Assembly: GCA_021234155.1 (NCBI GenBank)
Contig: JAJEKV010000041.1
Span: 7,882,917-7,946,916, forward strand
Source: Isoetes taiwanensis
Taxonomy: Eukaryota > Streptophyta > Lycopodiopsida > Isoetales > Isoetaceae
DNA length: 64,000 nucleotides
Direction: 5' to 3'
Shown: positions 1 through 64,000 of the stretch, piece after piece
Layout of the letters: each line of letters starts with the position of its first letter
How positions within the stretch are numbered: the stretch's first letter is position 1
The notes under the pieces: model-generated
Seen by the model: only the letters and a program-made list of their open reading frames with translations
What the model was told of the DNA's origin: nothing
The model's database searches: none
Made by a program: the position numbers and the translations under genes

Positions 1-1
1 G

Positions 2-366
2 TCATAAATGCCAAATCTTTGGCAAAAGGACATTGCAACTCAGCATCAATTTATACTTGTAGCCACAGATTGTTTTACCAAATGGGCTGAAGCAGTTCCT
101 CTTAGAGAAGCAAATGCCTATATCACATCAAGATTTCTTCATGAGAACATCTGTGCTCGATTTGGAATCCCTTTTAAAATTATTTCTGATAGGGGAAGTC
201 AGTTCATGAGCCAACTATTGCCTTGTTGCTAGCCACTCTAAAGGTCAAACACACCAAAAGCTCAGCATACTACCCTCAAGGTAATGGTCAAACTGAGTCA
301 ACCAACAAGGTTTTGAAGTCAATTCTGAAGAAAACCATCAGCATTTCTAAAGAGATTGGCATTTGA
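2..366 (+). pseudogene. Ty3/gypsy integrase core fragment
   Basis: The translated fragment reads like a retroviral-type integrase core. The first catalytic Asp lies in VATDCFTKWAEAVPL, the second in IISDRGSQF and the Glu in GNGQTES, in D,D-35-E order. It matches the integrase of the minus-strand polyprotein at 36265-39612 almost residue for residue. A frameshift near 225 puts the Glu half in another frame, and the frame ends at a stop just after VLKSILKKT. The N-terminal zinc domain lies outside the window. The strand flips abruptly downstream, so this is a broken copy. Confidence 0.85.
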
Positions 367-370
367 TCGT

Positions 371-482
371 CCTCTACATCTCCTGATTTGCAGATCTTGC
401 ATAGGCGGTCCTCCTTCGGTATCTTTGCCCATCTCCCTGTCTCTATTTTGAGCTTATGTGAGCTCGTTCTGTATCTTGCAAG
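371..482 (-). pseudogene. LINE ORF2 C-terminal zinc-knuckle scrap
   Basis: The minus strand reads ARYRTSSHKLKIETGRW followed by a Cys-x2-Cys pair in LCKICKSGDVE. This is the pattern found after the reverse transcriptase in many plant LINEs, where SSH-(x)-IE-GRW precedes a CxxC zinc cluster. The same block occurs in the LINE at 25124-25468 (MGSHDLRIEKDRW, CRVCRIC). Only about 37 codons remain, with no RT motif next to them. It sits exactly where the flanking integrase changes strand. Confidence 0.6.
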
Positions 483-734
483 CAGCTGCTTCTGATTTTT
501 ATAGAAGTAGAGAACCCTAAAATATCAAAATATTGCATGTTCAAGGGGTTAACCATTGAAAAATATGATGAAAATTTATTAGAGCATATGCGCACTCTAG
601 ATATACACATTCGTATGTCCCATGAAATACGACAAACAATCATATGAAAACCATAGGGAAAAAGGTACAAAAATGCAAGGAAAATCCCCCGTTATTATGC
701 TAGATATTCAGCCAATAGGAATCTTTCCCTGCCT

Positions 735-1104
735 TACCAATTACTTCAAAGGCCCCTCCCAAAGATTCTCAAACTTTGCTGCTATGTCTTCCCTTGCCTT
801 GTTCCATTTTAAAACCAGTTCACCTGATTTGAGAGTGCCTTGGAGCTTGTGAGCAGCTTTAAATGTTGCTATATCTTTGGCCTTTTTTATCATAACTCCA
901 TTCTCAGCTTCATATCTGTGTTCTTCCAATGCATCAATCTCATACATCTTTCTTTTAGTGCATCATCCATTTCTAAATTTATTTGGTATGCCAATCCGAG
1001 TGATGAAAGCTCAAGCTCAATTGGCACCACAGATTCTATGCCATAAACCAGACTGAAAGGTGTGTGTTTGGTGGAAGCTTTAATGGTGGTCCTATATGCC
1101 TATG
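735..1104 (-). pseudogene. Ty3/gypsy integrase C-terminal part, inverted
   Basis: The minus strand encodes the part of the polyprotein that follows the integrase core: HTPFSLVYG, then AAHKLQG and LVLKWNKA. It aligns with the C-terminal integrase region of the polyprotein at 36265-39612. One frameshift near 955 splits it, and a stop truncates it after the LWEGPLK block. Its upstream edge falls almost where the plus-strand half at 2-366 stops, so the two look like one gene with its tail flipped. Confidence 0.75.
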
Positions 1105-1709
1105 GCAAGTGGGCAAGATGAGTTGGCAATATGAGGATGACATGGCAAGTAGGGGTGATGAGGTGATATGTATTGGTGATATCACCCCTAGAGAATATCA
1201 CCCCTACATATCACCCCCATAGAAATCACCTCTACCCAAGTTCACCTCTAGTGAAATCTATGAGTGAATTTCTATGGGGTGATATGTGTATGGTGTGACA
1301 TGGCAATGAAAATGACATGTATGATGAAAGGTCAATTTCAATACCAATGCATATAATTTGCATTCTCTAGGCAAATTTTGACTTTAAATTGCTTCCTTTA
1401 GGAATTTTGCATTTTCTCTCATCATTTGACTTCTAGAGAGAGGATTTTGACCTTTGACCATGGGTAAGACCAAATCAAGTGGGAATTTGATGGAGATGAT
1501 ATGGTAAGTGTGTGTATGATGTGAATGAAATGTGAAGGAGATGTTTTGACTAGAAAAAATCTTCTAGGCCAATTTGCCTTAGGAAATGAAGGGTAGGCAT
1601 GGAACTTGGGATCTCATGGGCATGTTTTCATGGCAAAGGATATAGAAGGCTTAAGATGGAGATCATGTAATGTAGTTATGTCAAGAACTCAAATAGTAGC
1701 ATCAATATG
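1105..1709 (-). repeat. LTR-C fragment, inner part
   Basis: This stretch is the reverse complement of about 22490-23170 inside the LTR at 22263-24343, rich in GGTGATGAGGTG-like and CATGGCAA words. It joins the integrase scrap directly on its left. Its right end breaks off at 1709 and the LTR resumes at 3355, so the LTR was interrupted by an insertion. Confidence 0.75.
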
Positions 1710-2764
1710 TAGCACAATAACAGAGGGTTACTTTTAGATTTTTATACGCTTTTTCACATAGTTTTTCTATGATTTCATTGTTGTATTCGTTGAGGTGTAC
1801 TAAATAGTATTTCTAGAGTGCATCCTTTATGGGCCGTTGATTTTCGTTGGTTGGAACAATCCGAGGGTTGTTGTCTTTCTTTGCATGTGTTTATGCATGA
1901 ACACTGTGCATGTGTATGCATGTGCATGTGCACATGCATGTGCATGTGTGTGCATGTGCATGTTCATGTGCATGTGCATGTATATGCATGTGCATGTGTA
2001 TTGTGCATGTGCATGTGTGCATGTGTGTGCATGTGTGCATATGCATGTGTACTTGCCCTCTTAGATTCTTATTGCCGGAGTGGATTTTACTACCACGAGA
2101 TGGATTTTTTGCTCACACTTACAAAGGTATTTGTTTTTTAATGTTTCTTCAGTTAGCATAATGTTTTTTTTACAAGGTATTGGTTTCCTGATTCTACAAT
2201 GTAGTGCTGCAAAACCCCCTTTTGTTTCCTTCCTAAGATTTGCTGCAGATTCAAGTTTAGGCCCTCTGTTTGCTTCCAACTCTTGGATGGCTGCCGGATT
2301 GTTCATAGCAGCCAGCCTTTAGCTTCAATCAACAAACGGATTCTTATGCACACAACAGGCGGATTATTCCATGCCCTTTTCCATGTCACACAAATCAGTC
2401 AAACAGTGGCCACAAGAATGCATTTATATTGTAGGTTTGGAACTTTAATCGAACCATAAGGTGAATCATGCATTACCTTTAAGCTAGAGATGGAGCATCC
2501 AAAATCATATGGATTGATAAACAATGGTGTCATTGTGAAAGAGAAATAGTTGTAGCGGAAGTAACAATATGTCGCATAATAACAGGGGGTTTTCTTTGTG
2601 TTGCAAACTATAATGGGATCAAATTCAAAAGCTACAGGTGATGAAAGCCTCAAATGAATTCTAGTTTTTTCCTGGTTTGAATTCTAAAATTTTTGTCACA
2701 CTGGGGAGGGGGGGGTGACGTCCCTACAGCCCCGAAGGGGCCAAAAAAAATTTTTTGCAACACA
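1710..2764. other. Insertion inside LTR-C; no gene recognised
   Basis: This sequence separates the two halves of the minus-strand LTR-C copy. It holds a CATG/TG microsatellite and a G-run near 2705-2716 followed by an AT-rich block. A minus-strand open frame around 2061-2306 ends near a GTAAGT donor-like site and could be an old exon, but I cannot recognise it. The foldback element starts at its right edge. Confidence 0.5.
1881..2052 (+). repeat. CATGTG/TGCATG microsatellite
   Basis: About 170 bases consist of alternating TGCATG and TGTGCATG words. It is open in several frames, giving Met-His-Val-Cys-rich translations in all of them, which is a composition effect and not coding evidence. Alternating purine-pyrimidine runs like this can adopt Z-DNA; that is general knowledge, not shown here. 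Confidence 0.9.
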
Positions 2765-3346
2765 AACCATTAACATCCAACATATAAAAATTAAATCCCC
2801 CAATACATAACAACTAACACATAACAACCATTGACATTAACAACCAACACATAACTACCATTGACATTAATTAACACAACCATTAGGTCCAACACATTTA
2901 AATTAAAATCCCCCTTAAACCCCCTTTGGTTTGGGTGACGTAGGGCAGCGAGAGCCCTCATAATTGTATTTTGCACGTACAAAATCAACACCATATAGTA
3001 TTCCGCTTGAAATCTTATAGTATTTTGCGAATCTTATTATACAGTATAGCAAATTTTGTACTTGCATACCCCACAAACGAGGAACTTTACGTACGGTATA
3101 GATTAAGGAATAAGGGGTGAATATGCCTATCCAACAGCTCTCGTTGCCCGGAGTCACCCCCCATGTGAATATGCACCCAAACCAAAGGGGGTTTAAGGGG
3201 GATTTTAATTTAAATGTGTTGGACCTAATGGTTGTGTTAATTAATGTCAATGGTAGTTATGTGTTGGTTGTTAATGTCAATGGTTGTTATGTGTTAGTGG
3301 TTATGTATTGGGGGATTTAATTTTTATATGTTGGATGTTAATGGTT
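2765..3346. mobile_element. Foldback/MITE element, copy 1
   Basis: The left arm (about 2765-2936) and right arm (about 3172-3346) are near-perfect reverse complements of about 170 bp. The outer edge reads AACCATTAACATCCAACATA, and the inner edges meet at CCCTTTGGTTTGGGTG / CACCCAAACCAAAGGG. The loop of about 235 bp has no coding capacity. The same arms and loop, with the loop reversed, recur at 20128-20536. It looks like a non-autonomous foldback DNA element. No clear target duplication is visible. Confidence 0.8.
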
Positions 3347-3354
3347 ATGTATTG

Positions 3355-3567
3355 GGGGTCTTCAAATCTTCAAAATTGAGTTGCTTGAATCACCTTCCTT
3401 AGCATGCTTGTGTGACCTTTGTCAAATGTCCTCACCTTGGTCTTCAAGTCTTTTCTTCACTATGTGCAGAGATGCTTTGTGCTTGTATATCTGTGTTCAA
3501 ATCAAAGTGTGAGCATGAGAATATCAGAATGTGTCTTGCTCTATCATGGTGCCATAGCATGGCAGCA
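3355..3567 (-). repeat. LTR-C fragment, 5' terminal part
   Basis: This is the reverse complement of 22263-22480, the start of the LTR at 22263. It ends at 3567 with the LTR terminus, whose first 21 bases form a 9-bp hairpin (TGCTGCCAT, loop, ATGGCAGCA, here with one mismatch). Immediately right of it the leader of element E1 begins in mid-repeat, so this LTR inserted into, or recombined with, the E1 leader and the E1 5' LTR is missing. Confidence 0.8.
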
Positions 3568-3840
3568 CCTGGGCATTTTCAAAAGTTTTGAGAATGCTTC
3601 TCGCGCACCGTGTGAGTGGTAGATACTTTTTGCTTGAAGGAATCCATTGTATTAATCTAGCAAACACTAAGGCTTGTCGGAATGGTACAACATGAAATTG
3701 CAGGTCCAAACCCTAAAATTCCCAGACCCATAAATAGACCCTTAGGGTTCTTCATTTTCACCTTTCTTCTCCAGCTAGCTGGTCTCTGGCCAAGAAGGCA
3801 ATTTTTAGGCGCTCGGAAGGCGATTGACATATTTCAAAAC

Positions 3841-4992
3841 ATGGCCCACACCAAACAGACAGACTGCTCGAGTGGTTAGGCCAGACGATTACACCAGTGC
3901 CCAAATTCTTGCAGCACAACAAAAGGCTGGGGAGACTTAAGAATGAGCTAGACAGGCCGAAAACCCTAACTCTAATCCAGATGCTAAGGAAAAAGACCAG
4001 CAGGAGGAGGACGAGCAAGAATAAACCCAAAATCCTGAAGAGCAAGAAAACCCTGAGGATCAGGGAAATGGCCAGGAGGGGGACGATGAGGAGGGCGAGC
4101 CAATATCAGAGGTGTTAGCGCGTCGGCTAAAGAAAATGGCCAAGAGGAAGAAAAAAGCGAAGAGGAAGAGAATTGCAGAGAGGGAAGAGCCCAAAAGGAC
4201 AAAGGGAAGAGCAGCAAAAACTAAAGGAGGCCAAAGGGAAGGACCCCGAAATGCCAAAGAAAACCCGGAGGAAGACAAAGTCAACACCAGCCAAAGGGGT
4301 TAGCATAAGGGAGCGAGAGCCCGACAGGCCACCATCGTCTTTATCAGAAACAGACTCGAATGAGGATGCATCAAGAGTACCCTGCCGGACAGAAGGTTCC
4401 GGACCTTCGAATCCAGGTACGAGGAGGAAGAATTTGCAACATCACCTCCATACCCGAAGTGGCCGAAACCAACAACTGAACTCAAGACCGGCTCTACAAT
4501 CCTTTGTGCTCAAGCACGAGCAGGAGTACATGAAGAAGTTGAAGGAGTACAACCAGTACATGAAGATGTACGAGGAGTACTCAAAATCCTACGAGGCAAA
4601 TAAGGTGATGTACGTGGAGGGAGGAAGGCCAACCAAGAAGAATACCTTGAAGCCGCCACCGGAGAGACCGGTACCACCTAAGAAACCCATGAAGAGAAAG
4701 GCAGACTCCTATTTTGCAAGAGCGCCTCGGGAGATTCGCCATTTTCAGAGGAGCTACGGAAGTGCTAATTCCCAGAGCTGCCTTCGCAAGACTCACCCGT
4801 AAAATCCTGCAGGAATTTGGCAAGATCAAGAGAGTAACAGATGACATGTTACTTGTGTTGCAGGAGGCAGCGGAGCAAAGGCTGGTCCAGCACTTCGAAG
4901 ATTCCCTAGCATGTTCTCTCCATGCGAAGAGAGTCACTTGTATGCCTAGAGACATGAAGTTGGCTAGGTTCATAAAGAAGGAAGATTGCTAA
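3841..4992 (+). pseudogene. Histone H3-like protein carried by element E1
   Basis: The frame starts MAHTKQT, one residue away from the universal H3 start MARTKQT. A long tail follows, first Glu/Asp/Gln-rich (about 3960-4110), then Lys/Arg-rich (about 4110-4300), then a Tyr/Lys region with EYMKKLKEYNQYMKMYEEY. From about 4724 it becomes a histone fold: REIRHFQRS (H3 REIRKYQKS), AAFARLTRKILQEF (H3 PFQRLVREIAQDF), VLQEAAEQRLVQHFEDS, HAKRVTCMPRDMKLARFI. Loop 1 has the canonical H3 length, not the longer CENH3 form. A stop soon after the start and frame changes in the tail and near 4750 disable it. At about 380 codons it is far longer than H3 (136 aa). It lies between copies of the leader repeat. 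Confidence 0.85.
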
Positions 4993-5705
4993 CTTGATGT
5001 AACTATAAAATTTTTGTAAATATAAAAATATGTTTTGGTCAAGTTGTGAGGTGTAATATTGTGTTTAATGAGGTTGTAATAATGGCATGTGCAATTGGAA
5101 TTAGTTAAATTAGACAAAAAGTCACTGTTTTGGGCCAACACCCCTCACAGAGTGCGCCAGGAGCATTTCCAAAAGTTTTGAGAATGCCTCTCGCGCATTG
5201 TGTGAGTGTTTGGCCACTGATCTATATCTAGACTTGTCCAAATATAGAAAATAAGGGCACAAACTGCCTTAACTCGACAAGATAAGTAGGATGCTATCCT
5301 TAGATTGTAATTTTAGAGCTATCTAGGACCCAAACAGGAGCCCACCCCTCACATAATGCGCCAGGACCATTTTCAAAAGTTTTGAATATGCCTCTCGTGC
5401 ACTATGTGAGTGGTCAGACTAGAGTGACCCAAATTCATCATAAGTACCTCCAAATTAGATAAAAATTTTTGCAATAGGATCATTAGGAGGTACTCTTTAA
5501 CTTAGATTACCTGTCAATTGCATAGCAGGACCTTGAAGTGATAGATATTCCCAAACCCTAAAAATCTCTCAGATTAGGGTTTTGCCTATAAATATGACCA
5601 CAACCCTCATTTGCATCCTACTCTGTCACTCCTCACTCCAAGGTGATCTTTCAACTCCCAGAGGCGCTTCTAGATCTGTTTGATAACCCCAACAACATCA
5701 GCATC
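4993..5705 (+). other. E1 leader repeats after the H3-like frame
   Basis: This holds an AT-rich spacer and then two copies of the leader hairpin repeat (about 5145-5228 and 5343-5412). Each has CTCACAGAGTGCGC-like and GCGCATTGTGTGAG-like arms. The following sequence, including AAACCCTAAA near 5553, aligns with the leader at 44660-45120 behind the primer site of the other LTR-A element. A partial copy of the same repeat also stands before the H3-like frame at 3568-3622. Confidence 0.7.
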
Positions 5706-6082
5706 ATGGCCACTTTTGCATTCAGGCGATGGTACAGTGCCACTGCTCATGTGGCTGAGGCTGACATCAACTCGATCTTCACTGTTTTCCAAAAGGAGAT
5801 CGATGTGGATGCCACTATAAACCTTTTTACCAAGAGATCATGACCGAGTTCCATGCCAAGATAGGACCTTCTCTGATAGAACTTCCCCCATGCATAGGAT
5901 ATTTTGCACCTAGAACAGCTCTCCATGCAGCTCTGAATGGCATCCCCAATATAGACAAATACCTAGAAAATAAAGCTGTTCGCATGCCAAATTACATGAC
6001 TATATCCATAAATAAGAAGAGATATTTCTCCTATACTGCAGCTGTGGCTATCTTTTTGTCCCAAACAGCCCAAACTAGATAG
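5706..6082 (+). pseudogene. Unrecognised protein, WY-module (E1 copy)
   Basis: The frame starts MATFAFRRWYSATAHV and runs through INSIFTVFQKEIDVDA before a frameshift near 5840. It continues in a second frame with KKRYFSYTAAVAIFLSQT and stops at 6080. Weak but ordered similarity is seen to 48743-49160, which has FTEWYASP, then YPFYCKELDIMA, then VSYFSLPFAFASY. I know no family with this pattern. It follows the H3-like frame in both places. It could be the N-terminal part of one longer protein with the next entry. Confidence 0.5.
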
Positions 6083-6117
6083 GAAAAGCCTCTGTTCAAC
6101 CTCTAGAGATTGAACCC

Positions 6118-6500
6118 ATGGCCACAGAAGCAGGCGAAGAGGAGCAGATGCTCCTGGACTATGAGGAGTTAGAACAGGAGGAAGAGGCCGAGGAAGGACA
6201 GGGATACGATGTGGAAGACATCATCGACGTCGACCCCATACAAGAAAGACAGCAAGCAGAGAGGACCTCCCAAGCTTCGAAGAAGGGTTGAGAGTAACAA
6301 GGACAACACCTCCACTTGGGTTAGGCATCACCAGTCTAACCCCGGTCATTATCCAAGGGGAGGAGTACCTGACGCTCCATGATATAAAGAACCTCCCGGA
6401 GTGCAGAGACAGAGGTTACAGGGTGGACGAACTCCTGCACAAGCCACTTACACAATCTGTCTTTCTTGGGGTTACGTTCAGCATCGGCAGAAACATCTGA
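6118..6500 (+). pseudogene. Acidic protein with xTPxxxxGxEYL motif (E1 copy)
   Basis: An ATG opens a strongly acidic stretch (MATEAGEEEQMLLDYEELEQ and on) that stops at 6291. The adjoining frame continues with LTPVIIQGEEYLTLHDIKN and then YRVDELLHKPL. The second motif matches ITPILVEGKEYLLLSDI at 49350-49400, where an acidic lead also comes first. No catalytic or metal-binding pattern is seen and the function is unknown. Its place between the H3-like frame and gag suggests that it belongs to the carried cassette or to a Gag N-terminal extension. Confidence 0.5.
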
Positions 6501-7539
6501 AATCGGATGTGTATGCAGCTAGAGCACCCAGGAATGTAGAACAAGATTGACAACCTCAGGAAGAACAGACACCCGCAAGGCAGTTTCAACCAAGGAACCT
6601 ATTCCAAGAGTTCGAGGCACCAACCCTATAAGAAGAGATATCGCAAATAAGATCGGATATCCATGAAATAAGAGCTTTGCTGGCAGGGGCGGCAGCAATT
6701 GGACCGAACCAGAATGTCCAACTACCCCAAACACCGGCTGGCAAGCAGACAAAGCAAAGAAGAGAAGCCGGAGAAGGAGATCGCCTAGCACGGATTCCTT
6801 CAGTTCCGACTCCGACTCTGAATCTGAAGAGCAGGAGAACGATCGCCAGGAGGGTCCCAACGTGATAGGGGCAGAATAGAAACCGACTACCAGAAGAAAG
6901 TCGACTCGGCACTGAGCAATGTGTGGAAAGCCAAGAAGTTGGAACAGTTCTCAAGGGACAACAGGTTTGAATGGAAGCCGAGGCTTGGTTGGACAAAATG
7001 AGGGAGTATGGGAATGCTTATAGAATGAAGGATAAGGACAAGGGCAGGGTAGCAACGGCCAATCTCAAGTCGGCAACCAGAATTTGGTGAAAAGGCTATG
7101 CCAAAGCCCACATGTTAAGCAGAGATAGCTGCAGATTTAAGAAGTTCTCCAAGGCATTTAAATGTCATTATGTGCCGAGGAAACACAAGTGCCATATGAT
7201 GCAACAGTTCTACAGGTTGGAGCAAGGCAATAAGACAGTCCAGAAGTACACCGAAGTGTTCATGAGGCTGAGGCTCTATGTGCCAAAGTTGAGTAAAAGA
7301 CATGCAGTAGAGGAGTATATTGAAGGCTTGAAGGAGGAGATCAGAAAGCTGGTGAGAGCAATAAACACCAGAACAGTGTCAGAAGCAGAGTCTAAAGGGC
7401 AACAAGCCCAGTAGTTGCTAGACCTCAGTATAATGCAAACTATGGAAAACAAGGGAATGCAAATTTTGGCAAGCAAGACAAGAAGCAAGTCAGCTTTGAG
7501 GATAAAGAGCAAGCAGGTGGTGCAAACTACTCCAAAGCA
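6501..7539 (+). pseudogene. E1 Gag (capsid-like) region, frameshifted
   Basis: The pieces are a Ser/Asp/Glu run (FSSDSDSESEEQEND near 6800), then VDSALSNVWKAKKLEQFSRD near 6900, then a retrotransposon Gag core near 7112-7414 with CRFKKFSKAFKCHYVP, QQFYRLEQGNKTVQKYTEVF and LRLYVP. Gag would form the particle that packages element RNA. Several stops and frame changes separate the pieces. A close relative of the core occurs at 54620-55010. Confidence 0.7.
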
Positions 7540-8112
7540 GTGAAGCAGTTCTTACAATCCATCCTCAAGGAGAAGAGGCAAGAATGTATTGAAAAGCAAT
7601 TGTGCTTCAGGTGCTTCCAGCCAGGATATCGGGCACATAACTGCCCATTTGTGATGAATGTAGTGTTAGCAGAGCTAGGAGGATGGGAGACACCCCCGGA
7701 GATCGACGAAGAAGATGCTCGCGACTACATCCAGGGTGAGTGCCAAATCTTTGCTGCTATTGACTCCGAGAATGCTGAGAGTCAGTACCAGGTCATTTCG
7801 ACAATTGGAAAAGTCAGAGCCAATTCCTTCATAGTGTTGATAGACACAGGGAGCACCCATAACTTTGCTTCGCCAAGGATGGTAGAGATGTTAAAGATGA
7901 AGCCTTTGAAGTCCAAGCCTGGACCGGTTGTGTTGGCAAGTAGGGCAATTCGACACACAGCAGGGAAGAGGATCAACTTCGACATAGACTTGTCAGGTAT
8001 CAACGTTGGAATAGAAGCAGAAGTGATGAACATCGGCAAGTATGATTTGATCAGAGGCATGGAATACCTTAGCCTGGCTGGAGCTGTGATTGATTTGGGA
8101 AGCAGAAAGTAA
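7540..8112 (+). pseudogene. E1 zinc knuckle and aspartic protease
   Basis: The open frame begins inside the Gag-Pol region. A CCHC-type knuckle reads CFRCFQPGYRAHNC, with Tyr where the family has the zinc-binding His, so binding may be lost. About 70 residues later comes the retropepsin active site FIVLIDTGSTHNF, followed by the flap and the YDLIRGMEYL end typical of plant Ty3 proteases. The protease would cut the polyprotein. The frame stops at 8112 before RT, so it is separated from the rest. Confidence 0.8.
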
Positions 8113-8120
8113 CCTTAACG

Positions 8121-9200
8121 ATGCCAGACAGCAAGATCATTGAGATAGCAGGTAAAGAAGTCACCTCAATCATGCAATGCATGTCTAGTAAGAAGTTACT
8201 TAGATGCATAAAGAAGGAGCAAGTGGCCTATGTCTTTAAGCTCGAAGTTGACGAGCAAGAAGCAGAGGAAGACAAGGAGGCCAAAGCATTGAGCAAGCTG
8301 CCAAAGCCTATAGCCAAGTTGGTGAAGGAATTCCATGATTTGTTCCCGGATGAGATTAAGCAACTTCCACCCTACAGAGGATTCAGGTGTGAAATAACAC
8401 TTGAGCCATGAACGAAGCCAACAAGTAAGGCACCCTACAGAATGTTACCTCAGGAGTTGATGGAATTGAAGAAACAATTGCAGGAGTTGCTAGACCTAGG
8501 GTTTATAAGACCTAGTGTCTCCCCATTTGGAGCGCCAATACTTTTTGTCAAGAAGAAGGATGGAAGTCTCAGAATGTGCATTGACTATCGTCAATTGAAC
8601 AAGCACACCATCAATAACAAGTATGCGCTACCTCGATCAAATGATTTGATGGATCAACTGCAAGGAGCAAAGGTTTTCTCCAAGATAGACTTGAGGTCAG
8701 GCTACCACCAGATCAGAATCAAGGAAGAGGACATCCACAAGACAACATTCAGGGCAAGGTATCGCCATTATGAGTTCACAGTGATGCCATTTGGATTGTC
8801 CAACGCCCCAATAACCTTCATGAGGCTCACGAACGATGTTTTCCGCGAGTTTCTAGACACATTCATCATAGTTTTCTTTGATGACATTCTAGTCTACAGC
8901 AAATCCTTAGAGGAGCATGCCTAACACTTGAGGAAGGTACTTGAAAAGTTGAGGACGCATCAACTTTATGCAAAGCTATCCAAGTGTCACTTCGTGACAG
9001 AAAGGGTGGAGTACTTGGGCATGTGATCACAAAAGAAGGGATTTCCACCGATCTTGCGAAGATTGAGGCGGTAATTGATTGGCCGGCACCAAAGAATATC
9101 TATGAAGTGAGGAGCTTCCTCGGCTTAGCAGGGTATTATAGAAAGTTCGTCAAGAACTTTGCAAAGTTAGCAGCAGCATTAATAGACCTCACCAAAGCGA
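8121..9200 (+). pseudogene. E1 reverse transcriptase
   Basis: A linker leads to the RT fold at about 8442: [51 protein letters not shown] and the active site [12 protein letters not shown] (YxDD-type with Phe). A stop at about 8922 interrupts the palm-to-thumb part, which resumes in another frame with [18 protein letters not shown] and [13 protein letters not shown]. These are standard Ty3/gypsy RT motifs in the right order. A stop at 8409-8411 separates the linker from the fold. Confidence 0.85.
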
Positions 9201-9665
9201 AGAAGATAAAAGATTGGGCGAGTCATTGGCAAAGAAAGGCCCATGCAACATTTGAGACATTGAAGGAAGCTTTAACGACTGCACCAGTCTTAGTGTTGCC
9301 TGATCCAGAGAAAGATAAGTTGGTGGCAACAGATGCTAGCAAGATTACAACAGGAGGGGTCTTGATGCAGGAAGGGAGGGTGGTAGCGCATGATTAAAGG
9401 AAGATGAACGACGATGAAACGCGCTACCCAACCCATGACCAAAGAGTTGCTAGCAGTGGTGAGAGCATTGAGAATATGGAGGCATTATCTATTGGGAAGA
9501 AAGTTCCAATCGGATACGGACCATCAAAGTCTACAATATGTCTTCACCCAACCACATCTCAACTTGAGGCAAAGGAGATGGATGGAGTTCCTAGAGGAGT
9601 ATGACTTTATCATTGTGTACAAGCCAGGCAAGCTCAATGTAGTTGTGGATGCGCTCTCAGGGCAT
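9201..9665 (+). pseudogene. E1 RNase H domain
   Basis: The first catalytic Asp is in [18 protein letters not shown] and is followed by [14 protein letters not shown], where the frame stops. In the next frames come TRYPTHDQ, LLAVVRALRIWRHYLLGR with the conserved Glu replaced, and DTDHQSLQYVF with the Asp-His pair. The domain ends with MEFLEEYDFIIVYKPGKLN and DALSGHP. It would remove RNA from RNA:DNA hybrids during reverse transcription. At least one stop and one frameshift break it. Confidence 0.8.
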
Positions 9666-10580
9666 CCCTTGACGACGAGAGTCCACAACAATGCCATATC
9701 AACACTCACCAGTGAGTTTGGCAAGAAGATAGAAGAGACGTTGCCTCTAGACCGAGAATTCAAGGAAGCATGGACAAGCCTTTCTAAAGAGACAAGAACG
9801 GATAAAGAGAGGGAAACCTTCAAGCATTTTAAGAAGGAAGGTAACCTATTGTACCATAAAAATAAATTGTGTGTACCAGAGTCATCAGGAGTCAGGAAGT
9901 TGATACTCCATGACACACACAATAGCCCAATAGCCGAATACGCAGGTTTTATGAAGACCTATTTTAAGATCAAAAGTAGCTACTTCTGGCCTGGCATGAA
10001 GAAGCAGATCGCCAGGTACATTCGCGAGTGCCAGCTATGCCAACGGATGAAGACGCACGGAACAACTCCAAATTCCTGGAGCTTTAGAGCCATTGCCTGT
10101 GCCGAATGCAAAATGGAAGGTAATAAGCATGGACTTTATCACAGAGCTCCCGAGAACCGTAAGGGGCAAAGATCCCTAATAGTGGTGGTGGACAAGTTGT
10201 CGAAGATGGCACATTTCGTACCGTGCTAGACAACAGACACGGTGTTAGACACCGCCATATTATTCACCAAAGAGATCTTTAGACTCCACGGGATGCCGAA
10301 AGAAATAATCTCGGATAGAAATTCAAAGTTCATGAGCGCATTCTGGCAAGATTTGTTCAGCATGATTTCAGACGAAGCTCTTTATGAGTATGGCATATCG
10401 TCCTCAGACGGATGGACAAATGGAGCGCACGAACTGAATCATAGAAGATATGTTGAGAAACTATGTCTGGAACAAGCAGTCTAAATGGGATGATTTTATT
10501 CACTTGGTGGAGTTTGCCTATAATAGCACCAAGCAAGAATCTTCCCAGATGTCCCCATTCATGATTAATTATGGGTATCA
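9666..10580 (+). pseudogene. E1 integrase zinc and core domains
   Basis: After LLYHKNKLCVP comes an integrase N-terminal zinc domain in which one His of the HHCC set is Tyr (AEYAGFMKT), with CQLCQRMK as the Cys pair. The core follows in broken form. The expected first Asp motif near 10130 is out of frame. LIVVVDKLSKMAHFVPC, GMPKEIISDRNSKFMSAFW with the second Asp, and a badly altered Glu region follow. FIHLVEFAYNS and MSPFMINYGYQ lie near 10500-10580. Four or more frame breaks make it inactive. Confidence 0.8.
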
Positions 10581-11177
10581 ATGATTGACACCAGATATGT
10601 GGCACAATCCAGTTCTAAAGTTGAAGTCTCTCAGCAGATGTTATCGGATATGCAACAGCTAGTGGAGGAGGTGAGAGGATATCTCCTAGCAGCGAGAAGC
10701 ATGCAGAAGAGCATAGCCGATAAGCACAGAACGGTAAGAGAGTTCCAAGTTGGGGACAACGTATGGCTGAAGATCAAAGTCAAGCAAGCAAAGCTCCGCA
10801 TCGGCAATTGCAAGAAACTTGCTCCAAGATGGGCTAGGCCATTCAGGATAACCAAAAGAGTAGGTAGCCAATCCTACAAGTCGGACCTGCCAGCGCATCT
10901 CAAAATCCATAGGGTCTTCCATGTAAGTCTTCTGAAGAAGCACATTCCTAATCCAAAGGAAGAATTAGAGACAACAGAGTTACTGGAAATGATGGACGAC
11001 CAACTTGAAATCGTCCCAGAGGTTCTTCTTGACAGGTCCTATAAGAAGGCAAGAAGATCCCAATTTCTCCAATACCTAGTGAAATGGACGCACTTACCTG
11101 TGGAAGACGCTACGTGGGTACTACAATCAGATTTGGAGAAATGGAGCAATGCAAGGGTCAGCTCATCACTGAAGTAG
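10581..11177 (+). pseudogene. E1 integrase C-terminus with chromodomain
   Basis: This is an open frame of 198 codons. VGDNVWLKIKV and KLAPRWARPFRI form the GPY/F-like C-terminal integrase module. VFHVSLLKKHIPNP is the usual chromovirus linker. A chromodomain then reads ILPEVLLDR-like, followed by QYLVKWTHLPVEDATWV and DLEKW. Chromodomains of this group tether integration to chromatin, often by contact with the histone H3 tail. In this element the same RNA also carries an H3-like frame. This part is intact and ends with a stop before the 3' untranslated region. Confidence 0.9.
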
Positions 11178-11881
11178 TCGACACCGAACCGATAGGTGAG
11201 TGTGAGGTAGATTAAGAAGTCTACTTCCGCCCCACGGAAGTAGACGAACTTGAGAGATAAGAGGTCATTCAGGCACGCATTGATAGGAAAGCAGTCAATG
11301 CCTACTACGGGAAGGACGCCATCCTTCACACCAAAGGCAACTAAAGGTGTAAGCATACTCGTGATCATCTTAGGCATGATAGGGCACTGTCTCCACGGCC
11401 AAGATGGAAGAAACATAATCTTCCTACGCCGGGAGATTAGCCTTACATCCATATAAATTGTAATCAATGGGTGGTTCCCTAATAACCAACTTTAAAATGA
11501 TTAAATGTATACTGACATAGTGTTGGACCTGCAGGCCAGTAGGGGAGTCTAGCGGCAGGAAGGTCGCACTGCGAAGACTTGCAACACATGTTTTGTCATA
11601 ATGTGTTGCAAGGAGACCAAATGGAACCTTAATTAGAGAATTTTGAAACTATGTTAATGATACTGGTGTAAACCATAAAATTTTGTGAATAATAGATGAT
11701 AAAGTAAGAGGGTGAAAGATCCCCTTATCATAGTATGGTATTGAACAAGGATGTGTTATGAAAATTAAACTTAAATATTACCTTAGGGTAATTGTGTTAA
11801 AAAATTATATGCATCAAATGTATCGCAATCTATGCAGGTTTCCAAGGTGGGGAGACGCGTGATGCTGAGGACAGCATCAAT
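11178..11881 (+). other. E1 3' untranslated region
   Basis: The sequence between the chromodomain stop and the polypurine tract shows no convincing long frame. A first copy of the tract-like word AAGGTGGGGAGA occurs near 11843 and again just before the LTR, so the end of the internal region seems to be locally duplicated. Confidence 0.6.
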
Positions 11882-11896
11882 TCAAGGTGGGGAGAT
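11882..11896 (+). promoter_or_regulatory. E1 polypurine tract
   Basis: The purine-rich run CAAGGTGGGGAGAT lies directly against the TGTGACG start of the LTR. This is the position and composition of the plus-strand primer of plant chromoviruses. Confidence 0.8.
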
Positions 11897-13250
11897 TGTG
11901 ACGTTCCAGCATAACATACGGTCGGAATACGTATATTATACTGCCACATCACATGTACACGTCACACGTACATGTCACCATGACAAGTACTTGAGAGCCG
12001 TAAAGAGTTGCGCCTAGGGGGCAACCTCGTACGTTGCACATGTATATTAAACATATGCAATTACACCCCTTGCCAAGTGGCAATACCCCAATTGGTCCCT
12101 TCTAACCTAACCCTAAAAGTTCATGTATAAGGAACAAAAGGGGAAACCCTAAACCTTTTCCATTTTCGCATTTCGGCTTCCCTGAGCCATTTCGGCCAAG
12201 GCAAGCTGCCATTCTGCATTGCCAGGCACCGCCGAGCCGCCTTTGCACAATAGATTCCTCAAGAGCAGCTGTCTTCAACAAGAACGAAGGCATGGACGCG
12301 ATTCGAGGAGCTGGAGCAAGCCAAGGATCAGGTACCTTACGATTCTATTGTGCAAAGCCGACCCTTAGCCCGGCAATGAGCTAGGATAGTATGTTAGATC
12401 AGTCTTAGCAGCCTTGTAGATCCTAAGATCACCAGCCGTAACGAAGGAACCTAACCATGTGTTCCATTATATGCTCTCCTGTGTATGTGGGAAGGGGGGT
12501 AGAGATCCTGAAACCTTCAGTAGCAGATGATCCTAGATAACCTCATTAATTCCCAATTAATGCGGCCCGTGTACAAGGCCCGCCTGGTTGTAAGTGGCGG
12601 GGCTAGACCGATGGAATAAGGGGGACTTGTCCCATCATTGATTCAAATACGGGCAGTGGCCCTCTAGCTGCCTGTGATGGGCATGCATGCCTCTGGAGGG
12701 GAGGTGACTCTCCTCCTGCCTCATCGGGATTGGAGAGATGCAACCCAGCAGTAGCTCCTCTGGCTACGTACCCCGCAGGCTATGGTCCAGTCCCTAGACT
12801 CTTCAACCTATTCTGCAAAGTGTGCACGGGAGGGGCGGAACTACCCAACAGCCATGTTCCTATGCTAGCCCAATCCATTCTTATGAACTCCGTGCAATGA
12901 CTTCTGGAGTCCCAAGCTGTCAGTCCATACCCTGGAGTCTGAGCCATTGGGTAAGATTCCTCATATGATGATGATGTTATTGACGTATTATTACATGTAT
13001 GTTATGGTGTAGTCACCCTTCGAGGTGACTCTATTGGTATATTGATGTCATATGCTTATGTTTACTCACGCTTCCGCAGCTAGGACGGTCCTGAGGGAAG
13101 ACGGGGCGAATGACCCATCCATTCTTCCTCATCGATCCATTGTCAAGGATTGCTGTCAGATGGATGGCCCCTGTCAGTTTGGCTGCCAGGGGGATGAACT
13201 CCGCCTTCTGATATGATGGAAGCACCGAAGAAGAAGTAGGGGACGTCACA
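11897..13250 (+). repeat. LTR-A1, 3' LTR of element E1
   Basis: The repeat starts TGTGACGTTCC right after the polypurine tract and ends GGGGACGTCACA, so the termini form the inverted repeat TGTGACGT/ACGTCACA. It is homologous to the split LTR at 24344-24848 plus 43091-44032, which is followed by a primer binding site. That confirms both ends. The 1354-bp length suits chromoviruses. Confidence 0.9.
12125..12132 (+). promoter_or_regulatory. Candidate TATA box in LTR-A1
   Basis: GTATAAGG follows AACCCTAAAAGTTCAT in LTR-A1. The equivalent place in the second LTR-A (about 24511-24518) reads CATATAAG. A TATA-like word at the same site in two diverged LTRs suggests the element promoter. No start site can be seen directly. 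Confidence 0.4.
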
Positions 13251-14042
13251 CTTAGTCACTCCCTAACCTCCATAGCTTGGTAGGCTCTATGCATATAAGA
13301 GGAACTAGAGGGTCTAAACTAGAGAATCATCTACACAAAGCAACTAGGTCTCTACATCCCTTCCCAATACGAGAGGTACAAACATGATTAACCAATAAAC
13401 CAATATCATATATCCACATAACATGATAAATAATAAGAAGAACATCTAATCCTAATCACATGCATCTAACTTACAGTTAAGGTTCATTGATTAAGGTTCG
13501 AGATCTAAACTGAGGGTTCTAGAATGGCTCGACTAGAGATACAAGATGCTAACTCATTTGGAATCCTAACTTCCAGATGATCTACTAAGGAAACTACTTC
13601 AAATACCTGCTCAGGAGGAACTTCTTCCACCTGCTCTTGGCATCTCCATTGCTTCTGAGTGGTTTAGGGTAGCTTCCACTCCTTCTGATGCACACACGCT
13701 CCTGGGGGTGTTGTTCTACGCTATGCGGCAGTAGATGATTCTCGACAGGGTTCTAGGACTATTGGGGCCAGAAAATGGCCTAGGGCTAGGGTTTGGCCAT
13801 TGGTAGGTTAGAGTTTCCATGTCATGCCATGTGGATCCAACGGGGTGCGTCCATGTGGTTGGTTGTCAATAGATGGAACCATGTCGAAATGGCTCCATAT
13901 CTAAGGTTAGCTAAGTTATGTATAATGACTTAGCCATGTTCCCTTCTCCATACTAAGGTATACAAGGCTACTAAGGTAGGCTTGTATGATGATGTGGCAT
14001 AAAATATACATATTCATACCGTATATTTTAGGGGAATGTCAT
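13251..14042 (-). repeat. Inverted, diverged LTR-A-like fragment (LTR-A3)
   Basis: Read on the minus strand from 14042, the sequence ATGACATTCCCCTAAAATAT followed by TACGGTATGAATATGTATAT matches the start of LTR-A (TGACGTTCC, TACGGTCGGAATACGTATAT, TGCCACATC). The lower end meets LTR-A1 head on, and the expected terminal ACGTCACA is not clear there. It is probably an older LTR of the same superfamily. Confidence 0.5.
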
Positions 14043-15144
14043 AATATTCATATCAATTCTTCCCTTTTTGGAAGTAAATGACCTCAGTTGTATTTGTAGA
14101 CCACAAAATAAGCACTAACTCAATTTGTATCTCTTGAGCACTAACGCATTCCGTTTGTCCATAAGCACCATCTCAATCATTTTATGGTCCAAAGGCTAGA
14201 ATTATGATCTCACAAATAGCACCAGCTATTGTTACGATCACAATTGTTGTGGCTAAGGATTTAAATTAAGATACTGAAAGGATTGAATTGATCTAATAAG
14301 TGGGAGTACGATTAATAAGGTTTTAAGTTGTATTAGCTAAACAATAAGTTTCTAAATTCAAAAAATGGATAATGGCTTGAGAAAAGAGTCATGGATTTTT
14401 GTTGAAGCACCAATTAATGCTCAAAATTTTAGACAACGATCTAAAAATTTCAATGTCATCCATTAATATCGAATATTTATGGCACAAACCATATTGCAGA
14501 AATATTAATTGCATGATCAATCATCAGAATGAAACAAAACAATCATAAAATTGATCCACAATTTCTCTAGAGATACTAAACGCCTCATAAACTTTTAGCA
14601 GATTACACTCATCCTCTACACAATATAACCACAATTACTTACCAACAAACTCTAATTACCAGCAACTAGAAACAATGGACTCATAAAAGATGCAGTTCAC
14701 ATTGTTCAGTCTTTGGATTAGCTTGGATAGAAATAAATTCATCCACTGTAGATACAAGAAGAGTTAATCAGAGATCGATGCTAGCCAAGGAGATGGATTG
14801 TTAGTTTTGGTTAGACTTGATTTGAAGGAGATCCATTTTGGCAAAATGAAATGGATTGATCAGGTAGAGGCACTGCTTACTCCTAATCACCTCTACCTAA
14901 TAAATTCGTATCTATGATTCCTACAACCTATATTTCCTGCAACAAAAAGAATTGGCCATACTGATATTCAAGGATTATTCTGAAATGCTTATTTTCTTTT
15001 AACGGATCAGATTGGTAAGAATAGATCAAGAAGATATAAATTATAATTCTTAGAGAAAAATCATTTGGATTCTCGAAATAAGGCTTTCTATTCCAGTTTG
15101 CAATCTCCAGCACCAACTAGATGAGTTGTAAACATCAAGAATAG
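14043..15144. other. AT-rich sequence, no gene seen
   Basis: No recognisable domain lies on either strand. On the minus strand it would be the internal region just behind the primer site at 15145-15162, but no gag or pol motif is visible, so the element would be non-autonomous or badly decayed. Confidence 0.4.
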
Positions 15145-15162
15145 CTAGGTTCTGATACCAAT
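15145..15162 (-). promoter_or_regulatory. Primer binding site of a minus-strand LTR element
   Basis: The minus strand reads TGGTATCAGAACC, close to the tRNA-Met primer site TGGTATCAGAGC, preceded by an LTR-like end TGTGTAACA and two spacer bases. The arrangement is typical of plant LTR elements. The LTR would occupy 15163 upward, but I could not find its other end. Confidence 0.55.
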
Positions 15163-16474
15163 TGTTACACACTAATACCTCTAGCGATAACCAACATAAT
15201 AGAAGGGTGGATCCTTCATGAAAATCGTTATCCAATGGACCTTAATCTTTCCAGGCTTTATCCCATACTCCTAGACACCCGAATCATATCATATATGCCG
15301 ATATAGAAAGCCTTCCAAAAACATGCAGAAAGAACAGATATTAGATGCTAAACATGGCTAAAGTCGAAACTAAGAGAACCAAAATGTCTACAGTAAAATA
15401 TTACAGTAAAAAAAATCTCGAAAACGTAGCTTCTAGAAGCACCAGATTAATGCTGAGTTGGTTCAACAGATCCTTAAACTAGAAATACAAGAAACATAAA
15501 GAAAATGACCATGTCAAGAGCTGCATTGCAAAAATGTACCAGAGTTTTGGAAGCCATATCCTCTATTTTATCAATTTTGAGCATGTCTTCATTAGCTCTA
15601 TGAATCTGTTTTCATAACAAAAAACCACCACCCCTACTAGATTAGCTTTCGGATACCATAGCCGCTCCCTCCTTTGCTAAAATTACTAAAGCTCTGGGCA
15701 TTGCGGCATGGTCAGCAAGCAAAAAAACTCTGGCCAAAACAATGATGTCAAATGGGAAGTGGCAATGCTCCGCCAAAACCATATATGAATTACATGTTTT
15801 AATTTCCACAGAATAATGTCGTAATTTAAACCTCACATTCATTACGTCTTCCTTACCCTCTTGTTTGATTAAGGGTGAAATTACACTACAGGCAAAACCC
15901 ACATGTCAAGAATATCACGTAGTACTTCTTATTGTACTACTACATTCTTTTTTCATCTTTGCTTAGCTTTCCTCACTAGCTAGTTAATAGGCAGGCATTT
16001 GGCACACCGACAGTTCCACCCACCATTCTATATCACACTACGGTAGAGCTCAAAAAAGAAAAAAGAAAAAAGAAAAAGAGACACTGGACACGTCATGATC
16101 CAGATCGGTGTATACCCTTCGCTGCATCCAGATCGATGCTCTATTGATCCAAATGGCTCAACTCTGTGGCGGATCACCACTGCCGTGCAAGTTTTTGATG
16201 AATTTCTTGAATAATGACTTAAAAAGGTTGGATTTTGTAAGACATCCTTGAGCATTCAATGCCTCAAATTCAAGCACAAATGATTTCTCACGACTCTTCA
16301 TGGCCAAATCTCGCATACTCTGGCGATCAAAAATACAAAAATACGGTCCTTTTAGCAGTTTGAAGAAGGTATAAAAAAGATTTGCTGCCAAACCTTCCAT
16401 ACTCTGGCAATCAGAATCACAGTTCTTTTCTTGCATCGTGAAACCCTAAATCACGTGGAAAACATTGCTGACCT
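15163..16474. other. Possible LTR and spacer, no gene seen
   Basis: The minus-strand LTR implied by the primer site begins here, but its outer terminus is not recognisable. A minus-strand open stretch around 15642-15902 has no family resemblance. A purine-rich AAAAAAGAAAAAAG block lies near 16051-16078. Confidence 0.35.
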
Positions 16475-16869
16475 GGTTGCCTGCCAAAAGTTTTTGGCAG
16501 GCAAGATCCCCCGTCCAAAAATTGCAGAGTGCCATAATGCTGACTCGAGTTTTGGCACCTTGAATGTGCTATGGTTGCATCCCCAAAGCCCACATGGCAA
16601 AACTTTGTTGGCTGTTTATGCATATTTTTTCAGTTTGGCCGCCTTACATGGCAAAACTATGTTTTGGACTGAACACATGCCCAAACTTGCCATATAATTA
16701 TTTGGGTTTGGTCGAACTGAAAAAAAAAGTAACCAACAGAAATTTTCCGTGTAGACTTTAGACGGGTACCCTTTATCACACCTAGGGTGCCAAATGCCCA
16801 GTTAGCATTTTGGCACCCAGACATTTTTGGACGGGGGATTTTGCCTGTCCCAATCTATGGCAGGCAACC
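16475..16869. mobile_element. MITE with hairpin-bearing terminal repeats
   Basis: The left end reads GGTTGCCTGCCAAAAG and the right end, inverted, GGTTGCCTGCCATAGA. Both continue with CAGGCAA-ATCCCCCGTCC and further in with TTTTGGCACC / GGTGCCAAAA blocks. Total length is 395 bp with no coding capacity, fitting a miniature inverted-repeat element. The left end itself folds: TTGCCTGCCAAAA and TTTTGGCAGGCAA are perfect reverse complements a base or two apart. No matching target duplication is evident. Confidence 0.7.
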
Positions 16870-19381
16870 ACGTCATCCACCTTAGCCACGTCATCCACTT
16901 GTTCATGCGGAAGAGCAGAGGAGCGCAATCCGGCAAGAGATCATGCCCTTCAGTGAAGATGAATCTGCAGGTGTTGAAGGCGTTCTTGGCAAAACCTTCA
17001 ACCTCAGTGGTTTAGAACCTCCAAGTTGCTTAAGGCAATCACTCTGTGTGAAAAACTTCCAAGTAGAAAGCTCAAAAAACAATTCTCAATCACTTTCCCA
17101 AAAGAGAAAAAAGTCTGTCTTGCAAGAAAAGACGTCAAATGCAAACAAGTAAGGATCTGCTTATGATTTTTGGTGCCTGAGCCACCTAAGATCCTCGGGA
17201 ATGTTAAGCAAAAAGTCAGACAGATTTTGATCAGTGTAGATTGCTCAAAAATGCACTCCTGACCAGGTCAAAATTTGGTCAATATCCCTGGTAGAGAGTG
17301 GATTTTTGTATCTCCAAAAAGGCAGCTATTTTTTTGGATCTGATGCTTGGATCTTTTCTTAGAGGTCAAGTACTCCTTATGCAAAGAAATGTGCAAATTA
17401 TCCTGGAAATTCAAGTTTAGATCTGACAGACTGTTACAGAGTATGAATAGCAGGCTAGTCTTGACTTAATGGAGGCTTGAGAGTTCTTTTTTGTCTTTTG
17501 AAGTAAATACCAATGCTATCTATGCTCTTGCAGATGAGAGAATGCAAATTATCTTATGAAAATGCAAATATGGACTAGTTTGAGCAGATTCTGGGCCTAG
17601 TTTTACAAGCAGAGATCTCTATAATGTGTAAGGACCTTGATCAACACCCACCTATTCTGGATATGCTTATATGCAACTATTCTTTGCAATAATTTCTCGT
17701 GCCTGAATGCAAAGGTCAACTCTTACATTTTCCATGATGCAAAACATATTGTCAAAAGAAATCATTCACAAATATTTTCCCAAGGATCGGATTTTCATTC
17801 ACTTAAGAATCACACAACAAACAAAGATAATCCCAAGCTCTATGTCTTGGGCACAGGATCAAATAAAGTGTTCAGTCAGGTAATTCACAGAAATTATCAG
17901 AAATTCGTGCATAATCTGGCATCTAGAAGGCAAATCCAAGCTCAAACCCTCGAATCCGGTCTTTCTTCAAAGAACCTCGATCAGTTTTTCGCCTCCAAGC
18001 CCTCGAAAAATCTCTGAGCCTTTTTTTCCCCTTTTAAAATCCTCTGTTCCGGCCCATTCTTGGCAAATCCGGGCTGGATCTTTGTTTTTTTAGTTGGGTT
18101 AATGAGTTCTTGGTTCAATGTAGACAAATCTGAAGTGTTTAGATCATGATTAAGCAGTTAATTCAGGTGAATTTTGCCGGATCTTGGCGTAGCAAGGGAT
18201 TAGGCTTCTTGAAAATAAGCTAGATATATCCCACAGGCAAGTTTCAAAAAGAAAGGGCAAGCTATATAAGGAATAATACACACATTATTATTAATTATAC
18301 GTGTTATACCCACGTGGGACTCGGTACCTCCACCGCCCCACACGCCCGGGTGTACCACGTGGCGGGGGGTGATTGGATGGGAGAACTAGGATTTTGGGGG
18401 TAGATAGGAAAAACTTTTGCAAACCATGTAGTCTGGCACATTTCCCAAGAAACCTAATTTGAAGTTCTATATGAACAATTTTTTGAAAATTCTTTTTTGC
18501 AAAAGAACCTTTTTTATGCTCTCCATGATGGTGAAATCTTTTTTGCAAAGCTAGATTTTTAATTTTTTGGCTCAAAGAGGGTATGGAAGTATGAGGTGAC
18601 AAGCAAGCAAGATGACTTGGCAAGATGATGCTGACATGGCAAAAGGGGTGATGAGGTGTCAAACAACTTAGCAAGGAATATTTTTTCTAGTCAAAACATG
18701 TTATGAGGTGGAGGTGATGAATGTGACACGTGGGTGATGATGTGTAAGTGTTGGTGGTGATGTGGCAAGATAACATGTCACCCTTATGATCTTAAATAAT
18801 TTATTAGGAGGAATCTTTGAAAAGAATGGAATTTTCAATGGGGTAACACGTGTGTGATGTGACATGGCAATGAAGATGATGTGTATGATGACTTGGCCAT
18901 TTTTAAGTGATGACATGGGTCAATTTAATGCTAATGCATGTAAATTGTATTATTTAGGCAAATCTTTGACTTTTGTTGCCTCCCTTAGGAATTTTGCAGT
19001 TTCTCTCACCATTTGACTTCTAGAGAGAGGATTTGACCCTAGACCATGGGTATGGCCAAATGAAGTGAAAATTTTTTGCTTTTACAAGATGGTGATGATA
19101 TGGTGGGTGTGTGAAGTGTGAATTACATATGAAAGAGAAGTTTTGACTAGAAAAAAATCTCCTAGGCCAATTTGCTTTTGGGAAATGAAAGCTAGGCATG
19201 GAATTTGAGGTCACATGGGTGTGTTTTCATGGTAAAGGATATGGAAGACTTGGGATGGAGATCATAGGATATAGTTGTGCCAATAACTCAAATGGAAACA
19301 TCACATACCAAGAGCTCTTCAAGGGGTCTTCAAATCTTCAAAGTTGTCTTACTTGAATCACCTTCCCTAGCATGCTTGTGT
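16870..19381 (-). repeat. LTR-C' (minus orientation), 5' end missing
   Basis: From 19381 downward this matches the LTR at 22263-24343 in reverse, including CCACCGCCCCACACGCC near 18330 (CGTGTGGGGCGGTGGAGG near 23440) and the ATATATCCCACAGGC block near 18222. The lower part aligns with the end of the related LTR-B near 29905. The first 165 or so bases of the LTR are absent. A trace of polyprotein C-terminus at 20029-20115 lies upstream of it on the minus strand, as for a 3' LTR. Confidence 0.75.
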
Positions 19382-20028
19382 GCTGCAATGGATTGAGAGA
19401 AGAGGGTGATGGCAGATATTCAGGATGAGATGAATATGATTATGAATGTGAACTGCAAGTGAGCTTGCATGACAAATATGATCATTAGTAAAAAAAATGA
19501 GCTGCTGGATGGAAATGTGACAGCAGCCTACTAGATTTAGTGGAAAAAGATAATGATCTGAAGTGTCTCATGTGAATCAATGGCAACTCTTGTGCAGAAT
19601 ACCGTGGGATGAATGCCTTAGGGTGCACCTGCATGTGACAACAGATCTATTAGCATAATGAGCTGCTGTTATGGTGGAGATGAAGATATATGGAGAGGGG
19701 TGTATGAATATGAGATGTATGACTGCAGATTCAGATGCACCTGCATGGAACTCAGAACTTAAGCAAAAGAAAGTTTGATTTGAACTTTGAATGAGTTGAC
19801 ACCTGCACAAATCTCACTGATCTTGCATTAGTCTAGGTGGTGGAAACCTCAAATATAAGAACTCTATCTAAGCAACTACTTGAACTTGAAAACACACACT
19901 ATTTACCAAATAGTTTTGCATTGTTTTTTGTCTATTTTTCTTTTTCTTTTTCTTTTTTAGTTTTTTTGCAATTTCAGTCGATTCAAAAGCAAACTAAACT
20001 AGCCTACCAACAAATTCAAGATGAACTT
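19382..20028. other. Internal 3' region of a decayed minus-strand Ty3 element
   Basis: This lies between the polyprotein remnant at 20029-20115 and LTR-C', where the untranslated 3' part of the element is expected. It has no gene motif. There is a pyrimidine block TTTTTCTTTTTCTTTTTC near 19937. Confidence 0.45.
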
Positions 20029-20115
20029 CTAACTAAACAAACTTAAGGCAACATGTTGTTGCCAGTACCTCTTCAAGTGTAGGATATTGATAGGATTTAG
20101 CAATTCTCTATCATC
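20029..20115 (-). pseudogene. Ty3 polyprotein C-terminal scrap
   Basis: The minus strand reads LLNPINILHLKRYWQQH and stops, matching the last residues of the intact polyprotein at 36265 (LLANPINTLHLKRYWEQH). Only about 25 codons remain. The foldback element at 20128 cuts it off upstream. Confidence 0.75.
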
Positions 20116-20127
20116 AAGTACATCTCT

Positions 20128-20536
20128 CACAAACCATTGCATTCCACACATAAAAATAAAATCCCCCCAAACCCCCTTTGGTTTGGGTGCATATTCACAC
20201 GGGGGGTGACTCCGGTTATCGAGAGCTGTTGGATGAGCATATATGCCCTTTATTCCTCGATCTAAACCGTACATAGAGATCCTCGTTTGTGGGGTATGCT
20301 TGTAGAAGTTTTGGTACACTGTATAACATAGTTTACGAAATACTATAAGATTTGAGACAATGTACTATATGGTGTTGATTTTGTACACGTATAACATGAT
20401 TTTAGGCGCTCTTGCTTGTGAATAGGCACCCAAACCAAAGGGGGTTTAGGGGGTAATTTTATTTTTATGTGTGGAATGCAATGGTTTGTGTTAATTAATG
20501 TTAATGGTAGTTACGTGTTGGTAGTTATACTAAATT
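20128..20536. mobile_element. Foldback/MITE element, copy 2
   Basis: The arms carry AAACCATTGCATTCCACACA and its inverse, with ACCCCCTTTGGTTTGGGTGC and CACCCAAACCAAAGGGGGT as inner edges. The loop is the reverse complement of the loop of copy 1 at 2937-3171, so the family is the same. It sits inside a Ty3 remnant and has no coding capacity. Confidence 0.75.
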
Positions 20537-21202
20537 TTTTTTTTACCCTTCGGGCCCTAACAAAAGAAAACAAAACCAAATAAACAAACAAGCAATTTAT
20601 AACAATACAATATATACACAATCCAAACTCCCTTGAGTGAATACCTAGCATCCAAACCAAAAAAAAAGTCATATAATCATTGTTTATATTGTTATATATT
20701 GTTATATGTTTGCGAGGTCTATAAAGAACAAAAAGCTTAGGGTCTATAGAATATAAAAATCATAAAAACAATGCAAATGAAAACGTGTACACAAACTAGC
20801 ATAAGGGTGGGATCAAATGGGAATTTCTAGCATAAAAACAGGGACACCCTGCATGTTGAAATTCAGTTACCTGGCAACCTATATCTTTAATATGCATGTA
20901 AACTATGTACACCACAATGCCAATGTCGAGGTATAGCTACGAATCATAGTTCTGCAGCTTTAAATTACATATTCCACGTAGTCATATCTGGTTGCTCAAA
21001 GCTTCCTCACATGAATTTCAAATAGCCTAGAAATCAACGTGTCATCAGTGTGCGACCAATATGCTTTGTTTTGCTATTCGTGCATAGCAAATTGCTGGTC
21101 CACCATTTGAGATACTGCTTAGTAATTTGCAAGATGTATAAACTTGTAAATAAAATCAGACTGCCCCATTTGAATTGGCAAGCTATGAAGCTCTGTAGAT
21201 GC
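20537..21202. other. AT-rich spacer, probably 3' flank of the exons
   Basis: No gene, LTR or inverted repeat was recognised. The stretch lies downstream of the stop codon of the minus-strand exons and may be their untranslated end or captured flank. A short TTACCCTTCGGGCCC block near 20546 resembles the CCCGAAGGGG block beside foldback copy 1. Confidence 0.35.
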
Positions 21203-21649
21203 TTATCTCCCCACTATTCGGAGTTTGACCAGGGGGGCTCCATCTTCAAACGCCTCGGTATCTTGCATGAGCTACAAACAAGAAGGAAGTGCAACAATGT
21301 GAAGAACTGTTGATGTTTTCAGTGGCATTGCTAAACAAAATTAAAATAGTTCATATTGAAGAGATATTTGTATAACATTATTTGACTGTCATGCCTGAGA
21401 GAAGATGCTGACTGTCACAAACATTCAACGGTTAAGTAAAGAGATATATCAATATGTTATCTTCCATGATACTTCAGAAATGAAGCATACATCAATTATT
21501 CTACATTAAAAAGATTTGAAGGGAAGAGTAAAATATATAAGTCGAAGAAGAGAGCATACCTTGTCATCTGAATCAGGTTTAGAATCAGCCCAACCATAAA
21601 TCCAAGCAATAATTGTAGCTCCAAATATGTTGAGTAAGTGCCAATATGG
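21203..21649 (-). CDS. Two terminal exons of an unrecognised membrane-like protein
   Basis: The first exon (21649-21560) follows a pyrimidine-rich acceptor (TTTTCTTTTCTTCTAG) and ends at a GTATGC donor. It codes for exactly 30 residues beginning PYWHLLNIFGATIIAWIYGW and ending in an acidic DSDD stretch. The second exon (21271-21203) follows TTGTTTGTAG and codes LMQDTEAFEDGAPLVKLRIV, then GR and a stop, in phase. The hydrophobic first exon looks like part of a transmembrane segment. I do not recognise the family. Upstream exons are not visible before LTR-C at 22263, so this is a truncated or interrupted gene, or a captured fragment. Confidence 0.45.
21272..21559 (-). other. Predicted intron between the two exons
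   Basis: The 288-bp stretch begins with GTATGCTCTC on the minus strand and ends in TTCTTGTTTGTAG. It is AT-rich and shows no repeat. Both borders fit plant splice sites. Confidence 0.4.
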
Positions 21650-22262
21650 CTAGAAGAAAAGAAAATGGGGGCTCCAGTAATTGAAGGATGTGTGCATTCC
21701 AATTTCATAAACCAACATCAACCTTCCGTTTTGCATGCTCCATGCCACCACAAGGCAAGGATTGGAATTTTCATTCCCTTTGTGGGAAAAACTATGCAGT
21801 GCAAGCTCCAGCCATGCCTACTTAATATACTAAAGCATCCAGCAGCAACAAAAACATTTGCAGCTTGTTACTTTGATTACCAAATTAAAGAAGCAAGCCT
21901 TAACATCCTCTTGCAGCTATGGCCGTGAAAGAGCATCTGTTTATAAGGGAATCTACCTTCCCTTAAGCTCCAAAAATTAGAGCATTGAAGGATTCGCCAG
22001 ACTATGGAAGCCGAATGAAGAAGAAAAGGAGCTCATATTCTTTACTAATGATCACACTTGCCATGCAGGTTCATTTGCAAATTGCTTCCATGTTCATATT
22101 CATATCGTACTGAAATCCACCATCACCATCTATTTTCAATCCATTGTAGGTCCATTGAACTGCCAAACATACTTCCACATTGGCAGCCAGCTTGAATTCC
22201 ATACTGATCATCAAGCAAAATAAGAGGTTGGGGGGCCAGCTTGTTCTTTTAGTTTGGCATAA
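21650..22262. other. Spacer and 3' internal end of a plus-strand Ty3 element
   Basis: The last 50 bases (GAGGTTGGGGGGCCAGC to TTTGGCATAA) resemble the sequence beside the LTR at 35525 (GAGGGGACCAGCC to TTTAGCATCA), so LTR-C at 22263 is preceded by element 3' sequence with a purine-rich tract. Further left it may be intron sequence of the exons. No other gene is seen. Confidence 0.4.
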
Positions 22263-24343
22263 TGCTGCCATGCTATGGCAGCATGGAAGAGCAAGACACA
22301 TTCTGATATTCTCATGCTCACACTTTGATTTGAACACAGATATACAAGCACAAAGCATCTTTGCACATAGTGAAGAGAAGACTTGAAGACCAAGGTGAGG
22401 ACATTTGACAAAGATCACACAAGCATGCTAAGGAAGGTTTCAAACAACTCAATTTTGAAGATTTGAAGACCCCTTGAAGCGTTCTTGGTATGTGATGCTA
22501 CTATTTGAGTTCTTGACATAACTACATTCCATGATCTCCATCTTAAGTCTTCCATATCCTTTGCCATGAAAACATGCGCATGAGATCCCAAGTTCCATGC
22601 CTACCCTTCATTTCCTAAGGCAAATTGGCTTAGAAGATTTTTTCTAGTCAAAACATCTCCTTCACATTTCATTCACATCATACACACACTTAGCATATCA
22701 TCTCCATCAAATTTCCACTTGATTTGGTCTTACCCATGGTCAAAGGTCAAAATCCTCTCTCTAGAAGTCAAATGATGAGAGGAAATGCAAAATTCCTAAA
22801 GGAAGCAATTTAAAGTCAAAATTTGCCTAGAGAATGCAAATTATATGCATTGGTATTGAAATTGACCTATGACATCACTAAAAAAAGGCCAAGTCATCAT
22901 ACATGTTATTTTCAATGCCATGTCACACCATACACATGTCACCCCATAGAAATTCCATCCTTTACAAAAAATTCTTCAATTAAATTGTTTACAGTTCATA
23001 AGGGTGACACATCATCTTGTCACCTCATCACCAACACCTCCACATCATCATCCACGTCATACACATCATATCCACATCATCTCATGTTTTGACTAGAAAA
23101 AATATTCTTAGCCAAGTTGTTTGACACCTCATCACCCCTACTTGCCATGTCATCCTCATATTGCCAACTCATCTTGCCCACTTGCCACCTCACAATTTTC
23201 ATACCCTTTTAAAGCCAAAAATTAAAAAGCTAGTTCTTGCAAAAAGATTCCACCATCATGAAGAGCATAAAAAAAGATTACTTTTGCAAAAAAGAAATTT
23301 CAAAAATTCGTTTATTTTGGCCTTCATATATGATTTCTTGGGAATTGTGCCAGGCCATGCTTTGCAAAAAAAAAATCCTATCTCCCCCCAAAGTCTAGAT
23401 TCCCCAACCAATCACCCCCGCCACGTGGTATACCTGGGCGTGTGGGGCGGTGGAGGTACCGAGGACCACGTGGATATAGCACGTAATTTATTAATTATAT
23501 TGCATTTGTTATTCTTTTTTATACCTTGGGCTTACTTTTTGAATTTGGCCTGTGGGATATATCGACTTTCTTGCCAAGAACCCTAATCTTTAGAACTGCC
23601 AGGATCCGGCAAATTCACCTTGATTAACCTCTCAATCATTACTCTAAGACGTCGGATTGGCTGTAATACATCAAGAACCTATCAGATAAGCTAAAAAATA
23701 AAATTCTGGCACGGATTTGCCAAGAACAGCACTAAGCAGGGGATTTTAAAAAGGGGAAAAGGGCTCTGAGCAAATTTCCAGGGCTTCGAGGCGAAGAACG
23801 CATCAAGATCTTGGGGGAAAGACCGGTTATGAGAGTTCAAGCTTGGATCAGTCTTCCATATGTCAGATTTTCATGAATGACTGACGATTTTTTGAAGAAT
23901 TTCCTAACTGTATACCTTGTTTGATCCTGTGCTTAAGACTTAGATCTTGGGATCTTTATTTGTTTGTTGTGTGACTCTGAATCAAATGAAAATCCGATCC
24001 TTGTTGACAAATCTGTGAAAGTATTCTGTTGGCTTTGTGTCCGATATCATACTCGTATAACATTCAATCCTTGCATCCCAGCACAAAAAGGAGATGGCAT
24101 AATTGTTGCATAAAGCATATATAGTGTAGATTCATGATAGTTATAGTGCCTGCATAATCCATTGATAGAAATTTGAGCTTGCATAACCAGATCATTATTT
24201 TGCCCTTAACTAGTTTACATTTGCATCATGCTAGAGTGATTTGCATCTCCTCATTTACAGAAGCATTGATAGCATTGATATGACCCAGAAATGCAAAAAA
24301 GTGCATCCAAGCATCTAGCAAATCCGAGATTTGCCTGTTGTTC
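22263..24343 (+). repeat. LTR-C (plus orientation), cut by LTR-A2
   Basis: The repeat starts TGCTGCCATGCTATGGCAGCA, a perfect 9-bp hairpin with a 3-base loop. It shares blocks with LTR-B (CTGTGGGATATATC, GATTTCTTGGGAA) and is matched in reverse by 16870-19381 and by 1105-1709 plus 3355-3567. The right end is lost where LTR-A2 starts at 24344. TTATACCTTGG near 23519 is a candidate TATA region shared with LTR-B. Confidence 0.8.
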
Positions 24344-24848
24344 TGTGACGTTCCAGCATAACATACGATCCGAATACGTATATTATACTGCCGCGTCACA
24401 CGTACATGTCATCATGAGTTGTGCATGTGCATTAAACATATACAACTAAACACCCTTTGCCAAGTGGCAATAACCCATTGGATCCTTTCTAACCTAACCC
24501 TAAAAGTTCCCATATAAGGGTTTTCTTTAAACCCTAAACCTTTCTTCTTTCGCATTTAGGGTTTCCTTGAGCCATTCCGGCCAAGCCAAGACCCTAGTTC
24601 GCATTGTCAGGCATCGAAAAGCCGCATTTGCACAACAGATCTTCTAGGAGCAGCCACCTTCAGCCTTAACGAAGGCATGGACGCATTTCGAGGAGCTGGA
24701 GCGAGTCAGAGATCAGGTAAATGGTCATTTTGTTGTGCAATGCCGACTTTTAGTCCGGCAATGAGCTGGTTTAGCATGTTAGTTCAGCCTTAGAGGCCTT
24801 ATAGATCCTGAGATCACAAGCTCTAACAAAAGAACCTAACTATGGATG
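24344..24848 (+). repeat. LTR-A2, left part (split by the LINE)
   Basis: It starts TGTGACGTTCCAGC and follows LTR-A1 base for base in order up to CCTAACTATG. There it stops, about 500 bases in. The rest of the LTR is found at 43091-44032. The two parts together account for one complete LTR, so what lies between is an insertion. Confidence 0.9.
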
Positions 24849-24892
24849 TTAAGAATAGAATAGAATAGAATAGAATAGAAATTAATGTCCCT
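24849..24892 (-). repeat. LINE 3' tail, (ATTCT)n
   Basis: On the plus strand (AATAG)n runs for about five units beside the break in LTR-A2. On the LINE strand this is an (ATTCT)n tail after the 3' untranslated region. Short tandem tails instead of poly(A) are known in several LINE clades. Confidence 0.8.
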
Positions 24893-25112
24893 TGTGCCCT
24901 CAGGCCCCTGGACTTGTGTAGCATGGGCGAGCTCCCTGAAAGGGCGCTACTAGCACATCACGCTGATTTAATGTAGCCTTTTTTGAAGGCTTACTTTTTT
25001 TTTTTCTATTTGTACCAGCACCCCGCTTTACATCGGCATCGTGGCCGTGCGGTGATGCGTCGTTATCAATCAGCTTTTAACTGAACAATTTGTGTGGGGT
25101 TTATGAGTCGCC

Positions 25113-27683
25113 CCTTGTGCGGTTCATGTTACAAGCCCTCTTTCTTTGTGTACTTCTCGATGTCTGATCATCATTCCCTGAATTGCGTCTGCCGTGTCTC
25201 TCATTGATTCTATCCTTGTCATCAGAATGTGTACTCGTTGTTCCCATCTTATATTTCTGTATTTGTCTCTGATGTCTCCGTATATCAGGCACTCATTAAT
25301 CATGTGGTTCTCATCCTCCGCTTCCCCAGTATCACAGATTCTGCATACTCGGCAGTCCTTTTCTGTTCCCCTCCACCTGTCCTTTTCAATTCTTAGATCA
25401 TGACTTCCCATCCTAAATCTTGCCAGGATGTCTCTTCTGGCCTTTCCTAGCAGGTTATCTCGGTACATCTGATGTCCTATCTACTGTTCTGTATTGAAGA
25501 CTGTCATGAGCCAGAGTGTCTTGGGTCCTGTGTGTTTTTGCAGCCATGCTCTTGTAGCTCTATCAGCCCATTCTTCATTCCACTTCCCTTCGTTTATTAG
25601 GTCACTCAGATTCATTCCCATTTCTCTGGTCCACCTTGCTACATCCTTAAACCACCCACTGCCTATGAGAATGTGTGATTTTGCTGACTCGATGATTGCA
25701 ATACTTGACAGCTTCCCTTGGTGATCTCCTGCATTGTCCTTTATTAGGTATCTGATGGTCCTCTCCCATGCTCTTACCTCCATTGGTTTCTGCCCGGTTT
25801 CGTGTATCATGATTGCTAGTGATGTATTTACCCGTACCATAAATTCCTGTTTGTGCCATTGCCTGAGGATTCCTTCATGTTTGTCCCACTTTTTGTCTGT
25901 TAAACCTGGCCCCCAAGCTTCAACCTCATATAGTTGCGTCGTGGCTACTACTGCACTGAATAAGTAACATTTGATTTTCCAATCAATTATTCTACTTTTA
26001 TTGCAGAAATTTTTCATATTGAAGTAGCTCCCAATGGCTGATTGAAACCTCATGTCTGCACCCTTAGCCCATTTCCCCTGTTGTGTGCATCATACCCCAG
26101 ATACCTGTATTCTGTTGATTCCTCTATTTCTGTCTCCATATACCTGAAAGGTCTATGCTTGTTCTTATGCCCGAAGATGACTATCTTGGTTTTTGCTAGA
26201 TTTACTGTTAGCCCTATTTTTTAACAGAAGGTCTCTAGTATCTTTAGTAATCTGTGCATCCCTTTGTTCTTTGTGGCCATCATGCTCAGGTCATCAGCGT
26301 ACAGCACAATAGGTACCTTGGTATCTCCTAATGTAGGGGCATGTTCGTCCCCCCGCTGTTCTGCTATGTAGCCCTGCAATGCATCTATGTATATCCCGAA
26401 TAAAGTCGGAGATAGGGGCACCCCAGTTTGACGCCTGTATCACAGTTTATTGCCTGTTCTCCCTGTTCCATCTTCGCATATACCCTACCTATGGTACAGT
26501 CTTGCAATCGATCCTACCATGTCTCTTGGTGCTTGCATATCTATCAGCCTTTATAGGAGCTTCTCCCTCGGGATTGTGTCGAATGCTTTCCTAAAATCTA
26601 CAGAGCAGCAAATTATTTTCTTTCTCTGTGCTTTGTTCCGCTCTATTAATATACGGAGGGTTACGAGGTGGTCTGTGGTTGAGTGTTCCGGTCTGAAGCC
26701 TGCTTGTCCCTGTGCCCTCAGATTTTCTGCTTTTGCCCCCGTCCTGTATAATTTCTCCAGATATTTCTCCCATCCGGCTGTTTCAATGGTGTTCTGCTCA
26801 TTCTCGGTTTTCATATTCCCATCTCCCTTCCTTTTAAATCCCTTCCTGAAATTTCGGGGTTGCCTTTTCAGCAATTTGGTGAGACCCCATTGGTGTTGTA
26901 CCAAGTTTTTGTTCCGTTTTAACTTCAACAGTCTTAAGTATGCTGCTCTTTCTGTCTGATACGCCTCCTTTCCTATATGTTCTTTGACCCTTCTTTTTTG
27001 TTCCCTGCATTCCTCATCGTACCATACAGAGGCCTTAAAAGCATTGCTCTTCTTGGGTCTCTTTCTTTTTCCGAATACCTCTGTTGCCACTCTCACCATA
27101 ATGTCATTAAGGATGTTGCCGTTATCATCTGCCTTATGCTTTCCCCATTCCCATTTTTCCATTTCTGCCATGACCGATTGTATGAATGTATCTGTATACT
27201 TTTCCTGAAATTGGATTTTTATCTTCGCCTTCTCTTTCTCCTTTTCCCGTGTGTTATCAGCTTGTGTCGGCTTGCCCCCTTTCAGTGTTTATAGGTCTGT
27301 GGCTTTCCCTTTTTCCAGTCGGCCATTCTAGTAGCATAAATCCTGCGACGATTTCCACCGCTTATATTCATAATTACATAATCCACTACACTCTTCCCAT
27401 GTGTACTCTGGCTCGTGAAATTCCCTGATCCTCCCCATTTTTGTACCCCATTAGCTATGATTACCCCTGTCGCCACATACTTCGAGCAGTAATTCACCTT
27501 TGGCATTGATCTCTGCCTTGTCTTCTGTATCCCTCTTCCACTCCTGTGTTCTTGCCGTATATATCATCTGACCATTTGTTTCATCAATGTTTGTGTTTTG
27601 TGCTTGTTCATGTCCCGTTCTGGCATTTAAATCCCCTATTAGAATCATTGGCCCCTGTTCCTTCCATTTCATCACGCTCTCCC
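25113..27683 (-). pseudogene. LINE ORF2: endonuclease C-part, RT and zinc domain
   Basis: On the minus strand the order is PMILIGDLNARTGHE (endonuclease), a linker with WYDEECREQKRR, QAGFRPEHSTTDHL and VDFRKAFDTIPREKL (RT), MPLSPTLFGIYIDALQGYI and IVLYADDLSMMA (RT active site), then a long thumb region, then FRMGSHDLRIEKDRW and CRVCRICDTGEAEDENHMI (terminal zinc cluster). This is ORF2 of a non-LTR retrotransposon, which nicks target DNA and reverse-transcribes at the nick. Part of the RT fingers is missing before QAGF, and several stops and shifts occur. The first half of the endonuclease lies at 32591-32948. Confidence 0.85.
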
Positions 27684-30230
27684 TGTTGCCTGGCTATAGC
27701 AGGCAACATGTACAAGGCTCCTGAGCAATATCACAGGCAAAAATTTGAAGACCAAGAATACTGAGACCAGAAGACTTGAAGACAAAGATGCTGATGAAGA
27801 ACCCAAAGGATGACTTTAAGTCAAGACACAAGTTCACAACTCAAACTCCAAGGATTGAATGCATTCTCTAGCTCTGAAGGCACTTATGAGGTTTGGAAGA
27901 CCCCTGTGAAGATGGCAAGCTATGATATGGTATTTATCCTTCTCATATTGTGATGATTCTCTATTTGCCTTTTGTTCCATCATACCATCATCCTTATCCT
28001 ATTTTTTCACCCTCATTGCCTTTTCACATCCTATACCATCATGTATTTCATGTGTAACCATTTGTTTCATAGTTGACCTACCATTACCTAGGGCACATTT
28101 TCCAAGGAAGTTGTCAAACCTAAAAGTTGCCTAGCATCGAGCTCTATATCACCATTCTCATCTCATGCCTTGCCATTCCATTGTCACACACTTCATACCA
28201 AGTAGCTAAAGCAAAACATATGTGCTAAGCACAAAAAATACAAAAAACACAAAGATGCCTAGTCACCATCTCCAAGTGACATGGCATGATGACTAGATGT
28301 GCATGTCATCACCACCAAAGCTACTTTGGTCCACTCATCATTTGCTACCTTCATATCTCATTCATCATGTTGCCACCTAAGCACCAAATTTCCACATCAT
28401 CAAATGATGACTAGGCGAGTTTTGACCAAACTCAAAATTGGTCAACCAAATGATCAAATTACCTTGGGAAGTGAACCTACTAGCCTTGCTTACCCTAGTT
28501 GACCTATTTTCTATCCTTCCACTACATTTTCACCTATTGCCACCTCATCATCCATTAAGGCAAAATGCCTTGTTTGACCAACACATATCACATTGACCTT
28601 GCCCAGTCATTCATCTTTTTAACAAAAAAATCAAAATATTATTTTTCCAAAATTTGGCCTTGCCATCTTGAAGCTCCCTTGAAAATATGCCACCTGGCAC
28701 AAAAAATCTCAAAAAAAGACCCCATATAGACCTTCAAATTTCATTTCTTGGGAACCGTGCCCCATGCCAAAAAATGCAAAATTTTCCTATTCTACCCCCC
28801 CCCATCTATCTACCCTCTTATCCTCTGCCAAGTGGCGTCCCCCCTGGCATGCCAAGTCGAAACACGAGCCGAGCTTGGCGTGGGAGGAGACCACGTAATC
28901 AGGAGAAAGGAAAATAGTTCCCTATTTATACCTTGTCCCACTTTTTGATCTCTGCCTGTGGGATATATCATGTCGAACCCTAAAATTTGAATTTTCCAAG
29001 AAACCACCTTTTCGTTGAGCCAAGCGGGGGTGATCATGGCATCTGTTGGCGGTTTTGTCCTACTCCACCGAAAAGAACAGCCCAATTAGACCAAAACCGT
29101 GGCATTGATTGCGAATTTGCCAAGATCCGACCGTGGGACGGGGACTTTAAAAAGGGGTTTGTTCTACATGAATTTTTCGAGGGCCATAAAGCGGATTTGA
29201 AGACCAAGAACGTGAAGTCGTGGCGTCTCTACGAGCTTTGCGTAAGATCCTCCCGCCCGGAAATCAAAATCTCGAGGCATATGTGATGAAATATCCTTGA
29301 ATCTTTTGAAACTTGAAGTTTATTTTGATTGAGTTGTTCTTGGATGATCCAGTCGGACATTCTTGAATACCCTGTGTTGTGAATTTGCTGTTTTGACTTA
29401 ATGAAAATCGGAATTTGGGAAAAGAGTGTGTGAAAGTATGATTGAACTCATTTTGCTATGCATTGTCATTTACAGTTGAGCATAAAGGAATTGAGCAGAG
29501 TACAACTAGTGCTTGTGTAAATCTTTTTTAGAAAAAAGAAAAAATAGAAACGTCTTGCAGAACATGTGTCCTTTGAAAAAGACTAAAAATAGATCTCTTT
29601 TTAAATCATCTGTTAGTTTGTAGGCATCTCTAGTATCCAAGCAACCATCAGAGGCATCAGTAGTGAATATTGAGAGCAGAGAAAACAAAAGGAAGGGAAT
29701 TGACAATTAGAGTGCAAGGACTGTTACAGGCATTGCTATTGAAACGCGGGCAATGCATGTTACAGCAAGAATTTAGGCTTTGTTTGAACCAAGTAAGCAT
29801 ATGCACGTGACCTACAGGAACATACCTAGGTGTGGAAATGTGTTTCTACCACAGAAGATCATTGTTTAGCATTTGGCAAAATCGAGCTCACTGTCCAGGC
29901 CATTGACCAAAAATTGACCCAGTCAGGAAGTTGAGTTGTGAGAAATCTGTAAACACCTTGCTGGTAGACTTTTCACAACAGTCTCCTGGAGTTGGCTAGC
30001 ATGCTTTGGTGAAGATTTCAGGTGCTTTTGAAATAGATGCATGGTTTGGTGGATGTTTGAGCGCTGCTAGTTTCTTTAGCTTTAGGGACTCTAGTGAATT
30101 TGGTATTTCCTTGCAAAGTCATAGATGTTTTTGCGGTCTTGATTGATCACCTCAAGTGATCTGGAGGTCCTGACCATCAAAACACCTTTGTAAGGCCCCA
30201 GTTGGAGACCACCCAGGATAATCTCCAACA
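27684..30230 (+). repeat. LTR-B, 5' LTR of the inserted Ty3 element
   Basis: It starts TGTTGCCTGGCTATAGCAGG and ends ATCTCCAACA, with TGTTG/CAACA termini. The first 25 bases form a 9-bp hairpin. The left flank is CTCCC, the same five bases found in inverted form (GGGAG) beside the other LTR at 32948, which marks the target duplication. It is nearly identical to 32949-35525, so the insertion is recent. TATTTATACC near 28923 is a candidate TATA region. Confidence 0.9.
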
Positions 30231-30233
30231 TTT

Positions 30234-30251
30234 TGGAGGTCCTACCGAGAT
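30234..30251 (+). promoter_or_regulatory. Primer binding site of the LTR-B element
   Basis: TGGAGGTCCTACCGAGAT begins three bases after the LTR end and starts with TGG, the complement of a tRNA CCA end. It is not the tRNA-Met site used by LTR-A. I could not assign the tRNA. Confidence 0.6.
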
Positions 30252-30297
30252 ATCCCTCCTGGAAATCAAGAACTCACCTGGAAATAGAAAAAAAAAC

Positions 30298-31100
30298 ATG
30301 CCTCCAAGTAGGAGAAGTGAGCAGACTGAAGCTCCAGAACCTACTGATCCCATTGGAATGCCCAGTTCAAGCAATGTACCTCCTAATTTGACTCTGCCTC
30401 CCATTTTTGAGCTGAACCTACCAATTACTCCTCCTATTTTCGAGCCCAGCATGAATGCCAATCAATTTTTGAAGACATTTGAAGACTACTACAAAGATTA
30501 TGGTAATAAAAAAGGTTGTAAGTTCTCTGAATTTGTGAAATGTATGAAATCTAGTGAACCTAAAGCGTGGTGTGAGCATGTTACTACTGTTATGGGTACT
30601 AATACTTATGAGAGTCTTGTGGAACAGTTCTTGAGCAGGTTTGGAAAGCTGTCAGCACCACAAGAGCTGGCCAATGAGCTTCAAACTTTCTGCATTCGAA
30701 GTGGAGAGAGCATCAACCAATATGTTGAAAGATTCAGTGCTTACCTTAGAAAATGCCAAAAGAGTCATATCCCCACTCCATCCCTCTTCTTTGTAGCTGC
30801 TTTTATCAAAGGTCTAGCTCCTAGGCCAAGAATTCACAAGAAAATGCTTAGGATCCAAAACCAAGAAGGTTTTGATTCCATACATAAAGCCTTTGCCAAA
30901 GCTACCTCTATATCTGCAGAATTATCTTTCCTACCTGACACTTGCCATCCACATGTTTCAGATCCTTTCTATCCTGATTATGAACAAGAGCCTGTGTATG
31001 TTGTGAAGGAAAAGAGGAAAGCCAAGGTTGAGGAAGAAGTTCAATCGGGTATACAAAAATACTCCTATGGTCAAAAAGGAGAATGGGATACGCTATGGAC
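30298..31100 (+). pseudogene. Gag of the LTR-B element, cut from pol by the inversion
   Basis: From the ATG at 30298 (MPPSRRSEQ) an open frame leads into a retrotransposon Gag core: NQFLKTFEDYYKDYG, WCEHVTTVMG, LVEQFLSRFGK, INQYVERFSAYLRKCQ and FIKGLAPRPRIHKKML. The frame is undamaged up to the breakpoint at TGGAC (31096-31100). Beyond it the reading runs into LINE sequence by chance and stops at 31176. The frame would continue in phase into the zinc-knuckle part at 40792 downward. The LTR ends at 30230, so an ATG inside the LTR is unlikely to be the start. Confidence 0.85.
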
Positions 31101-31526
31101 TGAGGGGTCTAACCCCCGCCATAGGCCAGGACAGCGCGGGCATGACCCCCAACTGGTTCCCAGATCACCAAAATGATACAATAATAAAAATCCATATATG
31201 CATAAATGCATGGATGCATAACTAATCTGGTAGGCAACTACCGAATCTTGGATTGGCATAGAGAGGGTCACCCTTGGCCAATCAACGCAGGTGGAAATAT
31301 GGCAAGGTCTGCAGGGGAGTATCGAATAATAAGGGAAGACGGGCGGAATAATTAATGATTATGGCTAATTCAAAATTCAAAACTAAACGGTGATTTCGAA
31401 TAAAAAGACCATTTTTAGAAATAGAATATATATACCCCTTACGGAAGTATTACGGCTACCTTACCAGAGGAATTCCATCACGATAGTCCAGTCGCGAGCC
31501 ACCACAGTGTATTGTAATCAGGAACG
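31101..31526 (+). other. LINE 5' untranslated part, inverted segment
   Basis: The sequence between the inversion breakpoint and the first ORF1-like ATG has no Gag or Pol similarity. By the reconstruction it belongs to the LINE and joins 40793 upward. Nothing else is recognised. Confidence 0.5.
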
Positions 31527-32590
31527 ATGGCGGAGAACACCAGCAGCAGCCAGCAAAAGAGAGCAGATGCAGCGAAAGCGCCAGTGAGCCAGCAGGACCT
31601 TAGAGATTTTCTGGCGCATATGAACAAGCAACTAGAGTCGAGGATTCCGAGCATGGATGCACTCAACACGCTGGCGGGAACGTGTAACCGCAACAAAATA
31701 GCCATCTCCAGTATGGACGTGAGGTAGGAGGGGTCGAGAGGACAAGCGAGGAGATGCAGCGCAGAATGGACGAGATTGAAGAAGAGAAAGCTAAAATTAT
31801 GCAGAGGTTGGTTGAATTAGAAAAATCAAACGTTGAGTTAGATGCATGGGAGTCATTTGATAGGATAAAGCCACATATCATGGAATTTGAGGAGCAGAAT
31901 AGAATTAAGCATGATGTTAGGTTGATAGGAGTAGCAGAGAAGCTTAATGAGGACACATATCGAGTGACTGCAGAGATAATAGAGACAGTCTTCAAGGAAC
32001 ACCGGAGCATCATAGTCCAAGCAGTGCGGGCAGGCCAATGGAGAGGGCGGTCAAGGCACAAAAACCTGACACTCGGGGACCTGACAGCCAAAGAGAGAAT
32101 ACTGCGGATGGAATCCAGACTGAGGAATGGGATCAAAGTACAAGAGGCTCTAACAGTCATGCAGCACCAGGGGCTGCACAGGGAATTAGCCAAGGCCAGG
32201 GAGCTGAATCAGGCAGGGATACACGCGGGTGTCAGGAACGGCAAAGTCTACCTTCACAAGAGGGTAAGGGAACAAGCGATCCTGACGCAAGAACAGAATG
32301 TGGGGGCACCAGGATTAACAAAAGCAATAGAATTGGGGAAGGAAAATATAAACCCCCTGATGAGCATGCCGAAGGGGCAGGAGAGCAGAGTCCTGGGGGG
32401 GAGGGCGCTAAAAGATAACCTTAGAAGGGAGTCAGCACAGAGGAGTAGAAAGAAGCGAAAACGGGGTCGACGAAGACCGAACACCCCAAGCGGGGGCCAT
32501 GGGCCCAACCCCGACAATGAAGACCAGAGGAAGACCCAGAAGAGCAGGCAATGGCGCAGAATACACGGAGACCATGAAGGAGCAACCTCG
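31527..32590 (+). pseudogene. LINE ORF1-like protein
   Basis: The frame starts MAENTSSSQQKRADAAKAP and shifts near 31720. It continues with a coiled-coil-rich part (MDEIEEEKAKIMQRLVELEK), then VRLIGVAEKLNEDT, EIIETVFKEH and KERILRMESRLRNG. This resembles the nucleic-acid-binding ORF1 of L1-like elements, with coiled coil, RRM-like and C-terminal parts. The tail after about 32300 is basic (RKKRKRGRRR). At least one frameshift breaks it. I base the family call on architecture, not on an exact match. Confidence 0.6.
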
Positions 32591-32948
32591 AGGGAAGAGA
32601 CGCTGACAATATGGTGCTGGAACTGTACCAGATACCCGTGGGACGATGGAGAAAGGCTCGAGGGAGCCCACAGCTGCGATATAATATGTCTAGTAGAGAC
32701 ATGGAAGCACAACGTCAAGAGGCTGCAGGAGGAAGAGGAGTACCAGCTATTCACGTGTTGAAAAGATAAAGATTTCAAGATAGGAAGGGGAAGTGCAGGC
32801 CTGGCCTGTTATATGAAGAATAGTGTAGCTAACAGTGCATGTATTTTACATTCGGATATCACTAAAAGATACATGGTCCTAAATATCCAATTGCAAAACA
32901 AACAAGACCTAATTCTGATCATAGCTAGAACTGCTAGACCTGGGGGAG
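32591..32948 (+). pseudogene. LINE ORF2 endonuclease, N-terminal part
   Basis: The start of an exonuclease-endonuclease-phosphatase fold is visible: LTIWCWNCTRYPWDDG, then SCDIICLVETWKHN, in which the Glu of VETW corresponds to the conserved catalytic position. After a stop near 32760 the same frame goes on with RGSAGLACYMKNSV and LQNKQDLILIIA. It ends exactly at the LTR border (GGGAG, 32944-32948). The other half of the fold is at 27451-27683 on the minus strand. Confidence 0.75.
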
Positions 32949-35525
32949 TGTTGGAGATTATCATGGGTGGTCTCCAACTGGGGCCTTACAAAGGTGTTTT
33001 GATGGTCAGGACCTCCAGATCACTTGAGGTGATCAATCTGCACTGCAAAACATCTATGACTTTGCAAGGAAATACCAAATTCACTAGAGTCCCTAAAGCT
33101 AAAGAAACTAGCAGCGCTCAAACATCCACCAAACCATGCATCTATTTCAAAAGCACCTGAAATCTTCACCAAAGCATGCTAGCCAACTCCAGGAGACTGT
33201 TGTGAAAAGTCTACCAGCAAGGTGTTTACAGATTTCTCACAACTCAACTTCCTGACTGGGTCAATTTTTGGTCAATGGCCTGGACAGTGAGCTCGATTTT
33301 GCCAAATGCTAAACAATGATCTTCTGTGGTAGAAACACATTTCCACACCTAGGTATGTTCCTGTAGGTCACGTGCATATGCTTACTTGGTTCAAACAAAG
33401 CCTAAATTCTTGCTGTAACATGCATTGCCCGCGTTTCAATAGCAATGCCTGTAACAGTCCTTGCACTCTAATTGTCAATTCCCTTTCTTTTGTTTTCTCT
33501 GCTCTCAATATTCACTACTGATGCCTCTGATGGTTGCTTGGATACTAGAGATGCCTACAAACTAACAGATGATTTAAAAAGAGATCTATTTTTAGTCTTT
33601 CTCAAAGGACACATGTTCTGCAAGACGTTTCTATTTTTTCTTTTTTCTAAAAAAGATTTACACAAGCACTAGTTGTACTGCTCAATTCCTTTATGCTCAA
33701 CTGTAAATGACAATGCAAAAGCAGTAAATGACAATGCATAGCAAAATGAGTTCAATCATACTTTCACACACTCTTTTCCCAAATTCGATTTTCATTAAGT
33801 CAAAACAGCAAATTCACAACCACAGGGGTATTCAAGAATGTCCGACTGGATCATCCAAGAACAACTCAATCAAAATAAACTTCAAGTTTCAAAAGATTCA
33901 AGGATATTTCATCACATATGCCTCAGATTTTGATTTCCGAAGCAGGAGGATCTTCTGCAAGCTCTGTAGACGTCACGACTTCACGTTCTTGGTCTTCAAA
34001 TCCGCTTATGGCCCTCGAAAAAATTCAGTAGAACAAACCCCTTTTTTAAAGTCCCCTGTCCACGGTCAGATCTTGGCAAATTCGCAATCAATGCCACGGT
34101 TTTGGTCTAATTGGGCTGTTCTTTCAGTGGAGTAGGACAAAACCGGCCAACAGATGCCATGATCACCCCGTTTGGCTCAACAGAAAGGTGGTTTCTTGGA
34201 AAATTCAAATTTTAGGGTTCGACATGATATATCCCACAGGCAGAGATCAAAAAGTGGGACAAGGTATAAATAGGGAACTATTTTCCTTTCTCCCGGATTC
34301 GTGGTCTCCTCCCACGCCAAGCTCGGCTCGTGTTTCGACTTGGCATGCCAGGGGGGACGCCACTTGGCAGAGGATAAGAGGGTAGATAGATGGGGGTAGA
34401 ATAGGAAAATTTTGCATTTTTTGGCATGGGGCACGGTTCCCAAGAAATGAAATTTGAAGGTCTATATGGGGTCTTTTTTTGAGATTTTTTGTGCCAGGTG
34501 GTATATTTTCAAGGGAGCTTCAAGATGGCAAGGCCAAATTTTGGAAAAATAATATTTTGATTTTTTTGTTAAAAAGATGAATGACTGGGCAAGGTCAATG
34601 TGATATGTGTTGGTCAAACAAGGCATTTTGCCTTAATGGATGATGAGGTGGCAATAGGTGAAAATGTAGTGGAAGGATAGAAAATAGGTCACCTAGGGTA
34701 AGCAAGGCTAGTAGGTTCACTTCCCAAGGTAATTTGATCATTTGGTTGACCAATTTTGAGTTTGGTCAAAACTCGCCTAGTCATCATTTGATGATGTGGA
34801 GTGATGTGATGATGTGGAAATTTGGTGCTTAGGTGGCAACATGATGAATGAGATATGAAGGTAGCAAATGATGAGTGGACCAAAGTAGCTTTGGTGGTGA
34901 TGACATGCACATCTAGTCATCATGCCATGTCACTTGGAGATGGTGACTAGGCATCTTTGTGTTTTTTGTATTTTTTGTGCTTAGCACATATGTTTTGCTT
35001 TAGCTACTTGGTATGAAGTGTGTGACAATGGAATGGCAAGGCATGAGATGAGAATGGTGATAGAGAGCTCGATGCTAGGCAACTTTTAGGTTTGACAACT
35101 TCCTTGGAAAATGTGCCCTAGGTAATGGTAGGTCAACTATGAAACAAATGGTTACACATGAAATACATGATGGTATAGGATGTGAAAAGGCAATGAGGGT
35201 GAAAAAATAGGATAAGGATGATGGTATGATGGAACAAAAGGCAAATAGAGAATCATCACAATATGAGAAGGATAAATACCATATCATAGCTTGCCATCTT
35301 CACAGGGGTCTTCCAAACCTCATAAGTGCCTTCAGAGCTAGAGAATGCATTCAATCCTTGGAGTTTGAGTTGTGAACTTGTGTCTTGACTTAAAGTCATC
35401 CTTTGGGTTCTTCATCAACATCTTTGTCTTCAAGTCTTTTGGTCTCAGTATTCTTGGTCTTCAAATTTTTGCCTGTGATATTGCTCAGGAGCCTTGTACA
35501 TGTTGCCTGCTATAGCCAGGCAACA
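32949..35525 (-). repeat. LTR-D, inverted 3' LTR of the LTR-B element
   Basis: It is the reverse complement of 27684-30230 with few substitutions. It is slightly longer because of small tandem duplications near 33720 and 34800. The pol gene lies on its start side, as expected for a 3' LTR. Its outer end carries GGGAG, the inverted form of the CTCCC beside LTR-B. Confidence 0.9.
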
Positions 35526-36264
35526 TGATGCTAAACAAAGGAGAGGATGTGGCTGGTCCCCTCAGCCTGTGATATTCAGTCAGAAAATTTGACCATGAAT
35601 ATGAATATACAGACTGACAGGTGGTCTTCAGAAACTGTTGGAATAATTGACATGATCAGCAGCAGTGTTCTTCTTGTTTTGTTTGAACTTGTGTTTCTGA
35701 GTTGCCTTTAGGTGAGTGACTATGGGAGGCAACTTTTGGTAGCAGCTTGAGAAGATTTGGAAGCAATGGTCATATGTTCCAGGCTATAGTGATCAGATGG
35801 ACATGGAAGGAAAACAAATGAACCTGGAATGACACTTAAAAAACTGTTAGTATCTTCTGCAACAGCTTTTCTCCATGGATGCATAGCTGCTTGATAGGAA
35901 TCTGCATTTGAAAAAGAATACAAGTCTCATGCATATGCAGGCTAAGTCACATCGATGAGTTTGATCAGTCGATGGATCGGCAAGTGGTGCAAAATGTTAG
36001 CATCAACAAGATAAATTCTTGCTTTCGGCTGAGGCAAACATTTGTTTGAAATCTGGCCTTCAATCAGCAACCATCTTCTCTCTGAAAGTGTAAACTGCTC
36101 AATAATAAAACCTACTTTACTTAGAACTCTATGTTTTGTTTGATTTTCTTTCTTTTTTCCTTTTTATGTCTTTTATTATTTTAAACTTGAAATACTAACA
36201 AAGACTCTGACAACTATTGCTCAGAATTACCATATACTTCCTAGCTAAAAGCACTACAATGTGT
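35526..36264 (-). other. 3' untranslated region of the LTR-B element
   Basis: This is the spacer between the polyprotein stop and the 3' LTR. On the minus strand a purine-rich GGCTGAGGGGA lies about 35 bases before the LTR instead of directly beside it. No frame of interest is seen. Confidence 0.6.
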
Positions 36265-39200
36265 TTACTCAAATAAGATCAGGCAGATATGCTGCTCCCA
36301 ATACCTCTTCAAGTGCAATGTGTTTATAGGATTAGCTAGCAATCTCCCTGTGCCAATTTCTTGCAAAAGATAAGAACTTGTACCTGCAATTGCATGGATC
36401 TTGAAAGGATCTTCCCATAGGCCATCAAATTTACCTGCTGAATCTTCCTTTGCTTTATTCCACTTGAGCACCAATTCATCTACTTTGAAACTTCCTTGTA
36501 ACTTGTGTGCAGCTTTGAAAGCTGCTACATCCTTAGCTTTTTTTCTCAGGTTCACATTCTCAGCTTCCAGCCTTTCTTCCTCAAGCATCAGCAACTTCTC
36601 ATACCTGTCTTTGTAAGCATCCTCTAGTTGCATCTGGATCTTCATTGCCAACCTGAGTGATGGCAACTCTAGCTCAACTGGAACCACAGCTTCAACACCA
36701 TAGACAAGGCTAAAAGGTGTATGGTTAGTAGCATTTTTCACAGTGGTTCTATATGCCCACAATGCATCATGCAGTTTAATATGCCAATCCTTTTTATGAA
36801 CTTCAACTGTTTTTTTTAGAATGCTCTTCAGTACTTTATTTGTTGATTCAGCTTGCCCATTGCCTTGAGGATAATAGGCAGAACTTTTCACATGCTTGAC
36901 CCTTAATGCTATCAATAAATTACTAATGACATCATTTATGAACTGTGTTCCCCTATCAGATACAATTTTGAAAGGAATGCCAAACCTAGTGCATATGTGC
37001 TCATGTAAAAATCTAGCAGTTGTCAGAGCATTTGCCTGTCTAAGTGGAGTTGCTTCCACCCATTTAGTAAAATAATCTGTAGCAACTAGGATGTATTGAT
37101 GTCGACCTTGAGATTCAGGAAATATAGGCCCTATAAAATCCAATCCCCAAATTTGAAAAGGACCAGGAGATACAATACCAGTGAGAGCAGCAGGTTGAAG
37201 GATTCTTCTACCATGAATTTGACATTTATGGCATCTTTTGATTGTCTCATAACAATCTTTGAACAAATTTGGCCAGAAGTAGCCTGACCTGATGATCTTC
37301 TTTGCAGTGGTTTCAGCTGCAAAATGCCCACCACAAATGCCTTCATGACATGCCTCCACAATCAGCTCAGCTTCAGATCTGTTGACACATCTCAAAAGCA
37401 CCCCATTATGATCAATCTTGCACAACACATCTCCTACCATCTTGAATGTTTTAGCCTTAGCTCTAAATCTTCTGGTTTGCTTAGTATCCATGTTTTTAGG
37501 CAGTTCTCCATTCTGCAGAAATTCAATAAGGTCAAATTGCCAATCCTCATTCATCTTGCTAGACAAAACAAGGTTGGTAGAGTCTCCAGTCTCCTGAGGT
37601 ATCTCCCTGTCCTGCAATCCTTCAAAATCCTCAAATTCAAAAGCTCTCTCAGTAAGATAATCACTAGGGCTCTTAATGGTTTTGACTGTTTTGATACTAA
37701 GATTATAATCTTGAATTTTGCAGGCCCACCTGCATAACTTGGCTTTGCTTTGACTTTTCTGAAATAATAATGGAAGGGGATTTTGGTGCATGAGCACCTT
37801 TACCTCATTGTGTTGGACAATATGTCCAAGTCTTTGTAGGAACCACATTATTCCTGCAGCACTTTTTTCCAATCTAGCATATCTCATTTCTGTATCTGAC
37901 CATATTTTGCTTGTGAAGGCTATTATGCCATGATCCTGTAGTAAAGAAATGCCAACAGCCTTGTTAGTGATACTTATATAAACTTTAAAAGGAAGATTAT
38001 GATCAGGTGGTTTTAAAGCTTCTGATTGAGAAATTCGAGTTATGAGCAACTCAAAAGCAGCCTGGCACTCTGGTGTCCAATTTACTTCCATATGCTTGCT
38101 CTCATGTTTGCTGTACTTGCCTACTCTTGTCAGATTTGCTATAGGACCCATAATATGTGAGAAATTAGGTACATAGATTCTTAAAAAACTAGTAAGTCCC
38201 ATAAAGCTCTTCACTTGCCTCAGAGTCTTAGGTGGCACTACTTTCTTGAGTGCTTCCATCTTACCCTCTGAGACTTTGATTCCTTGAGCAGATACTTCAT
38301 GCCCTAATAGTTCACCTTTTGAACATAGAAAAATACACTTCTTTGGATTTAAACATACACCACTTTCCCTGCACAGCCTCATAATCACAGTCAGAAGTTT
38401 CATGTGTTGCTCTATCAGTGTCCCTAGGCAAAGGTCATCAAGAAACACCCTAAATTTATCAAGAGGCATACTTTGAAAAATTTTATCCATAGCCCTTTGG
38501 AATGTAGCAGATGCATTCATCAATCCAAAGGGCATTTTCTGCATGGCAAAGGTTCCCCAAGGGGTTATGAAGGAGGTCTTAGCTTGGTCTGCTTCCTTGA
38601 TTTTAATCTGATTAAAACCTGAAAATCCATCTAGAAATGAATAAATCTCTTTACCAGCAGTTGCGTGGAGCACCTCTTCTAGAAAGGGAAGTGGATAACA
38701 GTCTTTTATAGTAGCCTTATTAAGGTCTCTATAATCTATGCATATGCGTATAGTTTTGTTCTTTTTTTCAACAGGTACTATGCATGACAGCCATTCAGGG
38801 TTTGTTATCTCAGTGATAACTTCAGCTTCTTTCATCTTTAATAATTCTTCTCTGATCAAAGTTAGCAAGGATCTATTTATCTTTCTCAGTTTTTGCATGA
38901 CAGGTTTAGTTCCTTCTTTCATCTTTATTTCAAATTCACATATCTCAGTTTTTACACCTACCAACTCTGTGTAATCCCATGCAAATACATCTTTCCATTC
39001 TTCAAAGAATTCTTGTAATGATGCTTCTTTCTGAGTTTTAAACATATCTCCTAGAAACAGAGTTCTAATCTCATCATTCTTGGTAATAGTCAGTTCTTTT
39101 ACCTCTTTCTCTTGCTGAGCATCTATTACCAGAATGGGATGTAGTTGTCTAATCTCTTCATGTTCCAACTCTTCTTCTTTGATAGCTCCTTCAGCAAGGT

Positions 39201-39612
39201 AATCTAGCAGCACACTTCTGCATAGGGCATCTGCTTCACAATTTTCATCCCTTGGTATGTAATTCAAACTCCATTTGTTAAATTTGCTCAACCAGCTCAA
39301 GGCTTCTTCTTTCAGCAATAGCATTTCTTGGTTCTTGGCTTGATACTCACCATTGACCTGCCTGCATATTAATTGAGAGTCACCATAAATGGTTACTTCA
39401 GTTAGTCCTAATGAAATAGCTTCCTGCAAGCCAGCCAAAAGGGCTCTGTACTCAGCCATGTTGGAGGTTATGCCAACATGTATCCTGCCAACCTTTGAAA
39501 GCAATCTGTTAGCACAATCTTTGATTATAGCAGAAGAAGATGCCACCCCTAGCTTAACAGATATTCCACCATCAAACCAGATGACACCAGAGTTCTTGTG
39601 ATCATCGAGTTA
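36265..39612 (-). CDS. Ty3 Pol: extra RNase H, RT, degenerate RNase H, integrase
   Basis: This is a single undamaged frame of about 1,100 codons. In order: a plant-type RNase H with IWFDGG, MAEYRALLAGL, IYGDSQLI and PRDENCEADAL; RT with TIRICIDYRDLNK, MPFGLMNASATF and active site VFLDDLCLG; a second RNase H in which the first Asp site reads YISITNKAVG and the late Asp-His is MHQNPL; and integrase with CHEGICGGHFA, CHKCQIHG, LVATDYFTKW, IVSDRGTQF and GNGQAES, ending LKRYWEQHICLILFE. The RT-linked RNase H has thus lost two acidic residues while the extra one keeps its set. The frame has no leading Met at 39612; the first is at 39546. It would be made as a Gag-Pol fusion. It is now separated from gag by the inversion. 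Confidence 0.9.
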
Positions 39613-39652
39613 GAAGAGTAAGAGGGCACCAATTCATCCGGGAGATCCATAG

Positions 39653-40792
39653 CTAGAGGTAGTTTGTAGAATCCCATGGTGCTTTGTTCAAGCATTTCTT
39701 CTTCCAAAAACTACGAGATATTAGCACTCCACGACTTGTTGTAGAGAGTTGTCCTTTTAGCTCCATCGGATATGGTACACTCTCCTTTTGACCATCACAG
39801 TCGGCATCAATGTAGACATCCATCTCGCCAAGTAACAAGTCATAGATGTCGGTAGTCCGCTTTGCCAAACTCGAAAGCAACTACAAAAAACTAGCTTGAA
39901 CCACAATCCCTTCGGTTTCCATCGGCACTTTTGTAACAACACCTAAAGGCATGATTTTAGCATTAGAAAATGATCTTAACACCATTGGTGAAGGTTTTGT
40001 GATCTTCAATCCACATTTTTGCATTATATGCTGAGGCATCACATTCAAAGAAGAACCACCATCTAACAAAACTCTAGGAAGTTGATGAGTACCAATTTTT
40101 GCTGAACATGTAAAGGCACCAGGGTCTTCCTCTTCCTGAGTCAGCACAATTTCAGAAGCAAAAGAAACTGTTTCTACATTACTAGAGTTGATCACTTTCT
40201 GCCTATAGCTAGGAGCAATCCTCAACAGAGTCAATAAATCCAAAGTTACCTTAGAATTCTTAAGAATATGTTCAAAGTCATCCAAATCTTTATCTTTTCT
40301 CTGAAATCTTTCAGCAGGAGCAGGAGCTATTACCTGATAAGCTTGATCTTCTTTTTGAATTTCCTTCTCTTGGTATTGACCTGAGTTTGCATCCTTCTTG
40401 TTCTCAGCCATAGCTCTAGTTTGCACTGCCATGACTGCTTCCTGGAATGCTTCTTCTTCCAAGAATCTCACAGATGCACTAGTCTCAGCCTTTTTGCATT
40501 GTTCTTGTTTCTCCAAATACTCTTTCGCCAAGCACCTATCCTCATAATGGCCAATCTCCTTGCAGAACTTGCACACTGGGCAAACCTTTCCATAATGACC
40601 TTTTTTCCCACACTTCAAGCAAGCCCTGTAATAGCAAATGTCACTAGGGTGAGTATTCTTGGTGCAATGAATGCAGGGTGGATAAGTTTTTATGTTATTT
40701 TTCATCTCCATGAGTTGCTTAGTCAACTCTGCTATAGTTTCAGTCATCTTGGCCATCTTAGCTTTTGACTCTCCCGTAGCTTGTCCCGTCCA
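39653..40792 (-). pseudogene. Ty3 Gag C-terminus, zinc knuckles and protease
   Basis: From the inversion breakpoint the minus strand reads TGQATGESKAKMAKM and continues in the phase of the Gag frame that ends at 31100. It holds CCHC knuckles (CLKCGKKGHYGKVC and CKFCKEIGHYEDRC) after a Cys pair CIHC. The protease active site reads LLDGGSSLNVMP, the DGGSS form common in Tat-type plant elements. A frame break near 39880 leads to a second frame with DVYIDADCDGQKE that stops at 39653. The break before the extra RNase H suggests damage or a frameshift signal. Confidence 0.8.
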
Positions 40793-41741
40793 CCTTTTAC
40801 TCATAATAAGGTCTGTCTTGCCTTTTCCGCCCTAGTCTCCGTTATAACCCACCTTTTCGTTGCTTATGTGTCACCCTTTGTACTTTGAATGCTCTGAGCT
40901 GCCCTAAGCTTTATCTTCTTTATGTCCGCGTCACGTCCATTTAGGTTGATATTCTTCTTGTCACCTTCATGAATATAGTGTTACTTCCGATCATGTTGCC
41001 TGTTCTTCTTCTGATAAAGTCTTTCTGTGGTCGATTTTCTGTAGTTCTTGTCGAGGCGAGTTCGACCTGCTGTTCGTTACCGTGCGTCACCTCGTTGGTC
41101 TTTTGATTATATATTTTACATGTCTAATTATCCTTCTTACATTTCCCTTACATGTCTAATTATCCTTCTTTTAATTGTCAAAGGTTTTCCACTATTCGAC
41201 CAACCTAGATAAATCCTTCCTGGTTTTTAATACTAGGACATTACCATCTATACCTTGTGTTCTTGCTTCCTGTACTCTTATCCAAAGTAAGTTACGGAGG
41301 CTTACAACCCAGTTTTGGTAATTCAAAAGTCATTCATTTAAAATATCATCAAAAAATACATGATTAGTTTTCGTCCTTCTCTCCGAAACCTTCATATCAA
41401 TTATATATTTTTGCATATTCAGCCATGGGCTGATCCAGATGCGCACTGCTGTGGTTATGAGAAAGATAACCTCGGATCCTAAAGAAAAACATAAGATAAT
41501 AAAAGAAAAATTAAACAAGAAATTTTCAATCCTTTCCTTCCCCTCCTCCCTTGCTCCTCCTTCCAGTTCTTCCCGTGTTGATCACCTTCTTTGCTTCTTG
41601 TCCATAGATGATTCTCCTGTCTTTTTCTTCTTTTCTACATTCCTTGCCATGTATGCTCTGCATATGTAGTCAGATGGGTTCTTTTAACAACAATAGATGC
41701 ATACCTTGCCGAAATCTCCTACCATAAGCTCGTGCTGATAA
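40793..41741 (-). other. Probable LINE 5' region
   Basis: The stretch lies outside the inverted segment on the LINE side. No domain is seen. A direct repeat of TTACATGTCTAATTATCC occurs near 41117 and 41150. Assignment to the LINE rests on position between the breakpoint and the LTR-A2 border. Confidence 0.4.
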
Positions 41742-42131
41742 CTAGAGGATTTCTGTATGGCTGCATTTATGTGGAGACTGTTGAAACACTGCATGACCAC
41801 TGTCCATATCTTGTCTTCTCACTGTATTACTCTTATCTGCCATGATGCCCAACACTTCTAGCAAACGGATGCTATACCCCGCGTCTTTCATGGCCTGCGC
41901 GTGATGTATGCGATCACAATACAGACAGTGCACCCTACCACAGTTTATGCATGACGACAATCCTTTCTCCAAGCAAACGCAATCCTGTTCACATAGACAC
42001 CATGGACAGAGATCTTCCAAATCCGGGTTCCACGGCACTGTAAGGTTGCCCAGAAGATCGGCCCTTTGGCGCTTCTTGACAATCTGTTCTTCGACTACCT
42101 GTTCTTCGACGATCCTCTTCCCTTTGTCCAT
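41742..42131 (-). CDS. Cysteine-rich small protein in the LINE 5' region
   Basis: This intact frame of 129 codons starts MDKGKRIVEEQVVEEQIVKK. The middle has ten cysteines and a His pair: CPWCLCEQDCVCLEKG, then CINCGRVHCLYCDRIHH. The spacing suggests two or more zinc sites, as in ring- or B-box-like folds, but it fits no family I can name. The N-terminus carries a basic run after a Val/Glu repeat. If the 5' part of the LINE is correctly placed it would be the first ORF of that element. It could also be an unrelated passenger. Confidence 0.45.
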   Translation of the reverse strand: MDKGKRIVEEQVVEEQIVKKRQRADLLGNLTVPWNPDLEDLCPWCLCEQDCVCLEKGLSSCINCGRVHCLYCDRIHHAQAMKDAGYSIRLLEVLGIMADKSNTVRRQDMDSGHAVFQQSPHKCSHTEIL

Positions 42132-43090
42132 TATGTTCCAAGTGCAAGAGGCGAGATCGAGTTGGATGCTTTGATGCTTTAATCGTGGCAGTGCGTAGCC
42201 GGAGCCTCCAGAAATTCTGAGAGCGGAGCTCCCCTCTTCGTCTTCCCTTTTTTATAATGTGTTCAACTTTTAGGGTTACGAATCTACATTCCCGCTCCTT
42301 TATTACGGCCAGAAGCCTCCTACTGCCCCTATACTGACACCCGTACCATATCCTCCCCTTCTCTGTAGCTCCTCATTATTACCATTTCCCTGGGTATATT
42401 GATTATCTTCATTATCTTGATTATCGTAACACGTCGGGCTGATCGTGTATACGCTACTATCCTATTTTATTATTTTGATTTTTACCCCCCGATTTTGCCA
42501 CGACATCTATTTATTTAACAATTTTACAATTTTGTTTTATCAATTTTAAATTTTAGTAAGTAAGTTTATCTACCAAATTTATCCTTATTTTCTCAACGGA
42601 TCGTATTTTTTCAAATTTTTCTCAAATTGCCGTTACCAGAGTTTGTGTTTCTTGACAGCGATTTTCCTCATATGCGTAATTATGTGCCCCTGTTCTGGTC
42701 CTCGTTCTCGTGATGCCATGATATCCTTCATCTCTCTTCGTTCGTCGGAGCTAAAAATTCATATACATTTGAACCCATGTCTAGTTTTTAATTAGTCTAT
42801 GCTTCACTTTTGCTGTTTTCTTTTATTTTCCTGATCGTAACTCTATTATAAACTTACTCATAGCCGGGCAAGACAGGAAAGTCTCCGGGCAACAAAATAA
42901 GCTAAGCTACAGTAATATCAGTCATATTCCTTAACGCATTTCCATACACCCCGCACATTTTCAACCTAACCTGCATGTCATGATACTCTAATGTATAGGA
43001 ATCGGTACTTACCATGGAACGCATCTTCACAGTCATCGTCCCGCAATCGTCCCGCAACCGGAATACAACCGGAATACATTTCAGTTCTTT
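42132..43090 (-). other. LINE 5' end, no gene seen
   Basis: AT-rich sequence with pyrimidine runs leads up to the point where LTR-A2 resumes. No open frame has a recognisable motif. The edge at about 43090 (GATGATGATGG) shares GATG with the left edge at 24845-24848. Confidence 0.4.
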
Positions 43091-44032
43091 GATGATGATG
43101 GTGATTCCACTCTGTGCTCTCCTATGTATTGGGAAGGGGGGTGGAGACCCTGAAAGCCTCTGTAGCAGATGATCCTAGATAGCCTCATTAATTCCCAATT
43201 AATGCAGCCCGTGCACAGGAGCCCGCCTGGTTGTGGGTGGCGGGGCTAGACCGGTAAATAAGGGGGACTTGTCCCATCACAGATTGATCCCTCTGGTGTA
43301 TAAAGCCCACCGGGGATCTTAGTGGGCTAGGCTTAATGGTTTGCCACTGCCTGTGGGCAAGGCATGAGCTCGACACCTCTTGGGTGATGCGTCACCTTCA
43401 ATGGGGTTCAAGTCGAATACGGGCAGTGGCCCTCTAGCCGCCTGTGATGGGCATGCATGCCTCTGGAGGGGAGGTGACTCTCCTCCTGCCTCATCGGGAC
43501 TGGGGAGATGCAACCTAACAGTAGCCCTCTTGGCTATGCACCCGGCAGGCTACGGTCCGGTCCCAATATTTTTCAACCTACTCTGCAAAGTGGGCACGGG
43601 AGGGGCGGTGGAGTGGACTACCCAACAGCCATGTTCTTATGCCAACCCAATCCAATTGCCATGAATTCGGTCTGCATTGACTTCTGGAGACCCAAGCCGT
43701 CAGTCGATCCCCCATGAGTCTGAGCCCGGGGTAGGATTCCCTTTTGTTGCTATTATTTATGTTGATGTTGTTATGCATGTTATATTATGATGTGTTCACC
43801 CTTCGGGGTGACTTTCTTGATGTATTGATGTCATGTGCTCATGTTTATTCGTGCTTCCGTAGCTAGGTCGACCCGAAGGAAGACGAGACAAATGACCCAT
43901 CCACTCTTCCTCACTGACCCAGTTCTTGGGATTGGCGCCAGGTGGATGGCCCCTGCCAGTTTGGCTGTCAGGGGGATGAACTCCGCCTTCTGATACGATG
44001 GGAGCATCGTAGAGAAAGTAGGGGACGTCACA
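43091..44032 (+). repeat. LTR-A2, right part
   Basis: It resumes with TGCTCTCCTATGTATTGGG, matching LTR-A1 from about 12470, and ends GGGGACGTCACA. A local stretch near 43280-43400 (GATCCCTCTGGTGTATAAAG and on) is absent from LTR-A1, so the copies differ by an insertion or deletion. Together with 24344-24848 it makes one LTR of about 1.45 kb. Confidence 0.9.
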
Positions 44033-44033
44033 G

Positions 44034-44047
44034 TGGTATCAGAGCAT
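44034..44047 (+). promoter_or_regulatory. tRNA-Met primer binding site of the LTR-A2 element
   Basis: TGGTATCAGAGCAT begins one base after the LTR end. TGGTATCAGAGC is the standard initiator tRNA-Met primer site of plant LTR elements. It shows that LTR-A2 is a 5' LTR and that its internal region lies to the right. Confidence 0.9.
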
Positions 44048-44240
44048 AATCTTGGCAGACCAAGATCGCGCATTGACCATTCCCTGTTGGGACTAACAGT
44101 AGACTTCCAGTCTTGGGAATAGCCACCCAAGCATGAACCTCGAAAACTGGGAATTTTTTTTTCCAATCTTTAGAGCAGCAAGTACATTAGTGCTAAGTAG
44201 GATGAATTATGGAAAAACCCTGGAAAATTATGGCCAAAAA

Positions 44241-44945
44241 GGTGTGACCCCTCAGAGAGTGCGCCCGGGGCCAATGTCAAAAATTTTGGAAGTGCTTCTC
44301 GCGCAATATGTGAGTGGTGGACCCATGTTGACCTAGATAGATGCATAATTAGAACAATTTGATAGCACATGCCTTAATCCTTGAATTTGAGCTAGAATTG
44401 TATGTTATAATACTAAGAAACTGTTTATAAAAAGAAAGTTTGAGTCAAAAAGGGGTGACCCCTCACAGAGTGCGCTCGGGGTCAATCCAAAAATTTTGGA
44501 AGTGCTTCTCGCGCACTGTGTGAGTGGTGGACCCATGTTGACATAGCTAGATGCATAATTAGAGAACTGATAGCTCAGGGTAGCTTAGAGCTTGAATTTA
44601 AGCTAGGAATATATGTTCTAACCTAAGAAACTATTTATAGAACTAAAGTTTGAGTAAAGAAGGGGTGACCCCTCACAGAGTGCGCCCTGGGCCATTCCGA
44701 AAATTTTGGAAGTGCCTCTCACGCACTGTGTGAGTGGTCGGCCACTGATCTATGTTTAGATTTGTCCAAATGTAGAAACTAAGGACACAGTTCGCCTTAA
44801 CTCTGCGAAATAAGTAGGATTCCGCCTTCATATCAACTTTTTAGAGTCATCTAGGACCTAAACAGGTGGTGACCACTCACAGATTGCGCCCAGGGCATTT
44901 CCAAAAAGTTTGAAAGTGCTTCTCGCGCACTGTGTGAGGGGTCAA
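44241..44945 (+). repeat. Four tandem hairpin repeats in the LTR-A2 leader
   Basis: Units start near 44241, 44452, 44662 and 44866, a period of about 210 bases. Each contains CCCTCACAGAGTGCGCCC, then a loop with AAAATTTTGG, then CTCGCGCACTGTGTGAGTGG. The two arms are near-perfect reverse complements. The same hairpin occurs three times in E1 (3568-3622, 5145-5228, 5343-5412). The place between primer site and first gene suggests a role in packaging, dimerisation or translation, which is inference. Confidence 0.85.
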
Positions 44946-45651
44946 AACTTTAAACCTTCATAACTTGAGCTATACAACTCCAAATTGCCTGAAATTTGTT
45001 GCAATAGGACCATTAAACAGTCTAGAATCCATTTTTGACCTCAAATTTGGTTAAGAGTATTATATTCCACCGAAAATGACCAAAAATTCTCAAACCCTAA
45101 ATTCTGTCTTCCAAACTAGGGTTGTTTAGAAATAGAAGCAATAGCTTTTAGAGTACAAGGCTAGAACCACAGAAGAGCAAGGGGCATGACTTTTTGAAGA
45201 CATTGAAGACCCAGGCGATGTACTGACAAAAGAAGGGAGGAGAGTAAAAAGACAAACCCAAGATAGGAAGCACTATGGCAAACACCTCTACAAACGAAGC
45301 GAGTAGTACAGGGCACAACTGGCCTATCAACAACCTTCATCGAATGGAAGACATATGTTAATCATCTGCATGAAGAACCTTCTCGACTGTCAAGCACCGG
45401 ACTGCCACATCCACGAGCTCACAGCAGAAAGAAGATCTCAACCCCTTCATCGACTCCACGCACACGAGTTCAAATGGAAGAACGCAAGGAAACATAAGGG
45501 TGCAAGAGTATGTCGAACGGGGAAGCCTAGATTAGCATCACGAGTTAGGGTTGAAGAGTATAATTTTTCTTCGAAACGACAATTCATAGCGACACAGGAG
45601 TGCAAACAAACCAGAGGGAAGACCATCATGATCTGGCAGCCAAGCCGCTCA
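44946..45651 (+). other. End of the LTR-A2 leader, then unclassified sequence
   Basis: Up to about 45125 this aligns with the E1 leader at 5412-5590 (AAACCCTAAA and the following TAGGGTT). Beyond it the sequence is GAAG/AAC-rich. A short frame at 45269 (MANTSTNEASS) stops quickly, and no H3-like frame occurs here. The composition resembles 61515-64000, as if element T had split one region. Confidence 0.45.
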
Positions 45652-45683
45652 CATTAGGGCGGATTTGGGGTCTGAAAATGGCC
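45652..45683 (+). repeat. Element T left terminal inverted repeat
   Basis: CATTAGGGCGGATTTGGGGT followed by CTGAAAATGGCC. It pairs with 61483-61514 with one mismatch (G/C at position 23). Sequence beyond 45683 no longer matches the right end. Confidence 0.75.
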
Positions 45684-47527
45684 CATATCTTGGGTTAAAG
45701 ATTTCCGCGCCGATTCGGCCGGGGACCAATGGGGTTTTGCCTTTTTACGAAAAGTCGAAGATTACTTGGCGGGTAGAAGGATGAGCGGGCTTACTTGGCA
45801 TCCACATGGCGTATTTTCATAGGGGATGCCGCGCTTTTATTGCAACCATTTTAATGGCCCGTATTTTTTTGGAGTCGTAAACCGCCCAAAATAATGGTGA
45901 CTTTGACCGCCCTCTTTGTCGTGGTCACCAACTCCCTTTGTCAAATTTTGGCCAAACTACGTATTGTCACTCCGCCTCTCGTGCATCCTCTCCGCCTTCA
46001 CTCCTCATCGCAATCCATGTCTCCGTAATTTATGTGTTCTTGCCCCATTTCTGAGAACTCCCAAGGTCAAGAAGTGGGAGGTTTTATCTCAATAGGTTCG
46101 TGGGTGAGTATCTGCGCCATCAACGAGGCGAGCATAGAGTTAAGCGACAAAGGCGATCGGGCGTGCGGACATATTGGATAGGTAGGATAAAAGAGTTCAA
46201 GTTGAATTCTAGCGTAGGAAAGTGGAAAGTATAACAATACGACATGCATATACCCCTTACGATATGGCCAAAGAGCTAATCTCCACCAAAAACGACTTCC
46301 CAAAATTGCCCGCAAATGGTAACCACCTTAATTGGATCACCACGACGAAGCTATCATCGACTACTTAAGCTGAGAGATAGTTTCGCATCGTGTGATCTCC
46401 TTATCTTTTCATTTCTTTCGTTGACACGTGTTTACAAACAAATTTATTGTGCAGGTTTATGTTTATCAGACGTCGTGGATGTCATTCCCGGTAAAAAGTA
46501 TTAGTAGTGTACTTGTCGTGTATCACGTAGACATCAGAATTGTCCTTTTCAAGGTATGGATGCCGTGACCTTGCGGGGTGTATAGGCATCTGGTTTTACT
46601 GGACATGATTATAACGTAAAGGTCGGGAAACCGAGCTTGAGGCCGGTTGAATTGCCCCTTTTAAGTGAACTTTGTGAGCCATGCGGACTAATGAGAACAA
46701 TGTAATTGCAATGAAGAAATGCATGGGCGACGAGGTGCAAGCGGGAATGTGAAAACGAGGCGTGAGGATGAGTTTCAAAATCTTCACACCGTTTCGGGTA
46801 TTTTGCTAACATATTCGGATGGCGGGAAGTTGAAAAGCTCCAAGACATATACGTGCTTTCTCCCCCCCCCGATTTTGTGGATGGCTTATTTTGGTTCCGA
46901 CACGGGATGTTCGATTCCACGAATCATCGGGTCAACTAACGTAGGTCCGCGTAGTTAAGTCCTCCTTTAAGTTCGGATACTTTCTTCCAAAACAATATTT
47001 ATATCGTTAATTGTCAACTAGAATGAAGGAAAGCGAAAAAAAAAGAGAGGCTGCACAACTTTTTGGGAGCCGTTTGAGGACCATAACGAGACACTCCGAT
47101 GCGGTGGATATTTGAGTATGGAGAGGGGAGGAAGTAATTTATCTGACCACCATGGAAAGTTTAATGGCCATTATCGAGCTAAGAGTACTAATGGAGACAG
47201 AGGAGATTGCGGACGACTTCCATTATTTCATTGATGGCATTAGGGTTGGTTCTGAGGCAAGAGGAAAATGTAAAGTTTAGTAAGTTCGCGATCAACAAGA
47301 AATTGTCTATCGCCTAAGCTTTGAATCTCGGTTTTTTTATTTGTGTTTTTGTCCGATGTTTTTTAGGGTTCCGTATTTTGTCCGATATTTTTTAGGGTTT
47401 CCGTACAATTATTTAAAAACGTTACCATCATATTTTACTTTAACTTCGCTTTTTTACTATTTATCTCTTTGCCGGTTGTCTATTTTTGTCGTGTTAAGTA
47501 GTATAAAGCGCCATCCACCGAGAAGCC
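45684..47527. other. CpG-rich left part of element T, decayed coding traces
   Basis: No domain is recognised. Broken plus-strand frames are seen near 46588-46958 and 47120-47280, and TTTATTGTGCAGGTTTATG near 46441 looks like a splice acceptor. TTCGCATCGTGTGATCTCC near 46383 is half of the hairpin family of this element. CG dinucleotides are visibly more frequent than in the sequence left of 45650. Confidence 0.35.
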
Positions 47528-48319
47528 ATGGCAAGAACTAAGCAAACGCAAGGATCCATCCAGTGGTGTAAGGGACGGTGATTACATTAGTCCGCCTCCT
47601 TCATCGAATCTGAAGTCTCGATAGAGATTCTCCTCCTCCGACCATGCCTAACGAAGACCCGGAAAAGAAATCTGCATGACAGCGGGCGGAGAAGCGCTCC
47701 GTGAGTAAGTAGGGAGGTGCACTCCGGTTGGAGACGGAGGATGAAAATGTGAGAGACCGACGAGCGTAATATGGCCGGATTAATTATTGAGCAGCCGCTT
47801 CTTGCTCTTATCGCTCCTCCTGCTCCCTCCTGTGGAGGGCCAAAACTTCAAATCAAGGAGGAGGCCCAACGCCCAAAGGGGAAGGCCACCGTAATGTGAG
47901 TGGAGGGAAGAAGAGTCGGCCGAGGAACAACCCGCAAATCTTTGGGGGAGGAAGGCGGTAGGAAGAGTCGCCGAGCAAATGCGCTCCAAATCTTTGGGGT
48001 GGGTGAGGGTAGTGGAAGGGCGGAAGAAAGCACGGCATTAAAGAGCTTCGCGAGATTAAGAAGTATCGAAGAAGCAACCAGATGGTCATTACTGCGTCTC
48101 CCATTTGCCCGGGCTCGTGAAAGAGATTACGCAAGAGTGTGGTGCGATACATCATACCGATTCTGAAATTCAAGCAAGCGCCTTAAATGCTCTTCAAATG
48201 GCTTTGGAAGCGGTTGGTGTCGGTCTGTTCGAGGACTCGTGACTTGCGACAATACATGTCAAGCGGGTGACTTGTCATGCCCAAGGACATGCGCCTCGTC
48301 TTACGCATAAGGGATCCCG
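47528..48319 (+). pseudogene. Histone H3-like pseudogene in element T
   Basis: It starts MARTKQT, identical to the H3 tail start, and then runs into a stop after 17 codons. After about 480 bases of decayed linker the histone fold is plain in three frames: GIKELREIKKYRRSNQMVI (H3 VALREIRKYQKSTELLI), LLRLPFAR, VKEITQECGAIHHTDSE, IQASALNALQMALEAVGVGL with FEDS, IHVKRVTC and MPKDMRLVLRIRD. Loop 1 is about four residues longer than in canonical H3, as in many CENH3 proteins. It shares FEDS, RVTCMP and the long linker with the E1 copy, so the two belong together. Several frameshifts and stops make it non-functional. Confidence 0.8.
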
Positions 48320-48519
48320 AAAGTACTATGGTCAAAATTTTATGGCTGAATACAACAAGAAGAAAGACCCCCGGAAAAAAGGCCGTGAAGTGCCTTTGTG
48401 TTTTTCATATGTATAATATTCTTTAATGTAATGGCTTTATAAGCTTAATCTCTTAGTCCATTTCTTTCTTAGAAGCCTAGCTTCAAGACTTTGTTTTTTT
48501 TTTTTAATGTTATACGTGA
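48320..48519 (+). other. Spacer after the H3-like pseudogene
   Basis: AT-rich sequence with a T-run near 48492-48505, possibly the 3' end region of the H3-like gene. The hairpin at 48520 follows at once. Confidence 0.3.
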
Positions 48520-48591
48520 GGATCACACGACGCCAGCCAGACAAGCATTGTGCTTTTTGTTGCACATAGTAGTCTTGGCGTCGTGTGATCC
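48520..48591. repeat. Perfect 16-bp hairpin, GGATCACACGACGCCA family
   Basis: The arms GGATCACACGACGCCA (48520-48535) and TGGCGTCGTGTGATCC (48576-48591) are exact reverse complements with a 40-base loop. It stands between the H3-like and WY-module pseudogenes. Related hairpins occur at least six more times in element T. Either a small inverted-repeat element or a shared 3'-end signal would explain it. Confidence 0.85.
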
Positions 48592-48617
48592 AACCCTAAC
48601 CCTAACCCTAACCCTAA
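48592..48617 (+). repeat. Telomere-like CCCTAA repeat
   Basis: Four units of AACCCT/CCCTAA follow the hairpin directly. The unit is the plant telomere repeat. At this length it may be a chance or promoter-type (telo-box) feature, or a repair scar. Confidence 0.8.
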
Positions 48618-48742
48618 AATGTGCGGACAAATCTCCCCACAACTACTGTGTCCCCTTTCATAATCGACAACGACTACTTGAGTTGAAGTGTAGCGGCTTT
48701 ACCGGCTCCTAAACATCTTCTTGCTTTTCGTCATCTGCCCGC

Positions 48743-49160
48743 CATGGATTGTTATGTGAAGTTCACGGAATGGTATGCATCGCCCCTCATGACAACGAGG
48801 AAGTTGCGCCGACCATTGCGATTTATCCGTTCTATTGCAAGGAGTTGGACATCATGGCAAACAATGGCGAGCTTGGATGCTATCGCGAGGTTGCCTTAGC
48901 TTTCACCGGACCGCTTGGTCTCGGCGCACATCAACTGCGGATGTCACGGCTCGTGGATTCCAAAACCAGCTCTAGAGGAGGCGGCTTCCCATTTGCAAAC
49001 AAAGAAAGATGTTTTTCAAGAATCTTTGCATAGCGGGCTCCTCGGCTGCGTCCTTGTACTTAAGAAGGTATCTTATTTCTCTTTGCCATTTGCATTTGCT
49101 AGTTATTGCATTACGCTTTCGACCAAACCGAAGATAGATACCTTTGGAAACAATGAAATC
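48743..49160 (+). pseudogene. Unrecognised protein, WY-module (element T copy)
   Basis: The first frame reads MDCYVKFTEWYASPLM, then shifts to EEVAPTIAIYPFYCKELDIM and NNGELGCYREVALAF, then shifts again to VSYFSLPFAFASYCITLS. The same order of motifs is seen at 5706-6082 in E1 (FRRWYSATA, FTVFQKEIDVDA, RYFSYTAAVAIFLS). No known family was recognised. It follows the H3-like gene and precedes the acidic module in both elements. Confidence 0.45.
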
Positions 49161-49180
49161 TTTAAGCCAAGGGGGTCGGT

Positions 49181-50151
49181 TATATGTGATGATGCTGACT
49201 ATGGCGTAGAAATGGAGATAGATCTACAAGAAGAAGAGCAAGAATATAGGAGTTTTAGCCGGCGACGACGGGCCTTGGGTGAACCAGGAGGAGAGAGATG
49301 ATCCCGAAGGTGATGAGGATGGGGATGAGGATGAAAAGAAGTTGTCTGACATAACGCCAATTTTAGTGGAAGGCAAAGAATACCTATTGCTAAGTGATAT
49401 ACTGAGGAACCCGTCTTTGTTACGAATGTGTGCTAGGGAAGACGAGCTTATCAGTACCTTGGCCGAATGGGTAAACCTAGGCCTAGATTTTGAAGAGGAT
49501 TTGAACAAAGAGATGTTTGAAGTGTCTAATTATACCGGCAATGCTATAAAGCTTAAAGAAGCCTATGACAGGCTGGAGTCTCGATTTGCTCAAGAGGAGG
49601 CGAATCTACCAACGGAAGAAGAATTCCAGCGTCTCCGTGCAAAGCTGCCAACATGATCTACAGGTTTGGCAGGCCCTTCAGTCAATCGCGGTAGCATAAG
49701 CCTCATAGATGAGGAGAAATGTGAAGAAGATAAGCTTGAGGGTTCTTATTTGTGGGAAGTGGATGATTTTTCTTGCCGACATGCACGCGGGGGATAGGAA
49801 AGATTGAAGGACTCTACATTGTTACGATATATCTCAAGATTCGTTAATGGGGAGATAATCTTTCAGTCCAAAAGGTGCAGAGTTTGTCTATTACATCCGT
49901 GCATTATGCATGTTCGGGAACCATTCCCAATTGGCATCAAACACTGAAAGGGTGATAGCAATTCGGCGGGATATGTGCTACAATATTTTGACGACCAAGC
50001 CGGTCTGCGGGCGAGCAATATGTTAAATTTTTTAGCTGCTGGCTTGACTCACCCAAGGTTGGAAGCTGGGGTCGATAACATGGAAGTCATTGCCTTGTTG
50101 GATCAGTGCGGCAGGGGATTGAAAGAGCATGAAATTGACGACGAAGCTTGA
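49181..50151 (+). pseudogene. Acidic protein with xTPxxxxGxEYL motif (element T copy)
   Basis: An acidic lead (ERDDPEGDEDGDEDEKK) precedes ITPILVEGKEYLLLSDI and an alpha-helical part (LGLDFEEDLNKEMFEVSNYT). From 49279 one frame remains readable to 50151 with only three stops (near 49654, 49798 and 49948), two of them TGA as would arise from CGA. The later part has RYISRFVNGEIIFQ, CRVCLLHPCIMHV and a C-terminus LDQCGRGLKEHEIDDEA. The motif and acidic lead match 6118-6500 in E1. Function is unknown. Recent loss is suggested by the small number of stops. Confidence 0.55.
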
Positions 50152-50252
50152 AAAATTGGAAGTTATATATTTTCCAACTTGTATCGGTAAAATTATTTAT
50201 GTACAGATTGTCCTTCCGAAATTCCTAATAAAAATTATTTTATTTGTATTTA

Positions 50253-50401
50253 TTCACATCACGCGAAATACATCAGTCTGATTTTCTGTCATATCTAGGT
50301 TTTCGCGTCGTGTGATATTTATCTCGAAGAAATGAAATATTATTGGAAAAAAACAATTAATTTATTTATTCCTCACACGACGCGAGAAGCAACTCGTGTG
50401 A
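50253..50401. repeat. Two hairpins of the ATCACACGACGC family
   Basis: The first pairs TTCACATCACGCGAAA (50253-50268) with TTTCGCGTCGTGTGATA (50300-50317), imperfectly. The second pairs TCACACGA (50373-50380) with TCGTGTGA (50394-50401) exactly. They stand between the acidic module and the next small frame. Confidence 0.7.
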
Positions 50402-50511
50402 CTCATGTTATAAATAGAAGACCGATGTCCACTCTGACCTCTGATCGCCTTCCGCCTTCTGCTCATCTTCTACTTCCGGCTTCCGGCTTCCGCCTTCCAC
50501 CTTCTGCTCCG

Positions 50512-50646
50512 ATGGCATCATCATCTTCCTCTCGCAAGCGACCACACCAAGATAGCACTCCCCAGCGCCCAGAGCTGTCCGTGGACATCACCCTTGCAGT
50601 GGTGATGAAGAGATTCAAGGAGATCCATGATGAAAACGAAAAATGA
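50512..50646 (+). CDS. Small basic protein, MASSSSSRKRP type (copy 1)
   Basis: This frame of 44 codons runs MASSSSSRKRPHQDSTPQRP, then VDITLAVVMKRFKEIHDENE, then a stop. The same plan is seen at 55080 (MASTSS, a KGKRKR stretch, then DIVLGVLMKRLKEQDDLLKE). The start has a likely nuclear signal (RKR), followed by a helix able to form a coiled coil. It appears truncated compared with the other copy. No known family is evident. Confidence 0.45.
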   Translation: MASSSSSRKRPHQDSTPQRPELSVDITLAVVMKRFKEIHDENEK

Positions 50647-53325
50647 ATAAAAGAAATCCAAATAAATACTGCTTGAGGGAAGGAGCAAAAACCGTGAAGA
50701 ATAATTCATAACACATTCTTTATTTAATGAGATCCACATTTCAAAATTATAACTACATTTGACATTGATGACTCTATGAAATGTTTGTGCTGTTTATTAA
50801 TTAGGCATCAAGATTGTTTATGAATGAAAAGTACAATATTTTCTTGACATCATTTGCCTCTTCTAGATTGCATAGCAAGAGGAATGAAAAGTTATTTTGA
50901 ATAATGAGTCAACATTTCCTTTAGGACACCTAACACTTCCAAATTGCATGATTGATTGCAATGGCTGAATGATAGAAAAGAAGAACATTTGCTCTTACAA
51001 TAAAAACATAGAAACTGATTAAATTTAGTAAATTAAAAATTAGCATTGCCAATACTTATGTTCAGCCTGACATCATTTAAAATGAGCTTCAATGGCTAAA
51101 TTAAGGCTGAACAGAATGTAACTCAAATATTTACTATAGTTTTATTCATAACATAGACTAACTTTCTTCTATACCCAAGAATCAGCTACCAGCTTTCAAC
51201 TCCACCAAGGAGGACTATAATCATCAACACTTCATATCTACCCGAAATCAACTTGACATAATAAATAGCTTTTGGCAAATAAATAACCTTTATTATGCAC
51301 ATTGGGCTTTATCTCAAGTCATTGCAACATAGGCAAAGGCTAGGTTATATTATTTATAATTAGTTTAATAGACTTGTTAGTGTGGCAAATTTAAATATTC
51401 CTTAGAAAAAGAAATGCATAGACAAATAAAAGGTTATAAAACAAAATATTTGTTGGGCAAAAAGTAGGCACCTTGGAATCTCAGGGACATCTCTGTCAAG
51501 GACATGCTTAGCTAGGCAACATGAATACAATACAGTCTGTGTTTTCTGCATAATGAGTGAACAAAATACTATGGGAACATTGGTGCAAATTTAAAACAGC
51601 AGATGCAAATGTGGTACTATTTGTAAGCACTGTAACAGACATGTTTTATTCTTAAGCACTTTAATGGACTCATTAGCTGGCAAAGCTACATACTTCTTCA
51701 GCAGTGAAGTGGCATAAGAAGTCATAAAACAAAATATTTGATGGGCAAAAAAGCAAGTAGTACCTTGGAATCTCAGCCACCCCAGATCTGCCATTCGAAA
51801 TAGAGTACTGAGGAGGGTTGAAAGAGGCACCACAGGTCTGCCACTCAGATGTAGAACTGCAAGTATAGTTGTTACCTTTGTAGTTGCTGAAATTATAACA
51901 TCCCAGTAGAACAAATATTCATTATGTATAGGATTCCACAGAACAATTAAGATGAGATGCAAATGCACATTTCAATAAAGAGTAAATAAGATAATGTTCA
52001 TTTAGCAATGCAGATATAAGATGCTAAAGCATGATAGCTTGATAAAATAATAGATTGTGTACAAATCAAGCTTTTGCCCCTGCGATGCAAATTTATAGAA
52101 ACAGAGCCTAGACGAAGAATATAAAACATCATGAAAGATTGTATCCTAATGGCTACCTTAAATAAAGGTTTGACGAATCAATCCTGCTAATGTACCACAT
52201 CCCAGTGTCAAGTATTCTTGACCTTGTAACAATGTCAAACACTACAAATTAGATATGCCTATTAAGATAAGGTGGCAGATAAGTATCTCACCTAATAGCA
52301 TGCGAGGTCCACTTCACAGGGGCAAAGAAATTGTCATTATGATAGTGCAAAAACAATAGATGGCAGCATTTGAGGTCCACTTCCTAAGGGCAAATAATTT
52401 GTATTCTCACAAAAGCAAAAGGTTTAATCCAACCACCACCTGATAGTGATGTTACAATTCAAAACCTGGCTCCATAGATCCAAAGGAAATACAATTTTGT
52501 CATGTAAGAACCTACAATATTATTATATTCAACAATCAGTAGATAGGATTATGACAAACACTGACACATACCAGAGACTGGCTGAGTTTTTTCCCATGTC
52601 TGTATATGAAGTGCATCTCTGTATTAGTTCAAGAATCAAGATTTGCTAAACCTGAACAGTAAGACAGAAAAGGCCTTATAAGGATAATGGAACACAAATA
52701 TGCTCCCTATGTGATGCATAGGATGCTGGCAAATTTGTTGCAATTACAAATGGAAACAAAGAGTGATACAACTTTATTGAAGAGGACTTTCATCTATACC
52801 TGTACATCTGCCTCAAAGTGCACACAATACTTATATGTAGACATGCCCAGGAATTAAATTGGAAATGGAGAGGACACTATGGAGTTTTTAGTTTTCTATC
52901 TTTATAGAAATATAAACTTTACAAAGATATAATGCTTGAAATGATAATAGAATGGTGATAAATACCTGCATATCTACCTCAAAGTGAAATCCGAGAATCG
53001 TTTGCTTGTATTCCTTTCATTCCCACCAATGTGGGCCCTGATAATCAGAAAAATAAAATAAGTCTGGAGAGCTCGATCATTCGTTTGCAACTCAACGTCC
53101 ATATTGATCTGTTTTCCTGCAAACCTGTCAAAAGAAGTCATCCTCTGATGTGTTCAAGCAAGCTAGCATACGTGGTTGCCAAATAGTAAGTGGGAATTGG
53201 ACTGCCAAATTATAGAGCACCATGTGAACGATGTGCTTTAATGCAAGCACAAAACTTCCTATAAGAGTACACTAAAATAGGGCTAAGATCTGATGCACAA
53301 AACTTGGAGCTATATGGCACAAATT
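50647..53325 (-). other. CpG-poor region with exon-like pieces, possibly captured gene
   Basis: The texture changes to AT-rich, CpG-poor sequence typical of introns. Short minus-strand open pieces end at good donors: EYKQTILGFHFEVDMQ before GTATTT near 52974, YCVHFEADVQ before GTATAG near 52799, NFFAPVKWTSHAIR before GTGAGA near 52290, and EYLFYWDVIISATTK before GTAACA near 51881. Some of these are near-duplicates of each other. I cannot name the gene. It may be one captured segment together with the TCP exon. Confidence 0.3.
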
Positions 53326-53769
53326 ATTTCTGAGTGGGCTTAGCTTGGAGCAAAACTCTCTGTTTGGGTATGGCAGTCATGGAGCAATCAAGCAGTTTAA
53401 GGCTGGAATGAAAATCAGCGGAGGGATGGATGGATAAATGGTTGGGTTGAGGGGGCAAATTCCAATCAGAGGAACGGACCTGAGAAAAGGGCATAAAATC
53501 GAGAGGCTTGGGCTGAGAGAAGGAGCCCAAATTTTTGTCGGACCAGGTGGGTTCGCTACGGCAAACAATGGCACTGCAGGAGGGGATGGAGGGGAGCTCC
53601 TGGAGCTCGTCGATGGAGCGTTGGGCCTGTTTGATGAACCACTCAACGGCCTTGCTGGGCTTGTCATAACCCAGTCGATCCAAAACGTCGTAGAACTGGA
53701 TTGCGGTGGAGACCGAGAGCCGGACGCGCCTGTCCCGAGCATCACACAACAACGCGGCCTCCATGCACT
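53326..53769 (-). pseudogene. TCP transcription factor fragment (class II-like)
   Basis: After a splice-acceptor-like TTCATATTGATGCCAG the frame reads [39 protein letters not shown] and SIDELQELP, which is the helix-loop-helix of a plant TCP domain. The basic region that should precede RDRRVRLS (DRHSKV-type) is missing and replaced by MEAALLCDA. The frame ends after about 146 codons, short for TCP proteins. TCP factors bind DNA as dimers through the missing basic part, so this piece should not bind normally. It looks like an exon picked up with flanking introns. Confidence 0.7.
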
Positions 53770-54239
53770 GGCATCAATATGAAAGAAATGGATAAGGACA
53801 AAAAAAAAATCCAAAAGACAAGGTTATCCACAGCTTCAGAAGATGCATACCTGCACCCGGAGCACGAATTCTAAAGCTACAAGAACATGCAAATTCTGGC
53901 TTTCAGGGTTCTTGGGCAAAGTCGTGGCCTGTTCTTCTGCTTCCGGCAATGGTTAACTTTTTTAAATCTGATCTGCCAGCTAAAATCTATGCCATATGCA
54001 ATTTGCAATCGTGGAGCAAGGCGGATGAGACTGCCCATGAAACCCAAAAGCTCCTTGGAAATAATACCACGAAAACTTGTCCCGATTTTTGAAAGGACGG
54101 AAATATTTTCCCGTCGCCAAAACCCACAAAATCTTAGGAAATCGGTTAAAAAAAAATTCGAAAAACATTTTCCACCATACCGGAAAATCTCAAATTAACA
54201 AGATTGATTTAATTCTAACATAGCTAACCTTACCTTGTT

Positions 54240-54335
54240 AATTAATAACATGAATAATCAATACACCATTAAGTATTTGTGACGTGTCATGTATTTGTAC
54301 GTATAGGATATGAATACGTGGAACATCACAACGAC
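54240..54335 (-). repeat. LTR-A-like start fragment
   Basis: On the minus strand TTGTGATGTTCCACGTATTC and following ACGTACAAATACATGACACG resemble the first 90 bases of LTR-A (TGTGACGTTCC, GTACACGTCACACG). It lies beside a Ty3 gag piece in the opposite orientation. Confidence 0.4.
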
Positions 54336-54379
54336 ATGACCCCGACAGCCATTAACATGCACTTAGTTTAGATGCACAA

Positions 54380-55010
54380 CCAGATGGCACAACTGGTGCA
54401 ATAGGCTATCCCATTCATGAGGGGAGAGGGGTATGGACCAATGCCACCCCAAAAGGCAGAACAACAACAGAAGAGCCAGCCAGAATAAGAGTTTGCACTC
54501 GTAGCACCTAGGAATAGGAAGAGGAAGAGAAGAAACATGAAAAGCCATAGCCCTTCGAGCTCGGATATCAGTCCAGATAGCGAGTCTGACAACAGCTCGG
54601 ATAGTGAATGTATGCAAAGTCTAATAAGCTCAAGAGAAACAACTGCAGGTTTAAGACTTTTAGTAAGGCCTTCTGCAAGCATTACATTCCTCACTCATAC
54701 ACAAGCAGGCAAATACAACAATTTTACCGCCTCGACATGGGGATCTTGTCAATGGCCAAGTATACAGAGGAGCTATGAGACTGCGACTAAATATACTAAG
54801 GATTACGAAAAGGCAAGCAATGGAATGCTATATTGGAAAATTGAACAGTAACATCAAGAGGATAGTTCGTGCCATCAATCCTAGGACGGTAGGGGATGCA
54901 AACAAGGCATTGAGCTTGGAAGAGGCACCTCCAACACCAGTACAAAAACAATCCATCTACACCAAAGGCAAGTGGGTCCTTATACCGCTAATATGTATAA
55001 ATTGAGGTCC
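54380..55010 (+). pseudogene. Ty3 chromovirus gag fragment in element T
   Basis: The start is Ser/Asp-rich (SSSDISPDSESDNSSDSE), as in E1 gag. The core reads NNCRFKTFSKAFCKHYIP, QIQQFYRLDMGILSMAKY and then, after a stop, KRIVRAINPRTVGDA. These match CRFKKFSKAFKCHYVP, QQFYRLEQGNKTVQKY and KLVRAINTRTVSEA of E1. Pol motifs are absent. It is a broken insertion or a captured piece. Confidence 0.65.
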
Positions 55011-55079
55011 TTGCATTGTGCTCCTTCCGCCGGTTAGAGTCTTTGCTCCTCACTTCTATAATCTTAACGTCCCTCCCAT

Positions 55080-55503
55080 TTGTCATCTATGGCCTCCACA
55101 TCCTCAACCGCTGATAAGGGAAAACGCAAGAGGATAGGACTCCCTTCTGACATAGTGTTGGGTGTTCTAATGAAGAGGTTGAAGGAGCAAGATGATCTTC
55201 TAAAGGAAAACGCCGTTACAATTCAGCAGAAAGAAGAAGAGAATGAATTCAACCTTCTCATGCTTCGTAGCCAGGAGAGGCAAATCAGGCGGTTGAATAG
55301 AAGGCTGGACAGGATGGCATGCCCCAACAACTGCACTGAGGTGGTTATGACGGCAACGAGGTTGCTAATTCAGGGAGAAGAACACGCGTTGTGCTATTGG
55401 GACGGGAGCACAAAGAGATGGTGGATGATTGGAGGAACGTTTGGATAGGGTGATTGCTCGCTTGAGGAGAAGAGATGAAGACGAAGACGAGGACTCGAGC
55501 TGA
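55080..55503 (+). pseudogene. Small basic/acidic coiled-coil protein (copy 2)
   Basis: It starts MSSMASTSSTADKGKRKRI, with a second ATG four codons in that gives MASTSS as in copy 1. DIVLGVLMKRLKEQDDLLKE and QERQIRRLNRRLDRM predict a coiled coil. Then TRLLIQGEEHAL resembles the TPxxxxGEEYL motif of the acidic modules. A frameshift near 55370 leads to an ending LEERLDRVIARLRRRDEDED with further acidic residues and a stop. No known family was recognised. Confidence 0.45.
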
Positions 55504-55633
55504 TGATGATGATGAAGATAATGAAGAAGAGCTCGCCTTGGAGAAACAATGAGTCGTTGTATTTTGTTTTTCAATGTAACATCTTTCACAACTTTAATCA
55601 AAAGTAACCTTTTTTATTATTATCTTGTAAAGC

Positions 55634-55781
55634 TTCACACGACGCCAGCGAAGCCACATAAATGCAAGCAATAACGAACTCCACTTTCATTGCCGCCCGT
55701 ATGATACAAATAAGATCACACGACGCGAAGCTACAGGTTAATGCAAACAAGGTTGGAGGCAAGTACTTGGCGTCGTGTGAA
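55634..55781. repeat. Hairpin cluster of the TTCACACGACGCCA family
   Basis: TTCACACGACGCCAGCG (55634-55650) pairs with CTTGGCGTCGTGTGAA (55766-55781). A third copy GATCACACGACGCGAAG lies between them at 55714-55730. It separates the plus-strand frame at 55080 from the minus-strand frame ending at 55858, so it could act at both 3' ends. Confidence 0.75.
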
Positions 55782-55857
55782 CATGCTACACATTACAAGT
55801 ATACTTTACCGATTCTTTGTCTCTTAGATCTCCAGCATTTGCGATGCTAGTGGGGCC

Positions 55858-58043
55858 CTAGAATTTTGCCAAGCAACTTTCCGTTTTCTCTTCAGCATTA
55901 TGCCAATGGTGTTTATGACTTCTGGGTTGCTCCTTAAAGCGACCTTCCGCCCTTCTATAAAACCACTCTGTCATCTGTCTTAGAGGGTTGGTTCCCACAT
56001 TTCCACCCCCTCTTTGAGTGTTACGATGAAAGGCTATTTTAGCTTGTTTATGCGACTTCTCCATGCCTTGTGCACTCCATTCTGCTAGGCTTCCATACTT
56101 CCTAAAAAACCAAGGTGCATGAGCCCAAAAGATATGCAAGTAGTGCGTGACTTCACTCTCTCCCCATGCGTCTATGAAAGCTTTAATAAATTTGTTATTA
56201 GCAGCACGAACATTTACGCATCTTCTCTTATGAGGTCCATTCTCACGAATGTATGGGAACAATTGGACAATGCATCCCATGCTTTTTTTTTTCCTCAATG
56301 CGGAGCGAGGCGCCATCGTGTGGTCACGCTTTCGCATCAACCGGCAATTTTCCAAATTCATAGACCTTTTCTCCCATCGGTTTCCGTTCGAGCCTCTCTA
56401 TGATTCTTTATAAAGCGTCGAGCTTTCACCCCTCCAATTGACACCTTCACGAGGGGCACACTTGTTCTTCCCGCCCGTTTCTCATCGAGCTCTAATCTTA
56501 CATTGCCACCATGCAAACACTGCTACGATAGAACATGTTCAACTCTCTGAATTCCTTCCTCTCTTCTCTTCTTGTGCGAAATGTTCCACACAAAAATGCG
56601 ACTCAAAAATATCATCTTGTCGATGATTCTCACAAAGCCGTGCAAAGTGCAGATATGAACCCTCTCTAATGGAATGGGGAAAATGCCATGGAACTTGGGA
56701 TCTTCTTCTCCTCTATTAGGAGCATTTGCTTGGTTAAGGGACAAGGTTGAAAGCTTGATCTTCCCAATACTTGACTTCCTTGCATGATTGCAAGATCTGA
56801 GACAACTTTTGCATGTTCCTTGTCCTCCTCCACTTATGTTGTACATTGCTTTCTCGGTTTTTAAATCGGGCGCCAAGTGAAAGATTACTTTGTAAGATCC
56901 ATAGTGATCTACTTGCAATTTTTCCCCTCCCTCGAATCTAGATATTAGACTTCGGGATGTGGGTTTGATTGAACACCCATTTCAATACCTCGTGGGTTTC
57001 TTTACGAACTTTAAAGAAACCTAACCACGTGTGTCATCTTGATTGACATGAGAACCATTTTTGACGCGCTTCTTCTTCTCCTCAAATAAAGTCACCTCTA
57101 CATCTTTTTATTATTCTTGTTGCTCTTTGATTTAGCATGTGCAATTGCATTCTCAATTGCTCTATTCATGATGACAACGGATACCCTCTCATACTTCTCA
57201 AACTTGGTGGGTTCCATTTCATCCAATTTTATGCAAACTTCAATCTCACCATTAGTTTACGCGATTTGTTAAGTCATAATATTTGACAAGGAATTGTAAG
57301 AGAGTAACCAGGTCAACCCAAAGATTATTGCGTTCATTCATTCCAACTATATCACAACAATCCTTGCCATTCTTATCTTTTATGGCTATGGCGGGGACCG
57401 ACACATTCAACGTGGTGCATCTCTCCTAATATGGCATACACCATCTTTGTCCTAGTAACCCTTGTATTCTCGACAATTTGTGGGCCGAGGAATGAAATAC
57501 TTTTTGTGCCCATTCTTTTCAACGCTTAGGTGGAATGGCTTGAATAGAGAACGGTAACCAAACCCCTACCGATGCCTACATCATCACAAGCGATCGTACA
57601 TCGTAAGCTTCTAACTTCTTGTAGATCTCTCCTAGTACCATTTCCAATACCATCTTCTTGAGAGAAGAGTTGTAGGGCTGACAAATCATGTCCACTATCT
57701 CCCTGTTTGTCGCTAGGTTCTTCACTACGTAACCAAGATTGCTTCTAGTTTCCCCGGATCGGAATTGGCCTTTGCTAGTGTTGTAAACGGACCTTGTGGC
57801 CGTGACCAACGTCTGAATGCACCTGATCCAAACTTCAGTTCCTCTATCGATTCGATAGTGCTTCTTCCTTTCTCGCAAGCCAAGGGGTGTTTTCTTCAAA
57901 TTCTTTAACCTACATTGAAGCCCAAAGTTTGCTCTTTCGAGCTCTTGGATCTTTTCTTGCAGCTGCCCTATCACCAATTTGGACTTGTCCACTTCGTATC
58001 TCAAAGAAGTTTCCCTCCCCAAGCCGTCATTCCTTTCCTTCAT
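55858..58043 (-). pseudogene. Long decayed protein, possible transposase
   Basis: Minus-strand pieces in changing frames follow one another: a coiled coil (SKLVIGQLQEKIQELERANF), VSVPAIAIKDKNGKDCCDIV, EVCIKLDEMEPTKFEKYERV, DHYGSYKVIFHLAPDLKTEK, GTCKSCLRSCNHARK, PLERVHICTLHGFVRIIDKM, KKKSMGCIVQLFPYIREN, and THYLHIFWAHAPWFFRKYGS with LAEWSAQGMEKSHKQAKIAF. The Cys pairs and HICTLH and HYLHIFWAH motifs suggest metal sites. The whole would be about 700 residues. It is the largest coding trace in element T and the best candidate for a transposase, but I cannot assign a superfamily. Confidence 0.45.
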
Positions 58044-58440
58044 CCGATTGGAGTAATGAAGCGAGAGAAAAAAAGCTGTCTTTGGTTTAAGTTATAATTC
58101 TCTTGTGACAATCGGGCGAGCTCATCTCAAGGAAGCTGTATTCGATTCGAATGCCTTCATCCTCTCTCAATCTCTCACAATATCCCAAGAGGCGAGTTAC
58201 CGTCACCACAAAATCGGACTAAACTTGAAACGTCCGAAATGGCGGTTTCTTGCCACTCAACGGATCCAATGGATATAAAGCGCCATCCGCCCGGATGTCG
58301 ACACTTTTTGAGCACGCAAGGCGCAACATGTCGAGGTCTAAGTTCTTATTTTTAGACCTCCTTTTTGCGATTGAAGGCTGGAGCATATTCGTGAGTCAGT
58401 TGGATCCTTATCCACACATCATTTGGAGCTTCCATACCGC
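58044..58440. other. Spacer before the repeated right-end block
   Basis: This is CpG-rich sequence without a recognised motif. It may hold the promoter of the minus-strand gene that begins near 58043. Confidence 0.3.
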
Positions 58441-59085
58441 GTGGATCGCACGGCGCAAAATGAAGGTGTACAATTTGTATGCCCCAGCACAATTCGCTTC
58501 GTGTGAGCCGAACGTCCGTACTAACCTCGTTTTTGAAATTTGCAACGTGCATATGGAAATCGAAAAGTCCATTCTCCTACAATCCATGCTTTTATACATA
58601 AGCAAATTCAAAATTGAATTGTAGGGGGCGAGAAGCCTTTGTATTGGGATGAAGTAAAGATCCCGGTTCACGAACTTTTAAAGGCATAATAATGCGCCCC
58701 TCGAAATGAAAGTCTGATACAAAGCTTCAATCTACACATTCAAATTTTAAAATGTAGAAGGCGGGAAGCTTGTATGGCCATGGCCTCTAAATGAAAATAG
58801 CGCAAGACAAGAACCGGTGATGCGCATGCTTGGTATCTGACAAACCAAGAGACACCGTCATGAGTTGCCGATATGCTATAATGCAAGTGGCTTTTTAGAA
58901 GCGCCACGTGTTGCATCAATCTGTCTGACAACCAACAGAATTAAATACATATGGCGCCATAAATGTGCGATCCCCTTATTAGGAGAATATTCCAAGCAAA
59001 TCGGCGGGGGAAAAAGGGCGGAAATATGACGTGGAATGGCTGATAGGAGGCCATTTTGAGACCCCAAATCCCCAAGAGCGGAAAT
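58441..59085 (+). repeat. Right-end block of element T, inner copy
   Basis: Most of this block recurs at 60902-61505, with GTGGATCGCACGGCGC and GCTTCGTGTGAGCCGAACG at its start and GCCATTTTGAGACCCCAAAT at its end. The inner copy ends ACCCCAAATCCCC, lacking the last bases of the terminal repeat, and a partial third copy (GCGGAAATATGACGTGG) follows. The open frames inside are probably a side effect of the repeat. Confidence 0.75.
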
Positions 59086-59211
59086 ATGACGTGGAATGGC
59101 TGATAGGAGGCCATTTTAGTTCATAAAACATAATATAACTTGGAATGATACATGGGAGACTATTGATGAGGGACTTGGTGTTATTATCTATTGACAACAA
59201 ACAAGAAAGTG

Positions 59212-59277
59212 GATCACACCATGCGAATTTAGTATATTCCAACCTTTTAGCTTATACAAAATTCGCTTGGTGTGATC
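59212..59277. repeat. Hairpin, GGATCACACCATGCGAATTT type
   Basis: GATCACACCATGCGAATTT pairs with AAATTCGCTTGGTGTGATC with one mismatch. It is a diverged member of the hairpin family of element T, in the AT-rich part. Confidence 0.75.
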
Positions 59278-59607
59278 TTTTTGGAAAAAGATGACTTCCT
59301 ATAGTAAAATTACTTTGATTATCTTTTAATAAAAGAAATATATATGTGTCTTATTTGAAGTTAAGTGTGGATATTGGACGTGCTAATTTATTGATAAAGT
59401 GTTTGCTTTTTGAAAAAGTCTAATAACTTTATGTACTACTAGAGTTGGTAAAGTATTTTAGATGCAAATGGGATGCTTGATGTGATCCTTCTTAAAAAAA
59501 GATATGCTCTTTGAAAAGGACTAATAACTTTATGCACTTAGGGTGGTAAAGCATTAAATGAGAAGGGGTAATTGTGTTTAATTTTAATTTGACAACAAAT
59601 AAGAAAG

Positions 59608-59677
59608 TGGATCACACGATGTGAATTTAGTGTGTTCCATTTTTGTTGCATATGTACTATTCACTTGGTGTGATCCT
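59608..59677. repeat. Hairpin, GGATCACACGATGTGAATTT type
   Basis: GGATCACACGATGTGAA pairs imperfectly with TTCACTTGGTGTGATCC. Sequence around it (GACAACAAATAAGAAAGTGG) repeats that around the hairpin at 59212, so the two lie in a tandem duplication. Confidence 0.7.
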
Positions 59678-60107
59678 TCTTGAAAAATAATATGCTCTTT
59701 GAAAAGGGATAATGACTTATGTACTTAAGAGTGGTAACATATGTACAGTAAAAAAACAAGTTAGGTATTCAAATGGAATTAGAAGCAAAAACTTTTTACA
59801 TTCAAAATTTTTTATGGCCGTATGGCTTTACATCAGAACATCATTTTGTAAATTTAAATGCCCGGAGGCTTCAACTATTCACAACAAAAAAGCCCAGAGG
59901 CTTGCAGTCATATGGTAAGAAAATTTGGAGGCAATTTGGAGGCTAAAATTTGGAGGCAAGTGGGAGGCTAAGAACAAGGAAAAAAAAAGAGGTGCTCTGC
60001 CCTAACAAATTTCATTCATCCGCTTCACCATCCGCAAAACAAAAAATAAGAAATAACCGTTAGTTGAATGCTTAAGAAAAGAAAAGAAAACATGCATGTA
60101 CCATGAA
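59678..60107. other. AT-rich spacer, no gene seen
   Basis: A-rich and TTTGGAGGCAA-repeating sequence without recognisable frames. TTGGAGGCAATTTGGAGGC near 59925-59960 is a short local duplication. Confidence 0.35.
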
Positions 60108-60432
60108 CTAAGCCATGAGCTCCTCGAAGTCAGCGGATTCGTCTTCAACTTCTTCATCTTCTTCATCATCTTGGCTTCTTCTCCTTGGGTAGACCACTCA
60201 TTCTCGAAGAATCTCCTATCCGACCTTCAAGAACACACGTGATGAACTCCTGCTCGAAATTTCCCTACGATTCCTCATTCTCGATTCCTCGTCAAAGGAA
60301 TCGAGGAGGAATCGAGGCATTCGTGAAGCAAGAACCGCGGGGTGGCGGAGGAAGCTGAAGGGAACACTTCTTCCAGCCGTAATAAAGCCTCTTGGAGGAC
60401 ACCTCCGGCTCTTCCGTAGCTGATCTCTTCAT
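60108..60432 (-). pseudogene. Small protein with acidic C-terminus, frameshifted
   Basis: The minus strand starts MKRSATEEPEVSSKRLYYGW and reads on for 46 codons. After frame breaks it ends with RRRSQDDEEDEEVEDESADF, EELMA and a stop. The basic start and acidic end recall the other small proteins of this element. No family was recognised. The three frames needed show it is decayed, or it has unseen introns. Confidence 0.35.
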
Positions 60433-60626
60433 GGCGATGGACTAGCGAAATTGGGCGAAGGATCTAGCGAAGATTGGGCGAAGATTGGGGGGAGAATGGG
60501 TGCCAATCTAGGCTGGAATAGATATAGGCTGGATTAGACGTGAAAATCGTAGGAATGATTAAGTATTCGGTCCTATCAACCATCATTACATGCCATTATG
60601 TGCATATCTCGAAATTTGAGCCATAT

Positions 60627-60694
60627 CCAATATCTTCCTTTTTTAACCTTATTCCTAAATATCCAATATCTTCCTTTTTTAACCTTATTCCTAA
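60627..60694 (+). repeat. Direct tandem duplication of about 33 bp
   Basis: CCAATATCTTCCTTTTTTAA followed by CCTTATTCCTAAA occurs twice in direct succession. It is a recent slippage or unequal event and has no coding effect visible. Confidence 0.85.
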
Positions 60695-60901
60695 ACCTAT
60701 ATGATTTGAGTTTAACCTGAAAATGAACACCGATATAATTCGAATTTAACATACTATTTAATACCAAGATGCTACGTCACACTATGTCGATAATTGGGAT
60801 TTAAAAAAAAAAAAACACTCCAAACCCTCCTCGAGAAAACCACGTAAGTGCCGATCTAACTTGTGTTTAAGTTTAATTTGACAACAAGCAACTTCCATAC
60901 T

Positions 60902-61505
60902 GTGTGGATCGCACGGCGCGAAAAGAAGGTGTACAATTTCTATGCCCCAACACAATTCGCTTCGTGTGAGCCGAACGTCCGTACTAACCTCGTTTTTGAA
61001 ATTTGCAACGTGCATATGGAAATCGAAAAGTCCATTCTCCTACAATCCATGCTTTTATACGTTAAGCAAATTCAAATTTCGAATTGTAGGGGGCGGGAAA
61101 CCTGTATTAGGATGAAGTGAAGATCGGTTAAGGCGCAGCCGCAGCGCCTCAAAATGAAAGTCTGATCTGATACAAAGCTTCAACCTACACATTCAAATTT
61201 TGAAATGTAGAAGGCGGTGACGCGCACGCTTGGTATCTGACAAACCAAGAGACACCGTCATGAGTTGCCGGTATGCTATAATGCAAGTGGCATTTTAGAG
61301 GCGCCACGTGTTGCATCAGTCTGTCTGACAACCAACAGAATTAAATACATATGGCGCCATGAATGTGCAATCCCCCTTATTCCGGAAGAATATTCCAAGC
61401 AAATCTGTAATTATGAGAGTTTGGTATCCTAGGTGGCATGGGAAAAAAGGAGCGGAAATATGACGTGGAATGGCTGATAGGAGGCCATTTTGAGACCCCA
61501 AATCC
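60902..61505 (+). repeat. Right-end block of element T, outer copy
   Basis: This is the second copy of the block at 58441-59085, in the same orientation about 2.4 kb further right. It leads directly into the terminal repeat at 61483-61514. The inverted pair GGATCGCACGGCGCGAA / TTCGCTTCGTGTGAGCC lies at its start (60906-60971). Confidence 0.75.
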
Positions 61506-61514
61506 GCCCTAATG
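61483..61514 (-). repeat. Element T right terminal inverted repeat
   Basis: It reads GGCCATTTTGAGACCCCAAA then TCCGCCCTAATG, the reverse complement of 45652-45683 with one mismatch. The sequence after it (AGTGGATG) is not a clear duplicate of that before the left end (GCCGCTCA). Confidence 0.75.
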
Positions 61515-64000
61515 AGTGGATGTCAAGCAACATCAACAAAAGGCGCAACGACACTAGACAACTGCAGAACACAGCTCCCTTGCCCTAGTAAGAAGACAAT
61601 AATGACTTCATCGATTTCAAAAATAGGGGATCATGATCGAGGAAGGAGAGGAAACACATAATAGGGAAGGCACATCTCCGACTTGAAGGCATATATCAGC
61701 ATCAAGGGCAAGATCAAGGAGGAGGATAGTTGGTACGAACAAGAGTTCCAGATCCAGAAACGCCTGCAAACCCAAGGAAGGATGATTCCAGTGCCTCAGT
61801 CAAGTAGTTCAAGACTCGAATGGACCCGATCCAAAGGACGGAGGAGCCGACCTAGCCAACAACCACAGACCACTCAAAGGCAACTCGGAGGAGCGATGGC
61901 ATGTGCAATGGATATGATCACATTTCTAGGCATAAGGGAGGCATCTCGCAACAAAGCAAAGTCCAAGCAACAGGAGTCGCGCTCAAAAATTCAACTGGCT
62001 GAGAAATGACACTGTCTACCTGACGATCGCTATCTCAGAGCTTTGACGGCATGCAAGAATGCCCGACTGCAACAACCAGGTGATCGTAATCAAGCGATCA
62101 ATGGCACTACACATCTTCAACCTTGTAACGACACACTGCATGTAGGGACACTGAGCAATCATGACACTCCATATGACAGGTAAACACATTAAGGAGGGGC
62201 ATTTTTAACTCAAAGGTCCACATCGAGGAACGTTCTCCGCGACTTGGGATAACGACCTCAGATCACACACAAAGGTCAACTATAGTTGCAACACCTTAAG
62301 GAACCCCGGAGTCAAGTAGAACGAGGAATATGCGACAAAACCGAAGAATCAAACGCGATTGGAGGAGGGAAATCCTAAAGGAGTATAAACATTTAAGCAT
62401 ATGTTAAAATCCCAATATAATTATACATATGTCTATCATAAGTATCAGGTGCTCACACATAGTACAAAACATGAGTTTAGGATCATGTTTTAGGGTTTAG
62501 CATTTGCATCAAGAAACTCCATCACTTCGACTGCCAAAGGATGAAGCAAAGAACCACAGGTTTAGCCAAGAGCAAGTGTTCGAATGAAAGAGCAAGTAGA
62601 AAGAGACGACTAGAGCCCAAGCCAAGCTTCGACTCCAGACACTTCGAGAAGCGGCCTCAAGTAGAAGATCGCACGTCCAGCACAATATCAAGATGAGAGA
62701 TAATATCAGTCATGTCAAGATCCTTAGCGCTGCACCATTTAGGCTTGCACAACGACATCTTCGGGATGCAACTCTACCTCTTGTGGCAGCAGCAATACTA
62801 ATGACACGAGTGTCCTCAACAACAGAAGGAGGAACGACCAACATCTTCAAAAACTGCGGCCACGACCTCAAGCCGACAGACATCGAGGAATCCTTTGGGA
62901 CAACCCGACATCAACGAGCCAACTGAGGAGGCAACCTCTCGACGACCATATAATCCTGCCTTGTATGGTGATGTTTGTAACATGCGTGCCAGATGGAGAT
63001 ACACTTAAGAAAGGCGCCACAACGACGGGTTATGACTATGCTCATTCAACAACTAGGTGATGGCTTCGTCAAGTACTCCTACCAACAATTAGAAGACAAG
63101 AAACCAAAGTTATCTTCGACACGAGGGACCTCAACGCCCAAGATAGAAGCATTCAACACCTTAATGACAAGGATAGTAATCAAAGCACCTTCGGCAAAAA
63201 GAGAGCTCAAGACAATAGCCAGCCTAGCTATTCAAGGACAAGAGTAGATCTAGGGCAGAAAGTTCTTCAACTTAAGGGTCAAGCGATGCAGATATAAGAG
63301 TACATCATCCCCGACAGCAAACCAATCACAGAGGAGAGTCATGAGGCTTTACTCGCTAGAAAGATGCACATGTATTGAGGGACAAAGGCCACAAACAGGA
63401 GGCTGGAGAAGTGTTAGCAATCAACACGAGGTTCAAAACTATGGAGCGTGATCAAGTGCAACTAGAAGGTACCACAAGACTAGAAGGCAGCATAGCATCG
63501 TAGAACGGGATAATGTCTAAGCCATCAAATCGAGGAGATCAAATAGGTAAGATGAGAAGCTCGATGGAGAAGCGGCTAGGAGAACCGAGCCAAAGAATCG
63601 ACGAATCAGCTAGAAACCTCACTAAGCTACGACAACTCGCATGCAACTTCGTGAATCCAAGGATCGGCGATTCGAAAGGCAATTGATGAAGAGAACAACT
63701 CCTTACGAATCTAGCCAAAGGAATTGTGCACAACTTCAAGAGGCACCTCCAAAGATCTTCAGACATTGTGAAGGGGAAGCAATTATTGCCCAAGAATAAG
63801 ATTAAGAAGCAGACTGGAACACTGAAGCGTCAACGACCGTCACATCCTTAGTTAGCATGTGAAGCAGAAGCAAGTTGTGCCGCAGCCGACAGACATTAGA
63901 GAGCTCAAACATATCAAAGAGTCTACCAATCGAGCACGAGCTAACATACAAATAAGAGGATATAGATCTTCAACACCAATGCACTAGGAGGAACATCGAC
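61515..64000 (+). other. Unclassified decayed sequence, maybe LTR-A2 element interior
   Basis: This is purine- and AAC/GAAG-rich sequence with only short frames, the longest at 61683-62009 (MKAYISIKGKIKEEDSWYEQ, basic and Gln-rich). No gag, pol, histone or LTR motif was recognised. The composition resembles 45170-45651 left of element T, so both may belong to the internal region of the element whose 5' LTR is LTR-A2. Confidence 0.35.

Follow-up and report, generated by a model that had tools for sequence, protein, structure and literature searches.

A histone H3-like gene ahead of gag in Ty3/gypsy chromoviruses of Isoetes taiwanensis and its possible role against silencing

The nearest precedent for a transposon-borne H3 comes from Pyrenophora tritici-repentis, where a hAT DNA transposon carries an H3-like gene, H3L (PMC3538342). 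As the passages on H3L in that paper describe, the gene lies inside a transposable element, has multiplied with it and has an extra ORF beside it, all of which resembles the elements reported here. However, the fungal hAT has terminal inverted repeats and about 26 nearly identical, recent copies, and its authors doubted a function, whereas the carrier in this study is a plant LTR retrotransposon with three diverged families, long-term purifying selection and a large N-terminal domain. Instead of a hAT transposase and terminal inverted repeats, it has a retroviral-type pol and LTRs.

An orchid lineage of Ty3/gypsy elements has been described whose extra ORF contains a domain of host type that was captured; the domain is an AlkB-type m6A demethylase, an RNA demethylase and not a histone as here (PMC9289625). 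In the survey of 121 angiosperm genomes and 25,565 consensus sequences in the same paper, 15 extra domain types were found, and the text of that section names no histone (PMC9289625). Core-histone folds also occur in viral genomes, such as the H4 of bracoviruses and the histones of giant viruses (PMC9145170), and the bracovirus H4 enters host nucleosomes and acts via its tail, as described in the relevant part of PMC5423620. Those carriers are DNA viruses, whereas ours is an LTR retrotransposon; the term 'retro' is absent from the main text of the review of viral histones (PMC9145170).

Plant chromoviruses share gag, protease, reverse transcriptase (RT), RNase H, integrase and chromodomain with the elements reported here. 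According to the relevant sections of PMC3350952 and PMC6317226, their chromodomain reads histone tails made by others or has no known partner, whereas here the element encodes a histone too; extra ORFs are noted there mainly for the OTA clade, which is outside the chromoviruses. The word 'histone' is absent from the main text of the Isoetes genome papers PMC8566536 and PMC10541799. The initial annotation of this DNA, made from the sequence alone, knew of no plant retrotransposon with an H3, and our searches of the open-licence papers of PubMed Central showed no histone gene in any LTR retrotransposon. The elements belong to a known kind, that of genes captured by transposons, among which there is one earlier case of an H3.

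Two decayed elements and their relatives in the genome

The window, the whole 64-kb stretch of I. taiwanensis DNA that was analysed, contains two decayed elements, E1 and E2 (Table 1). An H3-like gene lies 5' of gag in both, which makes two such elements within the 64 kb. The copy in E2 had not been seen in the initial annotation.

Table 1. Features of elements E1 and E2 in the window
Feature	Position	Strand	Remarks
E1 H3-like gene, N-terminal peptide MAHTKQTDCSSG	3841..3876	+	ATG at 3841; starts MAHTKQT
E1 H3-like gene, lengthened tail (acidic and basic stretches)	3877..4692	+	Frame broken
E1 H3 histone fold	4693..4989	+	Homology begins at about residue 17 of that frame
E1 coding remnant at the ORF2 position	5706..6079	+	ORF2 homology suggestive only; hhalign P-value 0.016, probability 2.8%
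E1 gag piece	7112..7411	+	Pfam Retrotrans_gag E 5.2e-12
E1 aspartic protease piece	7540..8109	+	Pfam RVP_2 E 1.2e-7
E1 reverse transcriptase piece	8442..8921	+	RVT_1 E 3.1e-29; 82% amino acid identity to the RT of L018
E1 RNase H and integrase zinc-binding piece	9414..10226	+	Pfam
E1 integrase end with chromodomain	10581..11174	+	Chromo E 7.6e-8
E1 3' LTR, TGTGACGTTCC...GACGTCACA	11897..13250	+	
E2 5' LTR (part)	43105..44032	+	82-88% identity to E1 LTR
E2 H3-like gene, N-terminal peptide MARTKQTQGSIQW	47528..47566	+	ATG at 47528; MARTKQT
E2 H3 fold remnants, different frames	48013..48275	+	48013-48117, 48060-48239
E2 ORF2 remnants	49222..50023	+	49222-49653, E 4e-4; 49859-50023, E 1.1e-3
E2 gag remnant	54611..54933	+	

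In E1, an H3-like frame had been described that runs from MAHTKQT to an H3 fold. The start, the fold and the stop at 4992 stand, but the frame is not a single one. The ATG at 3841 and the fold at 4693-4989 are in the same frame, with the stop codon at 4990-4992; upstream of the fold, however, there are 17 stops in the ATG frame, and the acidic and basic stretches of the tail are in other frames. For comparison with MAHTKQTDCSSG, the N-terminus of host H3 is MARTKQTARKS, and the start of E2 matches its first seven letters exactly. In the profile search that had been proposed as a check, the E1 fold matched Pfam Histone with E 5.9e-17 (62.5 bits vs a cut-off of 26.4), and its top match among PDB chains was histone H3.3 (E 7.8e-17). 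The fold agrees with host H3 at 40 of 80 positions (50%), and a tblastn search with it found E2 at 48114-48275 (E 2.3e-5). The gag and pol pieces lie downstream on the same strand, so that the gene stands ahead of gag as had been annotated. The E1 remnant at the ORF2 position gave no match to ORF2 in a further search that found the ORF2 remnants of E2. No 5' LTR of E1 was found within the window, where 3355-3567, immediately upstream of E1, is part of another repeat; in E2, the primer binding site TGGTATCAGAGC is at 44034. Because its H3 frame is broken, its pol is in pieces and its 5' LTR was not found, E1 is a truncated, dead copy.

The genome (1,658,258,908 bases or 1.66 Gb, 1110 contigs) was searched with the Pfam Histone profile, and the best 150 of 8705 loose candidates were scored. 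All 150 passed the Pfam cut-off. About 15 of them (the first 15) resemble normal histones; among the remaining 135, an open frame of at least 200 aa was found in 93, of at least 300 aa in 55 and of at least 400 aa in 36. We fetched 30 places from among the best histone matches, chosen mostly for long open frames, 20 of them with 10 kb and 10 with 1.6 kb of sequence. Such intact relatives had been proposed as the place to look for an H3 frame, and they have it: the N domain of the H3 ORF of one copy, L018, has a match in all 30 places (tblastn, E of 1e-4 or better), and the H3 ORF exceeds 300 aa in 24 of 30. The alternative, that the H3-like part of E1 is a one-off host pseudogene, was rejected, as E2 and the 30 further copies carry H3-like sequence.

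The H3 ORF lies 3' of the primer binding site and 5' of gag, and has moved with the element. In 19 of the 20 10-kb stretches, two or more parts are on one strand in the order H3-ORF2-ORF3-gag-RT-chromodomain, the exception being L015, with H3 only. ORF2 was found in 18 stretches, ORF3 and gag in 17 each, RT in 14 and the chromodomain in three; parts are missing partly because the stretches end. The primer binding site is upstream of the H3 ORF in 14 of 20 stretches, at a distance of 596-779 nt from the ATG in the 11 copies with a known ATG. The ends of L018 are complete: the LTRs TGTGACGTTCC...GCGTCACA have the termini TGTG...CACA, a purine tract precedes the 3' LTR on its 5' side, and CAATC stands on both outer sides as a 5-bp target duplication. 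Despite its LTRs and target duplication, L018 is without ORF2 and ORF3. Gag, aspartic protease, RT, RNase H and integrase follow in Ty3 order in L018 and in the pieces of E1 (Pfam), and after the integrase of L018 there is a chromodomain (Chromo E 6.3e-8); in the PDB, the Chd1 chromodomain was matched with E 1.4e-6. By domain order, chromodomain, LTRs, primer binding site and target duplication, the elements are Ty3/gypsy chromoviruses.

The LTR pair of L018 differs at 48 of 1786 alignment columns, with 131 gap columns. For L013 and L012, only parts of the LTR pairs could be compared, and they differ at 51 of 1429 (46 gaps) and 80 of 1402 (60 gaps) columns, respectively. In L019, direct repeats at 1-2229 and 5801-8012, which are 95.5% identical, flank the H3 ORF and ORF2, and neither gag nor RT was found within the 10-kb stretch. 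L019 is possibly a non-autonomous element with the H3-ORF2 cassette alone.

The H3 ORF and its history

In families A, B and C, the H3 ORF encodes about 400-460 aa and starts with M-x-x-x-K (MPRFK, METPK and MANTK; cf. MARTK). A conserved, element-specific N domain of about 200 aa is followed by a charged linker and by the C-terminal part of H3 from the PHRYRPGT region. The canonical short H3 tail with K4, K9 and K27 is absent, and about 300 residues stand in its place. It had been supposed that acidic and basic stretches lengthened the tail. The charged linker agrees with this, but the intact families also have the conserved domain, which the supposition did not cover. N domains are 29-38% identical between families in the pairs compared, whereas the fold differs little. 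One copy per family matched Pfam Histone with E 2e-43, 2.8e-41 and 4.5e-42.

A residue table was made for those 25 of the 30 fetched places whose sequence agreed with a set text pattern. C110, H113, A114, R116, D123, L126 and I130, which we take to be H3-H3' interface positions, are retained in each of the 25 folds. L017 and L019, outside the table, belong to an alignment in which these columns are likewise invariant. E1 retains seven of the seven (hypergeometric P 0.006). Common to all 25 element folds are T107A, the loss of E105 (S or G) and a change of S86. The ARKS motif is kept in family C only. The alignment also has one invariant lysine, which lies in a [GA]K[ST]xP motif and can, in our reading, be matched to K27 or K14. 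The idea that the K9 and K27 sites are completely lost was dropped in view of ARKS in family C and the invariant lysine.

AlphaFold gave a mean pLDDT of 56 and a pTM of 0.41 for the H3 protein (17 sequences), with pLDDT of 70-90 in much of the N domain and about 40-47 in the fold region, and a mean pLDDT of 43.8 and a pTM of 0.28 for ORF2. Foldseek found no match to either model in the PDB at E 0.001 or better. The assignment of the H3 fold is made from sequence rather than from the AlphaFold model. In sequence searches of the PDB, ORF2 had no match and the best match of the N domain (E 0.22) was unconvincing; in Pfam, ORF2 had no match and ORF3 nothing convincing. The N domain of the intact families was not detected in E1 and E2 by sequence search.

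A protein database was also searched. With the E1 fold (383-residue query), 55 candidates of 0.55-1.75 times the query length were obtained, none at E 0.001. With the H3 protein of L018, 4661 of 7931 scored proteins matched at E 0.001 or better; no relative of the N domain was among the 120 matches listed, with a maximum query coverage of 44%, and as the H3 fold dominates this list, such a relative may be hidden there. ORF2 had one relative among 7993 candidates scored (P0122, 471 aa, 42% identity over the whole length). It is located on a 2953-base ENA contig, and the ORF2 family may reach past the host genome. No relative of the E1 fold or ORF2 was found in viral contigs, and plasmids gave no match.

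The H3 ORF of families A, B and C is under strong purifying selection. Median dN/dS ratios (Nei-Gojobori, within families) of the fold are 0.036 in A (dS 0.74), 0.006 in B (dS 0.49) and 0 in C (one pair), values that are biased downward because the copies are the top of the histone-profile ranking. This bias is smaller for the N domain, which the Histone profile does not score and which has medians of 0.145 in A (with 50 of 120 saturated pairs excluded), 0.105 in B and 0.088 in C; those of the linker are 0.20, 0.11 and 0.18, respectively. Purifying selection on intact frames had been named beforehand as support for a function, and within families the fold ratio is at most 0.04. The three families hold a fold identity of 84-90%, with their silent sites close to or at saturation. 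Between-family dN/dS was not used because most pairs have saturated silent sites; for the N domain of A and B, 93 of 96 pairs are saturated and the median of the three usable pairs is 1.40. The folds of seven copies compared with four host H3 genes have 85-90% identity, and their silent sites are saturated, with differences of 0.81-1.02.

A tree of 51 folds, which also includes H3 of the host and of other eukaryotes, unites all 25 element folds from families A, B and C in a single group (support 95/98, with the bootstrap not fully settled), and therefore a single capture is supported for these families. The branch of E1 is very long (2.9), and its grouping with the other element folds was not rejected (p-AU 0.113). 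Judged by its fold, E1 belongs to a diverged lineage. In both E1 and E2 the start peptide of H3 is kept and the gene is at the same position. It is likely that the H3 part was captured from a plant host long ago, and this was probably a single event. Capture by the element line had already been suggested in the initial annotation, and the relatives, with their H3 frame, N domain and strong constraint, agree with it. Loop 1 of CENH3 is longer than that of H3. An origin from CENH3 was rejected, as the fold aligns to host H3 without gaps and has no loop-1 insertion.

The H3 ORF and ORF2 act like a single cassette that is combined with an exchanged pol. The nearest neighbour belongs to the same H3 family for 20 of 20 N domains, 18 of 18 ORF2, 13 of 16 ORF3, 11 of 17 gag and six of 11 RT sequences, with shuffle p of 0.000, 0.000, 0.003, 0.038 and 0.262, respectively. 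For example, the RTs of L012 (family A) and L013 (family B) are 99% identical as proteins with dS of 0.25, whereas their H3 folds differ at 0.88 of silent sites. Because the two ORFs are co-inherited while RT is shuffled, cooperation of the H3 protein with ORF2 is suggested.

Possible roles of the element H3

Core histones are the host's normal route to mark and silence transposons. We propose with moderate confidence that E1 is a decayed chromovirus whose group has, as its first gene, an H3 likely captured from a plant host, the product of which is predicted to enter host nucleosomes and may act against silencing. Since many copies have an open gene and selection appears to restrain its changes strongly, the element likely uses its H3 to shape host chromatin. 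The pattern of constraint, in which fold and interface are kept and the tail is replaced, would fit a protein that must fit a nucleosome. The element fold would pair with host H4 and with a second H3 and would bind DNA as H3 does. The element's own domain would thereby stand where the modifiable tail of host H3 would be, and nucleosomes with the element H3 on or near element DNA would miss much of the tail that silencing enzymes mark. ORF2 is perhaps a partner of the element domain on such nucleosomes. New copies may in this way stay expressed long enough for the element to spread.

A retrotransposon that has long kept an H3 of its own under strong constraint would directly attack the host's histone-marking layer. 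It would make testable whether a parasite is able to build its own nucleosomes, and the element H3 ORFs are natural replacements of the H3 tail under selection. Several results count against the anti-silencing role: the N domain was not detected in E1 and E2, L018 is without ORF2 and ORF3, the loss of tail marks is not clean (ARKS and the invariant lysine), the AlphaFold model is weak and has no PDB match at E 0.001 or better, and the choice of copies by best Pfam scores lowers the fold dN/dS.

It is rather unlikely, yet consistent with the retained nucleosome-competent residues, that the H3 serves as an integration tether: the fold would enter chromatin, and the N domain or ORF2 would recruit the integration complex so that target sites are marked. 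By sequence, the integrase chromodomain resembles plant type II and is without the first and last cage aromatics, and for type II chromodomains the relevant section of PMC6317226 gives no identified partner; the element H3 is possibly such a partner. Co-inheritance of H3 and ORF2 would also suit a tether. However, specific partners should co-inherit, and RT, which belongs to the same pol as the integrase, is not tied to the H3 family (6/11, p 0.26), which is weakly against a tight integrase partner.

A role in packaging or nuclear delivery, in which the basic fold binds element RNA or DNA in particles or histone chaperones and importins carry the complex into the nucleus, seems to us quite unlikely. 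Large DNA viruses encode histones for packaging, as the relevant part of PMC9145170 describes, and the element fold is basic and keeps its DNA-contact residues. A near-canonical fold including the H3-H3' interface, however, exceeds the needs of a generic basic binder, and no H4, H2A or H2B gene was seen next to the H3 ORF in the fetched stretches.

We regard as distinctly improbable an extension in which the element has its own chromatin code: the element H3 would be deposited on the element's DNA or at selected sites, and the integrase with its cage-less chromodomain, or ORF2, would read the nucleosome. If true, at least some type II chromodomains would gain their missing partner, and one parasite would make both the mark and its reader.

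Passive hitch-hiking, in which the element acquired and multiplied a host H3 gene that serves no function for it, is highly improbable. The broken copies in E1 and E2 would agree with it, as would the Pyrenophora H3L copies, which are nearly identical and, in the passages on them, have no function shown (PMC3538342). Against it are the within-family constraint (at most 0.04 in the fold at dS of about 0.5-0.7 and 0.09-0.15 in the N domain) and three families that hold their fold identity at silent sites near or at saturation. That host genes for H3 variants or CENH3, adjoining elements by chance, account for the matches is scarcely credible: CENH3 proteins also have long, fast-changing tails, but this reading is refuted for the sampled copies by the element order in 19 of 20 stretches, by the LTRs and target duplication that enclose one copy and by a fold without the CENH3 insertion, and a host gene adjoining the element was rejected on these grounds.

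Hairpins and other repeats in the window

Long hairpins are predicted among the reading frames of E1 at 3555-3640, 5130-5220 and 5335-5425. In E2, four predicted hairpins are in a row 5' of the H3 gene (44235-44950), and further ones are at 48520-48600 and 50250-50330; for E1 and E2 together, the predicted energies are -21 to -48 kcal/mol. When intergenic regions of L028 and L025 (three each) and of L016 and L018 (one each) were folded, no comparable hairpin was seen by eye.

Just 5' of E1, a unit at 2758-3354 has terminal inverted repeats that are about 181 bp long and 98% identical; it resembles a small DNA transposon and sits inside another repeat. An additional piece at 24344-24844 has 77-80% identity to the E1 LTR. 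On the minus strand, 36268-39609 encodes 1114 aa without interruption; this frame matches RT, with 41% to that of the E1 group, and looks like a separate LTR element, apparently far better preserved. The window also contains an inverted pair of 2.6 kb (27684-30230 and 32949-35525) with 96.5% identity.
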